From positions 1 to 64,000 of IMG/VR virus record IMGVR_UViG_3300034418_006582: a DNA stretch of 64,000 bases; one strand, written 5' to 3'. Positions 1 through 64,000 of this stretch are shown in pieces. The position numbers and the translations under genes are program-made. This DNA is from a virus. Every line of letters starts with the position of its first letter. Positions within the stretch are counted from its first letter, which is position 1. The notes under the pieces were generated by a model that had not been told where the DNA came from, searched no databases, and was given only the letters and a program-made list of their open reading frames with translations.

Positions 1-83
1 ACAAGGTAGAAGTCCAACATAAAGAAAGCCCCTCGTAAAGAGGGGTTTTCCGATTCTATAGATCCAGTATTGCTATTTGTTAG
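1..83. repeat. Left arm of exact 83-bp inverted repeat
   Basis: Bases 1-83 are the exact reverse complement of 11266-11348, checked base by base. The arm contains a terminator hairpin and the last codons and TAG stop of the leftward gene ending at 73. It starts at the first base of the window, so its outer boundary may be a contig end rather than a biological edge. It could be an inversion-prone repeat, a terminal repeat or an assembly or amplification chimera. Confidence 0.95.
24..49 (-). terminator. Terminator of leftward early operon
   Basis: CCCCTC (29-34) pairs with GAGGGG (40-45) around a five-base loop; on the minus strand a T-rich run follows. It closes the early operon. The same hairpin lies at 11304-11320 in the other repeat arm. 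Confidence 0.8.
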
Positions 84-669
84 TTCTGTATTCGTCAGTT
101 TGAAATTCTTTAGGTATAGGAATTACCCAAGACATCTGATCTAATACATCTTGTGTTTTAATTTTTGTGATGATATCTTTTCTGTTATATCGTCTGTAAG
201 GATGGTAAAGTGCTTTGTCTTTACTTACATATTTATTATATTTTTGGTAATCCTCAGTATAAACATTGCCTTTAGTTAATTTATCAGTCAATAACTGTAG
301 CCAAACTCTATCGATACCAACAAATCTTTGATAAAGATCAAATACAATATAATCTGCCTCGCCATATATCCAACCTGGTTTACCATCACCATTTTGATAC
401 TCAATCCATATAGTTCCCTCGTCTAAAGCGTCTTTTTCAGCTTTAATATCCATTGCACCCCAATGATCATAAGATGAAACAACATCGTATTTTTTGTATA
501 TGTTTTCTTGTAAAGTTGCCCACCTCACTTCATCATCGTATCTTTGTTTAAAAATATTGAAAAACTTTACTTCTGCTAACCTCCCACTATGCCCTTTAGC
601 TGGTTGATTAGATCTAGGGTGTATGTAAGCGTCAGTAGTATTTAATAAATTATCATCATTGTTTGGCAT
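73..669 (-). CDS. Putative PD-(D/E)XK-like nuclease, last gene of early operon
   Basis: About 198 aa. ATG at 669 is chosen because AAAGGA lies just upstream; an in-frame ATG at 696 lacks this. The middle of the protein has a D-I-K-A-E-K strand followed by W-I-E-Y-Q-N and a G-E-A-D-Y segment, compatible with a restriction-endonuclease fold, but I do not recognise a named family. It overlaps the upstream methyltransferase by 14 bp, so it could be a partner of the three methyltransferases or a recombination nuclease. The last three codons fall inside the inverted repeat, so the natural C-terminus could differ if that repeat is an artefact. Confidence 0.5.
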   Translation of the reverse strand: MPNNDDNLLNTTDAYIHPRSNQPAKGHSGRLAEVKFFNIFKQRYDDEVRWATLQENIYKKYDVVSSYDHWGAMDIKAEKDALDEGTIWIEYQNGDGKPGWIYGEADYIVFDLYQRFVGIDRVWLQLLTDKLTKGNVYTEDYQKYNKYVSKDKALYHPYRRYNRKDIITKIKTQDVLDQMSWVIPIPKEFQTDEYRTNK

Positions 670-1387
670 ATAAAATCCTTTCCCTCGCAATGTCAAAATA
701 TTCTTTCTTTTTTTCGATACCTATAAAATTTCTATCGGTGTTAAATGCTGCAACACCACTTGTACCAGATCCCATACAGTTGTCTAACACAACATCACCA
801 GGATCTGTATAACTTTTTATTAAAAATTCAGCTAAAGCAACAGGTTTTTGTGTTGGATGTAATCCTCTATCTCTTGTAAACTTTTGAATTGTTTTAGGAT
901 ATCTAAAACCGTCATTTTCTGTAAGAGTTCTTTTAAGTGGCTTACCTTTCCAATTCTCACTACTTCTACCAGAATATTGAGAATATGCTTCTCCTTTTGT
1001 AAACTGTGGATTATATTTCATAGGTTGTGTTTTTCCATAAGTAACACGACCTTTTCCAAATATAAGCACATACTCGTGGATTCTAATTGGTTGCCATTTT
1101 GCACTGACAAAATTAGTTCCATTATCTTTTTCCCATACAATATCATATTTGTATAAGTCTGATCCATTTCTGATCAACTCTTGAGCAAATTTCATAGTTG
1201 CGTGCATTGCTATACACCCACCGTCTTTAACAATTCGTCTGTAATGATCAAATAAAATTTTAGAGTCTATTAGTTTGTTGTCCCAATTATTACCAGTTTC
1301 TTTGTATGGTAAATCTACTAATACCATATCTATAGAGTTATCCTCTATGATAGGCAATATGTCTAAACAATCATTGTTGTAAAGCAT
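656..1387 (-). CDS. DNA methyltransferase, beta class (N6-A or N4-C)
   Basis: About 243 aa. The catalytic motif D-L-P-Y is at residues 25-28 and the SAM-binding D-N-C-M-G-S-G-T is near residue 202, the IV-then-I order of beta-class amino-methyltransferases (N6_N4_Mtase family). H-P-T-Q-K-P lies before motif I as expected. The chosen ATG at 1387 is the first codon of the conserved M-L-Y-N-N-D-C start and follows a purine-rich site; the upstream extension to 1435 overlaps the neighbour. First of three tandem overlapping methyltransferases. Target sequence not predictable. Confidence 0.9.
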   Translation of the reverse strand: MLYNNDCLDILPIIEDNSIDMVLVDLPYKETGNNWDNKLIDSKILFDHYRRIVKDGGCIAMHATMKFAQELIRNGSDLYKYDIVWEKDNGTNFVSAKWQPIRIHEYVLIFGKGRVTYGKTQPMKYNPQFTKGEAYSQYSGRSSENWKGKPLKRTLTENDGFRYPKTIQKFTRDRGLHPTQKPVALAEFLIKSYTDPGDVVLDNCMGSGTSGVAAFNTDRNFIGIEKKKEYFDIARERILYAKQ

Positions 1388-2165
1388 TTTCAATTCTTTT
1401 CTGTGCGATATCGTAATAATTAATATCTTGATCAATTCCAGTAAAAGATCTACCTAAATTAGCACAAGCTACTCCAGTAGTGCCACTTCCCATGACAGGA
1501 TCTAAGACACTTTCACCTTCTTTTGTATATGTGTTGATAAGATATTCCAGTAATGCTACTGGCTTTTGTGTTGGGTGATGTCCACGATCACCTTTTGCCC
1601 TATTGTTAAAAAGTTGTACAGAGCTAGGATATCTTAGCTCATCATTACCTGCGTCATTAGTTGAATCATGTGTTCCTTTATTTATTCCCTGCCCCATAAA
1701 TTCACCAACGGCTTTTCTTGATTTGTCCGAGTAAGCATATTTAGATCTTGATAAACCTGTGCCTTTTCTTTCCTCTTTTATAGGATAATATTTAGGTTTA
1801 TTTTTCCCAAAGACTAAAACACTCTCATGTTCTTTCATAGGTGCATATTTGGCCTGAGCAAAATTACTTGCACCAGTTTTTTGATATATCCACTCATATC
1901 TAAACATTTCATAATTACTTGAAACTAAAGCACTTGTAAATGGTTGTGACGCTGTAAAAACTAATGCTGCGTGATCTTTTGTACAGTAATCAATAGCTGA
2001 CCATAATTGTTCAAATGGTATAATCGCGTCCCATTTACAATTTGTTGTTCCATATGGTAGATCAGCAAATACCATATCAAAATGTTTAGACGGTAATGAA
2101 TACATTGTTTCTAAACAATTGCCTACAAATAGATCTATATCTATTTGTTTATTTTTTAAGCTCAT
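1371..2165 (-). CDS. DNA methyltransferase, beta class (N6-A or N4-C)
   Basis: 264 aa. D-L-P-Y-G at residues 35-39, H-P-T-Q-K-P and D-P-V-M-G-S-G-T-T-G in the C-terminal third give the beta-class order. ATG at 2165 follows GAGG. Its 3' end overlaps the next methyltransferase by 17 bp and its 5' end the previous one, consistent with coupled translation. It resembles its left neighbour in layout but differs in the central target-recognition region, so a different recognition site is likely. Confidence 0.9.
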   Translation of the reverse strand: MSLKNKQIDIDLFVGNCLETMYSLPSKHFDMVFADLPYGTTNCKWDAIIPFEQLWSAIDYCTKDHAALVFTASQPFTSALVSSNYEMFRYEWIYQKTGASNFAQAKYAPMKEHESVLVFGKNKPKYYPIKEERKGTGLSRSKYAYSDKSRKAVGEFMGQGINKGTHDSTNDAGNDELRYPSSVQLFNNRAKGDRGHHPTQKPVALLEYLINTYTKEGESVLDPVMGSGTTGVACANLGRSFTGIDQDINYYDIAQKRIENALQQ

Positions 2166-2871
2166 CTAACCTCTTTTTCGCTACATTATAATAATAGTCA
2201 TCTAACTCATAACCTACAAACTTCATATTATTTTCTAAGGCAACAACACCAGTTGTTCCTAAACCCATAAAAGGATCTAATATTGTTGCGCCCTCGTTAG
2301 CGAAATGTTTTAAGATTGTTTCAACTAATTCTTTTGGAAAAGTAGCTTTATGTTTTTTATCATAACTAGGCTCTCGTCTTATGTCCCATACATTTGATAC
2401 TGTGCCACGATCAAATGGAGCTTTTGTAAATTGTCTTGATATAGCATTATCTTTTTCAAAAACTAATATATTTTCATATTGTGAATTTAAAACTTGTGGT
2501 TGCATTGCTGGTTGTGCAATTACTTTATTCCATATAATAACTTCTTTTAATTGCTCATTTAGATCTCCCATGATACGAAATAAAGCTCTTTTGTTTCCAG
2601 TCAAAAACTGAACATTATAAAAAACTAAATTGGAGATTCTAATAAGTTCTCTTAATACCTCGATGTGAAATTCGTAATATTGATCCATAGTTAGTTTGTC
2701 GTCAAAATTGCTTTTGTATTTAGTGGAAATTGAACTTTCCTCGGATCTAAATAAATATTTACCATATCTAATTCTTAAATTCATATTATACGGTGGACTT
2801 GTAATAGTTAAATCTACTGAATTATCGTCCATTTCTTTAAGAAGTTCTAGACAATTTCCTTTTTTTATCAT
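2149..2871 (-). CDS. DNA methyltransferase, beta class with SPPY motif
   Basis: About 240 aa. T-S-P-P-Y is at residues 24-28 and D-P-F-M-G-L-G-T-T-G near the C-terminus. S-P-P-Y is most common in N4-cytosine enzymes, but N6-adenine enzymes also carry it. ATG at 2871 is chosen over a GTG at 2877 because AAAGG precedes it at good spacing. First of the three-gene methyltransferase run; upstream is the non-coding gap. Confidence 0.88.
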   Translation of the reverse strand: MIKKGNCLELLKEMDDNSVDLTITSPPYNMNLRIRYGKYLFRSEESSISTKYKSNFDDKLTMDQYYEFHIEVLRELIRISNLVFYNVQFLTGNKRALFRIMGDLNEQLKEVIIWNKVIAQPAMQPQVLNSQYENILVFEKDNAISRQFTKAPFDRGTVSNVWDIRREPSYDKKHKATFPKELVETILKHFANEGATILDPFMGLGTTGVVALENNMKFVGYELDDYYYNVAKKRLDELKK

Positions 2872-3108
2872 TATCACCTTTCGTTAGTTAGTGGAAGGGG
2901 GTATCTTACCCCCTAGCAACCTCTTAAATTCTCAACTAGTTGAATAGTTCAAATTATGGCTGTCTCCCACCATTTTACAAAGCGTGTAAGCTAGCTTGCT
3001 ATCGATCAACTATTTAGCTGATCTCTTAATGCTTTGTAAAGTGGAGCTGGAGGGAATCGAACCCTCGTTAGATTACTGGTAATTGGGGACCAGCAACCTC
3101 TAACCCTG
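2872..3108. other. Palindrome-rich non-coding gap in early operon
   Basis: The only sizeable gap in the early operon. It holds hairpin GGGGGTA/TACCCCC (2897-2913), a 12-bp palindrome TCAACTAGTTGA near 2931-2943, the inverted repeat TTTACAAAGC (2974-2983) with GCTTTGTAAA (3031-3040), a palindromic AAGCTAGCTT and a GATCA/TGATC stem near 3002-3023, and, overlapping its right end, a tRNA-like element. Such density of dyads suggests a replication origin, an attachment site or RNA processing signals. No open reading frame was seen. Confidence 0.6.
2897..2913 (-). terminator. Hairpin upstream of methyltransferase run
   Basis: Seven-bp stem GGGGGTA/TACCCCC with a three-base loop. There is no strong T-run, so it may be an attenuator or RNA stability element rather than a full terminator. 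Confidence 0.4.
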
Positions 3109-3116
3109 TCAGCCCC
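3042..3116 (-). ncRNA. tmRNA-like tRNA domain without message region
   Basis: On the minus strand a 7-bp acceptor stem GGGGCTG/CAGCTCC with G3-U70, a D-loop-like stretch resembling the tmRNA 5' end, a helix CTGGT/ACCAG nested in GTTAGA/TCTAAC, and a perfect T arm GAGGG-TTCGATT-CCCTC, ending in A73. The acceptor is that of bacterial tmRNA and G3-U70 is the alanine identity pair. The eight-base apical loop lacks T33 and no canonical D stem exists, so it is not an ordinary tRNA. No tag frame or pseudoknots are present and CCA is not encoded. It could be a tmRNA-derived attachment core or a structured RNA. It overlaps the ParB-like gene stop by 8 bp. Confidence 0.5.
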
Positions 3117-3759
3117 TTAGATCCAGTTGATCTTTAATCCATTCAATAATATCTTGTGGACTGTTAGATCCGAGATCTTTAACAATCTTTTCTTCCCATT
3201 TATAAAAGTGATCAGCGTCAATACCAAATCTGTATCGACCTAGTTTAAATCTAATTGTTGTTTCATCATCAGGTTCGTCAATATCCTCTTCCTCAAATAT
3301 GTTGTATTCCATATCATCTAAAAGGTTTTGCATATCATCTAAATCAAAACCAACACCAGAAAGATCTTCAGTATCTGTAGCTACTTTATCTAACAGATCC
3401 ATAAGTTCATCGGTTTTCCAACCACCTTTTTCTACTAATCTATTTGAAGCAATTAAATATGCGTCAGCCTCAGCGTCTGACTTAAAAGAAACACCTGTAA
3501 CAACAGGAATCAACCAATTACCATCATCATCTAAGTTGATGTTTGTTGGTGGATTACTTTTATCTTCTTTTTCTAATAATTTAAGTGTTTCAAGCCGACC
3601 ATGACCAGCAACTAGTTTCCCAGTTGTTTCATTTTTTATAATCGGCTCTACAAAGCCCCATCTTTTAATAGATGAATAGATCTCCCCAATATCATGATCT
3701 TTAGGGTTAGCATCTGCCACCTCTATATCATTTAATGAGAAATATTCTATTTTTGTCAT
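3109..3759 (-). CDS. ParB/Srx-fold domain protein
   Basis: 216 aa. The N-terminal half is a ParB N-terminal (sulfiredoxin-fold) domain: an I-x-x-L...N-P start and the signature A-G-H-G-R at residues 51-55. The C-terminal half is acidic and unassigned. In phages such proteins commonly sit beside DNA methyltransferases or replication genes and may act as CTPase or nuclease modules; partition is not implied. Its ATG directly follows the SSB stop codon. Confidence 0.75.
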   Translation of the reverse strand: MTKIEYFSLNDIEVADANPKDHDIGEIYSSIKRWGFVEPIIKNETTGKLVAGHGRLETLKLLEKEDKSNPPTNINLDDDGNWLIPVVTGVSFKSDAEADAYLIASNRLVEKGGWKTDELMDLLDKVATDTEDLSGVGFDLDDMQNLLDDMEYNIFEEEDIDEPDDETTIRFKLGRYRFGIDADHFYKWEEKIVKDLGSNSPQDIIEWIKDQLDLRG

Positions 3760-4197
3760 TTAAAAAGGTAAATCACTATCTGCTGGCTTATTAAATACTT
3801 CATCAGCATTTAATGTAGTATCAGCTTTGGGTGGTGTAGGTGCTGCACCGTTGTTTATAGTTACAGAACCAAATACAACTGAAACGCCAAGTTCGTCAAC
3901 AATTATTTTTGTTGATTTACCCTTAGTGCCATCTTTTTTGTCATAAGTGCTTACTTCTAACTTACCTTTAATGATCACTGGTAAACTTTTAGTTCCACCA
4001 CCAAAACAATCAGAAATTTTATCAGCTAATGCGTTTCTTTCATTGTTGAAAGCAATTACATCAAACCAACCATCTTCTTTGTCTTTACCTTGATATACTT
4101 TTAGACCAGCAGTCATGTAAGAGTTACCACTATTGCTAGTTTTATACTCTACATTACATAATGTTCCACTAATAACTATTTCATTTGGAAATGCCAT
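3760..4197 (-). CDS. ssb: Single-stranded DNA-binding protein
   Basis: 145 aa. OB-fold N-terminal domain with typical SSB landmarks (I-x-G-T-L opening, W-F-D-V-I-A-F-x-N centre, G-K-L-E-V strand), a flexible Pro/Ala/Asn-rich linker, and the acidic tip D-S-D-L-P-F that recruits SSB partners. It coats ssDNA during phage replication and recombination. AGGAGA precedes the ATG, which overlaps the upstream stop as TAATG. Confidence 0.95.
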   Translation of the reverse strand: MAFPNEIVISGTLCNVEYKTSNSGNSYMTAGLKVYQGKDKEDGWFDVIAFNNERNALADKISDCFGGGTKSLPVIIKGKLEVSTYDKKDGTKGKSTKIIVDELGVSVVFGSVTINNGAAPTPPKADTTLNADEVFNKPADSDLPF

Positions 4198-4694
4198 TAT
4201 TCTTCTCCTAACTTATTCTTAACTTTAAAAAGCCCTGAGCTAAAACCTATGCCACCTTCTTCAGCGCATTGTTTTGCGTAGCTTTCTTTTCCACCATCAA
4301 ACCACTCTTTTGAATAATCAATGGTTTCGTATTTTGCTTTAGTGCCTTGCAATTGTCTTTTTTTACCAGACTCATACATAGCATGAGCAAAACTTTCACA
4401 ACCTATTTCTTTTAAATAATCATTTAATGAATATTTTTTTCCCTCAAATTGTGGCACTTCATGATCAGTGTATTCATATCTCATGATCTCCGATGCAGAA
4501 GCATATATTTTTGACGGATTTGGGACAAATTCATCACCAGCTTTAAATGATCTTTCAATAGCACCTTCAATGTGTCTTATATCAAAACCTTTTAATTCAT
4601 CAAAAGCACTAATTGCTTGTTCATCAGTCCAGTGAAAATTTGGCCATTTTAATTTCATAAAATTAACACAGTTTGCCCATTGATTTTTATTCAT
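4197..4694 (-). CDS. Putative helicase loader / replication accessory protein
   Basis: About 165 aa (ATG at 4694; a GTG at 4703 is also possible). A helical, Trp-rich N-terminus (W-P-N-F-H-W-T-D-E) and a charged C-terminus recall small phage helicase loaders of the G39P type. The main support is position, between a replication-organiser-like gene and ssb. Family assignment is inference. The start overlaps the upstream gene's end. Confidence 0.4.
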   Translation of the reverse strand: MNKNQWANCVNFMKLKWPNFHWTDEQAISAFDELKGFDIRHIEGAIERSFKAGDEFVPNPSKIYASASEIMRYEYTDHEVPQFEGKKYSLNDYLKEIGCESFAHAMYESGKKRQLQGTKAKYETIDYSKEWFDGGKESYAKQCAEEGGIGFSSGLFKVKNKLGEE

Positions 4695-5409
4695 TGTTTT
4701 CACTTTCTACCCATGCTTGTAATTCTGCTTTTGATTGTTGATTTACTAATTGTTTATCAATTTGTTTTTTATCTTTAGGTGAAACAACTTGATCTAACCA
4801 AAGCCAATTACCAACTAAAGCATCAGGAGTTGGTCTATCTTTCCAGCGAACAAAATAATTAAATCCTCGCCTGCGTATTTCATCAGGTGTCGCATTTAAG
4901 TCATTTAATTCTTTAGAAGCAACATTTAATTTACCTCTTACTTTTTTAGTTATTTCATCTTTACACTCTGAATAAGGTCTTCCTACACAAACTTCTACTA
5001 ATGCAGTAAAAAGTTCATTGTGTCTAGATTCTATTACTACATCTGTTTCGTTAGTTTCTTTATGTATTCTTTGTTTTCTTTTACGATCACGATCTATTTG
5101 TCTGCGATCAATTAAAGTACCATGATACTCAGCCCAGTCATGAATAATTAATTCGTTATCGTATTGATCTAGCCAACCTGCTTCAACTAATGCTTTTATA
5201 AATTCGTCATTATCGCCATCGTAATTCGCTGCCTTAGCAATTCTTTTCTGATATTTAGTTATATCACCACTGTCTGCATAGGATAAAGCCCACCACCATA
5301 AATAATGTAGATGACCTATTACTTGTGCAGGGTGTAGTTTGAGAATTTCTGCTAGTTCATCAACTTTAGGATGTTGTGATAATGATTCATCACTTTTGAT
5401 CCATGCCAT
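4687..5409 (-). CDS. Phage replication initiator/organiser-like protein
   Basis: 240 aa. The N-terminal region (M-A-W-I-K-S-D-E-S-L-S-Q-H-P-K, then W-W-W-A-L and a Trp/His segment ending D-W-A-E-Y-H) matches the winged-helix domain typical of phage replisome organisers; a basic linker (D-R-D-R-K-R-K-Q-R) and a second helical domain follow. It likely binds the origin and recruits helicase with the next gene. GGAGAG precedes the ATG. Confidence 0.65.
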   Translation of the reverse strand: MAWIKSDESLSQHPKVDELAEILKLHPAQVIGHLHYLWWWALSYADSGDITKYQKRIAKAANYDGDNDEFIKALVEAGWLDQYDNELIIHDWAEYHGTLIDRRQIDRDRKRKQRIHKETNETDVVIESRHNELFTALVEVCVGRPYSECKDEITKKVRGKLNVASKELNDLNATPDEIRRRGFNYFVRWKDRPTPDALVGNWLWLDQVVSPKDKKQIDKQLVNQQSKAELQAWVESENNE

Positions 5410-5776
5410 TTTGTTCTCTCTCCTTTTCCCAATTTTTTAACAGTCCATTTACTAATGATTCTAGCTCAGACAATCTTGTAACTAAAAGACCGTCACCAGT
5501 TCCATTAGGCATACATATCATAGCAAAAGGTTTGTCTTGTTGCACCCCTTTTGTAGATTTTAATTTTTGTTCTGTTTGTTCTTCTATTCTAAAAAAAAGA
5601 CTTGCAACTTTATCAACTTGTTTTCCAGCTTTAACTTCAAACTGTACTTCAGAGTTCCAAAGTTCCTCGTCCATGTTTGAAGCACCAAATTCACGATCTG
5701 GCACTCTCAACAACTTTCTTGCTCGTTCTTGCTTTTGCAAGCCAGAACCCATTGCGTTTATTTGTTCGTCTTTCAT
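5390..5776 (-). CDS. Nuclease-like protein, paralogue A (resolvase-type)
   Basis: 128 aa. It shares R-K-L-L/R-V-P..., the core F-E-V-K-A-G-K-Q, and the late pattern D-G-L-(L/V) with the protein at 6012-6524, so the two are tandem paralogues. E-V-K preceded by a helical Arg/Glu region fits a PD-(D/E)XK fold such as phage Holliday-junction resolvases, but the usual upstream Asp is not clear. Could instead be a non-catalytic partner. Start has only a weak upstream site. Confidence 0.5.
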   Translation of the reverse strand: MKDEQINAMGSGLQKQERARKLLRVPDREFGASNMDEELWNSEVQFEVKAGKQVDKVASLFFRIEEQTEQKLKSTKGVQQDKPFAMICMPNGTGDGLLVTRLSELESLVNGLLKNWEKEREQNGMDQK

Positions 5777-6012
5777 ACGAAATTAAATCCTGGATCTGCT
5801 TTAGGTTTATTTTTTATATAATCCATAAGCTCTTGTGTTTCTAAAATAATACTTTTGTTCATGTCTTTTGTTTGCAGTAAGTTGTCGTCATCATCAACGA
5901 GATCCTCTTCGTCAACCCATGCAACAATGCAATCAGATCCATAAGCCCAATCTTTTTCATCGCCATAAATAGTATGGCGATCTTTAAAAGTAATTATTGG
6001 TATTACTGCCAT
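5773..6012 (-). CDS. Small acidic protein between the nuclease-like paralogues
   Basis: 79 aa from ATG at 6012, which overlaps the upstream stop as TAATG. Acidic (run of D-D-D-D), with a beta-rich opening M-A-V-I-P-I-I-T-F. No family recognised. It sits between two paralogous nuclease-like genes and is probably co-translated with them. Confidence 0.6.
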   Translation of the reverse strand: MAVIPIITFKDRHTIYGDEKDWAYGSDCIVAWVDEEDLVDDDDNLLQTKDMNKSIILETQELMDYIKNKPKADPGFNFV

Positions 6013-6524
6013 TATTCTTCGTATTCCTCCCAATTCTGTAAGAATCCTACCACAACATTTTCTATATCACTAATTCTAAACATAACTAATCCATCAGTTG
6101 TTCCATCAGGTTTTATTACACCGACAAATGGTTTCATATTTTTTCCGACATCGGCAAGGTTTGCATTTGATTGATCTTCCATTTTCAAAAACTTTGTCCA
6201 TATAGTTTGTATTTGCTTACCAGCTTTAACTTCAAATCTTAGTTCACCACGCCAATTTTCCTCATTGCCCATGTTTGATCTAAATCTGCTATTTGGTATT
6301 TTAAGTTGTTTACGAGCTTCTCGTTGTTTTCTCATACCTTTATTACGAGATCTTTTTCCACGCTTTTGAGCCTCAGTCCAATTAGATGTGTCTTTTCTAT
6401 TTTTTTGACCTATACCTTGCAAGCCTCGTTCTTCTGATTTACGCCTTTTCCAGTCAGAATATGTTTCATCATCTCTTATATCAAATTCTATATTATTATT
6501 CTTCTTCTCTATTTGCCCTGCCAT
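6012..6524 (-). CDS. Nuclease-like protein, paralogue B (resolvase-type)
   Basis: 170 aa. Compared with the 5390-5776 paralogue it has an extra basic N-terminal part and a clearer resolvase signature: R-S-R-N-K-G-M-R-K-Q-R-E-A-R followed by R-F-E-V-K-A-G-K-Q. R-x-x-x-K-G...E...E-V-K is typical of Holliday-junction resolvase-like PD-(D/E)XK enzymes. Likely role is branched-DNA processing during phage recombination. Overlaps its upstream neighbour by 29 bp. Confidence 0.55.
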   Translation of the reverse strand: MAGQIEKKNNNIEFDIRDDETYSDWKRRKSEERGLQGIGQKNRKDTSNWTEAQKRGKRSRNKGMRKQREARKQLKIPNSRFRSNMGNEENWRGELRFEVKAGKQIQTIWTKFLKMEDQSNANLADVGKNMKPFVGVIKPDGTTDGLVMFRISDIENVVVGFLQNWEEYEE

Positions 6525-6966
6525 TATTCTCCTTTAAGTTCTCTGCTGCATTTTTAAATAAACTAAATCCTCTACTACCTTCAGTAATAGGCATACCCAT
6601 TTCCTGCCATATTCCAAATATCTGCTGTCTTTTACTAGGTTTTTCTAAATAATCTAAAACATCTTCTATGTTCTTAAAATAATTCAATTTATTTAAAATT
6701 TTTAAAAAGTTAACAAATATAGGCCAGTCTTTCATAACACTTTCGATTCTTTCAGTGAGCATATTACCGTACCAGTCCATCTGTTTTTTTTCAAAAATAA
6801 ATTCTGCTTGTTTTAATAATTCTACTGTAATAGTAGATCTTAAAGAATCTGGTAGCGCTTTACCAAAATCACCGAAGTTACAAGGACAATCTGCTAAACA
6901 TGGTAAAAAAGGTTTAGCTTGACAATACATACAAGTTTCCTTTTCATCTCTTGAAAAATCACCCAT
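6496..6966 (-). CDS. Hypothetical protein with N-terminal Cys cluster
   Basis: 156 aa. Residues 12-29 contain C-x-x-C plus three further Cys (C-x7-C-x3-C-x-C), suggesting a metal site; the rest is helical and charged. No family recognised. Overlaps both neighbours in the early operon. Confidence 0.6.
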   Translation of the reverse strand: MGDFSRDEKETCMYCQAKPFLPCLADCPCNFGDFGKALPDSLRSTITVELLKQAEFIFEKKQMDWYGNMLTERIESVMKDWPIFVNFLKILNKLNYFKNIEDVLDYLEKPSKRQQIFGIWQEMGMPITEGSRGFSLFKNAAENLKENNGRANREEE

Positions 6967-7390
6967 TGATAATATCCTCTACTGAATTGACATTTTCCAT
7001 AAACAAATCAAAAACACCTGATATCTCACAGACTTTTATAAATTCATCTTCTTGATCTTTTTTTCTATATTGTTGAGCCAACTTATTATATTTTTTTATA
7101 CTAAAGTTATCTACTAAATTCTCTACATCTTCAAACAACCCAGCGTCAACATCGATAATTATTTCTTGATTTGGATTGTTGTAATATTCTTTGTACCAAT
7201 TTCTTTTGTCGTTTTTTATATTGTTAATTGTATATCTGTTAAACATTTCAGACATATTATCTAAAAACTCAACTACTTCGTTAAAAGACATATTGTCTAA
7301 AAAATGATTATCAAATTCCAAATCATCATCAATAGGATTATAATTTTCGTCATCATTTTCAAAGGCTTCGTTTGGATCCCACATGTACAT
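6959..7390 (-). CDS. Acidic hypothetical protein
   Basis: 143 aa, very rich in Asp, Glu and Asn, with no recognisable motif. ATG overlaps the stop of the upstream zinc-ribbon gene as TAATG. DNA-mimic-like acidity is noted, but no function is claimed. Confidence 0.6.
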   Translation of the reverse strand: MYMWDPNEAFENDDENYNPIDDDLEFDNHFLDNMSFNEVVEFLDNMSEMFNRYTINNIKNDKRNWYKEYYNNPNQEIIIDVDAGLFEDVENLVDNFSIKKYNKLAQQYRKKDQEDEFIKVCEISGVFDLFMENVNSVEDIING

Positions 7391-7563
7391 TACCTCAGTT
7401 TACTTTCTATACAATTATTACAAATCGAATCTTTACTATTTTGTTTCATTTTATTTGCACAAAACATACAGACACCTAAACCAGGTTTAGACTTAACGAC
7501 ACCATTATCAATTTTTTGCTGCCACCAAGCGTCAGATCCGACTTTTGCATTTTTGTAAGACAT
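7390..7563 (-). CDS. Small zinc-ribbon protein
   Basis: 57 aa. Two C-x-x-C pairs (residues 32/35 and 48/51) form a zinc ribbon at the C-terminus after the W-W-Q-Q segment. Stop and next start overlap (TAATG), supporting that it is real. Role unknown. Confidence 0.65.
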   Translation of the reverse strand: MSYKNAKVGSDAWWQQKIDNGVVKSKPGLGVCMFCANKMKQNSKDSICNNCIESKLR

Positions 7564-7584
7564 GTATCCATGTTAGTCGATTTA

Positions 7585-8136
7585 CTAATTCCTTTCTTGT
7601 TTTACTTTTTTGATCCATGACTGCGTATTGCCCCAACACCATTCACTTGAACTCCAATCTTTCCACTGAGATCTTCCATAAATGTCTTGTGACAATAAAT
7701 AACCAAATTTAATATTAAAGTATTCAGTGTATTGAGCTTTTTGGAATGTAAACCCATAAGAAGTTTTTGATACTACTTGATCAGTATATGGTCGATCATT
7801 TTTCATTACTACCCATTCATTCCACATAGGCAAATCATATTTTTCAGCAACCCAATTCCATGTCCAACTCACAAACTGAAATAAACCTGTGTCATAGTTT
7901 CCTTCAGCAGTTCTAACAGCAGTTTCTACTCCTCTAGATTCGCACCATATAACCTTTACTGCTGTACTTAGCTGTTTATGATCTTCCCCAAAGTATTCAA
8001 TTAAAATATCAGCATGTTCTTTAATTTCATCAGATATTATTTGATTACATTGCCTATATTGATCAATAAAATTGAAAGTTAAATTTTGCTCAACTGGAAC
8101 TAATGTATAAAGAAATATTAAACACTCAGCTATCAC
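7585..8136 (-). CDS. Lysozyme/transglycosylase-like protein
   Basis: 183 aa. Residues 60-90 show the lysozyme-superfamily pattern: A-V-K-V-I-W-C-E-S-R-G with catalytic Glu66, then N-Y-D-T-G-L-F-Q-F. This is the SLT/goose-type transglycosylase core cleaving peptidoglycan. The first 15 residues are hydrophobic and could be a short export or membrane segment. Unusually for a lysis or entry enzyme, it lies in the early operon. It could help entry, host modification or lysis. Confidence 0.7.
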   Translation of the reverse strand: MIAECLIFLYTLVPVEQNLTFNFIDQYRQCNQIISDEIKEHADILIEYFGEDHKQLSTAVKVIWCESRGVETAVRTAEGNYDTGLFQFVSWTWNWVAEKYDLPMWNEWVVMKNDRPYTDQVVSKTSYGFTFQKAQYTEYFNIKFGYLLSQDIYGRSQWKDWSSSEWCWGNTQSWIKKVKQERN

Positions 8137-8401
8137 TTAAAACCCCATATCTACATGCACCTGCTTCAATACTAGCAATTGTGCAGTCCTCAGGGATTAT
8201 TTCCTCGCTGTGATCACCAGTGCAAACATAACCGTTACAAAAAGAGATCCAATCATAGCGATCTCTATGTTCACAATCACTTGATCCAGGTACATCTTCG
8301 CAATATATCTGATCATAGTTTGCCCAATAGTAGTTATTACTATAAACTGGGTGGTTACCCCAACCAAAGTTCATACCAAGTCCAATAATTACTGCCCACA
8401 T
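8126..8401 (-). CDS. Small Cys/Trp/Tyr-rich protein, possibly exported
   Basis: 91 aa. A hydrophobic N-terminus (M-W-A-V-I-I-G-L-G-M) is followed by an aromatic-rich region and six Cys, which suggests disulfides outside the cytoplasm. It overlaps the lysozyme-like gene by 11 bp, so both may act on the cell envelope. No family recognised. The ATG lacks an obvious Shine-Dalgarno but overlaps the upstream stop. Confidence 0.55.
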   Translation of the reverse strand: MWAVIIGLGMNFGWGNHPVYSNNYYWANYDQIYCEDVPGSSDCEHRDRYDWISFCNGYVCTGDHSEEIIPEDCTIASIEAGACRYGVLSDS

Positions 8402-8733
8402 TATATTTCTACACCATGTTTGTTTAAGTAATCAACAAACAACTGATCATATTTAAGATATGTTGTGACATTTATGTAATCAGGTCTTTTTTTTGATACA
8501 TTCTTATTATTAATTGATGATTTACCTTGCATAATCCTGTAGTAGTTTGGTCTATTAATTTTATGTTCTCTACAAAATTTTGTCACATCTTTATTACTAA
8601 CAGCTAATTCATGAAATGTATGCCAATATGATGGCATTTTCATAGACCATCTTGTTTTCTGATTACAAGTATTACATATGATACTATGATCTTTATCATT
8701 CAATACTTCATAATCTTTTAAATCAATATTCAT
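8401..8733 (-). CDS. Putative DNA-binding protein with C-x-x-C knuckle
   Basis: 110 aa. C-N-T-C at residues 20-23 is followed by a helical stretch (V-T-K-F-C-R-E-H-K-I-N-R-P-N-Y-Y-R-I-M-Q-G-K) that reads like a helix-turn-helix. TAGGAG precedes the ATG. Function unknown. Confidence 0.5.
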   Translation of the reverse strand: MNIDLKDYEVLNDKDHSIICNTCNQKTRWSMKMPSYWHTFHELAVSNKDVTKFCREHKINRPNYYRIMQGKSSINNKNVSKKRPDYINVTTYLKYDQLFVDYLNKHGVEI

Positions 8734-9251
8734 ATTCTCCTACTTCCCTCGTCTAAGTTGATAGCCCACTTAGGTGCATTTGATAGCCCTGTATCTATAA
8801 CTTGCAACTTAGGATCAGTGTCCCATTCTTTATGAGTAAAGGTATCTCTAGCTAATTGCTTGTCCATACCTTTTTTGCTTGCTACTGCGTCAAGTCCTCT
8901 AAGTTTTGGAACAAAGTTGTTGCCTACAATTGCAATTAAATTATTTAAAGCATCTTCAGATAATTCTTTACCTGTTGCCCAATCGAGAAGTTTACGAACA
9001 TCTTGTGATACAGTTTTATATCCTTTACTAAAGTTATAAACTCTGCCACCTAATTTCAATGCACCTTTTTCCTCTACATCATTAGCAATCTTTACTTCAA
9101 CAAACTTGTTGATTTTTGTAGTACTGTCTTTAGCCTCAAGTGATACACCTCTAGCAACAATCAATTCAATAGGTTCATCAATTGCTTGAAGTTCTGTGTT
9201 AGCCAGATCTTCTTCTCCACTTTTAGCTATTTCCCAAATAAGATCTCTCAT
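8730..9251 (-). CDS. Conserved-looking hypothetical protein
   Basis: 173 aa, soluble, mixed alpha/beta, no motif recognised. Overlaps both neighbours by 4 bp, typical of this operon. Confidence 0.55.
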   Translation of the reverse strand: MRDLIWEIAKSGEEDLANTELQAIDEPIELIVARGVSLEAKDSTTKINKFVEVKIANDVEEKGALKLGGRVYNFSKGYKTVSQDVRKLLDWATGKELSEDALNNLIAIVGNNFVPKLRGLDAVASKKGMDKQLARDTFTHKEWDTDPKLQVIDTGLSNAPKWAINLDEGSRRI

Positions 9252-9394
9252 TCTTCCTCCTTTACCCCACTTACATCTAAGTTCAAAGAGTAGTGAGCTA
9301 CTTTTAAACTTTCCTCAGCATTTTTAATTGCCTGTTCTTCGCTGTTAGCGAAGAATGTTGTGTGTCCATTTATAAACACTTTATACTTTTTCAT
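9248..9394 (-). CDS. Small hypothetical protein
   Basis: 48 aa; K-Y-K-V-F-I-N-G-x-T-x-F-F-A opening and E-E-Q-A-I-K-N-A-E-E helix. Its plan resembles the 53-aa cassette protein at 12565-12726 (beta strand, then an A-I-x-x-A-I/E helix). Start and stop overlap both neighbours (TAATG and ATGA). Confidence 0.6.
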   Translation of the reverse strand: MKKYKVFINGHTTFFANSEEQAIKNAEESLKVAHYSLNLDVSGVKEEE

Positions 9395-9642
9395 TATTCT
9401 TCCTCTCCAAACATTTCAAGCCAACACTTTGGGTGTGTGCCTGTAATCATCTGTTCTCTTAAATCTTTATCTAAAGACTTAACTGCTTCTTGAATGTGCA
9501 TACCTTGATGAAGATAAAACATTTCTTGTGTAAATATCTCTACTGTTCCTGTTTCTCCACAATGAAAACATTGTTTTGTTTCAACGACATACTTGTCGCC
9601 ATTCTCAAAGTCATATTTTTTTTCTATTACTTTATAACTCAT
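9394..9642 (-). CDS. Small zinc-binding protein of actinophage type
   Basis: 82 aa. C-F-H-C-G-E-T-G near residue 25 and a C-terminal H-P-K-C-W-L-E-M-F-G-E-E-E. From memory this Cys-x2-Cys plus terminal C-W-x-E-M-F layout is common in small proteins of mycobacteriophages and relatives. Probable single zinc site; function unknown. Confidence 0.65.
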   Translation of the reverse strand: MSYKVIEKKYDFENGDKYVVETKQCFHCGETGTVEIFTQEMFYLHQGMHIQEAVKSLDKDLREQMITGTHPKCWLEMFGEEE

Positions 9643-9785
9643 TATTCCTCCTCAAACCATTCTTTTGGAAATGGTTTACTTCCATGCTTTTTTAGATCTC
9701 TTAATTGCAAATAGTAACTCATTCTTTCTGCTGCCTTATCAAAAAGCATTGATAGTTTTCTAAATATTTTATATAAAATTAACAT
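9642..9785 (-). CDS. Small hypothetical protein
   Basis: 47 aa with an amphipathic N-terminus. A strong AGGAGGA precedes the ATG and the stop overlaps the next gene's start. No function assigned. Confidence 0.6.
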   Translation of the reverse strand: MLILYKIFRKLSMLFDKAAERMSYYLQLRDLKKHGSKPFPKEWFEEE

Positions 9786-10015
9786 TAGAAAGGATCCTCC
9801 TCTGTTTCTACAAATACTGGCTCAATGTCTTTAACTTTAAAAGCAATTTGCAAGTCAAATGCTTTGATACCATCTTTTTTTAATTTTTTATCAATATATC
9901 TTACAAGTACCGAACGATGAGCCTCATCTGTTTCAGGAACTTCTTGCTCTGTAGCATATAGATCTATTTCAACTTCCCCTGTTATTGAAAAGTGGCCTTT
10001 TATATTTCTACCCAT
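9785..10015 (-). CDS. Small hypothetical protein, early operon
   Basis: 76 aa. Alternating beta pattern (H-F-S-I-T-G-E-V-E-I-D-L, F-D-L-Q-I-A-F-K-V), no family recognised. Start has AGGGGG upstream and lies inside the 3' end of a 16-codon leader. Confidence 0.6.
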   Translation of the reverse strand: MGRNIKGHFSITGEVEIDLYATEQEVPETDEAHRSVLVRYIDKKLKKDGIKAFDLQIAFKVKDIEPVFVETEEDPF

Positions 10016-10058
10016 AGTACCCCCTAGTGTTGATACTTAGATCACTTATAGCATCCAT
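10008..10058 (-). CDS. 16-aa leader peptide at start of early operon
   Basis: M-D-A-I-S-D-L-S-I-N-T-R-G-Y-Y-G, preceded by a very strong AGGAGGACAA site. Its stop overlaps the start of the next gene. As first translated unit of the early mRNA it may couple or attenuate translation. Conservation in relatives would decide. Confidence 0.4.
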   Translation of the reverse strand: MDAISDLSINTRGYYG

Positions 10059-10087
10059 TTGTCCTCCTTTTTTTTGCACATTACTGG

Positions 10088-10137
10088 TTGCCTTATACTT
10101 ATAAGCATACTATAGTGAAATAATAAAGTATACGCAA
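10088..10137. promoter_or_regulatory. Face-to-face promoters sharing a palindromic -10
   Basis: Rightward: TTGCCT (10088-10093), 17-bp spacer, TATAGT (10111-10116). Leftward: TTGCGT (reverse of 10132-10137), 17-bp spacer, TATAGT (reverse of 10109-10114). The two -10 boxes are one palindrome, ACTATAGT. The flanks are also symmetric: TTGC/GCAA and ATACTT/AAGTAT. RNA polymerase cannot occupy both, so this is a mutually exclusive switch between the early operon and the right-hand genes. Confidence 0.8.
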
Positions 10138-10154
10138 GAAACAAAAGGAGAAAA

Positions 10155-10394
10155 ATGGCAAAGCGTTTAACTGAACCTGATCTGTGGTCAAACTCAGATC
10201 AACCTTTAGGAGTGCAAGAAATTGCAGATCTATTAGGTTATAAAAAAACTACTGTAAGCTCATGGCGACAGAGAAGACAATTCCCTGTACCTGACACTGA
10301 AGTTGCAAACGGAACTATCGGTTTATGGAAAAGATCTACAGTAATAAATTGGGCTAATGCCACTGGCCGAAACAAAACAGGGGCAACAATATAA
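10155..10394 (+). CDS. Helix-turn-helix DNA-binding protein (excisionase/MerR-like)
   Basis: 79 aa. Residues about 18-45 (V-Q-E-I-A-D-L-L-G-Y-K-K-T-T-V-S-S-W-R-Q) form a clear helix-turn-helix, followed by a wing-like P-x-P-D...W-K-R-S-T-V-I-N-W-A. AGGAG lies before the ATG. Being first downstream of the shared promoter, it is the best candidate to control the switch. Confidence 0.75.
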   Translation: MAKRLTEPDLWSNSDQPLGVQEIADLLGYKKTTVSSWRQRRQFPVPDTEVANGTIGLWKRSTVINWANATGRNKTGATI

Positions 10395-10495
10395 AAATGT
10401 CAGACCAGTTTAGTAGACTGTTTAGTGACATGACCGAAGTATTCGGTGAATATGGTTGGAGAGAAATACCGACTAATAATATAGGAGAGAAAATA

Positions 10496-11269
10496 ATGAG
10501 CGAAGAAATAATTGTAGAGGCTGAGTCAACAGAAATTGTTGAATCACCTAACAATCAAATAACTACAAATATATTTGGAACTACAAATCCTGCTGACTTT
10601 GTTTCAAAATCACAGGAATATGCTAAAGCTCTAGTAGATGTAGTTGAAAACCAAAATTTATTTGCAGTAATACAAGGTAAAAAGTATGTAACATTTGAGG
10701 GGTGGCAATTCCTCGGATCTATGTTGCCTACTGCTATAACACCACAAACAGAGTGGACAACAGAATTAAGAGATGAAGCAACTGGCGAAACACTAGGATA
10801 TAAAACTCGTGTAGTAGCTAAAGATGTTAACGGAAACGATCGTGGCGCTGCTGAATCAGTATGTATGTATTCTGAAAGAAATTGGGCAGGCAAAGACGCT
10901 AACCACTTGATGTCAATGGCTCAAACTCGTGCAAGTTCTAAAGCACTTAGAATGGCTTTGTCATCAATTGTAAAGCTGGCTGGATATGAACCAACACCTA
11001 AAGAGGAAATGGATGGCATTACTGCTGAAAATTCATTTAGTAATACTGGATCAACTTCAGCACCTACTAACAATGGTGGTAAGGCGAGTGAAAAACAATT
11101 GAAGTTTGCTAAAGACATGATCCGAAAGAATGTTGATCATGAACTTGTGCAAAATGATTATTACAGACCAATATTAGAAAAAATTGCTACTGGCGATATT
11201 AGTGGCAAAGAAGTTTCTGCTGTTCTTGACTGGATAACAGGTAAAACTGATCAATTAATTACTTTCTAA
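10496..11269 (+). CDS. Conserved phage protein, possible recombination/ssDNA function
   Basis: About 257 aa from the ATG at 10496, which has AGGAGAG upstream; the frame stays open to an ATG at 10397 with no good site. The central signature M-A-Q-T-R-A-S-S-K-A-L-R-M-A-L followed by L-A-G-Y-E-P-T-P-K-E-E-M recalls a widespread phage and actinobacterial family often beside recombination genes. A C-terminal part (K-A-S-E-K-Q-L-K-F-A-K) looks like a DNA-binding tail. Annealing activity is only a guess. The stop lies in the inverted repeat. Confidence 0.55.
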   Translation: MSEEIIVEAESTEIVESPNNQITTNIFGTTNPADFVSKSQEYAKALVDVVENQNLFAVIQGKKYVTFEGWQFLGSMLPTAITPQTEWTTELRDEATGETLGYKTRVVAKDVNGNDRGAAESVCMYSERNWAGKDANHLMSMAQTRASSKALRMALSSIVKLAGYEPTPKEEMDGITAENSFSNTGSTSAPTNNGGKASEKQLKFAKDMIRKNVDHELVQNDYYRPILEKIATGDISGKEVSAVLDWITGKTDQLITF

Positions 11270-11348
11270 CAAATAGCAATACTGGATCTATAGAATCGGA
11301 AAACCCCTCTTTACGAGGGGCTTTCTTTATGTTGGACTTCTACCTTGT
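11266..11348. repeat. Right arm of exact 83-bp inverted repeat
   Basis: Exact reverse complement of 1-83. It includes the TAA of the preceding gene, the motif AAATAGCAATACTGGATC (also found in degenerate form at other cassette borders) and a terminator hairpin. It marks the border between the early block and the cassette array. Confidence 0.95.
11304..11332 (+). terminator. Terminator after rightward two-gene unit
   Basis: CCCCTC/GAGGGG hairpin with a five-base loop followed by a T-rich CTTTCTTTAT. Confidence 0.75.
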
Positions 11349-11386
11349 GAGAGAGTTGTAGAATTAACTGATCTTCATTATAAATG

Positions 11387-11470
11387 GGATTGAAAATATA
11401 TCATAATGATAAGTTAATTATTGTACTGCACGAATAGACTTTGGATTGAAAATGTGCTTTAATGATGAGT
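11387..11470. repeat. Dif-like site pair 1
   Basis: Two copies of arm GATTGAAAAT, six variable bases, arm TAATGATNAGT, at 11388 and 11444 (56 bp apart), central hexamers ATATCA and GTGCTT. Located between the early-block terminator and the terminator of the first cassette. Confidence 0.85.
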
Positions 11471-11510
11471 TTTGGTTGTGAAGATCGAAAAAGAATAATG
11501 ATCTAAAAGA

Positions 11511-11546
11511 GCAAAAAAAAAGAGGGCATTTCTGCCCCCTTTTATC
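11511..11546 (-). terminator. Cassette 1 terminator
   Basis: GGGC/GCCC-centred hairpin flanked by an A9 run (T-run on the minus strand). Confidence 0.75.
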
Positions 11547-11562
11547 TTTCAGTTTTTTTTAT

Positions 11563-12078
11563 TTATGCGTTAACAACCTCCTTTAAATTATTATTTAATG
11601 CTTCACTAATATTTATAGATATATAAAAAGCTGTGTGAAAATAATCCGTCATTGAGTCTGATTTGTCAAACCATAGATCACCAACGCCAGCATGGAATGG
11701 AGCAGTCTTTATTATTTCCTCCACTTTGTCCAGAAATTTGTTTTGTTCTGGTGTGAATAAAATATAGATTCTTTCAGCAATATCTATATGATGCTCAAAT
11801 TTGTCTGGATTTTGATCCATCCATCTCACCAACTCTGGATAAATTTCTGGTTTATATTCTCTAATTCTGTCAACAGCCAAACTGTATCTAGGCTTAAAGC
11901 TCTCTCTATACAATACCTCCATATCAGAGAATATATTTGTCCAATCTAGATCAGACTTTTTAACATCAACGCATAAGCGCATATGGTCTTGAATACGAAC
12001 ACCAAATTTAGAATTAGGAAATTCTTTCTTTAGTGCCTCTCGGATCGCTTTGGATTCCTCTTTTGTAATATATGCCAT
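11563..12078 (-). CDS. Cassette 1: LPD29-like domain protein
   Basis: 171 aa. The opening Y-I-T-K-E-E-S-K-A-I-R-E-A-L-K-K-E-F-P plus K-F-G-V and the late D-K-S-D-S-M-T-D-Y-F-H-T-A-F-Y resemble the small 'large polyvalent protein associated' (LPD29-type) domains of mobile elements. Biochemical role unknown. Single-gene unit with its own promoter and terminator. Confidence 0.5.
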   Translation of the reverse strand: MAYITKEESKAIREALKKEFPNSKFGVRIQDHMRLCVDVKKSDLDWTNIFSDMEVLYRESFKPRYSLAVDRIREYKPEIYPELVRWMDQNPDKFEHHIDIAERIYILFTPEQNKFLDKVEEIIKTAPFHAGVGDLWFDKSDSMTDYFHTAFYISINISEALNNNLKEVVNA

Positions 12079-12112
12079 TTTAAGCTCCTTTTATTTTCTA
12101 TTACTTCTAATA

Positions 12113-12140
12113 ATATTAACTGCCTATCAGATATATGCAA
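12113..12140 (-). promoter_or_regulatory. Cassette 1 promoter
   Basis: TTGCAT (reverse of 12135-12140), 16-bp spacer, TAATAT (reverse of 12113-12118). An imperfect TTGCATA-N7-TAGGCAG operator overlaps it. Leader box AGAAGTAATA and AAAGGAG follow. Confidence 0.8.
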
Positions 12141-12218
12141 GTATATTTTTAAAAAATATTTAAAGCTGGCCGTTGATCTTCTAGCAGTCATGGATCTAAT
12201 TCTGCGCTGCATAAAGTC

Positions 12219-12304
12219 GGATTGAAAACGAGCTTTAATGATAAGTCCATAATATGATCACCGATAGAAATGGGATTGAAAATCAGTATTAATGATAAGT
12301 TTTT
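12219..12304. repeat. Dif-like site pair 2
   Basis: Copies at 12220 (arm ends C instead of T) and 12274, 54 bp apart, central hexamers GAGCTT and CAGTAT. Lies between cassette 1 promoter and cassette 2 terminator. Confidence 0.85.
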
Positions 12305-12341
12305 ACTAGTAAGGCCAGAAACGGCTAACGATCAAAAAATG

Positions 12342-12376
12342 CAAAAAAAAAGAGGGACATTTGCCCCTCTTTTTCC
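12342..12376 (-). terminator. Cassette 2 terminator
   Basis: AGAGGG/CCCTCT-type hairpin with an A9 run on the plus strand, i.e. T9 after the leftward transcript. Confidence 0.8.
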
Positions 12377-12391
12377 GTAATCGAGATGAGG

Positions 12392-12565
12392 TTATGCGAT
12401 CATTGTAGGATCGTATTTCAAACCTAATTGTTTTCTACACTCATCGTCTAAGATCAAGATTGCATTTTCGCAACTATCACAAGTGATCACATTATTACGC
12501 TCTAAGTCAGTTGTTGTAAGAACTGCAAGCGTATCACAATTTTGACAGTCTATTTCAAAAAACAT
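12392..12565 (-). CDS. Cassette 2: small zinc-ribbon protein
   Basis: 57 aa with C-Q-N-C (7-10) and C-D-S-C (29-32), a classic two-knuckle zinc ribbon, then an acidic helix. Start overlaps the upstream stop. Function unknown. Confidence 0.65.
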   Translation of the reverse strand: MFFEIDCQNCDTLAVLTTTDLERNNVITCDSCENAILILDDECRKQLGLKYDPTMIA

Positions 12566-12726
12566 TAATCTACCCTTTCTGCTTTAACAATTTTGTAGCC
12601 CTCTTTATAAAAAAGATTTTCTACTGAATACATATCCAATTCCTCAATAGCGTTTTCGATACACTCAGCTTTATTGTTACCCTCGCCATAGATCTCTAAT
12701 TGAACTGTAAATTTATATTCTTTCAT
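12565..12726 (-). CDS. Cassette 2: small hypothetical protein
   Basis: 53 aa; strand (Y-K-F-T-V-Q-L-E-I-Y-G) then helix (A-I-E-E-L) layout. It overlaps both neighbours. Similar in plan to the early 48-aa protein at 9248. Confidence 0.6.
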   Translation of the reverse strand: MKEYKFTVQLEIYGEGNNKAECIENAIEELDMYSVENLFYKEGYKIVKAERVD

Positions 12727-13052
12727 TTTTTCACCTCAAAACGATCAAGACCATGAATAAAAGCGCCATTGTTTCCCTCAGGATCGCCCATTAATGTGAT
12801 AGTAATAGTTTTTCCTTTACTATCCTTTAATTCGATCACAGGAAAAGCAACATCATCAGACCAGTCTGTTTCCTCGTTGAGTTTCCATTGAGTCTGTACA
12901 AAATAAGTATCTTTAATTCTTAAGCCCTTAAGTTTTTCAAGATCCTTATAGTCATTTAAGTTATGATCAAGATCTGATCTTTTCACAACTTCTCGATAAT
13001 CAGTTGATCCAGTATCACTTTCGATATGATCAACATAATTTTCAGGTTTCAT
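12723..13052 (-). CDS. Cassette 2: hypothetical protein
   Basis: 109 aa, first gene of the leftward unit. Charged N-terminus and a beta-rich C-terminus (I-T-I-T-L-M-G-D-P). No family recognised. AAAGAGG precedes the ATG. Confidence 0.6.
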   Translation of the reverse strand: MKPENYVDHIESDTGSTDYREVVKRSDLDHNLNDYKDLEKLKGLRIKDTYFVQTQWKLNEETDWSDDVAFPVIELKDSKGKTITITLMGDPEGNNGAFIHGLDRFEVKK

Positions 13053-13080
13053 AATTTACCTCTTTCTGTATTACTTCTCA

Positions 13081-13119
13081 TAATTATACTTGCATAGTTG
13101 TGTTATGCAAGTATAATTA
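13081..13119. promoter_or_regulatory. Perfect 39-bp palindrome: mirrored divergent promoters
   Basis: Two exact 16-bp arms (13081-13096 and 13104-13119) around a 7-bp centre. Each strand reads TTGCAT, 16-bp spacer, TATAAT, giving identical divergent promoters for cassettes 2 and 3. The core TTGCATA-N7-TATGCAA is the shared operator of the array. Confidence 0.9.
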
Positions 13120-13151
13120 AAATTAGTAATAGAGAAAAGAAAGAGGACAAA

Positions 13152-13805
13152 ATGGAAAGAGTAGATCTTTTTAGAGAACCTATAAAAAAATGGGATATGG
13201 ATAAAGACACAAAAGCATTTTTAGTAGAAAATGATTTTGGTATCACTGACACTGGTGGTGGTTGTATCCATTTAACATACAAAGACTGGATCATAAACAA
13301 ATATGAATCAGTTGATTATGATGACATGTACGCACTTAACGAGATCACTTTAAACGATCTATGTATGTGGGGACAAATTTGGAACGATACTGGCGAGGAC
13401 ACATCGTTTTTGAACACTTTAGAAAGTGGAAAACAATTTGTTGATCAATACAAGTTAAGTGGAAGTCAATTTGCAAATAAAACAGATAAGCCGATCAATA
13501 GTTGGATCGAGGTATGGGAAAAAAGTGGTGGCGATCTAGATACTTACGAACAAAACTATTTTTTATGCCAGTGGGAAAACAGTTATTTGGTTTCTAGCGA
13601 AAAAGACTTAATCAAAAACTTTCCTCATGATGTACATGTAAAAGAGTTAGGTTGGTCAGGCTACAACAGAACTAACGGTAAATCTGTTGCAATAGATACT
13701 TTTTGGGACATGATCATGTTTATAAAAAAAGATAATCCTTTTGAGTGGACATTTTTTAGCGACAACATGAATATTACGCTCATGAGAGAAAGTGAAACAG
13801 AATAA
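13152..13805 (+). CDS. Cassette 3: hypothetical protein
   Basis: 217 aa from the ATG with AAAGAGG upstream. Acidic, Trp- and Asp-rich, no family recognised. It opens the only rightward unit of the array and is followed by a chain of overlapping small genes. Confidence 0.65.
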   Translation: MERVDLFREPIKKWDMDKDTKAFLVENDFGITDTGGGCIHLTYKDWIINKYESVDYDDMYALNEITLNDLCMWGQIWNDTGEDTSFLNTLESGKQFVDQYKLSGSQFANKTDKPINSWIEVWEKSGGDLDTYEQNYFLCQWENSYLVSSEKDLIKNFPHDVHVKELGWSGYNRTNGKSVAIDTFWDMIMFIKKDNPFEWTFFSDNMNITLMRESETE

Positions 13806-13897
13806 TGGTTGTTAAAGACAACGAGTGGTTAGATCATTGCACATGCGATGATCTAACTGCGAGAAATTGTATATGCGACTTAAACGAGGGGGAATAA
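13805..13897 (+). CDS. Cassette 3: 30-aa Cys-rich peptide
   Basis: H-C-T-C and C-I-C motifs; start overlaps the preceding stop, and its stop overlaps the next start. Probably a tiny metal-binding protein. Confidence 0.5.
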   Translation: MVVKDNEWLDHCTCDDLTARNCICDLNEGE

Positions 13898-14034
13898 TGG
13901 CGAATCGACATAGTTGGCAAGATATGGCTGACTTAACACACAAAACACAAGTAGAGGAATTTAATTTTTGTTTATGCGAGGAACAAGAAGTATTCCCTTA
14001 CGATGATTGCCCAAAAGAAAGTGTAGGGAAGTAA
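13897..14034 (+). CDS. Cassette 3: 45-aa Cys-containing peptide
   Basis: F-C-L-C-E-E-Q...D-D-C-P echoes the Cys spacing of the previous peptide. AGGGGG upstream; overlaps both neighbours by one base pair of TAATG. Confidence 0.5.
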   Translation: MANRHSWQDMADLTHKTQVEEFNFCLCEEQEVFPYDDCPKESVGK

Positions 14035-14159
14035 TGGAACAAATAATAAATCTATTACAAAAAGTATTAGACATATCTAAACAACTAGACAGTAATGATG
14101 AATTGTCATTAACAACTGACTTAGAAGAAGATATTGAAATATTTATAAAGGATAATTAA
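14034..14159 (+). CDS. Cassette 3: 41-aa acidic helical peptide
   Basis: Predicted amphipathic helix (I-I-N-L-L-Q-K-V-L-D-I) then acidic tail. TAATG overlap upstream with GGGAAG. Confidence 0.45.
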   Translation: MEQIINLLQKVLDISKQLDSNDELSLTTDLEEDIEIFIKDN

Positions 14160-14160
14160 A

Positions 14161-14295
14161 GTGAAAAGAAAATTAATTAAATTAGTTATCAAAATATTGA
14201 TAGAAAGATCAGATCTAGATCGTGATGATCTACACGAGATCTCAAAATATGCCGATAACATTATTGTAAGTAAATTTATAAGAGGTAAAAATTGA
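14161..14295 (+). CDS. Cassette 3: 44-aa basic peptide
   Basis: GTG start; basic hydrophobic N-terminus (K-R-K-L-I-K-L-V-I-K-I-L-I) then charged helix. Could associate with membrane. Confidence 0.45.
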   Translation: MKRKLIKLVIKILIERSDLDRDDLHEISKYADNIIVSKFIRGKN

Positions 14296-14342
14296 TTTAT
14301 ATAATTCAAATTATATTGGAAAAACTTAAGGGCAAGAAGTAA
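14292..14342 (+). CDS. Cassette 3: 16-aa micropeptide
   Basis: TTG start with AGAGG upstream; M-I-Y-I-I-Q-I-I-L-E-K-L-K-G-K-K. It closely resembles the 14-aa peptide at 19812-19856, also last before a terminator, which argues both are translated. Confidence 0.4.
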   Translation: MIYIIQIILEKLKGKK

Positions 14343-14364
14343 AGCTGACACCATAAGTTTTGAG

Positions 14365-14393
14365 AGAGGGGCTTACAAGCCCCTCTTTTTTTA
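14365..14393 (+). terminator. Cassette 3 terminator
   Basis: AGAGGGGC/GCCCCTCT hairpin followed by T7. Confidence 0.85.
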
Positions 14394-14397
14394 TTTG

Positions 14398-14482
14398 AGA
14401 TTGAAAATTTACATTAATGATAAGTCTTTTATTTGATCATGGTAAAAATCGAGATTGAAAATGAGTATTAATAATGAGTTTT
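14398..14482. repeat. Dif-like site pair 3
   Basis: Copies at 14399 and 14453 (54 bp apart), central hexamers TTACAT and GAGTAT, between two convergent terminators, so not near any promoter. Confidence 0.85.
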
Positions 14483-14500
14483 TCATAGGATCATCGAAAC

Positions 14501-14536
14501 ACAAAAAAAAATGGGGATCCTAAGATCCCCATTTGT
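14501..14536 (-). terminator. Cassette 4 terminator
   Basis: ATGGGGATC/GATCCCCAT hairpin with an A9 run on the plus strand. Confidence 0.8.
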
Positions 14537-14548
14537 ATTGTTTGATTG

Positions 14549-15115
14549 CTAAATTTTTAAACGATCTTTTAACTGATGATCGGTATAGATCTCACCAGTC
14601 TCAAAATTCACACGATCATAATTGTATAAGTGATTAAACAAATCGACTTTTGATTTGTCTAACTCTTTAACCATATGATCATAGATCCATTGAAAATTGA
14701 TCAATAGAAAATTATGAAAATCAAGATTGCCAGTTGTTGATCTCTCATGCTTGATCCATTTAGATCTGTAACTCTCTAAATGGCAATTTGAGTATGATAC
14801 ATCGAGGTTAAGACATTTACTACAACCTAACAACAATGCAATAGTCATGACATTTGTATAAGTGTCTTTATTAACTCTTATATCGTAGATCGTATCGAAT
14901 TGATCTCTATAGTCATTTTTTTCACCATTATTTTTACCGATACAATAATGAGTATAAGAGGGATAGATCTTGCCATAAATGTTATTAACTTTTATTGGTA
15001 AATAATCTTGTCTCTTATAATCATCGAATCTTAGATCAACGATGATTGGCTTAAAGTTTTCTAAAACATTTAAGATCATCGCATATTGATCTTTAGTTAA
15101 ATTATGATCGATCAT
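14549..15115 (-). CDS. Cassette 4: hypothetical protein
   Basis: 188 aa, Tyr/Asp/Asn-rich, two Cys (L-G-C-S-K-C). No family recognised. The DNA here is exceptionally GATC-rich. Overlaps the upstream gene by 4 bp. Confidence 0.6.
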   Translation of the reverse strand: MIDHNLTKDQYAMILNVLENFKPIIVDLRFDDYKRQDYLPIKVNNIYGKIYPSYTHYCIGKNNGEKNDYRDQFDTIYDIRVNKDTYTNVMTIALLLGCSKCLNLDVSYSNCHLESYRSKWIKHERSTTGNLDFHNFLLINFQWIYDHMVKELDKSKVDLFNHLYNYDRVNFETGEIYTDHQLKDRLKI

Positions 15116-15456
15116 GATAAATTGATCTTATCTAAGATCTCATTGATCTTGTTTGCTTTAACTGGATCTTTAAAGACATCGTAATTGATCGCTTTAGAAA
15201 AACCAAAGGGATCATTTTGCGATAGATCCTCTTTTAAGATCTCAATATCCGTATCACTTAAAGTTAGATCCTCTATGATCGTTTTATTGATTAATTCAAA
15301 ACTAAACCAATTATCGATCTTTTGATCCTCTAACTCTTTTAGTAATAATTCTCTAGCAATAGTTTTACCTTGTTTTGTTGCAACAGATACAACCTTTTCG
15401 GTCTTATCCATTAACTTAACGAGATAGTCATATTGCCATAAGTTTTTATTGGGCAT
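15112..15456 (-). CDS. Cassette 4: hypothetical protein
   Basis: 114 aa, helical and charged, with Leu/Glu/Lys/Asp repeats; no family recognised. GATC occurs about every 25-30 bp in its DNA. AAAGAGG precedes the ATG. Confidence 0.6.
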   Translation of the reverse strand: MPNKNLWQYDYLVKLMDKTEKVVSVATKQGKTIARELLLKELEDQKIDNWFSFELINKTIIEDLTLSDTDIEILKEDLSQNDPFGFSKAINYDVFKDPVKANKINEILDKINLS

Positions 15457-15467
15457 AATTTCCTCTT

Positions 15468-15506
15468 TCTCTTAATTACTAATTTAAGCATATCACACAT
15501 CGGCAA
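15468..15506 (-). promoter_or_regulatory. Cassette 4 promoter region and leader box
   Basis: TTGCCG (reverse of 15501-15506) with the operator half TATGC downstream and the TTAGTAATTAA leader box before GAGAAAGAGG. The -10 is not obvious. Confidence 0.5.
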
Positions 15507-15551
15507 TTTATAAAAGTCAATAAATATAAACTTTTGGTTATGGTGATCGGT

Positions 15552-15600
15552 TAAGGTCTAAATTTAAAATCGCTTAAAACGGCTTAAAACGGCTTGTTTA
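15552..15600. repeat. Spacer repeat block, copy A
   Basis: A stretch with CGCTTAAAACGGCTTAAAA and flanking AAGGTC; a homologous block lies at 18480-18530. Both sit just left of a dif-like site. Confidence 0.65.
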
Positions 15601-15608
15601 AAAAATCG

Positions 15609-15640
15609 AGATTGAAAATCAGCCTTAATGATAAGTTTTT
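15609..15640. repeat. Dif-like site, single
   Basis: Arm GATTGAAAAT at 15610, hexamer CAGCCT, arm TAATGATAAGT. No partner 54 bp away. Confidence 0.8.
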
Positions 15641-15707
15641 TAATGGATACTCAAAAAATGTGTTTTAAAATGAATCTCTTAAAATGGATCTAAAGAGGAT
15701 ATAAAGA

Positions 15708-15738
15708 AAGAGGATCCAGTAAAACTGGATCCTCTTAT
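15708..15738 (-). terminator. Cassette 5 terminator
   Basis: Near-perfect 13-bp stem AAGAGGATCCAGT/ACTGGATCCTCTT. Confidence 0.75.
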
Positions 15739-15756
15739 TTGATTAGTAACCGATGT

Positions 15757-16008
15757 TTAAAACGGATCTGGTATTCTCAATTCATTTTGGAAGTATTCTA
15801 AATTTGCTTGAATTGTACTAGCTCTTTTAAAAGTCAATTCATTAAAATTAGAATTAAAATTTTCAAAGACTTCGATCATATGCCGTTCTAATACTGATAA
15901 TTCATAGATCATTTTGAATTTAGTATCTAGATCATAATTTCTAAATTTGATCGCTGATACTCTAACCTTTAGAATTTTTGCTATCGCTATAAAATGTTTT
16001 TTAGTCAT
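15757..16008 (-). CDS. Cassette 5: hypothetical protein
   Basis: 83 aa, all-helical in appearance, with hydrophobic heptads; no family recognised. Confidence 0.55.
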   Translation of the reverse strand: MTKKHFIAIAKILKVRVSAIKFRNYDLDTKFKMIYELSVLERHMIEVFENFNSNFNELTFKRASTIQANLEYFQNELRIPDPF

Positions 16009-16010
16009 TT

Positions 16011-16250
16011 TTAACCTCTTTCTATTTTTCTATATGTATCTAAAGAATTGTAATTTTCTTTAATTAATTTGCTAACCTTAACAACTCTATAAACTCTTTT
16101 ACATGTGATTGGATCACTTATAAACATTTTTACAGAATTGCACTCACCTATTGAGTTATGATCAGCACAACCGTCAGCTTTCTTTTCTAAAATGAAAAAA
16201 AACTGATCACCGTATTTTTTTCCTATTTGATCTAAAGTCATAAACTTCAT
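16011..16250 (-). CDS. Cassette 5: hypothetical protein
   Basis: 79 aa. C-A-D-H...C-N...C resembles a loose metal site. AAAGAGGTG precedes the ATG. Confidence 0.55.
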   Translation of the reverse strand: MKFMTLDQIGKKYGDQFFFILEKKADGCADHNSIGECNSVKMFISDPITCKRVYRVVKVSKLIKENYNSLDTYRKIERG

Positions 16251-16265
16251 TGATCACCTCTTTCT

Positions 16266-16302
16266 TTTCGATTACTGATCTAAGCATATCACAACTATGC
16301 AA
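16266..16302 (-). promoter_or_regulatory. Cassette 5 promoter region and leader box
   Basis: TTGCAT (reverse of 16297-16302), operator TTGCATA-N7-TATGCTT, and leader box CAGTAATCGA before AAAGAGG. The -10 is unclear. Confidence 0.6.
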
Positions 16303-16369
16303 TTAATTCACTTAAAAAATAATTATTTATTTGAGTAAAAGAGGATCTAAAGAGGATCTAGAAAAAACG

Positions 16370-16455
16370 CGATTGAAAATCTGTCATAATGATAAGTTTT
16401 TTAATTGATAAGCGAAATAATCGAGATTGAAAATGGCCTTTAATGATAAGTTTTT
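16370..16455. repeat. Dif-like site pair 4
   Basis: Copies at 16371 and 16425 (54 bp apart), hexamers CTGTCA and GGCCTT. Confidence 0.85.
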
Positions 16456-16545
16456 TATTTGAGGCTCGAAATTAAGATATTTTAGATTTAGCTGAAGTTG
16501 ATCCAGTATTGCCAAATTTAATATTGCGTTGAGAGATCCGTGGCA

Positions 16546-16575
16546 TAAAAAAAGTGGGGCATAAAGCCCCACTCA
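16546..16575 (-). terminator. Cassette 6 terminator
   Basis: GTGGGGC/GCCCCAC hairpin with A7 on the plus strand. Confidence 0.8.
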
Positions 16576-16593
16576 ATCGATATTACTTTATTT

Positions 16594-16941
16594 TTAACTG
16601 TGACAAGTTACGACAAAAGCACATAATCTTTCTTTTATCGCTAAGTCCTCAGGCTTAGTACCTCGCAAGAGCTTATCCAACTCAGTCAAATCACCGTACT
16701 TTCCTCTGAAGTCGATATAAATTTGCTCATCTGCCTCATCGCCTAGAGCTTTAAACAGACTTTCCAAACTGTCTATTGCTTTCAACTCAACAGATTTTCT
16801 TTCAGGTATTTCTATACTGTCATATTGTCCACCGTACTCAGTTTGTTTTTCGTACCAGTCAAGAATATTGCATGGCAAAAAGCCATTTTTAACACTCCAA
16901 ACATGGTCGACAGTAGAAACACCAATGCCGTTTGTCCACAT
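16594..16941 (-). CDS. Cassette 6: hypothetical protein
   Basis: 115 aa, single-gene unit. W-T-N-G-I-G-V-S opening, acidic middle (D-E-A-D-E-Q). No family recognised. Confidence 0.6.
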   Translation of the reverse strand: MWTNGIGVSTVDHVWSVKNGFLPCNILDWYEKQTEYGGQYDSIEIPERKSVELKAIDSLESLFKALGDEADEQIYIDFRGKYGDLTELDKLLRGTKPEDLAIKERLCAFVVTCHS

Positions 16942-16977
16942 TTTATTTTTCCTTTTTTTAGTCGATTACTAATTTTA

Positions 16978-17005
16978 ATTATAATTGCCTTTTACTTATA
17001 TGCAA
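16978..17005 (-). promoter_or_regulatory. Cassette 6 promoter
   Basis: TTGCAT (reverse of 17000-17005), 16-bp spacer, consensus TATAAT (reverse of 16978-16983); TTAGTAATCGA leader box and AAAAAAGG follow. Confidence 0.85.
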
Positions 17006-17085
17006 TAACATTTTTGCAATTAAAGATCCGTGGATAAAATGCAGAGTTAGATCTAATTTTGCCTTGGATCTTTAACTGCATAAAA

Positions 17086-17114
17086 AAAAGAGGTTGGACA
17101 AACCAACCTCTTTT
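17086..17114 (-). terminator. Cassette 7 terminator
   Basis: AAGAGGTTGG/CCAACCTCTT hairpin with an A-run. No dif-like site accompanies this border. Confidence 0.8.
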
Positions 17115-17131
17115 AATTTTGGCAGAGCTGC

Positions 17132-17710
17132 TTAAGCTATTTCAATAGCCTCGCCCTCTAAAGTCCAAACAGTTTCGCCAGTATCTAGGTCGCCGAAATT
17201 TTCAAAATACCACTCAGTCCAAAACCAGTTATCAAGCCCACCACCAAAGTTCTTTTCGCCAGTTTTAGTATCAATAAGCCTGTGCCACTCTTTTGTATTC
17301 ATTTCTATGCCACCGAACTCATCAGCCCTTTCAATTAAAGAGATGATGAAGTTTCTATTCTCAACTGTTTCCTCATTTAGCAGAGTTAGATCTAAATTAG
17401 GCAAGTGCATATCATGGCAATTACAGTTATCATACTTTTCGCAATCTCTCACTTCACACTCTCTTGAGCAAATCACACTGATATCGCCAATTAAGTAACC
17501 CTCATTTATGCCTTTACCACAATCATCGACTTCGCAATGTCTAGGGTAAACTGTTAAGGTTTCAACTTCTTTTAAACAAGTATCGCACCAAGTTTTGCCA
17601 TTTCCAACTGGTTCGCCTACCTCGGATCTATATAAGCCAACCCAGTATTGCTTGCTTAATGTTCCGAAACTTTTGCAAGTTCCACATATCTCAACGGTTT
17701 TTTCGTCCAT
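17132..17710 (-). CDS. Cassette 7: Cys-rich hypothetical protein
   Basis: 192 aa. At least ten Cys in the first 100 residues (C-G-T-C, C-D-T-C, C-x4-C, C-x3-C, C-D-K-Y-D-N-C-N-C-H) suggest several zinc sites; the C-terminal half is Trp/Glu/Asp-rich. No family recognised. Start overlaps the upstream stop. Confidence 0.6.
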   Translation of the reverse strand: MDEKTVEICGTCKSFGTLSKQYWVGLYRSEVGEPVGNGKTWCDTCLKEVETLTVYPRHCEVDDCGKGINEGYLIGDISVICSRECEVRDCEKYDNCNCHDMHLPNLDLTLLNEETVENRNFIISLIERADEFGGIEMNTKEWHRLIDTKTGEKNFGGGLDNWFWTEWYFENFGDLDTGETVWTLEGEAIEIA

Positions 17711-17958
17711 TATTTATTCCTCTCTATACAAGTTTCACACTCAAACTCAGGACCACTACACCATGAGCAGTAACACTCATCGAATAAGCCCTCAGCATGT
17801 TGGCAACAAGTTGCACTATCAAAAGCATGAGTTTCCAATTCAACTGGATAAGTCTTAAACATATATCTGTCTAATACTTTTCCAGTAAACTCCCAAACAC
17901 CTAAAAGCAAAAATGCAATCACGGTTATTGAGAATATAAGAAAAAATGCGTTTTCCAT
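17710..17958 (-). CDS. Cassette 7: single-TM protein with Cys-rich tail
   Basis: 82 aa. A membrane helix at about residues 4-24 (F-F-L-I-F-S-I-T-V-I-A-F-L-L-L-G) and a C-terminal domain with eight Cys (C-C-Q-H...C-Y-C-S-W-C...C-E-T-C). Cytoplasmic zinc domain anchored to membrane, role unknown. Confidence 0.6.
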   Translation of the reverse strand: MENAFFLIFSITVIAFLLLGVWEFTGKVLDRYMFKTYPVELETHAFDSATCCQHAEGLFDECYCSWCSGPEFECETCIERNK

Positions 17959-17987
17959 TTTTTATCCTTTCAATCGATTACTAATTT

Positions 17988-18016
17988 AATTTTGATCACT
18001 TTTTGCTATTTTGTCA
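17988..18016 (-). promoter_or_regulatory. Cassette 7 promoter
   Basis: Consensus TTGACA (reverse of 18011-18016), 17-bp spacer, CAAAAT; TTAGTAATCGA leader box follows. No TTGCATA operator, so regulation may differ. Confidence 0.65.
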
Positions 18017-18391
18017 AGAATAGAAATAGAACTCATAATTATCTCGAAGTTCTTTGTAGTCTTTCTTTTCCTGACAATCATGATCTCTGTCTGCAAAATA
18101 CAAAGTTGGAGTTCTGCAAAAGTCACAGACATGATGATGAATTGCAAAAGAAAAATCGTCACGAGTTGTTATTGTAAAAGCCAACCAACCCAAGTCAGTA
18201 TAAACTTTTATATCTACACCTGGGAAACTATGATTTTTTAAATAGTGTTCTGCACTAAAAACAAGTTGTTCCAAATGTTCTGCACTTTTCAACTTTGTAT
18301 CATCAACAGAATATTTTTCAATATAAGTTTCTTGTGCAAATGAGTTATCGCCTTTAACTCCGATTTTAAATTTATATTTTCTTTGTTTCAT
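18014..18391 (-). CDS. Cassette 8: hypothetical protein
   Basis: 125 aa with beta-rich N-terminus and C-D-F-C...C near residues 91-109. Ends within the promoter of cassette 7. AAAGAGG before ATG. Confidence 0.6.
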   Translation of the reverse strand: MKQRKYKFKIGVKGDNSFAQETYIEKYSVDDTKLKSAEHLEQLVFSAEHYLKNHSFPGVDIKVYTDLGWLAFTITTRDDFSFAIHHHVCDFCRTPTLYFADRDHDCQEKKDYKELRDNYEFYFYS

Positions 18392-18412
18392 TTTTACCTC
18401 TTTATCGATTAC

Positions 18413-18440
18413 TACTTATTAGAATAACACTATTTTGCAA
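18413..18440 (-). promoter_or_regulatory. Cassette 8 promoter
   Basis: TTGCAA (18435-18440), 16-bp spacer, TAAGTA; GTAGTAATCGA leader box follows. Weaker match than others. Confidence 0.5.
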
Positions 18441-18479
18441 TTAAAGATCCGTGTTATCTATAAATATCTGTGCAGTCCA

Positions 18480-18530
18480 GTCAAGGTCCAAAAATTCTAA
18501 ACGCTTAAAACGGCTTAAAAGTGCCTGTTT
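18480..18530. repeat. Spacer repeat block, copy B
   Basis: Matches the block at 15552-15600 through CGCTTAAAACGGCTTAAAA; lies just left of a dif-like pair. Confidence 0.65.
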
Positions 18531-18581
18531 TTTTCAAGTTTTTACAAAATTAGCAATCCTGGATCAAATTCAGCAAATTTG

Positions 18582-18667
18582 CGATTGAGAATTAGTCTTA
18601 ATGATTAGTCATTTATTTGATAATTAAAACAATTGAGATTGAAAATGTATGTTAATGATGAGTTTTT
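18582..18667. repeat. Dif-like site pair 5
   Basis: Copies at 18583 (GATTGAGAAT) and 18637, 54 bp apart, hexamers TAGTCT and GTATGT. Confidence 0.85.
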
Positions 18668-18705
18668 TATTTGATACTCAGAATTGAGCCATGGATCTTT
18701 TAGTG

Positions 18706-18742
18706 CAAAAAAAAAGCGAGGTCGAAACCTCGCTCTTTTTTA
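18706..18742 (-). terminator. Cassette 9 terminator
   Basis: AGCGAGGT/ACCTCGCT hairpin with A9 on the plus strand. Confidence 0.8.
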
Positions 18743-18753
18743 TTTAATGCGAC

Positions 18754-19164
18754 CTATAACATATCAGCAATTTGGTTTTCATATTCAGAATAAAAAGTTT
18801 CAAATTCCTCATTGGTCAATTTATTTTCATGACTTAACGACATGCAAGACTTTTGTATTAAATCCGTAATTGAATTTCGGTTTGCACTTAAGTTAGGATT
18901 GTAACAATCAAGCCAAAACAAAAAATGGTCTGTCCTCATTTTGTAAGTTTCGACTATTTCATTTTTGGCTAAAGAATACTTTTGGCATAAAGTCCAAAAG
19001 TCTGGCTCAGGTTGAGTTAAACAATCAAACAACCATAAATCATAACTATGAGTTTCTGAATTATGTGCCTCAATATCTCTACTGTCAAACATAAGAATAT
19101 AGTTTGACATGTCTAAATTAGGCACAACAAACAACTGTTTCATATTGTCCCAAATATTTTCCAT
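18754..19164 (-). CDS. Cassette 9: hypothetical protein
   Basis: 136 aa, Trp/Phe/Asp-rich, four scattered Cys. No family recognised. Confidence 0.6.
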   Translation of the reverse strand: MENIWDNMKQLFVVPNLDMSNYILMFDSRDIEAHNSETHSYDLWLFDCLTQPEPDFWTLCQKYSLAKNEIVETYKMRTDHFLFWLDCYNPNLSANRNSITDLIQKSCMSLSHENKLTNEEFETFYSEYENQIADML

Positions 19165-19174
19165 TATTCCCCCT

Positions 19175-19456
19175 TTAACTTTTGTAATAGTTATTTATTG
19201 CGTTTTGCATTACGCTATCTTTTACAAAAAATTCATCAACTTCTACATTGTCAACAAACTTTTGTACATTGTAATTAAATTCCCAGTATTTTTTTTCCTC
19301 AAATGAAGTATGGTATTCATCATATTGGATTAACCATATGGTCTTACTACTACCTGGGATTATTTGTAAATCACGAAAACATAATTCCTCAAATAAAATC
19401 CAGCAATCGTTTTCAAAATTAACTGGATTTTTTTTAGTGTATTTTGGCTTAGCCAT
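19175..19456 (-). CDS. Cassette 9: hypothetical protein
   Basis: 93 aa; basic start, then W-I-L-F-E-E-L-C-F-R-D-L. No family recognised. First gene of its unit; AAAGAGG precedes the ATG. Confidence 0.6.
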   Translation of the reverse strand: MAKPKYTKKNPVNFENDCWILFEELCFRDLQIIPGSSKTIWLIQYDEYHTSFEEKKYWEFNYNVQKFVDNVEVDEFFVKDSVMQNAINNYYKS

Positions 19457-19489
19457 TTTTTACCTCTTTTTAATCGATTACTAATAACC

Positions 19490-19517
19490 ATTATAGTTGC
19501 ATATTTGTCTTATGCAA
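19490..19517 (-). promoter_or_regulatory. Cassette 9 promoter with perfect operator
   Basis: TTGCAT (reverse of 19512-19517), 16-bp spacer, TATAAT (reverse of 19490-19495). Exact TTGCATA-N7-TATGCAA operator at 19497-19517. Confidence 0.88.
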
Positions 19518-19627
19518 TTCAAAAATCTCTGAGATCCGTGTAAAAAAAAAATTGATCACAAATAGCAAAACTGGATCCGTGTTTTGTAAAACTGGCCAAA
19601 TTGCTGCAAAGCTGACGAAACAAAACG

Positions 19628-19712
19628 AGATTGAAAATGTCTTATAATGATTAGTCCTTTAAGTGAAACTAGAGAGAATTGAGATTGAAAATGTGTATTA
19701 ATAATAAGTTTT
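19628..19712. repeat. Dif-like site pair 6
   Basis: Copies at 19629 and 19683 (54 bp apart), hexamers GTCTTA and GTGTAT. Confidence 0.85.
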
Positions 19713-19763
19713 AAATTTGAAGATCGAAACTTAGATTTGTTTAAATACTGGTAAAAAAGAGAC

Positions 19764-19797
19764 AAAAAAAAAGAGGGCTTTAAACCCTCTTTTTTAA
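19764..19797 (-). terminator. Cassette 10 terminator
   Basis: AAGAGGG/CCCTCTT hairpin flanked by an A9 run. Confidence 0.8.
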
Positions 19798-19811
19798 TTT
19801 TATTTGATTAA

Positions 19812-19856
19812 TTAGCGCTTTAATTTCTCAAATATGATTTCTACAATATATTTCAT
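19812..19856 (-). CDS. Cassette 10: 14-aa micropeptide
   Basis: M-K-Y-I-V-E-I-I-F-E-K-L-K-R, with AGAGGAG upstream and ATG overlapping the previous stop (ATGA). Homologous to the 16-aa peptide at 14292-14342 in cassette 3. Confidence 0.45.
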   Translation of the reverse strand: MKYIVEIIFEKLKR

Positions 19857-20095
19857 AATCTCCTCTCTTTTAATCGTTTTACTATTTCCTCGTATCTTTC
19901 ATGGTTTAAACCAACTTCATGATCTTCTAATTCTTTAGCACCAACTTCATCATTCCATTCATAAAGGGCATCTAATAGATTTTCATAAATATTTGGTCTT
20001 CTATATCTTGTGATAATTTTGGTTAACATGTCGAAGATCATCCCCAACATGAAACCAAAACCAAACATCAAAATTAAACCGTTAACAGATAGCAT
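19853..20095 (-). CDS. Cassette 10: single-TM protein
   Basis: 80 aa from ATG at 20095 (GGGAGA upstream; a TTG at 20110 is also open). Membrane helix L-I-L-M-F-G-F-G-F-M-L-G-M-I-F at residues 7-21, then an acidic cytoplasmic tail. Role unknown. Confidence 0.6.
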   Translation of the reverse strand: MLSVNGLILMFGFGFMLGMIFDMLTKIITRYRRPNIYENLLDALYEWNDEVGAKELEDHEVGLNHERYEEIVKRLKERRL

Positions 20096-20097
20096 GT

Positions 20098-20442
20098 TTA
20101 TATCTCCCAATTTTGTCTAATATCTTCTTTTTCTTTACCTTTTGCACTATCCCAAGAATTAAAGATCTCCAGTTCTTTCTCACTTAATAACTCAAGGGCA
20201 AACGATAAAGATTCTTTTATTGTTTCTATTTCTTTAGAAAATTTATTTAATTGATTTCCTAAATACTTAGCGCCATTATAAAATCCTGCGTCATACTCAT
20301 TTGTTGAATCACAATCCATCACATACTCGAGTACTTCATCAAAATTTCTTAAACCCATTCCACTTAAATCGGTAAAATTTTCACCTTCAAAATCTTCTCT
20401 AATTTCTTGAATTAGTTCTTCGATCTTCTCGTTTAATGTCAT
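20098..20442 (-). CDS. Cassette 10: coiled, acidic hypothetical protein
   Basis: 114 aa, Glu/Lys/Leu-rich helices. The tail overlaps the membrane-protein gene's alternative start. No family recognised. Confidence 0.6.
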   Translation of the reverse strand: MTLNEKIEELIQEIREDFEGENFTDLSGMGLRNFDEVLEYVMDCDSTNEYDAGFYNGAKYLGNQLNKFSKEIETIKESLSFALELLSEKELEIFNSWDSAKGKEKEDIRQNWEI

Positions 20443-20594
20443 TCTTCCTCCCCTATAACTATAGTATCAGTTTCCGATTCACAATTATGGCAGTACTCCT
20501 CCCCAGCACCGTCTATAATTGTGTCATCGTTTAAATTTTGCCATATATCCGTATAAACATCTTTCGAGCCACACCCACTGCAAACATACGGCAT
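20439..20594 (-). CDS. Cassette 10: small zinc-ribbon protein
   Basis: 51 aa; C-S-G-C (5-8) and C-H-N-C (35-38), a zinc ribbon. ATGA overlap with the next gene. Ends I-G-E-E-E. Confidence 0.65.
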   Translation of the reverse strand: MPYVCSGCGSKDVYTDIWQNLNDDTIIDGAGEEYCHNCESETDTIVIGEEE

Positions 20595-20595
20595 T

Positions 20596-20862
20596 TTATT
20601 GTCTATCTTTCTTTAATTTGATTTCATTAATAATACTTTTGCTACCGTTCCACGCTCCAGTTGTTATTAATTCAACTTCAAACCCCAAACCCTCTAACCA
20701 ACTATTGATTTCATTTTCAATAGCTGTCGCAATATTAAAGGGATGATCTTCGACTTCATAATCTTCATTGTGTTGAAGATCATGAACTTCTAAATCTACA
20801 TTTTCATCCAGTTTTAAAACTAGCTTATATTCAAAATGTAGGTTATCTAATTTGATTAGCAT
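20596..20862 (-). CDS. Cassette 10: hypothetical protein
   Basis: 88 aa, beta-rich N-terminus (L-D-N-L-H-F-E-Y-K-L-V-L-K-L). First gene of the 19812-20862 unit, with AAAGAGG before ATG. Confidence 0.6.
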   Translation of the reverse strand: MLIKLDNLHFEYKLVLKLDENVDLEVHDLQHNEDYEVEDHPFNIATAIENEINSWLEGLGFEVELITTGAWNGSKSIINEIKLKKDRQ

Positions 20863-20890
20863 ATTTACCTCTTTTTCGATTACTTATTTA

Positions 20891-20919
20891 ATTATTGATC
20901 AACTTCTGATTTATGTCAA
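20891..20919 (-). promoter_or_regulatory. Cassette 10 promoter
   Basis: TTGACA (reverse of 20914-20919), 17-bp spacer, AATAAT; AAGTAATCGA leader box follows. It overlaps the end of the upstream small gene. Confidence 0.75.
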
Positions 20920-21063
20920 CAACCTTTTTAAATTATTTTCCAAACGGTCTAAACGGTCTAATAGTTCTTTATGTTGTAACCTTTTAAAATCAATATAAAG
21001 ATAAATTAAACCAACTAAAGAAGCTAATATCAATAAACTTAAAAGCAATTCTAAAAGATTCAT
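20911..21063 (-). CDS. 50-aa membrane protein with coiled tail
   Basis: TM helix (L-L-E-L-L-L-S-L-L-I-L-A-S-L-V-G-L-I-Y-L) then L-D-R-L-D-R-L-E-N-N-L coiled coil. Holin-like size, but function unknown. ATGA overlap with the upstream gene. Confidence 0.55.
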   Translation of the reverse strand: MNLLELLLSLLILASLVGLIYLYIDFKRLQHKELLDRLDRLENNLKRLLT

Positions 21064-21251
21064 TGATGGAGACCACTTCGACAAAATGCCACTTTATAAT
21101 TAAACTTGCCCTCTATTGAGATCTCCAATTCATAAGAACATATTGGGCAATATTCAGCAAAGAGATTTATATCTTTTCTAGTTCTATTTTTAACTTGCTT
21201 ATTTCCTACTCTTTTTCGGTCAATAAGTCTTTTAATGTTTCTCATCATCAT
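21060..21251 (-). CDS. Small basic zinc-knuckle protein
   Basis: 63 aa (three possible Met starts). Basic N-terminus and C-P-I-C...C near the end. Upstream of the 50-aa membrane protein; only a short, possibly leaderless start is visible. Confidence 0.5.
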   Translation of the reverse strand: MMMRNIKRLIDRKRVGNKQVKNRTRKDINLFAEYCPICSYELEISIEGKFNYKVAFCRSGLHQ

Positions 21252-21341
21252 TAGTTACTAGTGACAAGTTATTAAAAATTTGACCATTTTTTAAAAAAAA
21301 GAATTAGATCATGTGAATTAAAAAAGTAAACAAAAAAAACG

Positions 21342-21373
21342 AGATTGAAAATGAGTCTTAATGATGAGTTTTT
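21342..21373. repeat. Dif-like site, single
   Basis: Arm GATTGAAAAT at 21343, hexamer GAGTCT, arm TAATGATGAGT. Confidence 0.8.
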
Positions 21374-21427
21374 TATAGGATCATAGGAAATGCTGTCAGA
21401 TTATTAAGAGCTAAAAAAAGACAATAA

Positions 21428-21456
21428 AAAAAGTGGGGTATGAAACCCCACTTTAA
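21428..21456 (-). terminator. Cassette 11 terminator
   Basis: AAGTGGGG/CCCCACTT hairpin with A7 on the plus strand. Confidence 0.8.
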
Positions 21457-21475
21457 AAATAAATTAAATTATTTT

Positions 21476-21841
21476 TTAAATTAACTTTGATTGATCATCT
21501 AAGAAACAACTATTTAAAAAACCGATCATTAATCTTTGATCCGTCTTAGTAGTTGCAACATTAACAAACGGCATAAACCAATCTTGATATTGAGCCTGAA
21601 TATCTTTAATCAAACCATTTTCATCAGTTGACCAGATCCAGCGATAAGCACCACCACCCCACGAGATCAAAATGCCCTCGATATAACCAGCCTTTACATC
21701 TTGTCTAGTTAATCTAGTGTGATCAAGTTTTTCCAAAGCGTACCATTTACCGTTTTCTTTTATTTCTTTTGCTAATTCTTTCAAATAACTTTTGTGGTAT
21801 TTGGTTCCCTCAACATGTAATTTTTCTAGTGTTTCAGCCAT
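21476..21841 (-). CDS. Cassette 11: hypothetical protein
   Basis: 121 aa from the ATG overlapping the upstream stop (TAATG, GGGGGTGG before it). W-G-G-G-A-Y-R-W-I-W segment. No family recognised. Confidence 0.6.
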   Translation of the reverse strand: MAETLEKLHVEGTKYHKSYLKELAKEIKENGKWYALEKLDHTRLTRQDVKAGYIEGILISWGGGAYRWIWSTDENGLIKDIQAQYQDWFMPFVNVATTKTDQRLMIGFLNSCFLDDQSKLI

Positions 21842-22191
21842 TATTTCCACCCCCTAAATGTGCTATAACTTTGCCAAAATTCAGTAGTTAGATCGATTAA
21901 TATTTTTCCATTTTCATCAAAAATATTTGTTTCTAACATTGAATTTAAAACTTCAGAAAAATTATTTTTTGACAATAATTCTTTAGCAAGTTTCTTGTTT
22001 TTATTTGCTTGAATATGTGAAAACATTAACGCAACTATTTCATGTGTTGCGCCATATTTTTCCATAAGATCCAAAGTCATATTTATATAGTGCTTAAAAG
22101 TTATATCCTTGTTTTTAAATTTACTTTCAATAACATAAAGCTGGTACAGTCTGACTTGATCGCCAGTCAAACCAATATTTAATTCAGTCAT
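21841..22191 (-). CDS. Cassette 11: hypothetical protein
   Basis: 116 aa, helical, no family recognised. Starts a few bases after the upstream membrane-protein stop. Confidence 0.6.
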   Translation of the reverse strand: MTELNIGLTGDQVRLYQLYVIESKFKNKDITFKHYINMTLDLMEKYGATHEIVALMFSHIQANKNKKLAKELLSKNNFSEVLNSMLETNIFDENGKILIDLTTEFWQSYSTFRGWK

Positions 22192-22192
22192 T

Positions 22193-22336
22193 TTAATTAT
22201 TTCCTTTCAAATAATATTTCTTGTTTAATCTGTCTATTAATCTTTCAAAAAGATAATTAGACAGAAAGCCTAAAGCAAAACAACCCAAAACAATAATTAA
22301 ATATTCAGTTGGGTTTAAAGTGATTGTATCAACCAT
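22193..22336 (-). CDS. Cassette 11: 47-aa membrane protein
   Basis: TM helix (Y-L-I-I-V-L-G-C-F-A-L-G-F-L) followed by a basic amphipathic tail. Similar design to the 50-aa protein at 20911. AAAGAGG precedes the ATG. Confidence 0.55.
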   Translation of the reverse strand: MVDTITLNPTEYLIIVLGCFALGFLSNYLFERLIDRLNKKYYLKGNN

Positions 22337-22369
22337 TTTTTCCTCTTTCTTTTTCGATTACTAATTTTA

Positions 22370-22397
22370 ATATTAATCGCATATCAGAGTTATGCAA
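22370..22397 (-). promoter_or_regulatory. Cassette 11 promoter
   Basis: TTGCAT (reverse of 22392-22397), 16-bp spacer, TAATAT; operator TTGCATA-N7-TATGCGA; TTAGTAATCGA box and AAAGAGG follow. Confidence 0.82.
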
Positions 22398-22618
22398 ATC
22401 AAAAAAATGTTTTTTTATGTATGATTGCTGATCGGTGGAACCTTAGCCCCACCGATTATTTATTTAATGTTTATTAATAGGGGGTAGGGGTACTTTCAAA
22501 ATCGCGATTGAATATTTGTGTGCTGTGAATAAGCACTGCGCAAATTTTTTTCAAATTTTTCAAAGCCTATCTCTGATAGGCAGGTTTGTTAAAAACCTGT
22601 TGTCGTTACATTGAGTCT

Positions 22619-22740
22619 TTGCTATTATTGATCTGTAAGCTAATAGAAAGAAGTTGTTGATTGGACACTGGCAACTTGGTTTTCTTTAGAATTACGAAGC
22701 AGGACAGTATAAAGGGGTAGAGCAATCTGCCCCTTTATTA
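22619..22740 (+). ncRNA. Candidate small RNA 1
   Basis: Promoter TTGCTA (22619), 16-bp spacer, TAATAG (22641-22646); predicted transcript about 22653-22740 ending in a perfect 11-bp stem closed by a GCAA tetraloop (22711-22736). Only an 11-codon frame from a TTG is present, so RNA or leader function is more likely. Confidence 0.5.
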
Positions 22741-22790
22741 TTTCCTAAAGCTCTTAGATCTACTAGTAGAATAGAAGTATCTTGCGACTT

Positions 22791-22842
22791 GGCTAGGTCT
22801 AGGGGTTTCGCCTCCTTTACCCTGGATCTAGCCACCCTTTTT
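22791..22842 (+). terminator. Strong 14-bp hairpin terminator
   Basis: 22791-22804 pairs fully (two G-U) with 22820-22833, followed by ACCC and T6. Confidence 0.75.
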
Positions 22843-22849
22843 TAATTTG

Positions 22850-22947
22850 TGCTATACTTTTTATTAGACATTGGGAAGTCCTTTCTCACTGGCTAGGTGT
22901 AATTTATATTGAAAGAGGAGCTGAAGACTCCTCTTTCTTTTTTTTTC
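22850..22947 (+). ncRNA. Candidate small RNA 2
   Basis: Extended -10 TGC-TATACT (22850-22858), no coding frame, then terminator GAAAGAGGAG/CTCCTCTTTC (22911-22937) with T9. Predicted RNA of about 75-80 nt. Confidence 0.5.
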
Positions 22948-22985
22948 TAGAAAAACTTAAAAAACTCTTACAGTCTTATTTATAT

Positions 22986-23192
22986 ATGAAGAAATTAATA
23001 AAACTACTACTGAAGATCCATAAGAAGAAAGTAATTATAGGTTGCGCTTGTACACATAGGTGTAGTGAGTGCGATGAGTTAATAATGGCTCATAAACCAT
23101 ACCAGATCACCTTTATAAGCCTCTCAGAGAGACTTTCTGGTCATCATGGGACAATTACCTGTAGAGAGTGTGTGGTGGCTCTGAAGTCATAA
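22986..23192 (+). CDS. Small basic Cys-rich protein
   Basis: 68 aa. Basic N-terminus, then C-A-C-T-H-R-C-S-E-C and a C-terminal C-R-E-C, consistent with a zinc knuckle. No clear ribosome site. Function unknown. Confidence 0.5.
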   Translation: MKKLIKLLLKIHKKKVIIGCACTHRCSECDELIMAHKPYQITFISLSERLSGHHGTITCRECVVALKS

Positions 23193-23266
23193 CTAGCCTT
23201 TCCTTACCAGCCTCTCTCAACTTCCTAACTTCCTAACTCCCTATCTATGTCAGGAAATAGGTGTTT

Positions 23267-23294
23267 TTGATACCTCCACAGCGCAATTCATAAT
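23267..23294 (+). promoter_or_regulatory. Probable promoter of packaging/methylase operon
   Basis: TTGATA (23267-23272), 16-bp spacer, CATAAT (23289-23294). The expected start of transcription falls at or next to the ATG at 23303, i.e. a leaderless mRNA. Confidence 0.6.
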
Positions 23295-23302
23295 GATATA
23301 GT

Positions 23303-23455
23303 ATGAGTTCGGATATAGGCACCAGAAATCCAAATATAAATTAGATCCGAGAGAACAAGATCAGAGCAAAATTCGAGAGAAATACGAGATATATAGCAGA
23401 TATTGATCCAGATACGCTAGATCCGAGTATTTATCTATACAATAAGGGTATATGA
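23303..23455 (+). pseudogene. Small gene interrupted by an in-frame TAG
   Basis: ATG at 23303 opens a 50-codon frame ending at a TGA that overlaps the terminase small subunit ATG (ATGA). Codon 14 (23342-23344) is TAG. After it the frame reads convincingly as protein (I-R-E-N-K-I-R-A-K-F-E-R, D-I-D-P-D-T-L-D-P-S-I-Y-L). No good start follows the TAG. Options are a decayed gene, sequence error, or amber read-through; other genes here use TAG as stop. Confidence 0.4.
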
Positions 23456-23970
23456 GTGATGAAATAGAAATTATTGACTCGGTTGATGAAATTGATCGCA
23501 GCGGGAATACAGATATAGCTGTTGCGGATCAAGAGGATTTCGATATAGAGATTGTTGGTAGGCCAAGCAAATTAACCGATGACACAGTAAGGAAATTATC
23601 CTCTGGCTTGAAAATGGGTTTAAGTCAGAAAAAAGCAGCAGATTTTGCTGGAATATCAGAAACTACTTTTTATAGGTGGCAAAGAGAGTTCCAGAAGATC
23701 GATAAGGCTTGTTTAGGTAACCCAGATCGTATAAATAACGCTGATGATCTCAATTTATGGGAGTTTTGGCAGTCCTTAAAAAAGGCAAAGATCGAGGGCG
23801 AGCTTTCCCATATAGCTGTAATCACAGAGGCAGCGAATAATGGAGTATGGCAGGCTAGTGCTTGGTTCTTAGAGCGATCTAATCCACAAGATTGGGGTAA
23901 AGACAAGCGAGAACTTGAAGCTCATTCAGAGGGTAAGACAATAGAATTTAATATTAAATACAGTTCATAA
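23452..23970 (+). CDS. terS: Terminase small subunit
   Basis: 172 aa. After an acidic N-terminus, G-R-P-S-K-L-T-D-D-T-V-R-K-L...A-A-D-F-A-G-I-S-E-T-T-F-Y-R-W is a helix-turn-helix, followed by a helical region and W-F-L-E-R-S-N-P-Q-D-W-G typical of phage TerS proteins. It recognises the packaging site. TerL is 8 kb away, separated by methyltransferases, an unusual split. Confidence 0.75.
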   Translation: MSDEIEIIDSVDEIDRSGNTDIAVADQEDFDIEIVGRPSKLTDDTVRKLSSGLKMGLSQKKAADFAGISETTFYRWQREFQKIDKACLGNPDRINNADDLNLWEFWQSLKKAKIEGELSHIAVITEAANNGVWQASAWFLERSNPQDWGKDKRELEAHSEGKTIEFNIKYSS

Positions 23971-24153
23971 GTTTTCCGATATCGGAAAAGTGTTACACAA
24001 GACAAAAACCCTCCATTGCTGGAGGGCTTGTTGCCAGTAATACGAAAAAAAGGAGTCGTCCTGTGGTCTAGAAAGACCGAAGAGGACTCTTTTGATTCAG
24101 TACTTATTTAACCATAAGTAGATTTATATGCAACAATATATTAAAATATTTTT
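23971..24153. other. Non-coding gap with hairpins
   Basis: Contains the dyad TTTTCCGATATCGGAAAA near 23973-23990, a CCCTCC/GGAGGG hairpin (about 24009-24027) and a nested hairpin with GGTCT/AGACC and an AGGACTCTTTT end (24047-24092). Likely terminators plus the start of the methyltransferase transcript. Confidence 0.5.
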
Positions 24154-24699
24154 ATGACGGTAATACCTTTTCCTGATAAAAAATACAACATTATTTACGC
24201 AGATCCTCCCTGGTCATTTAAGAACTTTAGTAAAAAAGGCGAGGGTAGAAATCCTAATCAGCATTATGCAACACAAGATCTGAACTGGATCAAGTCTTTA
24301 CCTGTAAATGACATAGCTGATAAAGATTGTGTTTTATTTTTATGGGTAGTGAACCACTCTTTACCACAGGCATTTGAAGTTATTGAAAGCTGGGGGTTTA
24401 CTTACAAGACAGTAGCTTTCAACTGGGTTAAAAAAAATATGAAATCTGAGGGATTTTTCACTGGTTTAGGATATTGGACAAGAGGAAATCCAGAAATATG
24501 TTTATTAGCAACAAAAGGTAAACCAAGTAGAGTTTCTAAAGCTGTGAAAGAATTAGTAATAGAGCCTAGATCTAAACACAGCAAAAAACCAGACAGAATT
24601 AGAGATGATATTATTGACTTGTGTGGTGATCTCCCTAGAATTGAATTGTTTGCAAGGAATACGACTAAAGGATGGGATGTATGGGGGAATCAGATTTAA
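24154..24699 (+). CDS. MT-A70 family adenine methyltransferase A
   Basis: 181 aa. Y-A-D-P-P-W with catalytic D-P-P-W at residues 17-20, then L-F-L-W-V and a C-terminal R-I-E-L-F-A-R-N...G-W-D-V-W-G-N, hallmark of MT-A70 enzymes (N6-adenine). Tandem paralogue of the next gene, with which it overlaps by 19 bp. Confidence 0.9.
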   Translation: MTVIPFPDKKYNIIYADPPWSFKNFSKKGEGRNPNQHYATQDLNWIKSLPVNDIADKDCVLFLWVVNHSLPQAFEVIESWGFTYKTVAFNWVKKNMKSEGFFTGLGYWTRGNPEICLLATKGKPSRVSKAVKELVIEPRSKHSKKPDRIRDDIIDLCGDLPRIELFARNTTKGWDVWGNQI

Positions 24700-25229
24700 T
24701 ACCTTTTCCAGAGAAAAAATATAATATTATTTATGCCGATCCACCGTGGTCTTATGATTCAGGTTTTCTTAAAAGAAATTGGGACGGTAAGTACAATCAG
24801 ATGAAACCACAGGAGATCTATGATCTACCAGTGCAAGATATAGCAGACGATAATTGTATTTTGTTTATGTGGATCACTTATCCTAAATTACTTATAGGTT
24901 TACAAGCTATGGAAAGTTGGGGATTCAAGTATCGCAGTGCAGCATTTACTTGGGTTAAAAGGAATAAGAAAGCAGACACTTGGTTTTGGGGTATGGGACA
25001 TTGGACTAGAGCTAATGCTGAGGTCTGCTTTCTAGGTGTAAAAGGAAAACCTCAAAGAGAAAGTGCTAGTGTTCACTCAATCGTTGATGAAAGAATACAA
25101 GAACACTCAAAAAAACCAGATGTAGTTAGAAATAAAATTGTAGAGCTTTGTGGAGATCTACCTCGTATAGAATTATTTGCAAGACAAAAAGTAGAGGGTT
25201 GGGATAGTTGGGGAAATGAAATTATTTAA
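24681..25229 (+). CDS. MT-A70 family adenine methyltransferase B
   Basis: 182 aa from ATG at 24681 (an upstream ATG at 24672 is in frame). D-P-P-W at residues 20-23; R-I-E-L-F-A-R-Q...G-W-D-S-W-G-N near the end. Clearly duplicated from its neighbour but diverged in the middle, implying a different target or a heterodimer in which one chain has a structural role. Confidence 0.88.
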   Translation: MGESDLIPFPEKKYNIIYADPPWSYDSGFLKRNWDGKYNQMKPQEIYDLPVQDIADDNCILFMWITYPKLLIGLQAMESWGFKYRSAAFTWVKRNKKADTWFWGMGHWTRANAEVCFLGVKGKPQRESASVHSIVDERIQEHSKKPDVVRNKIVELCGDLPRIELFARQKVEGWDSWGNEII

Positions 25230-25905
25230 TGGTGATTGTTTAGAAGTTATGAAAGAGTTACCAGATAACTCTATTGATTTAATTGTTACAAGTCCACCTT
25301 ATGAAGATATTTCTGGTGCAGGATATCAAGCTAGTAACAAAGATATTCTATTTTTAAAGCTGTACTCAGAATTTATAGATCAAGTCTTTGAACAATACGC
25401 CAGGATCTTAAAACCTAACGGCCAGTTGTTTTTTAATATTAAAAGCAAAACAGCGCAAAAAAAATTAAGGACACCTCATTGGTTAGAATTTACAAATGCT
25501 TTTCAACAGCTTGATTTCAAAAGTTACATTATTTGGAAATATGCTGGTAGCTTTGATAGTTCCAAAGCTAGATTCCATTTAGATTACGAAATTATATATC
25601 ACCTTGCAAAAGGAGATGATATTTATTTAAACAGTGATTGTGGTATAGATGATCCATTAACTTCTGTATGGTATGTACCACACAATATACCAAAAGCAGA
25701 AAGAATACACCCTACACAAATGCCATTAGCTCTGGCAGACAGAATATTAAAAATTGCCTCAAAACCAAACGATGTTGTTTTAGATAATTTTATGGGAAGT
25801 GGAACTACTGGTGTCGCTTGTATAAAAAACAATGTAGATTTTATTGGAATTGAATTAAACAACGATAATTACAAATTAGCAAAGGAGAGAATTGAAGCTA
25901 TTTAA
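25216..25905 (+). CDS. DNA methyltransferase, beta class, TSPPY
   Basis: 229 aa. T-S-P-P-Y at 25-29, H-P-T-Q-M-P, then D-N-F-M-G-S-G-T-T-G. N4-cytosine or N6-adenine enzyme. Shares the opening M-K-L-F-N-G-D-C-L-E with the next gene. Overlaps both neighbours by 14 bp. Confidence 0.9.
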   Translation: MKLFNGDCLEVMKELPDNSIDLIVTSPPYEDISGAGYQASNKDILFLKLYSEFIDQVFEQYARILKPNGQLFFNIKSKTAQKKLRTPHWLEFTNAFQQLDFKSYIIWKYAGSFDSSKARFHLDYEIIYHLAKGDDIYLNSDCGIDDPLTSVWYVPHNIPKAERIHPTQMPLALADRILKIASKPNDVVLDNFMGSGTTGVACIKNNVDFIGIELNNDNYKLAKERIEAI

Positions 25906-26815
25906 TGGCGATTGTTTAGAGTTTATGGAAACTTTAGATCATTCTTCTGTTGATCTTATCTTATGTGATCTTCCCTATGGATTAATGAAAGATATAGGCA
26001 AAGATGATGGTAGATACACTAATGGTATGCTTGGAAAGTTTGATTGGGACAGCTCAATAGATTTAGACAAGTTTTTTCTGATGTCGGAAAGATTACTAAG
26101 GGAATCAGGTAGATTAATACTTTTTGGAGTACAACCGTTTACAACAAACCTTATAAATCATAGTTCTTATAATTTAAACTTTTCTTACACAATGATCTGG
26201 GAAAAGGATCACTTTGCAAACGCTTTTCAGGCTAAGAGAGCGCCTCTTAACTATTTTGAAGATATTATTGTTTTTACAAAAAGATACGACACCATGAACA
26301 ATAATCCATTGCGACAATATTTTTCTTGGTTACAAAAACATATAGGTTGGAGTAAAGCAAAATTAATTTTAGAATTTGGACAAAGAATAGACCATACCTT
26401 TAGAACAGAAAGCACACAGTTCAAATTATGCACCGAAGAGGCTTATAACGATCTCATTGAAAGATTCAACCTTGAAAATAACGAAAAATTTATTCCTTAT
26501 AAAGAATTAAAAAAAATAAACAACAAGCATTTACAAACATTTAATTTAAAAAAAGGCGAAAAAATAAAAAGCAACATATTGAAATATCCTAGAGATGAGG
26601 AAAAAATACACCCAACACAGAAACCTGTTGATCTTTTAAAGGATATTATTTACAGCTTTACCAACAAAGGAGATCTTGTTGCAGATTTTACAATGGGTAG
26701 TGGCAGTACTGGAGTTGCAGCATTAGAATTAAAAAGAAATTTTATAGGATCCGAGTTAGATCCAGAGTTTTACGAAAAAGCAAAGGAACGAATTGATAAC
26801 ATTATTTCAAGGTGA
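25892..26815 (+). CDS. DNA methyltransferase, beta class, DLPY
   Basis: 307 aa; TTG start with AAAGGAGAG upstream. C-D-L-P-Y-G at 25-30, H-P-T-Q-K-P, and D-F-T-M-G-S-G-S-T-G late. A long central target-recognition region (about residues 130-225) distinguishes it from its neighbours. Confidence 0.9.
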   Translation: MKLFNGDCLEFMETLDHSSVDLILCDLPYGLMKDIGKDDGRYTNGMLGKFDWDSSIDLDKFFLMSERLLRESGRLILFGVQPFTTNLINHSSYNLNFSYTMIWEKDHFANAFQAKRAPLNYFEDIIVFTKRYDTMNNNPLRQYFSWLQKHIGWSKAKLILEFGQRIDHTFRTESTQFKLCTEEAYNDLIERFNLENNEKFIPYKELKKINNKHLQTFNLKKGEKIKSNILKYPRDEEKIHPTQKPVDLLKDIIYSFTNKGDLVADFTMGSGSTGVAALELKRNFIGSELDPEFYEKAKERIDNIISR

Positions 26816-27455
26816 CGCTTTAGAAATATTAAAAGAAATGCAAGATGACTATGTAGATCATGTTTTTACTAGTCCACCATACAATATTGGCAGAAGTAGA
26901 TCTATACAATCAAAAGCAAAAGGTAAATATGAACATTTTGAAGATAGTAATGAAAACTATTTTGATTGGTGTACAAAAATCATTGACCAGCTTTTAAGAG
27001 TTTCTAGTGGGTATGTTTTTTGGAATATACAAGCAAACTCACAAAATAAAAAAGATGTTTTTAAACTAATAGGTCATTATGCAGATATTTTAGAACAAAA
27101 CTTTATTTGGTATAAGCCTAATGCGACACCTAGTTCAAAACAATATTATGTTTCAAATGTAGTTGAATATATTTTATGTTTTTCTAAATCTAAGGTAAAA
27201 GGAAATAAACATTTTTTAAGAAATCATGTTGAAATAAATAAAGGAACTAAGTATATAAAAAACTTAAATGCACAAATGCCTCTTTCTTTAGCTGATCATT
27301 TTATTAAAAATTACACACAAAAGGGCGAAATTGTACTAGATCCTTTCTTAGGTAGTGGAACAACTGGAGTAGTTTGCATGAATAGACAAAGAAGTTTTAT
27401 TGGTATAGAATTAGTACCAGAATATTTAGAAATAGCAAAAGAAAGAATCAAATGA
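26793..27455 (+). CDS. DNA methyltransferase, beta class, TSPPY
   Basis: 220 aa; TTG start with AAAGGAA upstream, overlapping the previous gene by 23 bp. T-S-P-P-Y at 26-30 and D-P-F-L-G-S-G-T-T-G near residue 186. Confidence 0.88.
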   Translation: MITLFQGDALEILKEMQDDYVDHVFTSPPYNIGRSRSIQSKAKGKYEHFEDSNENYFDWCTKIIDQLLRVSSGYVFWNIQANSQNKKDVFKLIGHYADILEQNFIWYKPNATPSSKQYYVSNVVEYILCFSKSKVKGNKHFLRNHVEINKGTKYIKNLNAQMPLSLADHFIKNYTQKGEIVLDPFLGSGTTGVVCMNRQRSFIGIELVPEYLEIAKERIK

Positions 27456-29062
27456 GACTTGGCAGCATGTTTGCAGGTATTGGTGGTATAGAACTTGGCT
27501 TAGTTAGATCAGGACTTGTTACTGATGTCAAATGGCAAATAGATAACGATGAATTTTGTACAAAAATATTAAAAAAAAATTTTCCTGATAGTTTAGTTTT
27601 AAACAAAAATGTTGAGGAAATAAACACAAAAGATTTACCAGAGGTAGATATTATCACAGCAGGTTTTCCTTGCCAGCCAGTAAGCGTGGCAGGAAACCAG
27701 AAAGGAGTATTAGATGAAAGATGGTTATGGGATGAAGTCGAAAGATTTATTAATGAGTTACGACCACCAGTCTTCATGTTGGAAAATGTCCCCAACATCC
27801 TCAGAGCAAGCAACGGAGAAGCCATTAATCGTGTCCTCAAAGGTGTGGCCGAAATGCGCCATTATAGATTTGAATGGCAACTTATATCAGCAAAGTTCGT
27901 TGGAGCAAGGCACAAAAGACAAAGATGGGTGGGAGTTGGAATCGTGGGAGACACCGAACACTATGGATCACTTGCCAGCGAGATCAGGGGACGCTTTGGA
28001 GAGAGCCTTGTATCGTGGAGATCCAGAGAGGAAGAGCAAAAGAAAATCTACTGGCAACTTGCGAGAGAATCCGAAAATTTGGTTAACACCCACAACAATG
28101 GATCAGAAAGAGGACAGCCTGAAACACGCAACGAAACTCATGCAGGGGAAAACACGCAGAGCGACAGGTCACAGAATACAGAGAACTTTGAGCGATCAAG
28201 TCTGGATGGACATGATAGAAAAGGATCCGAGCCTAATGGAGTATTACCAGGATCACGAGATAGTGAAACGACCAATGCTTCCAGATCAAATGGAGTTCGT
28301 GGAATATCTGAGGAGTCAGACATCAGCAACCAAACTTCAGAAATTGACAGGAATAAAGAAATCAACAGTGGATCATTGGTTCAGGAAAGACAAATACTTC
28401 AGTCATCCAACAGTGGATCAATGGATTCAGATCAAACCTCATCTACAGGAGATCAAATACGACAAGGAATTGATGACAGTGGAAGTGATGGAGTGGAAAA
28501 CCAAAGAGGAAATGGAGATGTGGCCGACACCATCGACACAGGACAACGAACACAAGAATTTGGAACTGAACGACAAGGGCAGGAGAGTAGCGAAAAGTGG
28601 GGGCGAGAGCAGATCCCTCAATCTAGCAGACAAAGTGCAAGTGAGGGAAAAGGAAACTTTTTCGACACCAGCAGCAAGTCAAGCCTCAAAGCCAGTCAAT
28701 CGCCATACCCCATCAGCGAGAGCAGGGAAACACGGCTCTACTTTGGAACAGGACATTGGGGAACGAGATCCAACATTGATTGGCAAGCGCCTCAACCCAG
28801 CATGGGTGAACAGACTTATGGGTTACCCAGATGGTTGGCTGAACTTGGACTAACTAACGATTGGGGAATTGATAGCGAGTGGGAAAAAGGACAAGAAAGA
28901 GTAGCTGAACGCAAAGATAATGATGTTGACAGACTTAAAGCTCTAGGAAATGGCGTAGTGCCACAATTCTCTGAGCTTGTAGGTCGATTAATCATCAGAT
29001 CCATGATTGCAGAAACTTTAGTCTTTGATCCAGAAATCGTTAAGGTAGATCGTCCTCAGTAA
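27452..29062 (+). CDS. dcm: C5-cytosine DNA methyltransferase with long hydrophilic insert
   Basis: 536 aa. F-A-G-I-G-G (motif I, residues 7-12), G-F-P-C-Q-P with catalytic Cys74 (IV), E-N-V (VI, 111-113), K-R-Q-R-W (VIII, about 155-159) and R-L-K-A-L-G-N-G-V-V-P-Q (IX/X, from residue 494). Between about residues 168 and 430 the chain is Ser/Gln/Glu/Arg/Asn-rich and nearly lacks hydrophobics; there the +1 frame encodes another conserved protein. So this stretch is probably a disordered passenger. Last of the methyltransferase cluster; 3' end overlaps a convergent gene. Confidence 0.92.
   Translation: MRLGSMFAGIGGIELGLVRSGLVTDVKWQIDNDEFCTKILKKNFPDSLVLNKNVEEINTKDLPEVDIITAGFPCQPVSVAGNQKGVLDERWLWDEVERFINELRPPVFMLENVPNILRASNGEAINRVLKGVAEMRHYRFEWQLISAKFVGARHKRQRWVGVGIVGDTEHYGSLASEIRGRFGESLVSWRSREEEQKKIYWQLARESENLVNTHNNGSERGQPETRNETHAGENTQSDRSQNTENFERSSLDGHDRKGSEPNGVLPGSRDSETTNASRSNGVRGISEESDISNQTSEIDRNKEINSGSLVQERQILQSSNSGSMDSDQTSSTGDQIRQGIDDSGSDGVENQRGNGDVADTIDTGQRTQEFGTERQGQESSEKWGREQIPQSSRQSASEGKGNFFDTSSKSSLKASQSPYPISESRETRLYFGTGHWGTRSNIDWQAPQPSMGEQTYGLPRWLAELGLTNDWGIDSEWEKGQERVAERKDNDVDRLKALGNGVVPQFSELVGRLIIRSMIAETLVFDPEIVKVDRPQ
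27714..28853 (+). CDS. Overprinted gene inside dcm: TP-D / LNPxWV phage methylase-associated protein
   Basis: 379 aa in the +1 frame relative to dcm, with its own AAAGGAG six bases before the ATG. Repeated T-P-x-T-x-D blocks (W-E-T-P-N-T-M-D near 78, W-L-T-P-T-T-M-D near 123, W-P-T-P-S-T-Q-D near 270), an HTH at about 204-224 (T-K-L-Q-K-L-T-G-I-K-K-S-T-V-D-H-W-F-R) and an L-N-P-A-W-V-N-R-L-M-G-Y-P-D-G-W end. From memory these occur in phage cytosine methylases, usually in one chain with the catalytic domain. Both frames stay open for 1.1 kb, and both carry conserved signatures. Confidence 0.75.
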   Translation: MKDGYGMKSKDLLMSYDHQSSCWKMSPTSSEQATEKPLIVSSKVWPKCAIIDLNGNLYQQSSLEQGTKDKDGWELESWETPNTMDHLPARSGDALERALYRGDPERKSKRKSTGNLRENPKIWLTPTTMDQKEDSLKHATKLMQGKTRRATGHRIQRTLSDQVWMDMIEKDPSLMEYYQDHEIVKRPMLPDQMEFVEYLRSQTSATKLQKLTGIKKSTVDHWFRKDKYFSHPTVDQWIQIKPHLQEIKYDKELMTVEVMEWKTKEEMEMWPTPSTQDNEHKNLELNDKGRRVAKSGGESRSLNLADKVQVREKETFSTPAASQASKPVNRHTPSARAGKHGSTLEQDIGERDPTLIGKRLNPAWVNRLMGYPDGWLNLD

Positions 29063-29213
29063 GTTTAAAGTTAATAGCATGAAAATTAGCGTGTGATGAA
29101 ACTTGCCTTATTCTTTTGTGTTTCTTTACTTTACCCCATTTGGCTTCATACAGAGATTTACCATCTGTCATTCCTACTGCCATTTGAGTTAAGTAATCTT
29201 TTATATCTAACAT
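29040..29213 (-). CDS. Small convergent hypothetical protein
   Basis: About 57 aa (ATG at 29213; ATG at 29234 also possible). Basic (K-V-K-K-H-K-R-I-R). Overlaps the 3' end of dcm by 23 bp. No family recognised. Confidence 0.5.
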   Translation of the reverse strand: MLDIKDYLTQMAVGMTDGKSLYEAKWGKVKKHKRIRQVSSHANFHAINFKLTEDDLP

Positions 29214-29234
29214 AAGTTTTCCATAATAGAACAT

Positions 29235-29578
29235 TTGTTCGATTTATAAAAACAATTTATGTTAAAAATATGTTAAAAATATTTCACAAAATATTTAGAT
29301 TGTGAAAAAATACAAAAAATTTGCTACAAAGTCGTTAAATTGTGAAATTGCATAACAGTGCTTGCCAATCAGTGAATTTTTCCGATATCGGCTACATTGA
29401 AAAAAGCCCATAAACATTGACTTTGATTTTTTTTGTGTCCGAGTCACTTTCCTCGGAATTCCGCGGAATTCCGTGTGACACCACCTCGGAATTCCGTGGC
29501 TAGAGTAGAGTAGAGTAGAGAAGAGTAGACTAGAGTAGAGAAGAGTATATAATATATATTAGAAAGGTCAGGTAAGAA
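29235..29578. other. Non-coding gap with EcoRI-type palindromes and TAGAG repeats
   Basis: Holds AT-rich repeats (29258-29345), a CCGATATCGG dyad near 29390, three copies of CGGAATTCCG between about 29453 and 29500, and about ten TAGAG/AAGAG units (29500-29548) running into TATATAAT and an AGGTCAGG ribosome site. A promoter of the following operon is likely; the repeats are unexplained. Confidence 0.6.
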
Positions 29579-29956
29579 ATGAATATTATGGTTAGTTTTG
29601 AAAGCACTGAAGATTATATCTTAAAAGCTGAAAATGAAACTGAAGCAATAAAAATAGTACAAATGATTTGGGATCATAAACAAGAATCACAAAACGATCT
29701 ATTAAAGCAATATGACATAGATTACTCACTTGATGTTAGTAAGAAGTATGTTGAAGTAGAAGATCAAGAAGAAGACAATATTGTTTTAGATTATAAAGTC
29801 ACATTTGTTATGACTGGAAAAAGTCCAGAAGATGCTATAGACAATTTCCACGAAATGATGAAAGGTGGGCTAGACTATATACCACCAATTGTTGAGCCAG
29901 TTATAAATGATGAGTATGAACTTTTAACTGGGATCAAAGCAGAAGGGACAGCATAA
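29579..29956 (+). CDS. Hypothetical protein
   Basis: 125 aa, acidic, alpha/beta with an E-T-E-A-I-K-I helix early and a second similar S-P-E-D-A-I-D-N-F half, suggesting an internal duplication. No family recognised. Stop overlaps next start (TAATG). Confidence 0.6.
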   Translation: MNIMVSFESTEDYILKAENETEAIKIVQMIWDHKQESQNDLLKQYDIDYSLDVSKKYVEVEDQEEDNIVLDYKVTFVMTGKSPEDAIDNFHEMMKGGLDYIPPIVEPVINDEYELLTGIKAEGTA

Positions 29957-30150
29957 TGGCAAGTGAATTTAATTTTCCAGCAGGAACAAAAAGAAAAGAT
30001 GCACTGCATGAATTAATTGATTCTGATGATTTTATGGAAGTTGTTTTAAAACAATTTAATTACATGAGGATCAAAGGAATTAATTTAGTACAAGACGCAG
30101 ATGATCTAGTAAATTTATATTTAAAAGTTTGCAAAGAAATTCCTGAGTAG
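29956..30150 (+). CDS. Small hypothetical protein
   Basis: 64 aa, helical, ends at a TAG stop; coupled to the gene before it. Function unknown. Confidence 0.55.
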   Translation: MASEFNFPAGTKRKDALHELIDSDDFMEVVLKQFNYMRIKGINLVQDADDLVNLYLKVCKEIPE

Positions 30151-30215
30151 TATAATTTTTTTGTATTCATCTATGGATCAATCCATAGTAAGCTGTAACA
30201 GAAAACGCCTTTCGT

Positions 30216-30262
30216 GTTACTGACTGAATAAGAAAGCGAGGTCTTCAACCACCTCGCTTTTT
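30216..30262 (+). terminator. Terminator after two-gene unit
   Basis: GCGAGG/CCTCGC hairpin followed by T6. Confidence 0.75.
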
Positions 30263-30311
30263 TATTTACCTTAAACTTTATAGGGATAGTCTATGATTAT
30301 TAAGTCGGCTA

Positions 30312-30482
30312 CTAAACCGACTTCCTCCCATCATCGGCTGTATCTAACGGTACAGCCTTATTTTTTTTAAGGATCTTTTTTTCTCTTGCTAAATCGTCTC
30401 GAATTTTTTTAGCAAGTCTTCTACGCTCTTTTCTGTTTAAAGTAGGTGCGTGATCTTTCTCTACTGTAAATATTTTCTTCAT
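30312..30482 (-). CDS. Small basic leftward protein
   Basis: 56 aa, very basic helical middle (R-K-E-R-R-R-L-A-K-K-I-R). Could bind nucleic acid. A hairpin GGCTGTA/TACAGCC with T-run lies inside its 3' part on the plus strand, so coding status is uncertain. Confidence 0.4.
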   Translation of the reverse strand: MKKIFTVEKDHAPTLNRKERRRLAKKIRDDLAREKKILKKNKAVPLDTADDGRKSV

Positions 30483-30539
30483 AATTTAAGAATACTAAAA
30501 GTTTTAAAAAAATCTTGCTTATGCTACTATGGAAAAACT

Positions 30540-30863
30540 ATGATTAAGAAAGTCGATGAAAGTAACTTTAACGAAACAATTAATAGAGATGAAATTACCA
30601 CTGTAGTTAAATTTGAAGCTGATTGGTGTATGCCATGCAAAGAAATTACGCCAGCAGTTGAATCTCTAAATCAGGAATGGAAAGACCGAAAGGTCGAATT
30701 TGTTGCTTTTGATATTGAAAGTGACACAAGCATTACTAATCAATACGGTATTTTCGGTGTACCAACTTTTATAGCTTTTCAGAATGGTCAGCCAGTTTCT
30801 GAAGTTCGTTCAAGAGTTAACATTGGAAATATTAAATCATCATTTGAAAAGTTCTTAGTCTGA
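30540..30863 (+). CDS. trx: Thioredoxin
   Basis: 107 aa from ATG at 30540. Thioredoxin fold with active site W-C-M-P-C (residues 29-33) and the cis-Pro region G-V-P-T-F-I-A-F. The CMPC dipeptide is atypical (CGPC usual), implying a shifted redox potential. Cytosolic disulfide reductase; in phages may support ribonucleotide reductase or host redox takeover, but no reductase gene is visible here. Confidence 0.92.
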   Translation: MIKKVDESNFNETINRDEITTVVKFEADWCMPCKEITPAVESLNQEWKDRKVEFVAFDIESDTSITNQYGIFGVPTFIAFQNGQPVSEVRSRVNIGNIKSSFEKFLV

Positions 30864-30865
30864 TA

Positions 30866-30912
30866 CTCGTTCAGGATCTCTAGGTTTTTTATTTGTTTTT
30901 CCCTAGCTGATC
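30866..30912 (+). terminator. Terminator after thioredoxin
   Basis: TCAGGATC...CTAGG pairs with CCTAG...GATCCTGA around a T-rich loop; a T-run follows at 30920. Confidence 0.6.
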
Positions 30913-30971
30913 CTGACATGCTTTTTTATTTTTTTAGATTTTGTCACAAAGATATGTTATAATTTTTAGTT

Positions 30972-32066
30972 ATGGGAGAGATAATAAATACAGAAAATCG
31001 TAGAGAGGCAACTTATATGCAGTTGTCTGATGAAACAACTTTTGAACAATGGTTGGACATAGGATCAAAACTTATACAAACTACACAAAATATTATGTGG
31101 TGGCTAGGTGATTGGTGGAACTTTGGTGAAAGAAAATACGGCGAGGCAGCAAGTCAGGCTTTATCAATGGAAATACCTTATTCTACTTTTAGTAAAGCCA
31201 GTTATGTAGCTAGGCAAATTGACAAAGAGCGTAGACTTCCAGAAGTTTCATGGTCTGTTCATAATGAAATTGCACAGTTAGATCAAGAAGATCAGGATAA
31301 GTTTTTAATTAAAGCTCGTGATGAAAAATTTACAGTAGCTAGAGCTAGAGAAGAAGTAAAGAAACATAAAGTACAAAAATTAGTTGATCCAAGTACAAGC
31401 AATGATGTAATGCTTTATCAAAATATAAATATTAAATCTAGTAATGTTTGGACTTTTGGAAAGGCATTAGGAAGTTATGGTGTTGAGGACGATCAGAAAA
31501 CACCACCTCAAATGATAGCGAATTTGTTTTATTGGTTTGAAAATAGAGAACTTGAGGAAAATACAAAAGTAGTTGATCTTACTGATAAATATCAAGTGAC
31601 ATATGATGTTTGTAGAGATTTTGCTTTTCAATGCAATAGTTATGATCTTTATCCTCATGCAGATGCAAAGAAAGTCCAACAAGCAGATTGGACAGTAGAT
31701 AATTACCCTGATCCTGTACATGAGGCAGATATTGTAATTTTAAATATTTTAGATTACTTAGATAATGCAAGCGACATTGATCCAGAGAATTTTTTAAGAA
31801 AACAAATTGTAGATCTTGGGGTAGCAATGAAACCAGGATCTCAACTTTTTCTCATATGTCAAGATTTAGATGATTGGAAATTAGAAAATACTTTTTCTTT
31901 AATTTATGAGGAAAATGATTTTTCAGTTGTAGAATTTGTATCTATTCCTAATAAAATTAGTTACTCAAAAGATGATGAGGTTAAAGCAATAGCTAATAGA
32001 GAGCTACTTAACAAATTTGGTTATGTATTAGTTCTTGAAGTTATTGATGATTCTTCTCAGTTTTAA
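30972..32066 (+). CDS. Conserved actinophage-type protein upstream of terminase
   Basis: 364 aa. The N-terminal domain (W-W-L-G-D-W-W-N-F-G-E-R-K-Y-G-E, then S-W-S-V-H-N-E-I-A-Q-L and A-R-A-R-E-E-V) matches a helical domain I recall from actinobacterial and phage proteins. The C-terminal half has a Rossmann-like pattern (V-V-D-L-T-D-K-Y, A-D-I-V-I-L-N-I-L-D) suggesting a degenerate methyltransferase fold. An extended -10 TGTTATAAT ends about 8 bases before the ATG, so it may be near-leaderless. Confidence 0.5.
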   Translation: MGEIINTENRREATYMQLSDETTFEQWLDIGSKLIQTTQNIMWWLGDWWNFGERKYGEAASQALSMEIPYSTFSKASYVARQIDKERRLPEVSWSVHNEIAQLDQEDQDKFLIKARDEKFTVARAREEVKKHKVQKLVDPSTSNDVMLYQNINIKSSNVWTFGKALGSYGVEDDQKTPPQMIANLFYWFENRELEENTKVVDLTDKYQVTYDVCRDFAFQCNSYDLYPHADAKKVQQADWTVDNYPDPVHEADIVILNILDYLDNASDIDPENFLRKQIVDLGVAMKPGSQLFLICQDLDDWKLENTFSLIYEENDFSVVEFVSIPNKISYSKDDEVKAIANRELLNKFGYVLVLEVIDDSSQF

Positions 32067-32080
32067 CTGTTAGACTTCAT

Positions 32081-33343
32081 TTGATGGAGTCACAAAATAT
32101 AAAAAAATTAGAAGTCAAAGTTGGTGCTGATACTTTTGTTATTGGTTTCCCAGCTTTACACGAAGCACAGCAAACAGTTTCAGATAGTAATGCTCGTTGG
32201 AAGATCTTGTGTGCTGGTAGGCGATTTGGTAAATCAAGACTTGGTGTCCAATTATGTATGGAAAAAGCCTTGCAAGGTAAAAGAGCTTGGTGGGTTGCAC
32301 CTACTTATTCAATCGCAAGAGTTGGTTGGCGTGATATTCAAGAATCAGCAAGATCATTCCCAGAACTTTTAGAACCTAATATTTCATTAGTCAATATGGA
32401 AGTAAAATTCCCTCAAACAGGTGGATCTATTGCAGTTAGATCTGCTGATACACCACATAGACTTCGTGGTGAAGGTTTGGATTTCTTAGTAATGGATGAG
32501 GCAGCATTCGTTAAGCCTGATGTATGGCAACAAGTTCTAAGACCTACTCTTACTGAAAGAAAAGGTGGTGCTTTATTTATCTCAACACCAATAGGTATGA
32601 ACAATTGGTTTTATGAATTGTGGGAAATGGCTGAGGGTAGAGAGGATTGGGAAAGATTCCAATTTCCTAGCTGGTCTAATCCTCTTGTAGATAAAGCAGA
32701 AGTTGAACAAGCTAAAACAGAAGTTGGATCTATTGTTTACGCTCAGGAATATTTAGCTGAATTTGTAGAGGCTGGACAAGGTTTATTAAAACCTGAGTGG
32801 CTTAGTTATTTTAAAGAAAAAAATGGTAGATACTTTACTGGTTCTGAAAATGTAGAGTTATCAGAATGTACAAGATTTGCTACAGTAGATCTTGCAACTA
32901 GCATTGATGAAAACGCAGATTATACAGTTATAGCCAGTTGCGCAGTCACACCACAAGGTAAAATACTTATTTTGGATATTCATCGTGAAAGGATGCAAGC
33001 ACCAGACATAATACCTAAAATAAGACAAAAAATGAAAGAATTTGATTTACAATGGGTTGGTATGGAACGAGCAGGTTTCCAACTTTCGCTTATCCAGTTT
33101 GCTAAAAGAGATGGTCTAGCTGTCAAGGAATTGAAAGCTGACAAAGATAAAATTAGTCGTGCCATGCCTTTAGCAGCAAGGATGGAGTCTGGAGATGTAT
33201 ACTTTAGACAAGGTGCGATGTGGTTACCTGAAGTAGAAAGAGAATTAATGACATTTCCAGTAGGTCATCATGATGATGTAGTGGATGCATTAGCATACGG
33301 AGTTTTATGCGCTCAAGTGCGTAGAGAATGGATAGCATTTTAA
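32081..33343 (+). CDS. terL: Terminase large subunit
   Basis: 420 aa. Walker A A-G-R-R-F-G-K-S (45-52), Walker B V-M-D-E (137-140), coupling motif near I-S-T-P, then nuclease residues in A-T-V-D-L-A-T-S and the late H-H-D-D-V-V-D-A-L-A. ATPase plus RNase H-fold nuclease that pumps and cuts DNA at the portal. Usual length. Confidence 0.95.
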   Translation: MMESQNIKKLEVKVGADTFVIGFPALHEAQQTVSDSNARWKILCAGRRFGKSRLGVQLCMEKALQGKRAWWVAPTYSIARVGWRDIQESARSFPELLEPNISLVNMEVKFPQTGGSIAVRSADTPHRLRGEGLDFLVMDEAAFVKPDVWQQVLRPTLTERKGGALFISTPIGMNNWFYELWEMAEGREDWERFQFPSWSNPLVDKAEVEQAKTEVGSIVYAQEYLAEFVEAGQGLLKPEWLSYFKEKNGRYFTGSENVELSECTRFATVDLATSIDENADYTVIASCAVTPQGKILILDIHRERMQAPDIIPKIRQKMKEFDLQWVGMERAGFQLSLIQFAKRDGLAVKELKADKDKISRAMPLAARMESGDVYFRQGAMWLPEVERELMTFPVGHHDDVVDALAYGVLCAQVRREWIAF

Positions 33344-36019
33344 ATGGCAGATAATAAATCAAGAATAGGTAGATTTGTTGATTACCTTAATCAACCAACA
33401 CAAAGACAACAACAAAAATATAGTAGATATAATCAGCAAACAAGTTTAGACAGAGCAGTTTACGGTTACAATACAGATGCTGGTTACTGGCCAGTTTCAG
33501 AATTAGATGATATCGGAGATGGATCAAACAATTCAGCAGTAGTTGCTTGTTTGAATGTATTGACAACATCTTTTGCAGAACCAAAAAATATTGTTATTGA
33601 TGATGAAGCAGAATATGGAAATGATCGAATAAAAAATCATCCAGTTTTAAAATTATTAAATAGACCAAATCCATTTACTTCAGGTGTGTTAATGGCTCAT
33701 TATATTGTTACAGCATTATCAGCTTATGGAGATGCTTATCTGTATAAAAACCGAAATGTAGATGGAAATGTGGTAGAGCTGGTACCTTTAATGCCAAATA
33801 TGGTTGAACCTAAAGGTGATGAAAATACTTTAATTACACATTTTAAATACAGTCCTTATGGTGGACTTGGAGGTAATAGTATAATCGTTCCAACTAACGA
33901 TATAGTGCATATTCGTCAAGGAATAGATCCAAATAACCATAGACGAGGTTTCGCTCCTCTAAAATCAGTATTAAGAGAAATCTTAGGAGATGAGGCGGCA
34001 GGACAGTATGCAGCAGCACTCTTACATAACATGGCTGTACCAGGTGTCATACTCTCTCCAAAAGATGACTCAATGGGTGGTCCATCGAAAGAGGAAGCTG
34101 AGGCTATCTCTGCGATGTACAAGCAGAAGTTTGGTGGCAAGAACAGAGGTGCGCCAATGATCTTGTCAGGTGCGATGAATGTTGAAGTCGTGTCTTTTTC
34201 ACCAGATCAAATGAACTTAACTGAACTTAGGAAATTGCCTGAAGAGAGAGTATCTGCTGTTTTAGGTGTCCCAGCTATACTCGCTGGACTCGGCGCTGGT
34301 TTAGACGCAGCAACATACAACAATACTCGTGAATTAAGAGAATTTTTTACAGAACAAAAATTAGTACCTTTATGGAAATCTGTAGCATCAGAGCTTACAC
34401 ATCAATTATTAAGAAAAGATTATGAAGCTGAAGGGTTAAGTATTAAATACGATCTTGAAGATGTAAGGGCATTATCACAAGATAAAGATGATCTTTATAA
34501 AAGAATGAATACTGCTGTTCAAGGTGGTTGGATAACAATTGGTGAGGCTAGAAAAGCAGTAGGACTTGATGTTGATGACAGTCATGAGGTTTATTTAAGA
34601 CCAATGAATATGATCGAAACAGCACCAGGTCAAAATAATATACCTCAAGAAGAACAGGAAACAGAACCTGTACAAGAAGATCCAGTTTTGCAAATTGCAA
34701 AACAATTAATTGATAAAGTTTTGACTACTGGTGGCGCAAGCGTTGACTCAACTAGATCTCCAGTGGTAAAACCAACACCAACTTATCTAGATGAAGAGGA
34801 AATGAAATATGTTGCTGAAATGCCAAATGGTGCATGGTGTATTTTAGATCATGATACTAATGATGTTATAGAGTGTTTTTCATCTGAAAGTGAAGCAAGA
34901 GATGAACTTGAGAGAATGAAAAAAGATGTGAAAGCACCTAAGAAAACTAACTTTCCTAGTTCAGGTGATAATCAAACTATATCGATCAGTAATAGCAAAT
35001 TTAAACAATTTCCAGATTATAACTATGTAAAAGACTTAAAAGAAAACTGGCCAGAGATTTGGCGTAGAGCTGGTACAGGTGGTAATCCACCAACTTCATT
35101 TACTGGCAATGACGCATTTAACAGATGGACTAAGTACAGATCAGGCGATAGATCAGAATCTGTTTTAAATTGGGTAAAGCGTAGAGAAAGTTTTATGGCA
35201 AGACATTCTGGGAATACAAAACTAAATGGTTACATTGCAGTTATGAAGTGGGGTGGAGTTACTAAAACTGGCGTTTCTGCTATGAAAAAAACTGTAAATG
35301 AATACAAAAAAGTTGTCAGGGAAAGAAGAAAGATACAAGAGGAATTACTTGCTGAAATTGAGAGCAAAGCATTATCACAAGTAGTTAAAGATTCTTTAAA
35401 GAAAAAAGTGGAAGATCATAATGCAAAAAATCCTAAATACAGAGCTACATTAAGAATGTTGACTGCAAGTTATAACAGAGGTTTAGCAGCATATCAAAAT
35501 AATCCTGGATCTGTCAGGGGTAATGTAAGTTCACCACAACAATGGGCAATGGCCAGAGTGAATGGACTATTAACAGCTTTAAGAACTGGTAAATTCAAGA
35601 GGACTGCTTATGATACAGATTTGTTACCAAGCAATCATCCTTTAAGCTCTAAAAAAAATAATGAAAATATTATTGAGGAGATCAATGTAAGCACTGAAGA
35701 GGCAGAAGCTCTTTTTGAAGTTGAGTTTGAAAGTGCAAGATCTGAAAAAGCACCAGCAGGATCAATTAAAAAAGGTGACGCTGTTTCATGGAGTATAAAT
35801 AAAGATCCACAACCAGCCTCAACAGCTAATGGAATTGTGACAAGTGTAGCTACATCTGGATCTATCTCAGTAGGTCAAGAAAAAATGGACGCAACACCAG
35901 AAAAGCCTATAGCTAAAATTAAAGTTTGGGCTATTAATGAAGATGGATCTAGAACAGAAACTGATAGATCAGTAATACAACCAGTTTCTAAACTTCGTAA
36001 AATCTCCGATTTTCGCTAG
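33344..36019 (+). CDS. Portal protein with long C-terminal fusion
   Basis: 891 aa, roughly twice a normal HK97-type portal. Residues about 1-440 are the portal (R-G-F-A-P-L-K-S...; L-P-E-E-R-V-S-A-V-L-G-V-P; A-T-Y-N-N-T-R-E). A linker follows, then a module around 480-540, a basic helical domain (W-P-E-I-W-R-R-A-G...W-A-M-A-R-V-N-G-L-L), and a C-terminal K-G-D-A-V-S-W...G-I-V barrel. The extra parts may be a fused head-maturation protein. Start immediately follows terL. Confidence 0.88.
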   Translation: MADNKSRIGRFVDYLNQPTQRQQQKYSRYNQQTSLDRAVYGYNTDAGYWPVSELDDIGDGSNNSAVVACLNVLTTSFAEPKNIVIDDEAEYGNDRIKNHPVLKLLNRPNPFTSGVLMAHYIVTALSAYGDAYLYKNRNVDGNVVELVPLMPNMVEPKGDENTLITHFKYSPYGGLGGNSIIVPTNDIVHIRQGIDPNNHRRGFAPLKSVLREILGDEAAGQYAAALLHNMAVPGVILSPKDDSMGGPSKEEAEAISAMYKQKFGGKNRGAPMILSGAMNVEVVSFSPDQMNLTELRKLPEERVSAVLGVPAILAGLGAGLDAATYNNTRELREFFTEQKLVPLWKSVASELTHQLLRKDYEAEGLSIKYDLEDVRALSQDKDDLYKRMNTAVQGGWITIGEARKAVGLDVDDSHEVYLRPMNMIETAPGQNNIPQEEQETEPVQEDPVLQIAKQLIDKVLTTGGASVDSTRSPVVKPTPTYLDEEEMKYVAEMPNGAWCILDHDTNDVIECFSSESEARDELERMKKDVKAPKKTNFPSSGDNQTISISNSKFKQFPDYNYVKDLKENWPEIWRRAGTGGNPPTSFTGNDAFNRWTKYRSGDRSESVLNWVKRRESFMARHSGNTKLNGYIAVMKWGGVTKTGVSAMKKTVNEYKKVVRERRKIQEELLAEIESKALSQVVKDSLKKKVEDHNAKNPKYRATLRMLTASYNRGLAAYQNNPGSVRGNVSSPQQWAMARVNGLLTALRTGKFKRTAYDTDLLPSNHPLSSKKNNENIIEEINVSTEEAEALFEVEFESARSEKAPAGSIKKGDAVSWSINKDPQPASTANGIVTSVATSGSISVGQEKMDATPEKPIAKIKVWAINEDGSRTETDRSVIQPVSKLRKISDFR

Positions 36020-36197
36020 GGATATAATTAATACCTCTAGATCTCAATTCATTAACTAACTTAACTTGTTCATCAGAATTAATTAATGCTAATTCATCAG
36101 TAATTAACTTATTTCTGTTGGATTTATCAGCTTTCGCTAAAGCGTCCATGAACATGTGAAAAGGTGCTACAGATTTTGTAGTTCTTTCTTCAGCCAT
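35988..36197 (-). CDS. Small leftward hypothetical protein
   Basis: 69 aa, charged and helical. Lies in the only leftward pair within the structural module and overlaps the portal stop by 32 bp. No family recognised. Confidence 0.5.
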   Translation of the reverse strand: MAEERTTKSVAPFHMFMDALAKADKSNRNKLITDELALINSDEQVKLVNELRSRGINYIPSENRRFYEV

Positions 36198-36403
36198 TTT
36201 AATAACTCGTTCCTATCCTCAGCGCCATATGTAAAATCTTTAGCGCTAAAATTGTCCGATACTCTTATTTTAAAATCATTTAAAGACAATGGGACCTCAC
36301 GATCAAAAATATCCAAAGTAGCTGAACCGTCAGACATGACTTCAAGCCTGAAAGATCCAGATCCAATGTGCAAAGTTGATATTTTTACTATCTCTAAATT
36401 CAC
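36167..36403 (-). CDS. Small leftward protein with likely leaderless GTG start
   Basis: About 78 aa. A TATACT -10 box ends six bases before GTG at 36403, so transcription should begin on the start codon; an ATG at 36436 lies upstream of the promoter. Beta-rich, no family recognised. Confidence 0.5.
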   Translation of the reverse strand: MNLEIVKISTLHIGSGSFRLEVMSDGSATLDIFDREVPLSLNDFKIRVSDNFSAKDFTYGAEDRNELLKWLKKELQNL

Positions 36404-36557
36404 AATATTAGTATAGCAGTGATTGGCAAATATCAAGTGGCAATCGGAAATACACTAACTTTAATTTTTTTTCTATAAAATACCATTGTTGTACTGTTTA
36501 GGCAGTAGAGCTGTGCGCACCAATTAAATATATATATTAGATAGGAGCTATAGCAAT

Positions 36558-38036
36558 ATGTCTGAAGAGTATAAAAAAATAGATGTAGAGTTTAGTAAAT
36601 CAGAAGGTGAAGAAGGCAAAGTCAAAGCTGTATTTTCTGTTTTCAACGATGTGGACAGTGACGGTGATGTCGTTTTACCTACAGCTATCAAATCAGGTTT
36701 TGATCCAGTAAATGAAGAAGTACCAATGGTCTGGGCGCACCAATGGGATAAGCCAATAGGTAGAGGAAAGATTGTAAAAGATGGTGAAAAAGCAGTTTTT
36801 GACGGTGAGTTTTTTATGGACACTGACAGTGGATCAGAGGCTTACAAACTTGTCAAGAATATGGGTAATTTGCAACAATGGTCTTTTGGTTTTAGAGTAG
36901 AAGATTCAGAATATGGAAAGTTTAAAAAATCATCTGATCAAGATGAGCAAGATGTTCGATACCTCAAAAATTTATCGGTATATGAAGTTAGCCCAGTTTT
37001 GGTTGGAGCTAACCAAGATACATTCACTATGGCAATTAAGTCAACAAACAAAGACACCGATGAGAAAGGTGTTCTTGGACACGACAGTTTCCAATCTGAA
37101 GATCAAGATGAAGAAGTTGAAGAGAAAAATAAATTAGCTGGAGATCTATACAACACACAAGAAGAAGCTGAGGAAAGAGCAAAACAACTTGGCTGTTCTG
37201 GATCTCATAGTATAGATAGCAATGGATCCGTGTATTTTATGCCATGCGCAACTCATGAACAATATGAGGAAAGTATGAAAAAAGAAGCTAAGACACACAC
37301 TGAACAACATGCAGCAATGGAAGCTCTTGGAAATATTGCAAATGACATGAAAGATATTTTACAAGCAATTCCAAAAGATGAAAATGCAGACTTGCCACAG
37401 TGGTGGGTTGATTTAGTCAGGGAAGTTGCTGAAAAAATGAAACAGGTTAAAGACAATCTTATAGAACCTGATCCTGAAAAGATACAAAATTTAGAAGTTT
37501 CGGAAAAGAGTGCCAGCGTGCAAGGTAAACGCTTTTCTGATGAGGTAAAAGATGTGCTTGCAGCATTGAATAGCCTAGTCGCCAGAGTTCAAGCTATAGG
37601 AGAACTCCGACAAAAGAATGGTAGGAAGTTGGGGGTTTCAGCAACAGAAGCTCTCAGAACAGTTCAAGAAAGTGTCGCAGATGCTTTTGATGAACTAGAT
37701 AAATTCGTAGAAGAATTTGGAAGTGAGGGTGCATTGGAAACTGAAACAGTTGAAAATACCGAAATAGAAGATCAAATAGCAGAAACTGAAGTAGAAATTT
37801 CAGACGAAGTTGAAACTGAAGAGGAAGTAGTAGAGGAAGAACCAAAAGCTGAGGCTGAGGTTGTAGATCCTGCTGAAGAACCAGAGGTTGATACAGGTGA
37901 TGAAAGAGAAACTGAGGAACCTGTTGATCAAGTAGAAGTAGAAGTAGACACAGAGTTAGATAATCTTTGGCTAGAAAGTCAAGAAGTATTGTCTGACATT
38001 ACATTAACCGACATTGAATTAGAAGACACAGAATAA
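36558..38036 (+). CDS. Prohead protease fused to scaffold-like domain
   Basis: 492 aa. Residues 1-165 form an HK97-type (U35) protease: D-S-D-G-D-V-V catalytic surroundings, His61 in W-A-H-Q-W-D, and W-S-F-G-F-R near 108. A long acidic coiled region follows (runs of E-V-E-x-E to the end), typical of a scaffold. So protease and scaffold are probably made as one chain and removed by self-cleavage. ATAGGAG before the ATG. Confidence 0.88.
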   Translation: MSEEYKKIDVEFSKSEGEEGKVKAVFSVFNDVDSDGDVVLPTAIKSGFDPVNEEVPMVWAHQWDKPIGRGKIVKDGEKAVFDGEFFMDTDSGSEAYKLVKNMGNLQQWSFGFRVEDSEYGKFKKSSDQDEQDVRYLKNLSVYEVSPVLVGANQDTFTMAIKSTNKDTDEKGVLGHDSFQSEDQDEEVEEKNKLAGDLYNTQEEAEERAKQLGCSGSHSIDSNGSVYFMPCATHEQYEESMKKEAKTHTEQHAAMEALGNIANDMKDILQAIPKDENADLPQWWVDLVREVAEKMKQVKDNLIEPDPEKIQNLEVSEKSASVQGKRFSDEVKDVLAALNSLVARVQAIGELRQKNGRKLGVSATEALRTVQESVADAFDELDKFVEEFGSEGALETETVENTEIEDQIAETEVEISDEVETEEEVVEEEPKAEAEVVDPAEEPEVDTGDERETEEPVDQVEVEVDTELDNLWLESQEVLSDITLTDIELEDTE

Positions 38037-38053
38037 ATTATCGAGGAGTAATA

Positions 38054-39292
38054 ATGGATGTAAAAAAAATCCGTGAAGACATCGCTAAAGAATCTGCTGA
38101 ATTAAAAGGTCTTTTTGACCAAATCTCAGAACAAGACGGTGGCGCTACTTCAGAGCAAAAAAAATCTATCGTTGATAGAAATGAAGCTCTTAAAGGTTTA
38201 AGAGATGATCTTAAAGTAGCTGAAGCTAAATCTAAATTAGATATGAGCGACAGCCCTGTAGCAAGCATACCTAACCCATCAGAAGAATCAAAAGGTTCAT
38301 CTTTTGGTGCAGAAGTTCTAAAATCAGCAGCTTACAAAAGCTATGTTGAAAATGGTGCTAAGAATATTCAAAGCACAGTTCCTTTTGAAGTTAAGACTAA
38401 CTTAACTACAACTGGATACCCACCAGAGTCTTTAAGACAACCTGGTATTTTGGAAACAGCTCTTCGTGATCCTAATGCAGTTATTGGATTGTTTGATCAA
38501 ATTCAAACAGATCAAAACGCTTTCGTTTATTTGGAAGAAACAACTTTCACAAATAACGCAGCTGAAGCCGCAGAGGCAGCAGCAGTTGGTGAAGCAGCAT
38601 TAGCATTCACAGAGAGAACAGCCACAATTTCAAAACTTGGTGTAAATATACCAGTTACTGATGAATTAATGGCAGATGTTTCTGGCCTTGAGGGATATTT
38701 GAACTCAAGATTGCAAACAATGATCAGACTTCGTTTGGACAGCCAACTTCTTTCAGGAGATGGTACTTCCCCAAACCTAGAAGGTATCTTAGACGCTGGT
38801 AAAGCAAGCGTTGGATCAACTGATTATTCCAGCTACGCAGGTGGCTTAGGCAGAATTGGCGCAATTTATAATGCAATTACCGATATTCGTGTAAATGCTT
38901 TTACTGAGCCAGATGCTGTTGTTATCCACCCTAATGATTGGGCGCAAATCGTACTTCAATTAGATGAAGACTTTGCAGGCACAAGCTCTGCTGGATATAC
39001 AGCTAAAAGCCCTGTATTTGCTAGCGCAGGTGGTTTTGCTGGAGGAGTAGCTAATCAATTGTGGGGACTTAAAGTCGTTCCTTCAACAGCTATTTCCGAA
39101 GGTACCATGCTAGTTGGTAAATTTGGTGGTGGAGAAGCTGCACATGTTGTCATGAGACAAGGTATTGACATCGCAGTTTCTGATTCACATGGTGAAAACT
39201 TTACAAAGAACATCATGGTGATCAGAGCTACAATGCGTGTTGGATTCCCTGTTTACAGACAAGCAGCATTCCATAAGATCACAAACGCTTAA
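38054..39292 (+). CDS. Major capsid protein, HK97 fold
   Basis: 412 aa. A helical N-terminal delta-like domain (1-75) precedes the HK97 fold (R-Q-P-G-I-L-E, G-V-N-I-P-V-T-D-E-L, L-S-G-D-G-T-S-P-N-L-E-G-I). CGAGGAG before ATG. The delta domain would be cut by the adjacent protease. Confidence 0.93.
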   Translation: MDVKKIREDIAKESAELKGLFDQISEQDGGATSEQKKSIVDRNEALKGLRDDLKVAEAKSKLDMSDSPVASIPNPSEESKGSSFGAEVLKSAAYKSYVENGAKNIQSTVPFEVKTNLTTTGYPPESLRQPGILETALRDPNAVIGLFDQIQTDQNAFVYLEETTFTNNAAEAAEAAAVGEAALAFTERTATISKLGVNIPVTDELMADVSGLEGYLNSRLQTMIRLRLDSQLLSGDGTSPNLEGILDAGKASVGSTDYSSYAGGLGRIGAIYNAITDIRVNAFTEPDAVVIHPNDWAQIVLQLDEDFAGTSSAGYTAKSPVFASAGGFAGGVANQLWGLKVVPSTAISEGTMLVGKFGGGEAAHVVMRQGIDIAVSDSHGENFTKNIMVIRATMRVGFPVYRQAAFHKITNA

Positions 39293-39310
39293 TTTTATTA
39301 AGTAGTTTTA

Positions 39311-39337
39311 GTATGGGGGCTAACGCCCCCATACGCA
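39311..39337 (+). terminator. Hairpin after capsid gene
   Basis: TATGGGGGC/GCCCCCATA, nine-bp stem without T-run; may lower expression of downstream genes relative to capsid. Confidence 0.6.
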
Positions 39338-39390
39338 TTTAAGAGGCAAAAACCCAAAAAGTATTAAAAGTAAGTTAGGATTAAATCATT

Positions 39391-39627
39391 ATGGCAGAGA
39401 AATTTATAACATTAGAGAAAGATTTATGGCAAATGGGCGATGGATCCTTTTTTGAAGGACCTAAAGCTGAACTTCCAAAATCAAATGCTTCTAAGTTAGG
39501 TGGCGCTGGTAAAAGCTACCCAGAAAGTTATTTGAAAGAAATTGGATATATTAAGCCAGAAAAGAAAGTTTCTAAAAAGAAAGTTGAAAATAAGGCTGTT
39601 AAGCCAAAAGATGTAGAAGATAAGTAA
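39391..39627 (+). CDS. Small Lys-rich head-region protein
   Basis: 78 aa with a Lys/Val/Glu-rich tail. Position after the capsid gene suggests a head decoration or Rho-like small protein; not recognised. Confidence 0.5.
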   Translation: MAEKFITLEKDLWQMGDGSFFEGPKAELPKSNASKLGGAGKSYPESYLKEIGYIKPEKKVSKKKVENKAVKPKDVEDK

Positions 39628-39638
39628 GGAGATCCTAA

Positions 39639-40277
39639 ATGGCTCTCTGTAGTTATTCTGATGTAGAAGCTATTGTCCAAATTGACTTTAGCTCTACATT
39701 ACAAACATCAATCACAAATAATATTATTCCATTTGCTGATCAGGTTATTAAAACATATTTAGGTTATGATATTGAATTAGCAGATCATACAGAAATATTA
39801 TTCGGTGATAATATCAGGGAACTTGCTTTAAAGCATATTCCTGTAAATTCGATAACATCAATCACTGAAGATGGTAATAGTTTATCAGAGGGTAATGAAT
39901 CTGATTATGTTTACCATAGTAATGGTAGAGTCGAAAGAGTACTAGGTCGTTGGTCTGGTGCTAAACCTAAAAACATCACAATTGTTTATAACGCAGGATA
40001 TTCTACAATTCCTGACGACATAAAGTTTACAAGTGCAAGAGTTTCTGCAAGAATTGTCATGTCTGCCTTAAACTTGAGCAGTCAAGCTAAGACAGGCACA
40101 GTTGAAACACATTTAAGTGATTCAACTAATGGGGCTACTATGACAAATGTAATTGAAGAACGCATTGGAGATCTTGCTGTGAGATTTGCTGATCCTTTAG
40201 CATATTTCGATGGCGAAGTTCTCAAGCAATCAGATAAACTCTTATTACAACCATATAAAAAGCAGGTATTCGTTTAA
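39639..40277 (+). CDS. Head-tail connector (adaptor)
   Basis: 212 aa. The N-terminal Y-S-D-V-E-A-I-V helical start and central I-T-I-V-Y-N-A-G-Y-S-T-I-P-D-D-I-K are typical of phage gp6-like connector proteins that ring the portal. AAGGAG before the ATG. Confidence 0.8.
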   Translation: MALCSYSDVEAIVQIDFSSTLQTSITNNIIPFADQVIKTYLGYDIELADHTEILFGDNIRELALKHIPVNSITSITEDGNSLSEGNESDYVYHSNGRVERVLGRWSGAKPKNITIVYNAGYSTIPDDIKFTSARVSARIVMSALNLSSQAKTGTVETHLSDSTNGATMTNVIEERIGDLAVRFADPLAYFDGEVLKQSDKLLLQPYKKQVFV

Positions 40278-40447
40278 TGGATCTTGCAACATATGTGTAT
40301 CTAATAGGATTTCTAAACTATCACGGTTTAATGTCTGTTTACCTAAATAATTACACAAGAGAGAGAGTTGATATGGAAAGTTATGTCAACCAAAAATTTA
40401 GTGAAATTATTGCAGGTGAAGAGTGGAATATAAAGAGGAATCTCTAA
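40277..40447 (+). CDS. Small protein with hydrophobic N-terminus
   Basis: 56 aa; TAATG overlap with the connector gene. The N-terminus (L-A-T-Y-V-Y-L-I-G-F-L) may be a membrane segment. Unknown. Confidence 0.5.
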   Translation: MDLATYVYLIGFLNYHGLMSVYLNNYTRERVDMESYVNQKFSEIIAGEEWNIKRNL

Positions 40448-40716
40448 GTAATTTATTAAGATTACAAGAACTATGGTGGCAAGTCGATGCCAACTGTAAA
40501 GACGCTGATCCAGACATCTTTTTTCCTGAAAGAGGTGCAAGCACTAGACAAGCAAAAGAATTATGTAATTCCTGTAAAGCTCAAGAACACTGTTTAGAAT
40601 ATGCAATAGTAAATGCAGAAAAGTTTGGAATATGGGGTGGCTTATCTGAAAGAGAGCGTAGGAAAATTCGTAAACAAAGAGGATTAACTAGAAAGCGTAG
40701 GAAAAATGCCAAGTAG
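40423..40716 (+). CDS. whiB: WhiB-family Fe-S transcription regulator
   Basis: 97 aa, GTG start (GCAGGTGA upstream). Four Cys at 25, 48, 51 and 57 bind a [4Fe-4S] cluster; the G-I-W-G-G-L-S-E-R-E-R-R turn (69-80) and basic tail (K-R-R-K-N-A-K) bind DNA and sigma. WhiB proteins occur almost only in Actinobacteria and their phages. A phage WhiB (TM4) is known to block host WhiB2 and superinfection. Here it lies in the head module, so late expression is likely. Confidence 0.95.
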   Translation: MEYKEESLSNLLRLQELWWQVDANCKDADPDIFFPERGASTRQAKELCNSCKAQEHCLEYAIVNAEKFGIWGGLSERERRKIRKQRGLTRKRRKNAK

Positions 40717-41251
40717 AAGATTGCCTAGTGTAGAAGAAGCATATGAATTATTTAAAAAAGATCCATATAAGCGTTTAAGTGAATGGGCTAAAGAATGGGA
40801 CTGTTCACACGAAAGAGTTAGACAGTTAAGAGATCAAGCAGGATTTCCGAAAATATCAGAAATAGATTACAAGATATCTAGGAAAGTAGTTGAAAGAATT
40901 AGATCAGGTGAATACACATTAACTAGGCGAATTACATATGCTGACCTTCCTATTGGTTATGAAAAGTTTGTAAGTTGGTACGAAGAGGATCCAGCCATAT
41001 ATCTCGCTGTTCTTGAGGCTCAACAATGGGCATATAATCAAAAAATGAACCCTACTGAAAAAGTTTGTGAGGGCTGTAAAGAAAAAAAGCCTATTGATCA
41101 ATATAAGCGATCTGCTAAATATATTGACGGATATTCAAAATATTGTAAAGATTATCCAGATTGTACCAACATTGATATAAAAGAAAAATTAAATAATTTA
41201 GAAGATATGCGTAGCAGGTTAGATAAACTTAGAAAAAGTTTAGATACCTAA
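40706..41251 (+). CDS. HTH plus zinc-knuckle protein
   Basis: 181 aa. N-terminal HTH-like region (W-A-K-E-W-D-C-S-H-E-R-V-R-Q-L-R-D-Q-A-G-F-P) and a C-terminal C-E-G-C...Y-C-K...C zinc site; ends in coiled coil. Overlaps whiB by 11 bp, so the two regulators are co-expressed. Confidence 0.55.
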   Translation: MPSRRLPSVEEAYELFKKDPYKRLSEWAKEWDCSHERVRQLRDQAGFPKISEIDYKISRKVVERIRSGEYTLTRRITYADLPIGYEKFVSWYEEDPAIYLAVLEAQQWAYNQKMNPTEKVCEGCKEKKPIDQYKRSAKYIDGYSKYCKDYPDCTNIDIKEKLNNLEDMRSRLDKLRKSLDT

Positions 41252-41281
41252 AAAATAGCTTTTAATTAGTAAAGTATAGGT

Positions 41282-41617
41282 ATGTCTTACAACTACCAAA
41301 CATATCTAAAAGAAACTGTCGTATTCCAATCTGCTGGAACATCTACAGTCGATGAAAGAGGATTGTATAATTCTGATTGGGTTGATGATATTACTACAAA
41401 ATGTCGTATTGATCCAAGGACATCAGATGAGGATAGTGGAACTAGAGATACTGAAGTATCTGAAATTGATATCCATATTCCTGCAAATGTAAATGTAAAA
41501 ACTTCACACAGAGCAGTATTGAATAGTAAATATTACGATGTATTGGGTATTGAGGAAAAGAAAAATAGATATTCAAACCCAGTAATCAAAACAGTCACAA
41601 TGCGTAGGAGTGGTTAA
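41282..41617 (+). CDS. Head-tail closure/adaptor protein
   Basis: 111 aa. Small beta-barrel pattern with V-S-E-I-D-I-H-I-P and Y-Y-D-V-L-G-I-E-E; length and place fit head-closure (gp7/SPP1 gp16-like) proteins. Confidence 0.65.
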   Translation: MSYNYQTYLKETVVFQSAGTSTVDERGLYNSDWVDDITTKCRIDPRTSDEDSGTRDTEVSEIDIHIPANVNVKTSHRAVLNSKYYDVLGIEEKKNRYSNPVIKTVTMRRSG

Positions 41618-42675
41618 TGGGTGTAAAACAAATAAATCCTTCAAAAGTTAACAGGTTTAGAAATTTTTTATACAATACTTCATCAGCAAGATACGGAACT
41701 GGTAACTTAATATCTTTAAATGTTTATCAAAATAATTTAAGAGGTATTCGTAGGATTTCTCTTACAACAGCAAGGCTTACTTCAGATTTAAAATCTATAT
41801 CACCTGGTGGTCAGGGTATAAAGTTTAGGGTAGGTCGTAGAGTTGCAGGTCGTATTGCTGGTAAATTTGGTCAAGCTGTAATTCCACAGGGTTTAGGATT
41901 TGCGTCACGATTAGCTAACAATTTTTACGGTAGATATGTTGGTAGAGAAATACAACAGTTCTTTAATAGAAAAACACAAATTCAAGCATACATAAATGGA
42001 TATGCTATGACAGAAGAAGCCAAGAAAGCAATTTTACTAGAACCTAAAATGCAAAGGCAATATCAGGCAGCAAAGTTTAGTTATGAAACTTCTGGCGTTA
42101 GTGTGTCGGAATATAGCCCAGTAAAGTTTTTGTCAACTATACAAGCATATATGATTGGTTTAAATTCAGGTGGAATGGCAGGTGCGCCTATTCTTTCTGG
42201 TTCATTAATTGATAGTATTAATAATCGTGGATTTACAACTAATGATCCAGAAGCGCTAGTTGCAGGAACTATTACAGTAGGATCTTCTGAAGGTAATTTT
42301 GGCGATGTTGCTGATCTAGCACCTTATTGGTGGAAAACAATATACAAAGGTGCATTTTATGATCTTCGTAAATTTGGAATTAATAATCATAGTCAGTGGA
42401 TAAATTCTAGTAAACCTTATTGGTGGGGACATGCAGTTAAAATGGCTATAGCAGACGAATTACCTAAAAGATTAGAAGTTGCTACTAAGCATATAGAAAA
42501 CTGGGAGTTTCAATTTAGACCTCAAAGTGCTTTAACACCTAAATATTTACAACCAGGTATTCCTAAAGGTGGTTGGAACTCTTTTGAGCTTTCAGCTAGA
42601 AATGTTACAGATGAGGATCGTAGTTTATTAAGAGCAATGGGGTATGAAGCAGGTGTACCAGGAAAGATGAGATAA
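41617..42675 (+). CDS. HK97 gp10-like neck/head-tail protein
   Basis: 352 aa, larger than usual for this slot, with a basic Arg/Gly-rich N-terminal region (1-120). Assigned mainly by place between closure and tail terminator. Overlaps both neighbours by one base. Confidence 0.5.
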   Translation: MGVKQINPSKVNRFRNFLYNTSSARYGTGNLISLNVYQNNLRGIRRISLTTARLTSDLKSISPGGQGIKFRVGRRVAGRIAGKFGQAVIPQGLGFASRLANNFYGRYVGREIQQFFNRKTQIQAYINGYAMTEEAKKAILLEPKMQRQYQAAKFSYETSGVSVSEYSPVKFLSTIQAYMIGLNSGGMAGAPILSGSLIDSINNRGFTTNDPEALVAGTITVGSSEGNFGDVADLAPYWWKTIYKGAFYDLRKFGINNHSQWINSSKPYWWGHAVKMAIADELPKRLEVATKHIENWEFQFRPQSALTPKYLQPGIPKGGWNSFELSARNVTDEDRSLLRAMGYEAGVPGKMR

Positions 42676-43148
42676 TGCAAGGAATTGAATATGCAAATAT
42701 GCCACCTGACGCTGAAATTATATTTCGCCAATGGTTATTAGATCAAACAGCAATTACAGATCTAATTAGTACAAGAGTTGCTACAAGGCTACCTTTAGAA
42801 CCAACACTTCCATTTGTTGTCATAACTAATAGAGGTAGTGCATTAATTAACCCTGCAAGCCAAACAGCTATCAATGAGTCAGATTTTTCTATTGATTGTT
42901 ATGCAGGTCGTTGGGGTGGAGATGGAACTAAACCAGAGCCAGATTATTCTACAGCTTCAAATGTAGCACAAGTAATATCTTCACAAATATTTAAAGCTGG
43001 AAGTTCAATGGTGGAAACTTCTGGTGGAACTAAAGCAAAAATATATGGTTTTGAAATAACTTCTATGCCTACAAGAGTTGAGGAAGAAGAGATACTCGTA
43101 GCTAACTTTTCTATAGGCGTAACTATGTTCTATAGACATTCCGAATAA
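42675..43148 (+). CDS. Tail terminator/completion protein
   Basis: 157 aa. I-T-D-L-I-S-T-R-V...L-P-F-V-V-I-T and a late F-S-I-G-V-T-M-F-Y give the DUF3168-like tail-terminator pattern. Caps the tail tube at the neck. Confidence 0.65.
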   Translation: MQGIEYANMPPDAEIIFRQWLLDQTAITDLISTRVATRLPLEPTLPFVVITNRGSALINPASQTAINESDFSIDCYAGRWGGDGTKPEPDYSTASNVAQVISSQIFKAGSSMVETSGGTKAKIYGFEITSMPTRVEEEEILVANFSIGVTMFYRHSE

Positions 43149-43194
43149 CACTAATCTGCAAATTAATCCTCTAATATATTGCTTGAGGTAAATT

Positions 43195-43503
43195 ATGGCA
43201 AATAGTAAAAAGATTAAAGTTAAAGTTAATCCGATCTATCCAGCAGATAGTATTGGTGACGCTATTACTGGTATTAAATTTACCAAAGATGTATGGGAAG
43301 AAGTAAGCCTTAAAGACTGGAGTAGGTTAAAAGAATCCAGAGGTCGTATGTGGGATCATAGCATGCCAAGATTTATCACAGAAGATCAAGACTGGAAAAT
43401 TACAAGAGTCAAAGAATCTGAATTGACTATAGACAATATGGTTGATCCAGTTGTTGAAGAGCCTGACATTTCTGAAGATTGGTATGGATCCGAGGAAGAG
43501 TAA
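43195..43503 (+). CDS. Small structural-region protein
   Basis: 102 aa, charged, W-x-x-V-S-L-K-D-W-S-R. Sits between tail terminator and tail tube; not recognised. Confidence 0.55.
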   Translation: MANSKKIKVKVNPIYPADSIGDAITGIKFTKDVWEEVSLKDWSRLKESRGRMWDHSMPRFITEDQDWKITRVKESELTIDNMVDPVVEEPDISEDWYGSEEE

Positions 43504-43549
43504 AAGATATGTTTGCAAACATATTAGAAGTATAAGTTAGGAGTATTGT

Positions 43550-44203
43550 ATGTCAACAACATCATATAATACATCAGGTACAATATCTGATGTGCTTATC
43601 GGCACAGGTGTTTTGTATGCAGCTAATAAAGGAACAGCGTTCCCAGGTGCAGACAGCACTACAGCTACTGAGTGGGCAGAAATTGCCTCTGGGTGGTCAG
43701 ATGTTGGTTATTCCGAAGATGGATGGACTCTAGAGTACGATAAGTCTTTTGAGGACATCATGGTTGCAGAGGAAATTGATCCAATTAAATCAGTTAAAAC
43801 TGCACAAGAAATAAGAATCACTGGAACACTAGCTCAAGCAAGTTTAACAAACTTAAACCTTGCTTTTGGTGGTGGAACTCTAGATGAAGATGACACAGCA
43901 TACGGAGATGGATATGACACATTAGTGCCACCAGCTACAACTGGTTTTAACGAAAAGTCATTATTGTTAGTAACTGAAGGTGCCTCTGGTGCAATCAGAC
44001 ACTTTCAAATTCCTAGAGCTGTCAATGTTGGTGCATTTTCTATGGCTCATCAAAAAGCACCTCAAAAAGTGCTTATTGCTGTTGAGTTTAAAATTCTAGT
44101 TCCAGATTCAAGTTCAACATCTGTTGGAACAACTGATGGAAAAGAAAATCTATTTAGAATAGTAGAAAATACTAACGGCTCAACTGAAGGAGTTGTTAAC
44201 TAA
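43550..44203 (+). CDS. Major tail (tube) protein
   Basis: 217 aa. T-S-G-T-I-S-D-V-L-I-G-T-G-V-L-Y-A start, G-Y-S-E-D-G-W-T-L and beta-sandwich pattern typical of siphovirus tube proteins; position directly before the tail chaperone confirms. Confidence 0.8.
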   Translation: MSTTSYNTSGTISDVLIGTGVLYAANKGTAFPGADSTTATEWAEIASGWSDVGYSEDGWTLEYDKSFEDIMVAEEIDPIKSVKTAQEIRITGTLAQASLTNLNLAFGGGTLDEDDTAYGDGYDTLVPPATTGFNEKSLLLVTEGASGAIRHFQIPRAVNVGAFSMAHQKAPQKVLIAVEFKILVPDSSSTSVGTTDGKENLFRIVENTNGSTEGVVN

Positions 44204-44231
44204 TTCGCTTTAAAGATGGGAGGAGAAACAC

Positions 44232-44582
44232 ATGAGTAAGCGTTTTAAAGATTTTAGTGCTGCGAAAGAGGGCGTTAATAAGGAACCAATTGTGATTGGG
44301 GTAGACGGAGAAGAATTTACTTTTCCACCTTTCCTTACAGCAGAGACTGTTTTAACACAGTTAACATGGCTGGAAGAAGATGGCTCAATCGCAGCACCAA
44401 ATCTACCAAAATGGTTTGTCGCAATTATGGGACAAGACAATTTTGATAAAATATCAGCAAAGGTAGATCTACCTACATTGCAAGAAATATCACAACATCT
44501 TATGTCTGAATACGGTATGACACCAGAAGATCTTAATGCTGTACCAGTTGAAGACGAGGATGAGGGTGATAGCCCAAAATAA
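44232..44582 (+). CDS. Tail assembly chaperone G
   Basis: 116 aa upstream product of the chaperone pair. GGGAGGAG before ATG. Acidic C-terminus ending S-P-K; a CCCAAAA heptamer lies right before the TAA. Confidence 0.85.
   Translation: MSKRFKDFSAAKEGVNKEPIVIGVDGEEFTFPPFLTAETVLTQLTWLEEDGSIAAPNLPKWFVAIMGQDNFDKISAKVDLPTLQEISQHLMSEYGMTPEDLNAVPVEDEDEGDSPK
44573..44579 (+). promoter_or_regulatory. -1 frameshift slippery heptamer CCCAAAA
   Basis: In zero frame C-CCA-AAA followed directly by TAA, the canonical X-XXY-YYZ form. Slipping back one base enters the frame open to 44926. Confidence 0.88.
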
Positions 44583-44926
44583 GTTATTCAATTGATGACA
44601 TACTAGATAAATGGTCAGCAGTTGAATCAGACTTTATAAAAATATATAACATATATGAACCATTAGAAATTGAATGGCGCAAATTTTACAGATTGCTTGG
44701 TACAATTCCTATAGATCAATCATTATTCTTTGCAGACGCATATAAGGCAATAGTGGATGGTGATGATCCAACGGAAGCATTGTCTAAAGATCCACCAAAA
44801 AATTGGTATAAAGAGGAACTAGACAAACGCAGAGGTAGATCGAAAAGGCAAAGAGTTGCCACTTCCATAGATGATATGATCACAGATCAAAAGAGAATAG
44901 GTAAAGAAGATGCCCCCACAAGCTAA
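44579..44926 (+). CDS. Tail assembly chaperone GT extension (-1 frame)
   Basis: 115 codons after the slip, reading I-S-Y-S-I-D-D-I-L-D-K-W; no own start near its beginning. The fused G-GT chaperone (about 231 aa) should escort the tape measure, which starts within its 3' end. Confidence 0.85.
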   Translation: MSYSIDDILDKWSAVESDFIKIYNIYEPLEIEWRKFYRLLGTIPIDQSLFFADAYKAIVDGDDPTEALSKDPPKNWYKEELDKRRGRSKRQRVATSIDDMITDQKRIGKEDAPTS

Positions 44927-47900
44927 GGTTGGATTTCTAAAATTAATGATCGGTGCTACACCAGTAGGTGATGCACTTCGTAATGACATACAACAAAGTG
45001 GTCAGGCTATGTCCGATGCCACCAAAAAACTTCAATCAGCGCAGTATGCAATTATTTCAGGTGCTTTAGTTGGTATAGCAGCAGTAACATTTGAATTGAT
45101 AAAAGCTGTACAAGCTACAGCAATGTTTGAAAGTGCTTTTGCAGGAATAAGAAAAACAGTAGAGGCTAGTGAGTCTCAATTTGAAGATTTATCAAGATCT
45201 ATTTTAAGAATGTCAACAACAATACCTGTATCAGCAGGTGAGCTGGCAAGAATTGGTGAGTTAGGTGGTCAGTTAGGTATATCTGTACAAAACTTACCAG
45301 AATTTATTTCTACTGTTTCTACTCTTGCAACTACTACTAACTTAACAGTTGACAATGCAGCGCTTGGTCTTGCACGACTTGACGCAATTGCTCAAACTAA
45401 TGGTGAAACATTTTCTAATTTAGCTTCAACAATTGTAGATCTTGGTAACAACTTTGCAGCTACTGAATCTGAAATTATGACAACTGTTTTGCGTATTGCT
45501 CAGGCAGCAGCACAGGTTGGTGCAACAACACAAGATGCTTTAGCTTTTGCAACTGCACTTCAAGCTATTGGTGTTCCAGCTCAGGCTGGTGGTACTGCTG
45601 TAGCTCGTGTATTTCAGAGTATTCAATCAGCAATAATACAAGCTGGTGAAGATGCAGAAATATTTGCTAAAGTTGCTTCAAGATCTGGAAAAGTAAGTGC
45701 TGAAGGTTTTGCACAAATGTTTGGTGAGGATCCAGCTTATGCAGCTCAATTATTTATTGAGGGCTTAGGTAATATGAATGAAGCTGGTGAAGATGTCATA
45801 ACAGTACTTGATAAATTAGGATTATCACAAAGAAGAACTACTCTTGCGATATTAGGTTTAGCTGAAGCAGAAGATCTATTAGATAGAGCAATGAACACTA
45901 GTAGAGATGCTCATGAGGCAAATACAGCAGCTACTGAAGAGGCTATTAAAAGATATTCAACTTTAGAATCTCAGCTACAAATAACAAAAAACGCATTTAA
46001 CGAGTTACAGGTTCAAATTGGTGAAAATGTTGCACCAGCAGTAAAAGGATTTAACGATATTATTCAAGAAACAATTATAGGTTTAACTAATTCTGGTGCG
46101 GCATTTAACATATTAGTAGGATCAGTAGCTGTATTCTCAATTATGATCTTAAGAGCAATTGCTCATATGTACTCTATCAAAAAAGTTTTAAAACAGTTAC
46201 AGTTTTCTTTTGCTTATGCTTTTACAGGACCAGCAGCTTGGATTGCAGCTATTACAGCTGCGCTTGCATTTTTAGCAATTAAAATTGCTAACGCAAAAGG
46301 CGAAATGGATCAGTTGGTCAGATCCGTGGAAACATTTGTACAAGACGGTGATATAACAAGAAATACAATAAAAGGTTTAATAGATACAACACAAGAATTT
46401 GAAAAAGCACTTCGAGGATACAACGAAGAAGCAAGAAAAACTATCAAAGAAAATCTTATAAATAATTTAACAGGTACACCAGAAGAGAGGCAAGCATATA
46501 TAGACAGTATTGAACAAGTCATTGATAAAAATGAAGATCTTATAAATGTAACAAATGGCTTGTTAAAGCATGCTTTTGGTAGAGATATGCGAGAAGCTGT
46601 TAGAAATGGAACAATGGATTATGAAGAATTTGTAGCTGAAATGGAGCGTATCAACAATCTTTCAATTGCATCACCGTTTAGAAATATGAGTGAAGAATCA
46701 TCACAAATGTTATTCCAAGCATTTAAGATGTCAAATTATAGAGGCTACCTACAAGAACAAGAAAATAATTTAAGAAATCAAAATAGATTGTTAGAAGATG
46801 AATTAGGTATAGCAAAAGATCTTACTAAAGCTCTTGAAATTTATGAAAAAAATAGAGATGAAAAAATAAGAAATGACGCAATAGAAGCTCTTGGTATAGA
46901 TAAGTTAGCTGAAGAGGGAACACATTTTAGATATGTTCAAGAAGAGCAGATAAAAGCCTACATAGAAAATAACAAACAACATGATGAGGCAGCTAAAAAA
47001 TATCAAGAAGAACGAGAGGCTATCTTAGAGCTTGATACAGTTTATTCAACAATAACTGACAATATTAAAAAGAATACAGATAGTTTTGTAGCAAGTCTTG
47101 AGGCTTTGCCTGAAGCAACTGCCATGACAGCAGATGAAATGTTAAAAAACTTTAAAGAAAGATTTGCAATAGCACAAATATTTAAAGATCAAATGAAGCA
47201 ACTTGAAGATGCAGGTTATGATGATTTAGGGCTTTTAGTTTCATCATTAGGTCCAGAATTTGCACCAAGTCTTGCAAACTTATTAAAAGATCCAGAAGTA
47301 ATGAATGCTATTGAAGCTGGTTTAGAGGCACAAAGAATAACTGCAAGTGAAAATTTAAAAGAGAATACAGCTAAAGTCATTAATACTTACGGTGATACAT
47401 ATGCAAAATTAGGTAAAGATCTAGCATCTAATATGATGCAGGGTGCTATTGATGGACTAGAAGCTGAAGAAGAAGAGTATTACAAAACAATTGATAAGAT
47501 AATATCAAATGGTATTACTGTAGCTAATTTAGCTGCTGGTAACAAATCTCCATCATGGAAAACAGCTAGAATATCTAAATTCATGATATTGGGTTTTGTA
47601 AAAGGTATTAAAGATAATTACCCACAACTAGAAACAACTTGGAAAGAGACTGTTATTGATTTAGTAACAGTTATAGAGCAAAGTGTTGGTGATGCTATGA
47701 ATAGGATCAACACTGTATTCGGAACTCAATTTGGTTTATTTGGTGCGCAAAATAATTTAATACAAAATGAACAAAAATACAACGAATTATTAGAAAAAAG
47801 AAATGTATTACTAAAAGGTAATACAGCAGAACAAATAATATCTATTAGAGAGGCTCAAGATAAAGTTGATTTTTTAAGAATTGCATATAAAGAAGGTACT

Positions 47901-48680
47901 ATAAGCGCTGAAGAGTTGGCAATAGCAGAACAAGAACTTACTGACGCACAAAATGCAAGACAAAAAGAATTAGATGAAATAAATAGACAAGTTGAGCAGT
48001 CTGAATTACAACAAGCTCAAGCATTGCTTAACTTAGCACAACAGGCTTATCAAATATTACAACTAGGTCCTGAAGGTTTAAATCAATTTAAAGAAATAGC
48101 CGATGTATTAGGTGTAGATTCTCAATTGATAGATAGAGTTTCTACAAAGACTAGTGAATTAGCAAATACAATTGGTACTAAGTTTGGTGGTGTTGTAGAT
48201 GATATGGCAAAAAATTATTTTGATACTAATTTGAAAATTGAACAAGAGAAAATAGATATAGAAGTTGATACAACTCAAGCAGATAATGCGTTTAAAAAAC
48301 TCATAAATGACTATGCAATAGCAAAAGATTTTATTGAGGGAAATTCAGCAAAGCCCAACTTTACAGTACCTGGTTTAGAAATGTATGCAAAAGGTGGCCG
48401 TATACCAATGTATGCTAATGGTGGAAAACTTAGAGGTGGATATGGTTTAGTTGGCGAATATGGACCAGAGTTAATTAGAGCTATACCTGGTGGTGGTGTT
48501 GACATTACACCTTTAGGAAATACTGGGAACAGTAGTATTACAGTTCAAAATCTTAATGTAAATGTAACTGGTGTTCCATCTGATCCAGGACAAGCTAGAA
48601 AGGCTGCAATAGAAATTAAAAAAGCACTACATAAGTTAGATAGAGAAGGTTTAATTGGAACAGGCATAAGAGGTAGATAA
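44910..48680 (+). CDS. Tape measure protein
   Basis: 1256 aa. The N-terminal core (G-E-L-A-R-I-G-E-L-G-G-Q-L-G-I; L-A-T-T-T-N-L-T-V) is the phage-tail TP901-type domain; two hydrophobic helices near 395-415 and 430-450 can pass a membrane; a long coiled region follows. Gly-rich C-terminus (G-Y-G-L-V-G-E-Y-G-P-E-L). At about 1.5 A per residue the tail would be near 190 nm. Confidence 0.92.
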   Translation: MPPQAKVGFLKLMIGATPVGDALRNDIQQSGQAMSDATKKLQSAQYAIISGALVGIAAVTFELIKAVQATAMFESAFAGIRKTVEASESQFEDLSRSILRMSTTIPVSAGELARIGELGGQLGISVQNLPEFISTVSTLATTTNLTVDNAALGLARLDAIAQTNGETFSNLASTIVDLGNNFAATESEIMTTVLRIAQAAAQVGATTQDALAFATALQAIGVPAQAGGTAVARVFQSIQSAIIQAGEDAEIFAKVASRSGKVSAEGFAQMFGEDPAYAAQLFIEGLGNMNEAGEDVITVLDKLGLSQRRTTLAILGLAEAEDLLDRAMNTSRDAHEANTAATEEAIKRYSTLESQLQITKNAFNELQVQIGENVAPAVKGFNDIIQETIIGLTNSGAAFNILVGSVAVFSIMILRAIAHMYSIKKVLKQLQFSFAYAFTGPAAWIAAITAALAFLAIKIANAKGEMDQLVRSVETFVQDGDITRNTIKGLIDTTQEFEKALRGYNEEARKTIKENLINNLTGTPEERQAYIDSIEQVIDKNEDLINVTNGLLKHAFGRDMREAVRNGTMDYEEFVAEMERINNLSIASPFRNMSEESSQMLFQAFKMSNYRGYLQEQENNLRNQNRLLEDELGIAKDLTKALEIYEKNRDEKIRNDAIEALGIDKLAEEGTHFRYVQEEQIKAYIENNKQHDEAAKKYQEEREAILELDTVYSTITDNIKKNTDSFVASLEALPEATAMTADEMLKNFKERFAIAQIFKDQMKQLEDAGYDDLGLLVSSLGPEFAPSLANLLKDPEVMNAIEAGLEAQRITASENLKENTAKVINTYGDTYAKLGKDLASNMMQGAIDGLEAEEEEYYKTIDKIISNGITVANLAAGNKSPSWKTARISKFMILGFVKGIKDNYPQLETTWKETVIDLVTVIEQSVGDAMNRINTVFGTQFGLFGAQNNLIQNEQKYNELLEKRNVLLKGNTAEQIISIREAQDKVDFLRIAYKEGTISAEELAIAEQELTDAQNARQKELDEINRQVEQSELQQAQALLNLAQQAYQILQLGPEGLNQFKEIADVLGVDSQLIDRVSTKTSELANTIGTKFGGVVDDMAKNYFDTNLKIEQEKIDIEVDTTQADNAFKKLINDYAIAKDFIEGNSAKPNFTVPGLEMYAKGGRIPMYANGGKLRGGYGLVGEYGPELIRAIPGGGVDITPLGNTGNSSITVQNLNVNVTGVPSDPGQARKAAIEIKKALHKLDREGLIGTGIRGR

Positions 48681-48793
48681 TGGTTGATAATTTAACAGGA
48701 AAAGATTTGGAACCTTGTGATAGTTGTGGTGATTATTATTATAAAATGCCAAGTGCTGAAGTATGTATAAGGTGTAGGTTAAAAAATGGCTAA
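48680..48793 (+). CDS. 37-aa zinc-ribbon peptide
   Basis: C-D-S-C (13-16) and C-I-R-C (29-32). TAATG overlap with tape measure and 8-bp overlap with the next gene. Tiny zinc ribbons recur through this phage. Confidence 0.55.
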   Translation: MVDNLTGKDLEPCDSCGDYYYKMPSAEVCIRCRLKNG

Positions 48794-50018
48794 TACAGTA
48801 ACTATAGGTAGATTAACATTTACTTCTCCGTCAGCTTTATCAGATAGCAGAAGTGGATCATCTCGTGAATTTTCTATACAAGGTAAGTTTGTTGCAGACA
48901 CAATTGCAGAAGTCAAACATTTAAGAGATGAATTACTAGCTTGTGCTAATGGATATTATGTAGTTCCTTTTAGCTGGACTGGTGATGATACAGTTTCTGG
49001 CTATGTACGAGTTGTTAGTGCTTCTGTGAATACTGCAAGAACAGTTGTAGGTGGTTACGATTATGCAGTTTCTATGGAGTGGCTAGGTAATATAGGTGAA
49101 ATAGAAATGGAAAGTCAATTTTCAGGGGCGTTACTTGAAAATGATCACTCAATTACTTCTACCACTGATCAGTTTTATGCACCACCTGTTGATAGCTATT
49201 CTCATAGTCATTCATCTAATCCAACTAACTTTGAAAGAGTGGGTGAAGATGGATCTATTTACGCAAAATTTAGTTCTAGCTTACGATCTTATAATGCTAA
49301 ATTTTTAGTAGATCCAGATGATTTTTATAAAAATTCTTGTGAAATATTTACAAATGATAGTTCTGATGTATCAAGACTAAGATGTGGTCTTGAAACACCA
49401 AATTTTCCGACATCGGCAATATTGCAAAATGGCTTAGTAAAAATGACATTTGATAACAACAATTCACAATCCAGATTTACAGTTTATAGTTATGATGGTG
49501 ATGGTTATAAATCTGCAAAAGAAATAGCCATATCTAGAGGCGCAAGTGAACAAGAGTGGTTAGGTTGGAGATCTATACAGATACTCAAAAATGAACCAGA
49601 AGTTGCCACTATTAGATTAACTAGTTATTACGATACTGATAGTAGAGATCAAAGACTTACTTTTGATGTTACACTTCGTAGGGGTGCTAGGCATTTTTCA
49701 TTAGTTACTACTCAGTGGTCATCTGGTAAATTTAATATAAAACCAACTGCAACTTTACCTTTTACTGATAACACAAGTTATGCAGTGATGACAAATAATG
49801 ATGCTGACGGAAATCAACTTGTTATGGGATCTCCACAGAATTTTGATGTTGATACAACTAATGGTGGTATTAGTACTACATCGAATACAGCAACTATGAA
49901 ATCATTTATTGGTTTTGTATATGATGGGACCTCTGCAACTTCGTATGATACTGCTGATAGTATTAGGGATCAATATCTTGATAATATTTATGAAGTTGTG
50001 AGGATAGTTAAGTCATGA
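48786..50018 (+). CDS. Distal tail (Dit-like) protein
   Basis: 410 aa. I-G-R-L-T-F-T-S-P and beta-rich N-terminus; place after the tape measure fits the distal tail hub that links tube and fibres. Confidence 0.6.
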   Translation: MANTVTIGRLTFTSPSALSDSRSGSSREFSIQGKFVADTIAEVKHLRDELLACANGYYVVPFSWTGDDTVSGYVRVVSASVNTARTVVGGYDYAVSMEWLGNIGEIEMESQFSGALLENDHSITSTTDQFYAPPVDSYSHSHSSNPTNFERVGEDGSIYAKFSSSLRSYNAKFLVDPDDFYKNSCEIFTNDSSDVSRLRCGLETPNFPTSAILQNGLVKMTFDNNNSQSRFTVYSYDGDGYKSAKEIAISRGASEQEWLGWRSIQILKNEPEVATIRLTSYYDTDSRDQRLTFDVTLRRGARHFSLVTTQWSSGKFNIKPTATLPFTDNTSYAVMTNNDADGNQLVMGSPQNFDVDTTNGGISTTSNTATMKSFIGFVYDGTSATSYDTADSIRDQYLDNIYEVVRIVKS

Positions 50019-53000
50019 GCGTAACAGAAAAATTAATGGCACCAGGTGGTTTTAGTCTTGTACTAAATAAGCAAAACACACCAAATTCAGTAATCAATAC
50101 TATTGACGCTTGGGGACACATCGTAATTATCCCAGCAGATCTAAATGTTCAGGAATTTGATGACGCAACTTTATTAGATTCAGCTAGATATGTCGGAATT
50201 GTAGAATCTTTAGAACTAGGTTTAGAAGATGATGTAAATATTGCAGGTGTAGGTTTAGTTTCATACTTAGGTGATAGTGAAACTAGAGGTATGCCTATTG
50301 CTACTACTGGTGGTCCATCAGGTGTTAGATCTTATAAAAATAAAACTCTAGAGCAAGTATTAGACAGTACTGGATCTCCTAAAGGTATTTTAAGAACAGA
50401 ATCAGGTGGTCAGGGACCTATTAGAAAAGGAACAATAACTGAACCAACAGATAGTTCTACATATACTGGTAAGCATTACACAGAGTCAGCTTTAAAAGCA
50501 ATCAGGTACATATGTCAAGATCTAAATGTTGAATTTAAAATTGATACTAAGGGTTATTTATCTGCTGGTCCATCAGGTACATTATTTGCTGGAATTGACA
50601 GCGATCCAACAGCAATAATAGTTAGAGGTGGTGGTGGACAAGATCCAAATATAAGTGGTATTAATACAACAAGTTTAGTTGCACAATTTGACGCTAGTGA
50701 ATTTGTCAGTTCTGTTGAATTAATTGCGAGTAAGCATGGTGCTGAGGCAAATATTGGAAACGCTACTGTTTCATCAAATCCTTATAAAGATTTGTTTGGT
50801 AGTGACCTTTTAAGAACACAATATGTATCTGATCCACAAACTGAGGGAACTACTAAAACTGAAAGAGCAGGGGCTTATTTATCTGAATTAAATTTAGTCA
50901 AAAAAAGTTTAAATGTTTCTCTTGAGGAGTATGACATAAGTGGGGATTTTAAAGTTGGAGACAAAATATTTATTTTTGATCCTGACATAGGTTTTCAAGA
51001 CACTGAAGTTGATAGAATAAGTGATGGAAGAGACTCTTTATACGAAACTGTTTATCAAGGACAAGTACTTAATCCTACAAAAATTAGAATACTATCAATT
51101 ACATGGCCAGTATTGAATGGATATGGCGTATTTTATAGAGATAAAAATGGTTCATACACTGAACTTACTGATTATGTTGTTTGGGAATCAGGCGATGTAC
51201 AATTAGAAATAGGTGATGTAGCACCTTCAATTAGTGAAAGTTTAAATTTAAGTGGACACACTGTAGATCTTGTAGGTAGTCCAGACAAATCTGTTCCAGA
51301 TACACCATCAGGTTTAACTACTGTAGCTGGATCGTATTCTGACGGTAATGGTATTTCAAAAGCATTTATTAAAATGTCTTGGACAGAACCTACGAATACT
51401 GACGGATCATCAATAACTGACGGATCGTATTACAGAGTAAGGTGGCGTGTAGTTCAAGATACTGATGGTAATAATATTATTGATAGTAATGACGATCAAG
51501 CAACGGAATACAATTATTCAACTTTAGCTTTCGATAAAAGAGAATTTGTTATTTATGATCTGTCACCAAATACTTATTACTCAGTTGGTGTACAAGCTGT
51601 TGATACTTCTGGATTTGATAGCGAATTTACTAGTATAGCCTCATTGCAAACTACTAGAGATGGTGGTGCGCCAAATAAACCAGACGGATTTGCCACAATA
51701 GCTTCAAACCCACTTAGAGTACAATTTATTCATAATTTAGGACAAGCTAAAGATAATGATGGTAATGCAGTTAGTCCAATAGTTAATTTTACCTTAGCTA
51801 AAGATATTGATCATCTAAACATTTATGCCTCTACTACTCAAGGTTTTGATTTGGAATATAACTCTGTAACTAAAAGAGTCTCACAAACAGGTTATAAAAT
51901 AGGTGAACTTAAAGCTGGTAGTGCGCATATTCTTAATACAATTGCAGCAATAGGTTATATTGATCTGGATAATGCAGATACTCATTATTTTAGAGTTACA
52001 GCAGTTGATACATCAGGCAATGAGTCTGAACCATCAGATGAACAAGAAGGTAATGCAGATTTAGTTGACACACAAAATATTGCTAACTTAGCAGTTACTA
52101 ATGCAATTCTTGCTAATGCGGCTGTCACGGATCTTAAAGTTGTAGATGTTTCAGCAGGTAAATTAACAGCAGGTACGATATCAGGTCAAACAATTATTCT
52201 TGATGCTAGTGGCGACACTGGTGCTGACTCTATAATAAAATCATCTAATTATGTATCAGGATCTACAGGTTGGGCAATTAATTCAGACGGAACAGCAGAA
52301 TTTAGAAATGCAACTATTAGAGGATCACTAAATGCTAGTGATATTACAGCAGGTACTTTATCTTCAGACAGACTTGATACTGATTTTATAGCAGTTGGTG
52401 GTGCAGCAAGTGATGTAAACTCAGGATCTACAACTATTGATGGTGGATCAATTACTGCTAACAGTATCACAGCAAGTCAAATAGCCTCAAGCACTATAAC
52501 AACTAACCAACTAAATTTTACACCTTACACAGATGGCGAAAACATTGATAGTGGATCAATAGGTGGTATATCAATAGATAGTGATAGCATACATACTTCA
52601 GGCTATCCTAGTTCAGGTTTTGAAATTACTTCTAGTGGTAATGCAAACTTTTTAAATGTTCTTGCTAGAGGAACAATAAGTGGAACTGTTGATACAACTT
52701 TAAATGCAGGATCTTCAGGATATATACAATCTGGATCTGGTGCAAACAGAGTTCGTTTTGGTGCAGGATCTGGTGCTGCAATAGACTTTATTTATAATTC
52801 AGGAACAGTTGGAATAGTAGAGGCTGTAGGTAGTGATACTTTTAGAATTAGAGGCTATACAACTGGTGATAACATTGAAATGTATGCAGGTGGTTTAGGT
52901 GGTGCTGGTACATTATCTTTAAATCAAGGAACTCTTAATATCTCTGGTGGAACAAATATTGTTACTACTGTAGGAACAAAACTTACATTATCAGGTAGTT

Positions 53001-53854
53001 CAGGAAATTCAGGACAAGTTTTAAAAAGTAATGCTAATGGTATGTCTTGGGGAAATGTAGATACAACATCTACTTTTACTAATAGTAATAACGCAGTAAC
53101 AATAAATAATACAAACTCTACTATCAATATATCCGTAGGTAATGACTCTAATACATTATCAGCAGGACATAACCATCCTTATTTAACAAGTGTTAGTGAA
53201 AATAACCATAACCACTCAAACTATTTAACAAGTTTGCCTAATCACACTCACAATTTTAGTGCTGACATAACAGGATTTAGTGGTAATAATCATGATCACA
53301 GTGCTTATTTATCAGTAAATCATGTTCTTAACACCACCAACCCACACTCAATATCAGGTAATAATCACAATCACAGTAACTACGCAACTGAAAACTATGT
53401 AAATGGACAAATCTTACAACATAGAATTGATTACTATCACTCTGATGAAAGGTTGAAAGAAAATATATCAGAAACTAATTTAGGTCTAGATTTTATAAAT
53501 AGATTACAACCAAGAGACTTTACTTGGAAATCAGATTATTTGGATTATATATGGTCTGATGATGAAAATCTACAGGCACAGAAACTTAAAGGTTTTCAAA
53601 GTAACTTACAACAAGGATTTATTGCACAAGAAGTTCAGGATGCAGTTTATCAAGAAACAGGAAGTAACAATGCTTTTGGTGGGCTAACTTTAGGAGATGT
53701 AAGTGATTTTGAAAAGACTACAACTTCTGATGCTGATGATTTTGGAAGAGTAGATTACACACAATTTATTGCACCATTAGTAAAAGCAGTCCAACAATTG
53801 TCTGCTAAGATAGAAGTACTTGAGGCTAGAGTGGACGAATTAGAAGGTGTATAA
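50015..53854 (+). CDS. Tail tip/fibre protein with FN3 and S74 chaperone
   Basis: 1279 aa. The N-terminal hub domain is followed by one or two fibronectin-III-like repeats (about 430-560, e.g. S-W-T-E-P...Y-Y-S-V-G-V-Q-A-V-D), a beta-rich shaft with N-x-H-x-H-S/N repeats (about 1050-1130), and an intramolecular chaperone domain with S-D-E-R-L-K-E-N-I (about 1145 on), whose Ser cleaves the chain after trimer folding. Confidence 0.85.
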   Translation: MSVTEKLMAPGGFSLVLNKQNTPNSVINTIDAWGHIVIIPADLNVQEFDDATLLDSARYVGIVESLELGLEDDVNIAGVGLVSYLGDSETRGMPIATTGGPSGVRSYKNKTLEQVLDSTGSPKGILRTESGGQGPIRKGTITEPTDSSTYTGKHYTESALKAIRYICQDLNVEFKIDTKGYLSAGPSGTLFAGIDSDPTAIIVRGGGGQDPNISGINTTSLVAQFDASEFVSSVELIASKHGAEANIGNATVSSNPYKDLFGSDLLRTQYVSDPQTEGTTKTERAGAYLSELNLVKKSLNVSLEEYDISGDFKVGDKIFIFDPDIGFQDTEVDRISDGRDSLYETVYQGQVLNPTKIRILSITWPVLNGYGVFYRDKNGSYTELTDYVVWESGDVQLEIGDVAPSISESLNLSGHTVDLVGSPDKSVPDTPSGLTTVAGSYSDGNGISKAFIKMSWTEPTNTDGSSITDGSYYRVRWRVVQDTDGNNIIDSNDDQATEYNYSTLAFDKREFVIYDLSPNTYYSVGVQAVDTSGFDSEFTSIASLQTTRDGGAPNKPDGFATIASNPLRVQFIHNLGQAKDNDGNAVSPIVNFTLAKDIDHLNIYASTTQGFDLEYNSVTKRVSQTGYKIGELKAGSAHILNTIAAIGYIDLDNADTHYFRVTAVDTSGNESEPSDEQEGNADLVDTQNIANLAVTNAILANAAVTDLKVVDVSAGKLTAGTISGQTIILDASGDTGADSIIKSSNYVSGSTGWAINSDGTAEFRNATIRGSLNASDITAGTLSSDRLDTDFIAVGGAASDVNSGSTTIDGGSITANSITASQIASSTITTNQLNFTPYTDGENIDSGSIGGISIDSDSIHTSGYPSSGFEITSSGNANFLNVLARGTISGTVDTTLNAGSSGYIQSGSGANRVRFGAGSGAAIDFIYNSGTVGIVEAVGSDTFRIRGYTTGDNIEMYAGGLGGAGTLSLNQGTLNISGGTNIVTTVGTKLTLSGSSGNSGQVLKSNANGMSWGNVDTTSTFTNSNNAVTINNTNSTINISVGNDSNTLSAGHNHPYLTSVSENNHNHSNYLTSLPNHTHNFSADITGFSGNNHDHSAYLSVNHVLNTTNPHSISGNNHNHSNYATENYVNGQILQHRIDYYHSDERLKENISETNLGLDFINRLQPRDFTWKSDYLDYIWSDDENLQAQKLKGFQSNLQQGFIAQEVQDAVYQETGSNNAFGGLTLGDVSDFEKTTTSDADDFGRVDYTQFIAPLVKAVQQLSAKIEVLEARVDELEGV

Positions 53855-54066
53855 TGACTGTTACTTATGACACATTAAATATTCCAGATCCTGAAACCAA
53901 TGAAGAATTATTGGACAGATTATTAACAGAAATAAAAGAATTAGAAATGAAATATTATAACTATGAAAATCGCGATGATAAAGAGGATGATATTCTTTTA
54001 TCAATTGAAAATGAAATAACTCTTAAAAAAAGTGAATATTCAGATGCTGGAGGAACTTTCGATTGA
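53854..54066 (+). CDS. Small acidic protein
   Basis: 70 aa helical, ending Y-S-D-A-G-G-T-F-D. The tail resembles those of 54837 and 55086 proteins (helix ending near L-G/A-G-G-T), suggesting related fibre-accessory peptides. Confidence 0.55.
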   Translation: MTVTYDTLNIPDPETNEELLDRLLTEIKELEMKYYNYENRDDKEDDILLSIENEITLKKSEYSDAGGTFD

Positions 54067-54827
54067 AGTTTAATTTGGGGGGAAAAGAATATATAGAATT
54101 TAAAACAGATCTAAAAGGTCTAGACGAATTTGCACCTGTTAAACCATCTAAGTTTTTTTTACCACAGTGGTTTAAAGATATGGATGAATATATTACTCAA
54201 GACGCTGTACACGAAAAAGGTAAAAAATTTTACTTTGGTAGAAGTAAAGAAACTGCTATTAAAACTGCTGGTGGAACAGTGAAACGATGTCCAGCAATTG
54301 TAGATCTTCTTACCGAAGGGTTCATAATACCTATGTGGGCAGATTTTTTAGTTCAAAGAGATATGGAAACATTAGAATGGGACAACAAAGGTATGTTGCA
54401 ATACGGAATTGAATTTCATGGGAAACAGCAAATAACAGGTTGGAAATTAAAAAAAACTGATTTTCCTGAAGGAGTAAAGTTTATAAATCCGTGGAGAATT
54501 TACACACCTAAAGGTTATTCAGTAATGTTTATGCAACCAACTTATCAATTTGAAAACAGATTTACTGTATTACCAGGTATTGTAGAAACAGATTCTTATC
54601 ATCATATAAACTTTCCAACAATATGGCACACAACAAAAGATGCAGTAATAGATCGAGGAACACCTTTTATTCAAGTAATTCCATTTAAACGAGACGAATT
54701 TGATCTAGATGTAGGACAAATGACAGATAAACAAATACAAGATGATTTATTAGAAAAAAATGAATTAAATACAAAATTTAAAAATGCTTATAGGTCAATT
54801 ACGCAAAGATTTAAAAATGAAAGGTAA
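54063..54827 (+). CDS. Conserved marine-phage-type protein
   Basis: 254 aa with a TTG start (GGAGGAA upstream). C-P-A-I-V-D-L-L-T-E-G-F-I-I-P-M-W, F-I-N-P-W-R-I-Y-T-P-K-G-Y-S and T-P-F-I-Q-V-I-P-F-K-R-D recall a family seen in marine phages and cyanophages near tail genes; no activity known to me. Confidence 0.55.
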   Translation: MKFNLGGKEYIEFKTDLKGLDEFAPVKPSKFFLPQWFKDMDEYITQDAVHEKGKKFYFGRSKETAIKTAGGTVKRCPAIVDLLTEGFIIPMWADFLVQRDMETLEWDNKGMLQYGIEFHGKQQITGWKLKKTDFPEGVKFINPWRIYTPKGYSVMFMQPTYQFENRFTVLPGIVETDSYHHINFPTIWHTTKDAVIDRGTPFIQVIPFKRDEFDLDVGQMTDKQIQDDLLEKNELNTKFKNAYRSITQRFKNER

Positions 54828-54836
54828 TATTTAGTT

Positions 54837-55028
54837 ATGCCTTATACATATGAATACTTATCAAATGAAGATCAAATATCCTTTGTTCAAGCAAGAATTA
54901 AAAGTGAAGAAGAAAGAATATTTGAAATGGAGCTATCAAATACAGATGGCGAACATGACGATGAAATAGCAGAGGTCACATCAAGAATTACTGATCTAAA
55001 AGCTAAACTTTCTGAACTAGAGGGTTAA
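54837..55028 (+). CDS. Small coiled-coil protein
   Basis: 63 aa; I-x-x-L-x-x-K-L-x-E-L-E heptads. Possibly paralogous to 53854 and 55086 products. Confidence 0.5.
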   Translation: MPYTYEYLSNEDQISFVQARIKSEEERIFEMELSNTDGEHDDEIAEVTSRITDLKAKLSELEG

Positions 55029-55085
55029 TCAATTACCTTAAATCTATAATTGAATAAGTAATATAAAAGTATCTAAAAGGTATTT

Positions 55086-55343
55086 ATGGCAGAATCTTAC
55101 GAGTTCAATGTGTTTAATGACAGAATGAAACGCCAATATTTATTAGACCAAATCTTACAAGGTGAAGTCGCTATATTTGGTGTTTTACTTAAACCTATGG
55201 CAGAAAATCATCCAGATTATGCTGAATGGAAGCATAGCTTAGAAGAAATGAAAAAAGAAATTGCAAATATGAAAGAAGTTTATGAAAAATTAGGTGGCAC
55301 TTATGAAATACAGGAGATAAGAAATGTCACTGACAAGTCATAG
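55086..55343 (+). CDS. Small helical protein
   Basis: 85 aa; L-L-D-Q-I-L-Q-G-E-V-A-I-F-G and a charged coiled region, ending after L-G-G-T-Y-E. Overlaps the next fibre gene by 20 bp. Confidence 0.5.
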   Translation: MAESYEFNVFNDRMKRQYLLDQILQGEVAIFGVLLKPMAENHPDYAEWKHSLEEMKKEIANMKEVYEKLGGTYEIQEIRNVTDKS

Positions 55344-56508
55344 TAGAGATACTCTTGAAATAAACAATTTATCTACTCAAGATGATTTTTTTGATACTTC
55401 ATCTGAGGGCGAAGGATATACACTATCAAATGCTACTGTACAAATAGTTTCACTAAATAACAATTTATATTTAGATGGTAAAACTATAGTTTCTGATGGC
55501 AATTTATCTATTGCAACTTCTGAAACAGATACTTATATTGTTTTAGGTACAGCAAGTACTAAAGCTCTTAAAATAGATAGTTCCCAAAGAATAGATATTT
55601 TATCAGGGAAACTTCGCATAAATGGATCAGATGGTAATCCTGGTCAAGTTTTGACTACAGATGGATTTGGTAATATATCATGGTCGTCAGTAGATAATAC
55701 ACAATATGCTTTTGCTGGTTTTGTCGTTGATGGTTCTGCTACAATCACTGCTAGTTCAACTTCAGAAAATGTTGAATTTGAAGCTGGATCTGGAATTGCT
55801 ATAAGCACGGATACTTCCTCGGATCCAAAAAAAATAACTATTAGCAATACTAATACTGCTGCGAATGCTTTTACTACATTTAATGTGACAGCAGGATCTG
55901 GTTCAGCAAGTGGATCAGATATAGAGGCAGACAGTAGCACTGATACTCTTACTTTTATAGCTGGATCTGGTATAACTCTTACATCAGATGCTAATAATGA
56001 TCAAATCACAATTGCATCAACTGCCAGTGCTTCAGGAGAACAAGATCTATTCAAATTTATTACAGCCCCAAATCAAAGTACTATTTCTGCGACAAGCACC
56101 ACTGATACTTTGAGTTTAGATACTTTTACACCAAGTATTACAAGAACTGAACGAGAGGCGAAAATAGAAATCGAAACAGATGTTTCAGCAAGATCTGTTA
56201 CTTTGAAATCAAAGATACCGATAACTCACAGTCACAGTGGTAAAATGCCAATAGTGTTAAGTGGAGGATCGTCATCAGGTGTTCCTTTAAAAAATCACTT
56301 TATTCCTATGAGTGTAAGTGGTGTAACAGTAAATGGTGGTGGATCAGACTTTGGTGTTAGCACTAGAGCTGTAGAAGTGCTAGAAAGAGATGGAAGCACA
56401 TTATCAAGGTTTATTATGCCACCAACAACAAGTGGTAGATCATTACTGTTAACTTCAACACTAAATGACGGAACTACAGAACAACAAGAAATTAATATGG
56501 GTGAATAA
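55324..56508 (+). CDS. Tail fibre protein
   Basis: 394 aa. Beta-repeat shaft rich in Ser/Thr/Gly/Asp, including G-N-P-G-Q-V-L-T-T-D-G-F-G-N-I-S-W also seen in the S74 fibre and other marine phage fibres. ATG lies in the upstream gene. Confidence 0.7.
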   Translation: MSLTSHSRDTLEINNLSTQDDFFDTSSEGEGYTLSNATVQIVSLNNNLYLDGKTIVSDGNLSIATSETDTYIVLGTASTKALKIDSSQRIDILSGKLRINGSDGNPGQVLTTDGFGNISWSSVDNTQYAFAGFVVDGSATITASSTSENVEFEAGSGIAISTDTSSDPKKITISNTNTAANAFTTFNVTAGSGSASGSDIEADSSTDTLTFIAGSGITLTSDANNDQITIASTASASGEQDLFKFITAPNQSTISATSTTDTLSLDTFTPSITRTEREAKIEIETDVSARSVTLKSKIPITHSHSGKMPIVLSGGSSSGVPLKNHFIPMSVSGVTVNGGGSDFGVSTRAVEVLERDGSTLSRFIMPPTTSGRSLLLTSTLNDGTTEQQEINMGE

Positions 56509-59500
56509 ATGGCACAAAAATATCCAATAAGACTGAATTATGATGCTGAAAATAATCCAGAGGGTTTTGCTGAATTTCAGAGTGCTGATTACATAGGTTT
56601 ATCAGATGGTGGTACAGGTGGATCTTATTCCTCTTTAGCAGATCTACGAACAGGTTTAGGTTTAGAAATTGGTTCAGATATACAAGCCTATGACGCAGAT
56701 CTCAGCGCAATTGCAGCATTAACACATATAGATGGTGGTTTCATTGTTTCAAATGGAACTACATGGGTAGTTGAAAGTGGATCAACAGCTAGAGATAGTT
56801 TATCTTTAGGAACTGGTGATGATGTAACATTTGCTACTTTGACAACTACAGGATCGGTAACAATACAAGGGAATCTTGATGTTCAGGGTGAGTTCTTAAA
56901 TACTACAGCAGAAATTGTCGTAGTAGATGACGCTTTTGTAAAACTAAATAATGGCAATGGTGAAGTTGACTCAGGTATTATTGTTGAAACTTCAGATACT
57001 GATGACGCAAGATTATTTTATGATGTTTCAAATAATCGTTGGGTACTTGGCGAAAATGGATCATACGATGAAATCCTAACACAAGACTCTACAGATACAT
57101 TAACAAATAAATCTATTGACGGATCTACTAACACTCTTACTAATATTCCAAACTCTGCATTTAGTAATAGTTCTATAACAGTAACTGATGGGACAAACTC
57201 TACAGATATTGCTTTAGGTGGAACGATCACTTTCAGCGATGGTACAGGAATTACAGTTTCTGAAAGTTCAGGAACAATTACTGCAAGTGTAGATTTCACA
57301 GAATTTGATACAGACAATGTTACTGAAGGTTCTACAAATCTTTATTACACAGACGCAAGAGTTTCAACTTATCTAACAGGTGGAACAGGTATAACAGAAT
57401 CCTCTGGAACAATAAGTATTGACTTTACAGAATTTGATACTGACAATGTTGTAGAAGGTAGTTCTAATCTTTACTATACAAATGCAAGAGCAGATGCTCG
57501 TATTGGTTTAGCTAGTATTGGAGATCTAGCAGATGTAACGCTGACATCTACTGCCACAGGTGACATACTTAGATACAATGGATCAGCTTTTATAAACGAA
57601 CCACTTAACTTAGGTACTGACACTGAAGGTGATTATGTTGCAAGTCTTGTAGCTGGAACAGGTATAACCCTAACAAATAATAGTGGTGAAACATCAACTC
57701 CTACTGTTTCAGTAGATATGACTGCTTTTGATACTGATGATTTAACAGAAGGATCGACAAATCTTTACTATACAGACACAAGAGTAGGAAGTTATTTAAC
57801 AACTAATAGTTATGCAACTGAGTCATATGTTGATAGTGCTGTAGCAACTGAAAACGAAATAAGCGAAATGAATGATGTCACATTGACATCTTTAGCTAGT
57901 GGTGAATTTTTACAATACAATGGTACAGCTTGGGTAAATGTAGTACCTGACACAGATGATATTACTGAGGGTACAAATCTTTTTTATACAAATGCAAGAG
58001 TTGATACAGAGATAGATAGTTATGTTACTGGTGGAACTGGTGTAACAGTTTCTTCTGGTCAGATAAGTATAGGTCAAGCTGTAGAAACAACTTCTAATGT
58101 ACAGTTTGCAGACACTCAAATAGATGGTGACTTAACAACTGGTGGTCAAGTAGTCCACGGAACTAATACTATATCTATAAATCAAGACGCAGATGGTACT
58201 GATAATACTTTAAATGTAGAAATAGAATTTTTAAGAGGTAACTTACAACACAAACATTTCTTTTGGGATGAAACCAACGATAGATTTAGCATTAACAGTG
58301 ATGATCTAGCAGTCGGAACTGTAATAGGTAACCTAACAGGTAATGTTACAGGTGATCTAACTGGAGATGTTACTGGTACAGTTTCTGACATATCAAATCA
58401 TGATACTGATGATCTCAGTGAAGGACTTACAAATCTTTATTATACAGATGCTAGAGCTAGATCTTCAATTAGTTATACAGATGCAGGTGGTGACGGATCA
58501 CTTAGTTACGACAGCAGTACTGGAACAATTACATACACTGGTCCTAGTGCAACTGAAGTAAGAGCGCATTTCAGTGCAGGTACAGGTGTATCTATTTCAT
58601 CAGGCGAAATTTCAATTGGACAGTCTGTTGGGACTTCTGATGATGTAACATTTAATGATTTAATTCTTTCTGGAAATCTAACTGTCAGTGGTACTACTAC
58701 AACCATTAACACTGAAACCTTAACTCTTGCTGACAATGTAATTATATTAAATTCAAATGCAACAGGATCTGCAAGTGAAAACGCAGGTATAGAAGTTGAA
58801 AGAGGCGATGACACTAATAAGACTTTGATCTGGAATGAGGGTACTGATAAATGGTCAGTAGGCTCAGAGACATTTGTAGCAGGGACATTCGAGGGTGCCT
58901 TGACTGGAAATGTCACAGGTACTGTCTCAGATATTTCTAATCACGACACAGATGATCTTACTGAAGGATCAACTAATTTATACTACACCGACACAAGAGT
59001 CGGAACTTACCTGACAACAAACAGCTATGCAACACAAACTTATGTTGATAATGCTGTAGCCAGTGAAAATGAATTAAGTGAGATGAATGATGTTACTTTA
59101 ACATCTAGTACCACAGGAGATTTCTTACAATATAACGGATCTGCTTGGGTTAACATTGCGCCTGATACAGACGATATAGCTGAAGGAACAAATCTTTATT
59201 ACACTACTGCAAGATTTGATACTGCTTTTTCAGGAAAGACTACAGATAATTTAACTGAGGGTTCGACCAATCTTTACTATACAGATGAAAGAGCGCAGGA
59301 CGCATTAGGTACAGCTTTAACTATGGGAACACAAACTCTCATAACTGTTACCTATCAAGACAGTACTAATGATTTTGACTTTGTAGTTGATAACGATTTA
59401 GCTAATTACGACAACACAACATCAGCATTTACAACTCTTGCTGACTTTAGTGGTGGTACAAATATTAGCTTTAGCTCAGGAACAATAGCATTTGATAATT

Positions 59501-62500
59501 CAACTGATCTAGATATGGGTGGTAGAAAAGTCTTATTTGCTAACATCTATTCAGCAGAGGGTGATTTACCAAGTGCCTCAACTTATCATGGTATGTTTGC
59601 TCATGTTCATGGAACTGGTAGAGCTTACTACGCACATGCAGGAAATTGGGTTGAGTTAATTGGTGAAAATGAAATTGGATCTGGTTTAACATATTCATCT
59701 GGATCTTTAAGTGCAGACTTTACACCAACAAGCACAGATACTTTAACTAACAAAACAATAAACTTCGAGGACAATACACCAATTATAGAATTTGCAGTTA
59801 CAGTATCTAATGCAAGTGGATCAAATAAGTTTTATCTTGATGGTGAATTAGCAGCAAGTATTCAATTAATACCTGGTGTTACATATAGATTTGATTTGTC
59901 TGATGGTTCAACATCTGGACATCCTTTTGCATTATCAACAACTCAAGACGGAACACATAATTCAGGATCTTCTTACACAACAGGTGTTACAACCAATGGA
60001 TCACAAGGATCTGTTGGTGCTTATTTACAAATCGTTGTTGACGCTGCCACAGCAGATACTTTGTATTATTACTGTACAGCTCACTCTGGTATGGCTAATG
60101 ATGCAGTAATATCTGTTCAAGGAACATCATTATCTGCTAGTGATACTGATGATTTAGCTGAAGGTAGTTCTAACCTTTATTACACAGATACAAGGGCTAG
60201 AAGTGCAATTTCAGTTACTGATGCTGGTGGAGATGGATCGCTAAGTTACGACAACACGACAGGAGTGTTTACTTACACAGGTCCATCAGCATCCGAAGTT
60301 AGATCACATTTTTCTGCTGGTACAGGAGTTACTTTAAGTTCTGGTGAAATAAGTATCGGTCAGGCAGTAGGTACAAGTTCTGATGTAACATTTAATGATG
60401 TCACTGTTTCAGGAGATCTTACAGTCTCAGGAACCACAACAACTGTAAATACTGAAACAATAGAATTAGCAGACAACATAATTGTATTTAACTCTAACGC
60501 TACAGGTTCAGCAACAGAAAATGCAGGAATTGAAATTGAGCGTGGAGATGACGCTAATAAAACTTTAATTTGGGACGAAACATCTGATAAATGGACTGTT
60601 GGATCCGAGACATTTGTAGCCTCTACCTTTGAAGGTAATTTAACAGGAACTGTTAGTGATATAAGTAATCATGATACTGACGACTTAACAGAGGGTTCTA
60701 CTAATTTATACTATACAACAGCTAGAGCAAATACTGATTTTGATACTAAACTTGCAGCAGCAGATACAGATGATCTATCAGAGGGCGCTTCAAATCTTTA
60801 CTACACAACAGCAAGATTTGATACAGCATTTAGTGGTAAAGGCGCTGCTGACTTATCTTACGATAACTCTGATGCTGATACCTTAACTGCAACAAATGTT
60901 AAAGGTGCATTAGATGAATTAGACTTAGCTAAAGTTGATAAATCTACTTTAGCATCTACATTAACTTTTTTTCCTACTGATACAGCAGATGGAAGTATTA
61001 GTGGTTACTACAGAATGGTTACTTCTATATCTGATACTGATTATGATACAACTGCTGTAAATGTATCAACAGGTAATATCACTGCTAATGACCAAGAAGT
61101 AGGTGCAGTAATAGCAGATGCAGACTTATTTACTGGCAATCCAGGTTATATCAATGTTCATGTTGTAGGTAGTATAAGAAACACATCTGGTGGTAGTGCA
61201 GGATTTTACTTTAAAGTTTTCCATAGAGACTCTAGTGGTACTGAGACACTTATGGGTACTTCTAGTTCTACATCTAATGTTACAAACACTACATATCAAG
61301 AGTTCTATGCAGATGCTTTACTTAATAACCCACAAGAATTTACTTCTACAGATAGAGTTGTATTCAAATGGTTTGCAACCAACCTATCTGGTTCTGCAAC
61401 TTATGATTTCCGATATGGTGGAACAGGTCCTGTAAGAGGTAACTTCCCAGTACAGACTTCATTAATTATACACGACCAAGAAGCAGTAGATGTCCAAACC
61501 GATACATCAGCCTTTGCTGGAATATTAAGTACTTCTGAGACAACAGTTCAAGCAGCACTTGATGTTATAGATGATATCGATACAGACAATGTACCAGAAG
61601 GTAGCACTAACCTTTATTACACAACAAGCAGATTTGATACAGCATTTACAGGGAAATCAACTACAGATCTATCGGAAGGAACTAATCTTTATTACACACA
61701 AGCTAGATTTGATACTGCATTTGGTGGAAAAGATACAGATGATCTGTCTGAAGGTTCTACTAACTTATACTTCACTAATGCTAGAGCAGACGCAAGAATT
61801 ACTGCTGCCAATGTAAATGACTTAAATGATATATTATTTGCTGATCCTACATCATCAGATGACGCAAAAGTCATTAGTTATAGTGATACATCAGGTGGTT
61901 TTGTATTGTCATCTCTTGCAGGATTGTCTGGATCTGGTGAAGTAAACACAGCTTCTAATTCAAATGTTGCAGGTATCGGTGTATTTAAACAAAAAACTGG
62001 TGAAGATCTTGAATTTAGAGGTATCAATGCTGGATCAACGAAAATTACAGTTACAAATGATACTTCTAACGATGAAATAGATATAGATCTAGGTACTGTA
62101 TCAATTGATCACTTATCAGATGTAGATACTACTACTTCTGCACCTACAAGTGGTCAAGCACTTAAATGGTCAGGATCACAATGGGAACCTGGTGACGCAA
62201 GTTCTCAAGTATCACAATTAACAGATGTAACATTAACTTCTTTAGCAACTGATGATCTCCTTGTTTATAACGGAACTAACTGGGTTAACACAACACTTGA
62301 TACTGATGATGTTGCTGAAGGATCGACAAACCTTTATTATACAGACGCAAGAGCGCAAGCCTCTATAACAGGTGGAACTGGAATATCTAATACTTCAGGA
62401 ACAATAGCTATTGACTTTACTGAATTTGATACTGATAGTATTACAGAGGGATCAACCAATCTTTTTTATACAAATGCAAGAGTTCAATCATACTTATCAG

Positions 62501-63744
62501 GTGGTACAGGTGTAACACTTAGTGGATCTGGTGAGTTCAGTATTGGACAGGCTGTTGGTACTACTGACAATGTAACTTTTAATGATATGACTGTAAGTGG
62601 AAACTTAACTGTTTCTGGTACTACAACTACTGTCAACACAGAAACAATTAACCTAGCAGATAATACAATAACTCTTAATTCCAATGCTACTGGTTCAGCC
62701 AGTGAAGATGGTGGTATTGAAATTGAGAGAGGTGACGATACTAATAAGACACTTATTTGGAACGAAACTACTGATAAGTGGACAGTCGGATCTGAAACTT
62801 TCGTTGCAGGAACTTTTGAGGGTGAGGCAACAAATATACAAGCAACTGCAATTACAGATCTAACAGAGGATACTTCCCCTGCTGAAGGTGATTATTTAGT
62901 TACTTATGATGTAAGTGCTAGTTCTTTAAAGAAAGTTCAAAAATCAAACATTGCAGCAGCAGTCAGCTTTAGCGTAAATGATGAATTACCACTTACACTT
63001 GCTGACAGTACCTCGGATCCTATACAATTTACAAATGTTGGAACATCAGCTACTGATCTTGATCTTGTTTTAGCAGACGGTACTTCTGATCCTATCCAGA
63101 TTGTAGGGACTTCAAACTCTGCAACAGTATTCAGAGATGGCGATACAGATACTTACATTAAAGTAGAAGATACTACTGATGATGACACAATTAAGATGGC
63201 TACTGCTGGAACTGAAAGACTTATTATTGAAAGCACAGGTGAAGTCAAAGCAAATGGTAAAGACTTAGCTGGTTATTCAAATGGTGTAGAATTTAGCGTT
63301 CAACAATTTAGATTAACTGCAAATCAAACTACTACTGGTGCTGGTACAGACATAACCTCAGGTTGGGAAGTTCCAGATAGCACATTACAAGCAAACTTTG
63401 GTAATAATGTATCAGAATCTTCTGGTATATTTACATTTAGTAAAACAGGTTTTTATAAAGTAGAAGCAGTAGTTAAAGGTCAAAATGGTACTGCTGGATC
63501 TGCACATCATATATTATACATTATAACTTCAGATGATAATTTCAGCACTCAAGCACCTGTAGCAAGAGCTATAACTCAAGAAGGTGGTAATGGAGACACT
63601 GCATATACAGCAGCAGTACTAGATATAACAGATTTAACAAATCATAAGGTCAAATTTCAATATTTCAATAACAGTGGCGAAATAGAAGGAGACACCAACC
63701 AAAATAGAACTTTTGTAACATTTACAAGACTAGGAGATACATAA
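56509..63744 (+). CDS. Giant repeat tail fibre with cupredoxin-like and C1q-like domains
   Basis: 2411 aa. At least 16 copies of an E-G-(S)-(S/T)-N-L-Y-Y-T-x-A/T-R motif, plus recurring blocks such as V-S-G-T-T-T-T-V/I-N-T-E-T and S-N-A-T-G-S-A. An inserted domain near 1090-1205 ends Y-Y-Y-C-T-A-H-S-G-M, a plastocyanin-like copper-site pattern. The C-terminal 150 aa resemble a C1q/TNF-like jelly roll, a likely receptor-binding head. One-sixth of the window's coding capacity. Confidence 0.85.
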   Translation: MAQKYPIRLNYDAENNPEGFAEFQSADYIGLSDGGTGGSYSSLADLRTGLGLEIGSDIQAYDADLSAIAALTHIDGGFIVSNGTTWVVESGSTARDSLSLGTGDDVTFATLTTTGSVTIQGNLDVQGEFLNTTAEIVVVDDAFVKLNNGNGEVDSGIIVETSDTDDARLFYDVSNNRWVLGENGSYDEILTQDSTDTLTNKSIDGSTNTLTNIPNSAFSNSSITVTDGTNSTDIALGGTITFSDGTGITVSESSGTITASVDFTEFDTDNVTEGSTNLYYTDARVSTYLTGGTGITESSGTISIDFTEFDTDNVVEGSSNLYYTNARADARIGLASIGDLADVTLTSTATGDILRYNGSAFINEPLNLGTDTEGDYVASLVAGTGITLTNNSGETSTPTVSVDMTAFDTDDLTEGSTNLYYTDTRVGSYLTTNSYATESYVDSAVATENEISEMNDVTLTSLASGEFLQYNGTAWVNVVPDTDDITEGTNLFYTNARVDTEIDSYVTGGTGVTVSSGQISIGQAVETTSNVQFADTQIDGDLTTGGQVVHGTNTISINQDADGTDNTLNVEIEFLRGNLQHKHFFWDETNDRFSINSDDLAVGTVIGNLTGNVTGDLTGDVTGTVSDISNHDTDDLSEGLTNLYYTDARARSSISYTDAGGDGSLSYDSSTGTITYTGPSATEVRAHFSAGTGVSISSGEISIGQSVGTSDDVTFNDLILSGNLTVSGTTTTINTETLTLADNVIILNSNATGSASENAGIEVERGDDTNKTLIWNEGTDKWSVGSETFVAGTFEGALTGNVTGTVSDISNHDTDDLTEGSTNLYYTDTRVGTYLTTNSYATQTYVDNAVASENELSEMNDVTLTSSTTGDFLQYNGSAWVNIAPDTDDIAEGTNLYYTTARFDTAFSGKTTDNLTEGSTNLYYTDERAQDALGTALTMGTQTLITVTYQDSTNDFDFVVDNDLANYDNTTSAFTTLADFSGGTNISFSSGTIAFDNSTDLDMGGRKVLFANIYSAEGDLPSASTYHGMFAHVHGTGRAYYAHAGNWVELIGENEIGSGLTYSSGSLSADFTPTSTDTLTNKTINFEDNTPIIEFAVTVSNASGSNKFYLDGELAASIQLIPGVTYRFDLSDGSTSGHPFALSTTQDGTHNSGSSYTTGVTTNGSQGSVGAYLQIVVDAATADTLYYYCTAHSGMANDAVISVQGTSLSASDTDDLAEGSSNLYYTDTRARSAISVTDAGGDGSLSYDNTTGVFTYTGPSASEVRSHFSAGTGVTLSSGEISIGQAVGTSSDVTFNDVTVSGDLTVSGTTTTVNTETIELADNIIVFNSNATGSATENAGIEIERGDDANKTLIWDETSDKWTVGSETFVASTFEGNLTGTVSDISNHDTDDLTEGSTNLYYTTARANTDFDTKLAAADTDDLSEGASNLYYTTARFDTAFSGKGAADLSYDNSDADTLTATNVKGALDELDLAKVDKSTLASTLTFFPTDTADGSISGYYRMVTSISDTDYDTTAVNVSTGNITANDQEVGAVIADADLFTGNPGYINVHVVGSIRNTSGGSAGFYFKVFHRDSSGTETLMGTSSSTSNVTNTTYQEFYADALLNNPQEFTSTDRVVFKWFATNLSGSATYDFRYGGTGPVRGNFPVQTSLIIHDQEAVDVQTDTSAFAGILSTSETTVQAALDVIDDIDTDNVPEGSTNLYYTTSRFDTAFTGKSTTDLSEGTNLYYTQARFDTAFGGKDTDDLSEGSTNLYFTNARADARITAANVNDLNDILFADPTSSDDAKVISYSDTSGGFVLSSLAGLSGSGEVNTASNSNVAGIGVFKQKTGEDLEFRGINAGSTKITVTNDTSNDEIDIDLGTVSIDHLSDVDTTTSAPTSGQALKWSGSQWEPGDASSQVSQLTDVTLTSLATDDLLVYNGTNWVNTTLDTDDVAEGSTNLYYTDARAQASITGGTGISNTSGTIAIDFTEFDTDSITEGSTNLFYTNARVQSYLSGGTGVTLSGSGEFSIGQAVGTTDNVTFNDMTVSGNLTVSGTTTTVNTETINLADNTITLNSNATGSASEDGGIEIERGDDTNKTLIWNETTDKWTVGSETFVAGTFEGEATNIQATAITDLTEDTSPAEGDYLVTYDVSASSLKKVQKSNIAAAVSFSVNDELPLTLADSTSDPIQFTNVGTSATDLDLVLADGTSDPIQIVGTSNSATVFRDGDTDTYIKVEDTTDDDTIKMATAGTERLIIESTGEVKANGKDLAGYSNGVEFSVQQFRLTANQTTTGAGTDITSGWEVPDSTLQANFGNNVSESSGIFTFSKTGFYKVEAVVKGQNGTAGSAHHILYIITSDDNFSTQAPVARAITQEGGNGDTAYTAAVLDITDLTNHKVKFQYFNNSGEIEGDTNQNRTFVTFTRLGDT

Positions 63745-63935
63745 TGGAAGTATTTATATCATTTCTAGCAGGTTTATCAATAGGTTGGGCTAGCGTATGG
63801 TTTATTTTTTGTTTGAAAGAGCTAAAAGCCATAGATCATAAAAGTTTAGAATATAATAATGGTGGTGGGAAAACGCTTAGAGAAATCGTAAACTCTAAGT
63901 TTGATCCAGAAAATTATTTAGGAAAAGGTAAATAA
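63744..63935 (+). CDS. Small membrane protein (possible holin)
   Basis: 63 aa. One TM helix (F-I-S-F-L-A-G-L-S-I-G-W-A-S-V-W-F-I-F) and a charged tail. Position after fibres is compatible with a lysis gene, but not proven. Confidence 0.5.
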   Translation: MEVFISFLAGLSIGWASVWFIFCLKELKAIDHKSLEYNNGGGKTLREIVNSKFDPENYLGKGK

Positions 63936-63937
63936 AT

Positions 63938-64000
63938 ATGGCTGATAGACAACAACTTTTAAGAGTAAAAATGACAGGATCTGACTCTACAGGTCTAGCA
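63938..64000 (+). CDS. Start of a gene cut by the window end
   Basis: ATG at 63938 with AAAAGG upstream; 21 codons open to the window edge (M-A-D-R-Q-Q-L-L-R-V-K-M). Too short to assign. Confidence 0.45.
   Translation, partial: MADRQQLLRVKMTGSDSTGLA

What the first reader, a model, noticed from the sequence alone, without database searches (positions are those of the whole stretch)
11387..21373. Fourteen 28-bp dif-like sites (11+6+11) punctuate a phage cassette array
Seen: 14 copies of a 10-11-bp arm (A/G/C)GATTGAAAAT and an 11-bp arm TAATGATNAGT, always with exactly six bases between. The six bases differ in every copy (ATATCA, GTGCTT, GAGCTT, CAGTAT, TTACAT, GAGTAT, CAGCCT, CTGTCA, GGCCTT, TAGTCT, GTATGT, GTCTTA, GTGTAT, GAGTCT). 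All face the same way and all lie between transcription units. Known: XerC/XerD dif and plasmid pdif sites have 11-bp arms around a 6-bp centre that varies among pdif sites. From memory, the right arm matches the XerD arm (TTATGTTAAAT of E. coli) at about 8 of 11 positions. Inference: the accessory region may be built of cassettes moved by host Xer recombinases, an integron-like system I have not seen described in a phage. Alternative: binding sites of a silencing repressor, like the stoperators of cluster A mycobacteriophages.
Basis: partly seen in the sequence, partly recalled or inferred. Interest (0 to 1): 0.92.

Follow-up and report, generated by a model that had tools for sequence, protein, structure and literature searches.

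The report
Phage operon-boundary DNA repeat family
A family of uncultured viruses that probably infect actinobacteria places the same short two-part DNA signal, almost always pointing the same way, at the boundaries between its fast-changing accessory gene units; it looks like a docking site for an unidentified DNA-binding protein rather than the bacterial dif recombination site it was first taken for.

Summary
In detail: 14 sites, one strand, 0.05 expected by chance, none elsewhere in the 78-kb record. The Xer/dif reading is not supported. The 28-bp frame is not the real unit: in this phage and its nearest relative (also 14 sites) conservation spans about 53 bp, the arms show no inverted symmetry, and the six-base centre is constrained. 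Resemblance to host-class dif is weak, and no tyrosine recombinase was found in 12 related records. Five more distant relatives carry 10-14 copies each. Across about 90 copies in seven phages the invariant core is GATTGAAAAT-N6-TAATG, with spacing six in 67 of 68 cases and 1-6 tandem copies per junction. The arrays lie beside a recombination/replication block, at operon boundaries, 64% just downstream of a leftward terminator. Gene content between elements turns over heavily, but resolvable W/R breakpoints fall at ORF or terminator edges, not in the sites. Best reading: asymmetric binding sites of a phage DNA-binding protein that insulates or silences early operons (stoperator-like). The cognate protein is unproven; a conserved MerR-type HTH beside the array is one candidate. 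Side finding: the neighbouring 11-15-kb block apparently inverts.

The parts
11382..11490 (+). Junction J1: two elements (G1 at 11388 and 11444), between convergent units; the junction nearest the core block
12214..12320 (+). Junction J2: two elements (12220, 12274)
14393..14499 (+). Junction J3: two elements (14399, 14453), between convergent terminators
15604..15656 (+). Junction J4: one element (15610); the second copy of the relative's pair aligns to a degraded sequence at about 15660-15700
16365..16471 (+). Junction J5: two elements (16371, 16425)
18577..18683 (+). Junction J6: two elements (18583, 18637)
19623..19729 (+). Junction J7: two elements (19629, 19683)
21337..21389 (+). Junction J8: one element (21343)
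11518..11543 (-). Leftward intrinsic terminator next to J1. The equivalents at J2 to J8 are 12345-12376, 14509-14534, 15708-15736, 16552-16574, 18715-18734, 19767-19795 and 21430-21454. The one at 17086-17114 has no element after it
11563..22191 (.). Accessory operons punctuated by the elements: mostly leftward, with one rightward unit at 13098-14277
10155..10394 (+). 79-aa MerR-type/HTH_17 DNA-binding protein, a candidate cognate binder (unproven); conserved beside the SSAP-like gene in all seven records whose contig covers this place
10397..11269 (+). 290-aa protein, by my reading of its sequence a single-strand-annealing-type recombination protein; no Pfam or PDB match
11266..11348 (.). 83 bp with terminator, an exact inverted repeat of window 1-83; inner edge of the apparently invertible block
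1..83 (.). Other copy of the inverted sequence, at the contig end
23452..23970 (+). Terminase small subunit, right-hand border of the array in W, R, G259, G261 and G262
40423..40716 (+). WhiB-family protein, which points to an actinobacterial host

Best explanation
The sites are asymmetric, bipartite recognition sequences of a sequence-specific DNA-binding protein, probably phage-encoded. The core is GATTGAAAAT, exactly six loosely constrained bases, then TAATG, with a lineage-specific extension to ~53 bp in this phage and its closest relative. They mark the boundaries of the early accessory operons beside the core block, mostly just beyond leftward terminators, in 1-6 tandem copies. The most likely action is that bound protein insulates or silences the operons by blocking leftward transcription across boundaries, and so also shields the adjacent replication/recombination block. 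In mode of action this is like actinobacteriophage stoperators. Shown: the motif, its exact spacing, one-orientation bias, operon-boundary placement, cross-phage conservation, absence from host-class genomes and absence of Xer features. Inferred: protein binding. Inferred more weakly: blocking of transcription, and any assignment of the cognate protein; a 79-aa MerR-type HTH next to the array is one candidate.
For: The six-base hole is kept at exactly 6 in 67 of 68 core matches. Exact GATTGAAAAT occurs 72 times in the arrays on one strand, 0 times on the other strand there and 0 times in 296 kb outside. Plain homology linkers would not keep a variable hole of fixed length. Columns predicted from W alone, including -5, -1, 37, 38, 46 and 47 outside the 28-mer, hold at 96-100% in R while the flanks do not. 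Five further phages carry arrays. 34 of 53 junctions have a leftward terminator within 150 bp, against 9% of random array positions. Copy number varies (1-6) with spacings of 22, 24, 26, 29, 38 and 53-59 bp, which suits operator clusters. There is no RNA structure and no Rfam match. Stoperators are asymmetric, intergenic, one-orientation sites (PMC6550527, PMC9283540). A small HTH protein is conserved beside the array in all seven records that cover the place.
Against: No binding or transcription data exist. Elements also lie between divergent genes in G261, G262 and G263, where there is no leftward unit to stop. A rightward gene in those phages is flanked by same-orientation elements on both sides. 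No immunity repressor or integrase was recognised, so a lysogeny-type silencer is not indicated. The HTH assignment rests on genomic proximity and a moderate-confidence model (pLDDT 80; best PDB match E 0.04); its fold family also includes terminase DNA-binding domains, and a 79-aa protein would have to oligomerise to cover ~53 bp. One of nine leftward terminators in the array has no element.
Confidence: 0.5

Rival explanations
1. Cassette-boundary sites for recombination not involving Xer: an unrecognised recombinase, or annealing by the neighbouring SSAP-type protein, moves operons as units bounded by elements in a fixed orientation (an integron-like or linker-like system).
For: Gene content between elements is almost completely replaced between phages while order at the ends is kept. 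An ArdC/M78-like gene is bounded by same-orientation elements on both sides in G261, G262 and G263 with different neighbours. In G258 versus G263 two homology blocks start or end at an element. The junction nearest the core block has the most copies (3-6) in the five distant relatives. An SSAP-type gene sits beside the array.
Against: The resolvable W/R changes break at the terminator or stop codon, not in the site. Several G258/G263 breakpoints are hundreds of bases from any element. Genes also change orientation and operon. No PF00589 recombinase was found. Tandem copies 22-38 bp apart make poor recombination sites. An exact six-base variable hole is not what annealing needs.
Confidence: 0.18
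2. Xer/dif-like sites recombined by host XerC/XerD, as first proposed.
For: Two arms around exactly six bases; 8 of 11 matches to the XerD arm; same orientation; cassette-like region.
Against: No dyad symmetry (5.4 of 28 nt, below shuffled). The conserved unit runs well beyond 28 bp. The right arm is reduced to TAATG in relatives. There is no similar site in 42 low-GC genomes of the presumed host order beyond background and none of the family-wide pattern in 395 genomes of the class at the tested stringency. Sites are tandem; pdif modules alternate in orientation and recombine when spacers match (PMC13141974), and no two copies at one junction share a centre.
Confidence: 0.06
3. Architectural, replication, packaging or inversion-related sites, for example anchoring of the genome end, regulation of the flip of the adjacent block, or organising of nucleoprotein.
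For: Nearly fixed orientation along the axis from the core block to terS in all seven phages. The array lies between an apparently invertible block and terS, where several contigs begin. The largest tandem cluster in the distant relatives is at the edge of that block.
Against: The sites are spread over 8-10 kb and tied to operon junctions and terminators, which a single anchor or fork-barrier role would not need.
Confidence: 0.14
4. Promoters of an unrecognised phage RNA polymerase or sigma factor.
For: Asymmetric, repeated, intergenic.
Against: Transcripts reading along the element would run antisense to most units. J1 and J3 lie between convergent 3' ends. The spacing does not fit -35/-10, and the operons show sigma-70-like boxes of their own on inspection, though the generic scan is no better than shuffles.
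Confidence: 0.06

Closest known systems
Stoperators of cluster A mycobacteriophages (L5/TipsytheTRex repressor sites)
   Same: Asymmetric, many copies, intergenic, one orientation in an actinobacterial phage (PMC6550527, PMC9283540)
   Different: 13-14 bp rather than a 21-53 bp bipartite site; spread over the genome rather than confined to the accessory array; no repressor identified here; tandem copies at one junction
SPBRE elements bound by MrpR of Bacillus phage SPbeta
   Same: Phage repeated intergenic element, recognised by a repressor with a tyrosine-recombinase fold, so recombinase-like anatomy need not mean recombination (PMC10516654)
   Different: 15-bp motif; no tyrosine-recombinase-type protein found here by sequence
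SAS/ESAS repeats of cluster K mycobacteriophages
   Same: Asymmetric repeats, mostly one orientation, restricted to the non-structural half, phage-specific (PMC3203893)
   Different: SAS lie a few bases before start codons; these lie at operon boundaries, often at 3' ends
dif/pdif sites of XerCD
   Same: Two blocks around six bases; right block 8/11 like the XerD arm
   Different: No palindromicity; conserved unit not 28 bp; same-orientation and tandem; no Xer-type gene; no host counterpart found
BldC direct-repeat sites of actinobacteria
   Same: Variable numbers of head-to-tail repeats read directionally by a small MerR-type wHTH (PMC5859096); the candidate HTH has this general fold
   Different: 9-bp AATT-type repeats; the phage core does not have that period; binding not shown
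Integron cassette arrays (attC)
   Same: Gene units punctuated by one-orientation elements near 3' ends
   Different: No integrase found, no palindromic attC-like folding, units carry their own terminators

Membership tests
dif/pdif (XerCD) | 11-6-11 with partly palindromic arms | tested here: not met
   5.4/28 palindromic nt vs 8.4 shuffled and 10-16 in four host-class dif sites; literature 16.3
dif/pdif (XerCD) | Sequence conservation limited to the 28-mer | tested here: not met
   Conserved -5 to +47 in W/R; only GATTGAAAAT-N6-TAATG in relatives
dif/pdif (XerCD) | Resemblance to the host chromosomal dif | tested here: not met
   12/22 arm matches at best to class dif; no excess in 42 low-GC genomes. 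The host itself is inferred, not known, and its own dif was not found
dif/pdif (XerCD) | Recombination crossovers within the centre | tested here: inconclusive
   W/R breakpoints lie elsewhere; no reads or near-identical strains available
pdif modules | Modules flanked by inversely oriented sites | tested here: not met
   All 14 same strand; nearly all in the other five phages; definition
Stoperators | Asymmetric repeated sites in intergenic regions, one orientation relative to transcription | tested here: met
   (predominantly; a few copies in G261 and G262 are reversed)
Stoperators | Distributed across the genome including the early promoter operator | tested here: not met
   Confined to the array
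Stoperators | Bound by the phage immunity repressor and block elongation | not testable with these tools
   No repressor recognised; needs binding and reporter assays
Integron cassette array | Tyrosine-type integron integrase | tested here: not met
   PF00589 absent in 12 related records, some of them fragments
Integron cassette array | attC palindromic single-strand fold | tested here: not met
   Folding no better than shuffles
SPBRE/MrpR | Cognate repressor with tyrosine-recombinase fold | tested here: inconclusive
   None by sequence; a fold-only relative could be missed
BldC-type binder | Small MerR-type wHTH encoded near the sites | tested here: inconclusive
   HTH_17 protein conserved beside the array; fold matches weak (E 0.04; BldC chains at rank 26 and below)

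The most novel reading that the evidence does not exclude
A phage-borne cassette-array system without a recognisable integrase: accessory operons captured, ordered and exchanged between actinobacterial phages at a fixed-orientation bipartite element. The cluster next to the SSAP-type gene would serve as the entry point, and the adjacent invertible core block would be part of the same machinery.
Probability: 0.13. Interest if true: 0.9.

Novelty: new variant of a known kind. Interest (0 to 1): 0.6.

Why it matters
This is a repeat family, apparently undescribed, shared by at least seven phages of a lineage that probably infects abundant low-GC actinobacteria. It delimits, operon by operon, the fastest-changing part of the genome, so it gives a sequence handle for finding accessory operons in these phages. 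If it is regulatory, it is a new stoperator-like boundary system with a searchable 21-bp core. If it is recombinational, it would explain how such phages swap accessory genes. The adjacent apparently invertible 11-15-kb replication/methyltransferase block is a second testable oddity.

Tried and rejected
Xer/dif: symmetry, extent, host comparison, recombinase search and orientation all fail.

Centre diversity as a sign of anti-recombination selection: 14 distinct centres expected with P = 0.46. Centres at one junction are no more and no less alike than others.

16-bp internal direct-repeat period: not significant.

RNA element: no structure, no Rfam match.

Sigma-70 promoter: no fit.

Strict 3'-end rule: holds in W (8 of 9 leftward terminators) but broken by divergent contexts in relatives.

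One-sided flank similarity as a breakpoint detector: swamped by shared terminator and A-tract sequence, so not used.

The 290-aa protein as an MrpR-like repressor: its sequence looks like a single-strand annealing protein instead; this is my reading, no library matched it.

Searches that led nowhere: cassette proteins in phage and viral collections found only the one near relative; a looser DNA pattern gave single, chance-level hits; genome-wide pattern scan gave none; pattern in eight further contigs of the nearest relatives gave none, those placed lying right of terS or, for G007, not clearly covering the array.
Full report
Names. W is the window's phage record (G000, 78,156 bp, extension held as L011). 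R is G001 (IMGVR_UViG_3300017727_000091, 30,385 bp). G258-G263 are six more distant relatives. Position 1 is the first G of GATTGAAAAT. J1-J8 are the eight junctions of W.

THE OBSERVATION. A weight-matrix scan of the whole record finds these 14 at 42 bits or more and nothing else above 5. They fall at eight junctions: six pairs 54-56 bp apart and two singles. J4, a single in W, is a pair in R. R's second copy aligns to a degraded stretch in W, so singles may be decayed pairs.

THE REAL UNIT. R was found by pattern scan and also has 14 sites in a syntenic array. Columns chosen from W alone outside the 28-mer (-5, -1, 37, 38, 46, 47) hold at 96-100% in R, while the immediate flanks have no conserved columns. 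The centre is constrained: position 14 of the element is always T or C. Fourteen distinct centres are not unusual (P = 0.46). There is no inverted axis better than permuted columns and no convincing direct period.

A WIDER FAMILY. The 290-aa protein beside the array (10397-11269) led to six more records. A mismatch scan showed variant sites in three of them, and the full sequences revealed arrays in five: G258, G259, G261, G262 and G263, 10-14 copies each. Over 88 copies in seven phages the invariant part is GATTGAAAAT-N6-TAATG, usually preceded by ACGA or ATGG. In the five distant phages it is followed by an A-rich tract. Spacer length is six in 67 of 68 matches. Exact GATTGAAAAT occurs 72 times in the arrays on one strand, never on the other strand there, and never in the remaining 296 kb. 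Tandem spacings include 22, 24, 26, 29, 38 and 53-59 bp. In each of the five distant relatives the junction nearest the core block has the most copies (3-6). A few copies point the other way (G261, G262). 2.06 Mb of fetched sequence showed no other clusters.

WHERE IT SITS. In the phages whose contigs cover the place, the array starts beside a block with the SSAP-type gene, an HTH gene, a replication initiator, a ParB-like protein and methyltransferases, in one or the other orientation. It ends at terS where the contig reaches that far. Four contigs from other samples begin at terS, which suggests, without proving, that a physical genome end lies there. Most units run leftward. In W 8 of 9 leftward terminators are followed by elements. 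Over all phages 34 of 53 junctions have a leftward terminator within 150 bp on the right, versus 9% of random array positions. Elements also occur between convergent genes (J1, J3 and others) and, in relatives, between divergent genes. They therefore mark unit boundaries rather than promoters. No RNA fold is seen.

TEST OF THE XER READING. Palindromic nucleotides in the 28-mer: 5.4 in W and R, 8.4 in shuffles, 10-16 in four dif sites recovered from Acidimicrobiia genomes; published mean 16.3 (PMC2731167). Arm matches to those dif sites reach 12 of 22 (2% of shuffles do as well), with the resemblance confined to the right arm, and that arm shrinks to TAATG in relatives. Forty-two ~1-Mb genomes of the low-GC order give 15 near-matches against 12 for the reversed control. 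The stricter family-wide pattern gives none in 395 genomes of the class. The host assignment itself is an inference from WhiB, GC content near 34% and the published GC of Actinomarinales (PMC7771536). No Phage_integrase domain is found in 12 records at E up to 1, although some are fragments. pdif modules need alternating orientation and matching spacers (PMC13141974); here orientation is uniform and no two copies at one junction share a centre.

TEST OF THE CASSETTE READING. Content turns over strongly: homologues are scattered among different operons and sometimes inverted. One rightward gene (ArdC/M78-like) is bounded by same-orientation elements on both sides in three phages with different neighbours, which looks like a portable unit. 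Where DNA homology is good enough to place breakpoints, however, W and R differ by ORFs between a retained promoter region and a retained terminator-plus-element junction. Homology runs through J4 and its terminator to about the stop codon (15761). G258 versus G263 gives mixed results, with two block ends at elements and several far away. This does not show that crossovers occur in the sites.

MECHANISM. A variable hole of fixed length inside an otherwise invariant asymmetric sequence, with variable numbers of tandem copies, is the signature of a protein-binding site. It is not what a homology linker or an RNA would show. Together with boundary placement this favours a protein that insulates or silences operons, as stoperators do (PMC6550527, PMC9283540). 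The MrpR/SPBRE case shows that a recombinase-like fold can serve as such a repressor (PMC10516654). The best available candidate binder is the 79-aa HTH at 10155-10394. It is present beside the SSAP-type gene in all seven records covering the place, and its model resembles MerR-type wHTH domains including BldC. BldC reads head-to-tail repeats of varying number (PMC5859096). This assignment is by proximity only, and the same fold occurs in terminase DNA-binding domains.

SIDE FINDING. W 1-83 is an exact inverted repeat of 11266-11348. G261 (79 bp), G259 (43 bp) and G260 (123 bp) show the same at their contig ends. These lengths look like assembler k-mer sizes (my knowledge), so they probably mark graph merge points where both ends of the block join the same junction. 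R and G262 carry the block in the other orientation. An 11-15-kb invertible block beside the array is the simplest reading; reads would settle it.

Noticed in passing
window 1-83 and 11266-11348; also G259 1-43, G260 1-123, G261 1-79 (oriented): Exact inverted repeats of assembler-k-mer length join both ends of the replication/methyltransferase/SSAP block to the same junction, and R and G262 have the block reversed: an apparently invertible 11-15-kb segment next to the array.
   Followed up: partly
window 656-2877 (-) and 24154-27455 (+): Six N6/N4-type methyltransferase paralogues in two clusters, plus two further related methyltransferases (24154-25229) and a larger one at 27452-29062; one of them sits in the other cluster in R.
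   Followed up: no
contigs G002-G005 versus window 23452: Contigs from four other samples begin within about 25 bp of the terS start codon, suggesting a physical genome end or packaging site there.
   Followed up: partly
window 16522, 17012, 18433, 19530 (+) and 17060, 18690 (inverted): A second repeat, AAGATCCGTG / GGATCTTTWRYTGCA, recurs near operon junctions and could form a long imperfect hairpin at 17011-17084.
   Followed up: no
window 13867-14034 (+) versus G001 12184-12315 (-): A small gene, 78% identical over 36 residues, lies in different operons and opposite orientations in the two close relatives.
   Followed up: no
upstream of most leftward units, e.g. 16945-17015, 19457-19525, 22337-22407: Conserved promoter/leader box (reverse strand TTGCAT...TATAAT, then ATTAAAATTAGTAATCGA) shared by the accessory operons.
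   Followed up: no
window 22478-22834 and G001 14389-14732: Conserved non-coding stretch right of the array with the partial motif AATCGCGATTG, also partly conserved in G258, G259, G262 and G263; could be an origin or control region.
   Followed up: no
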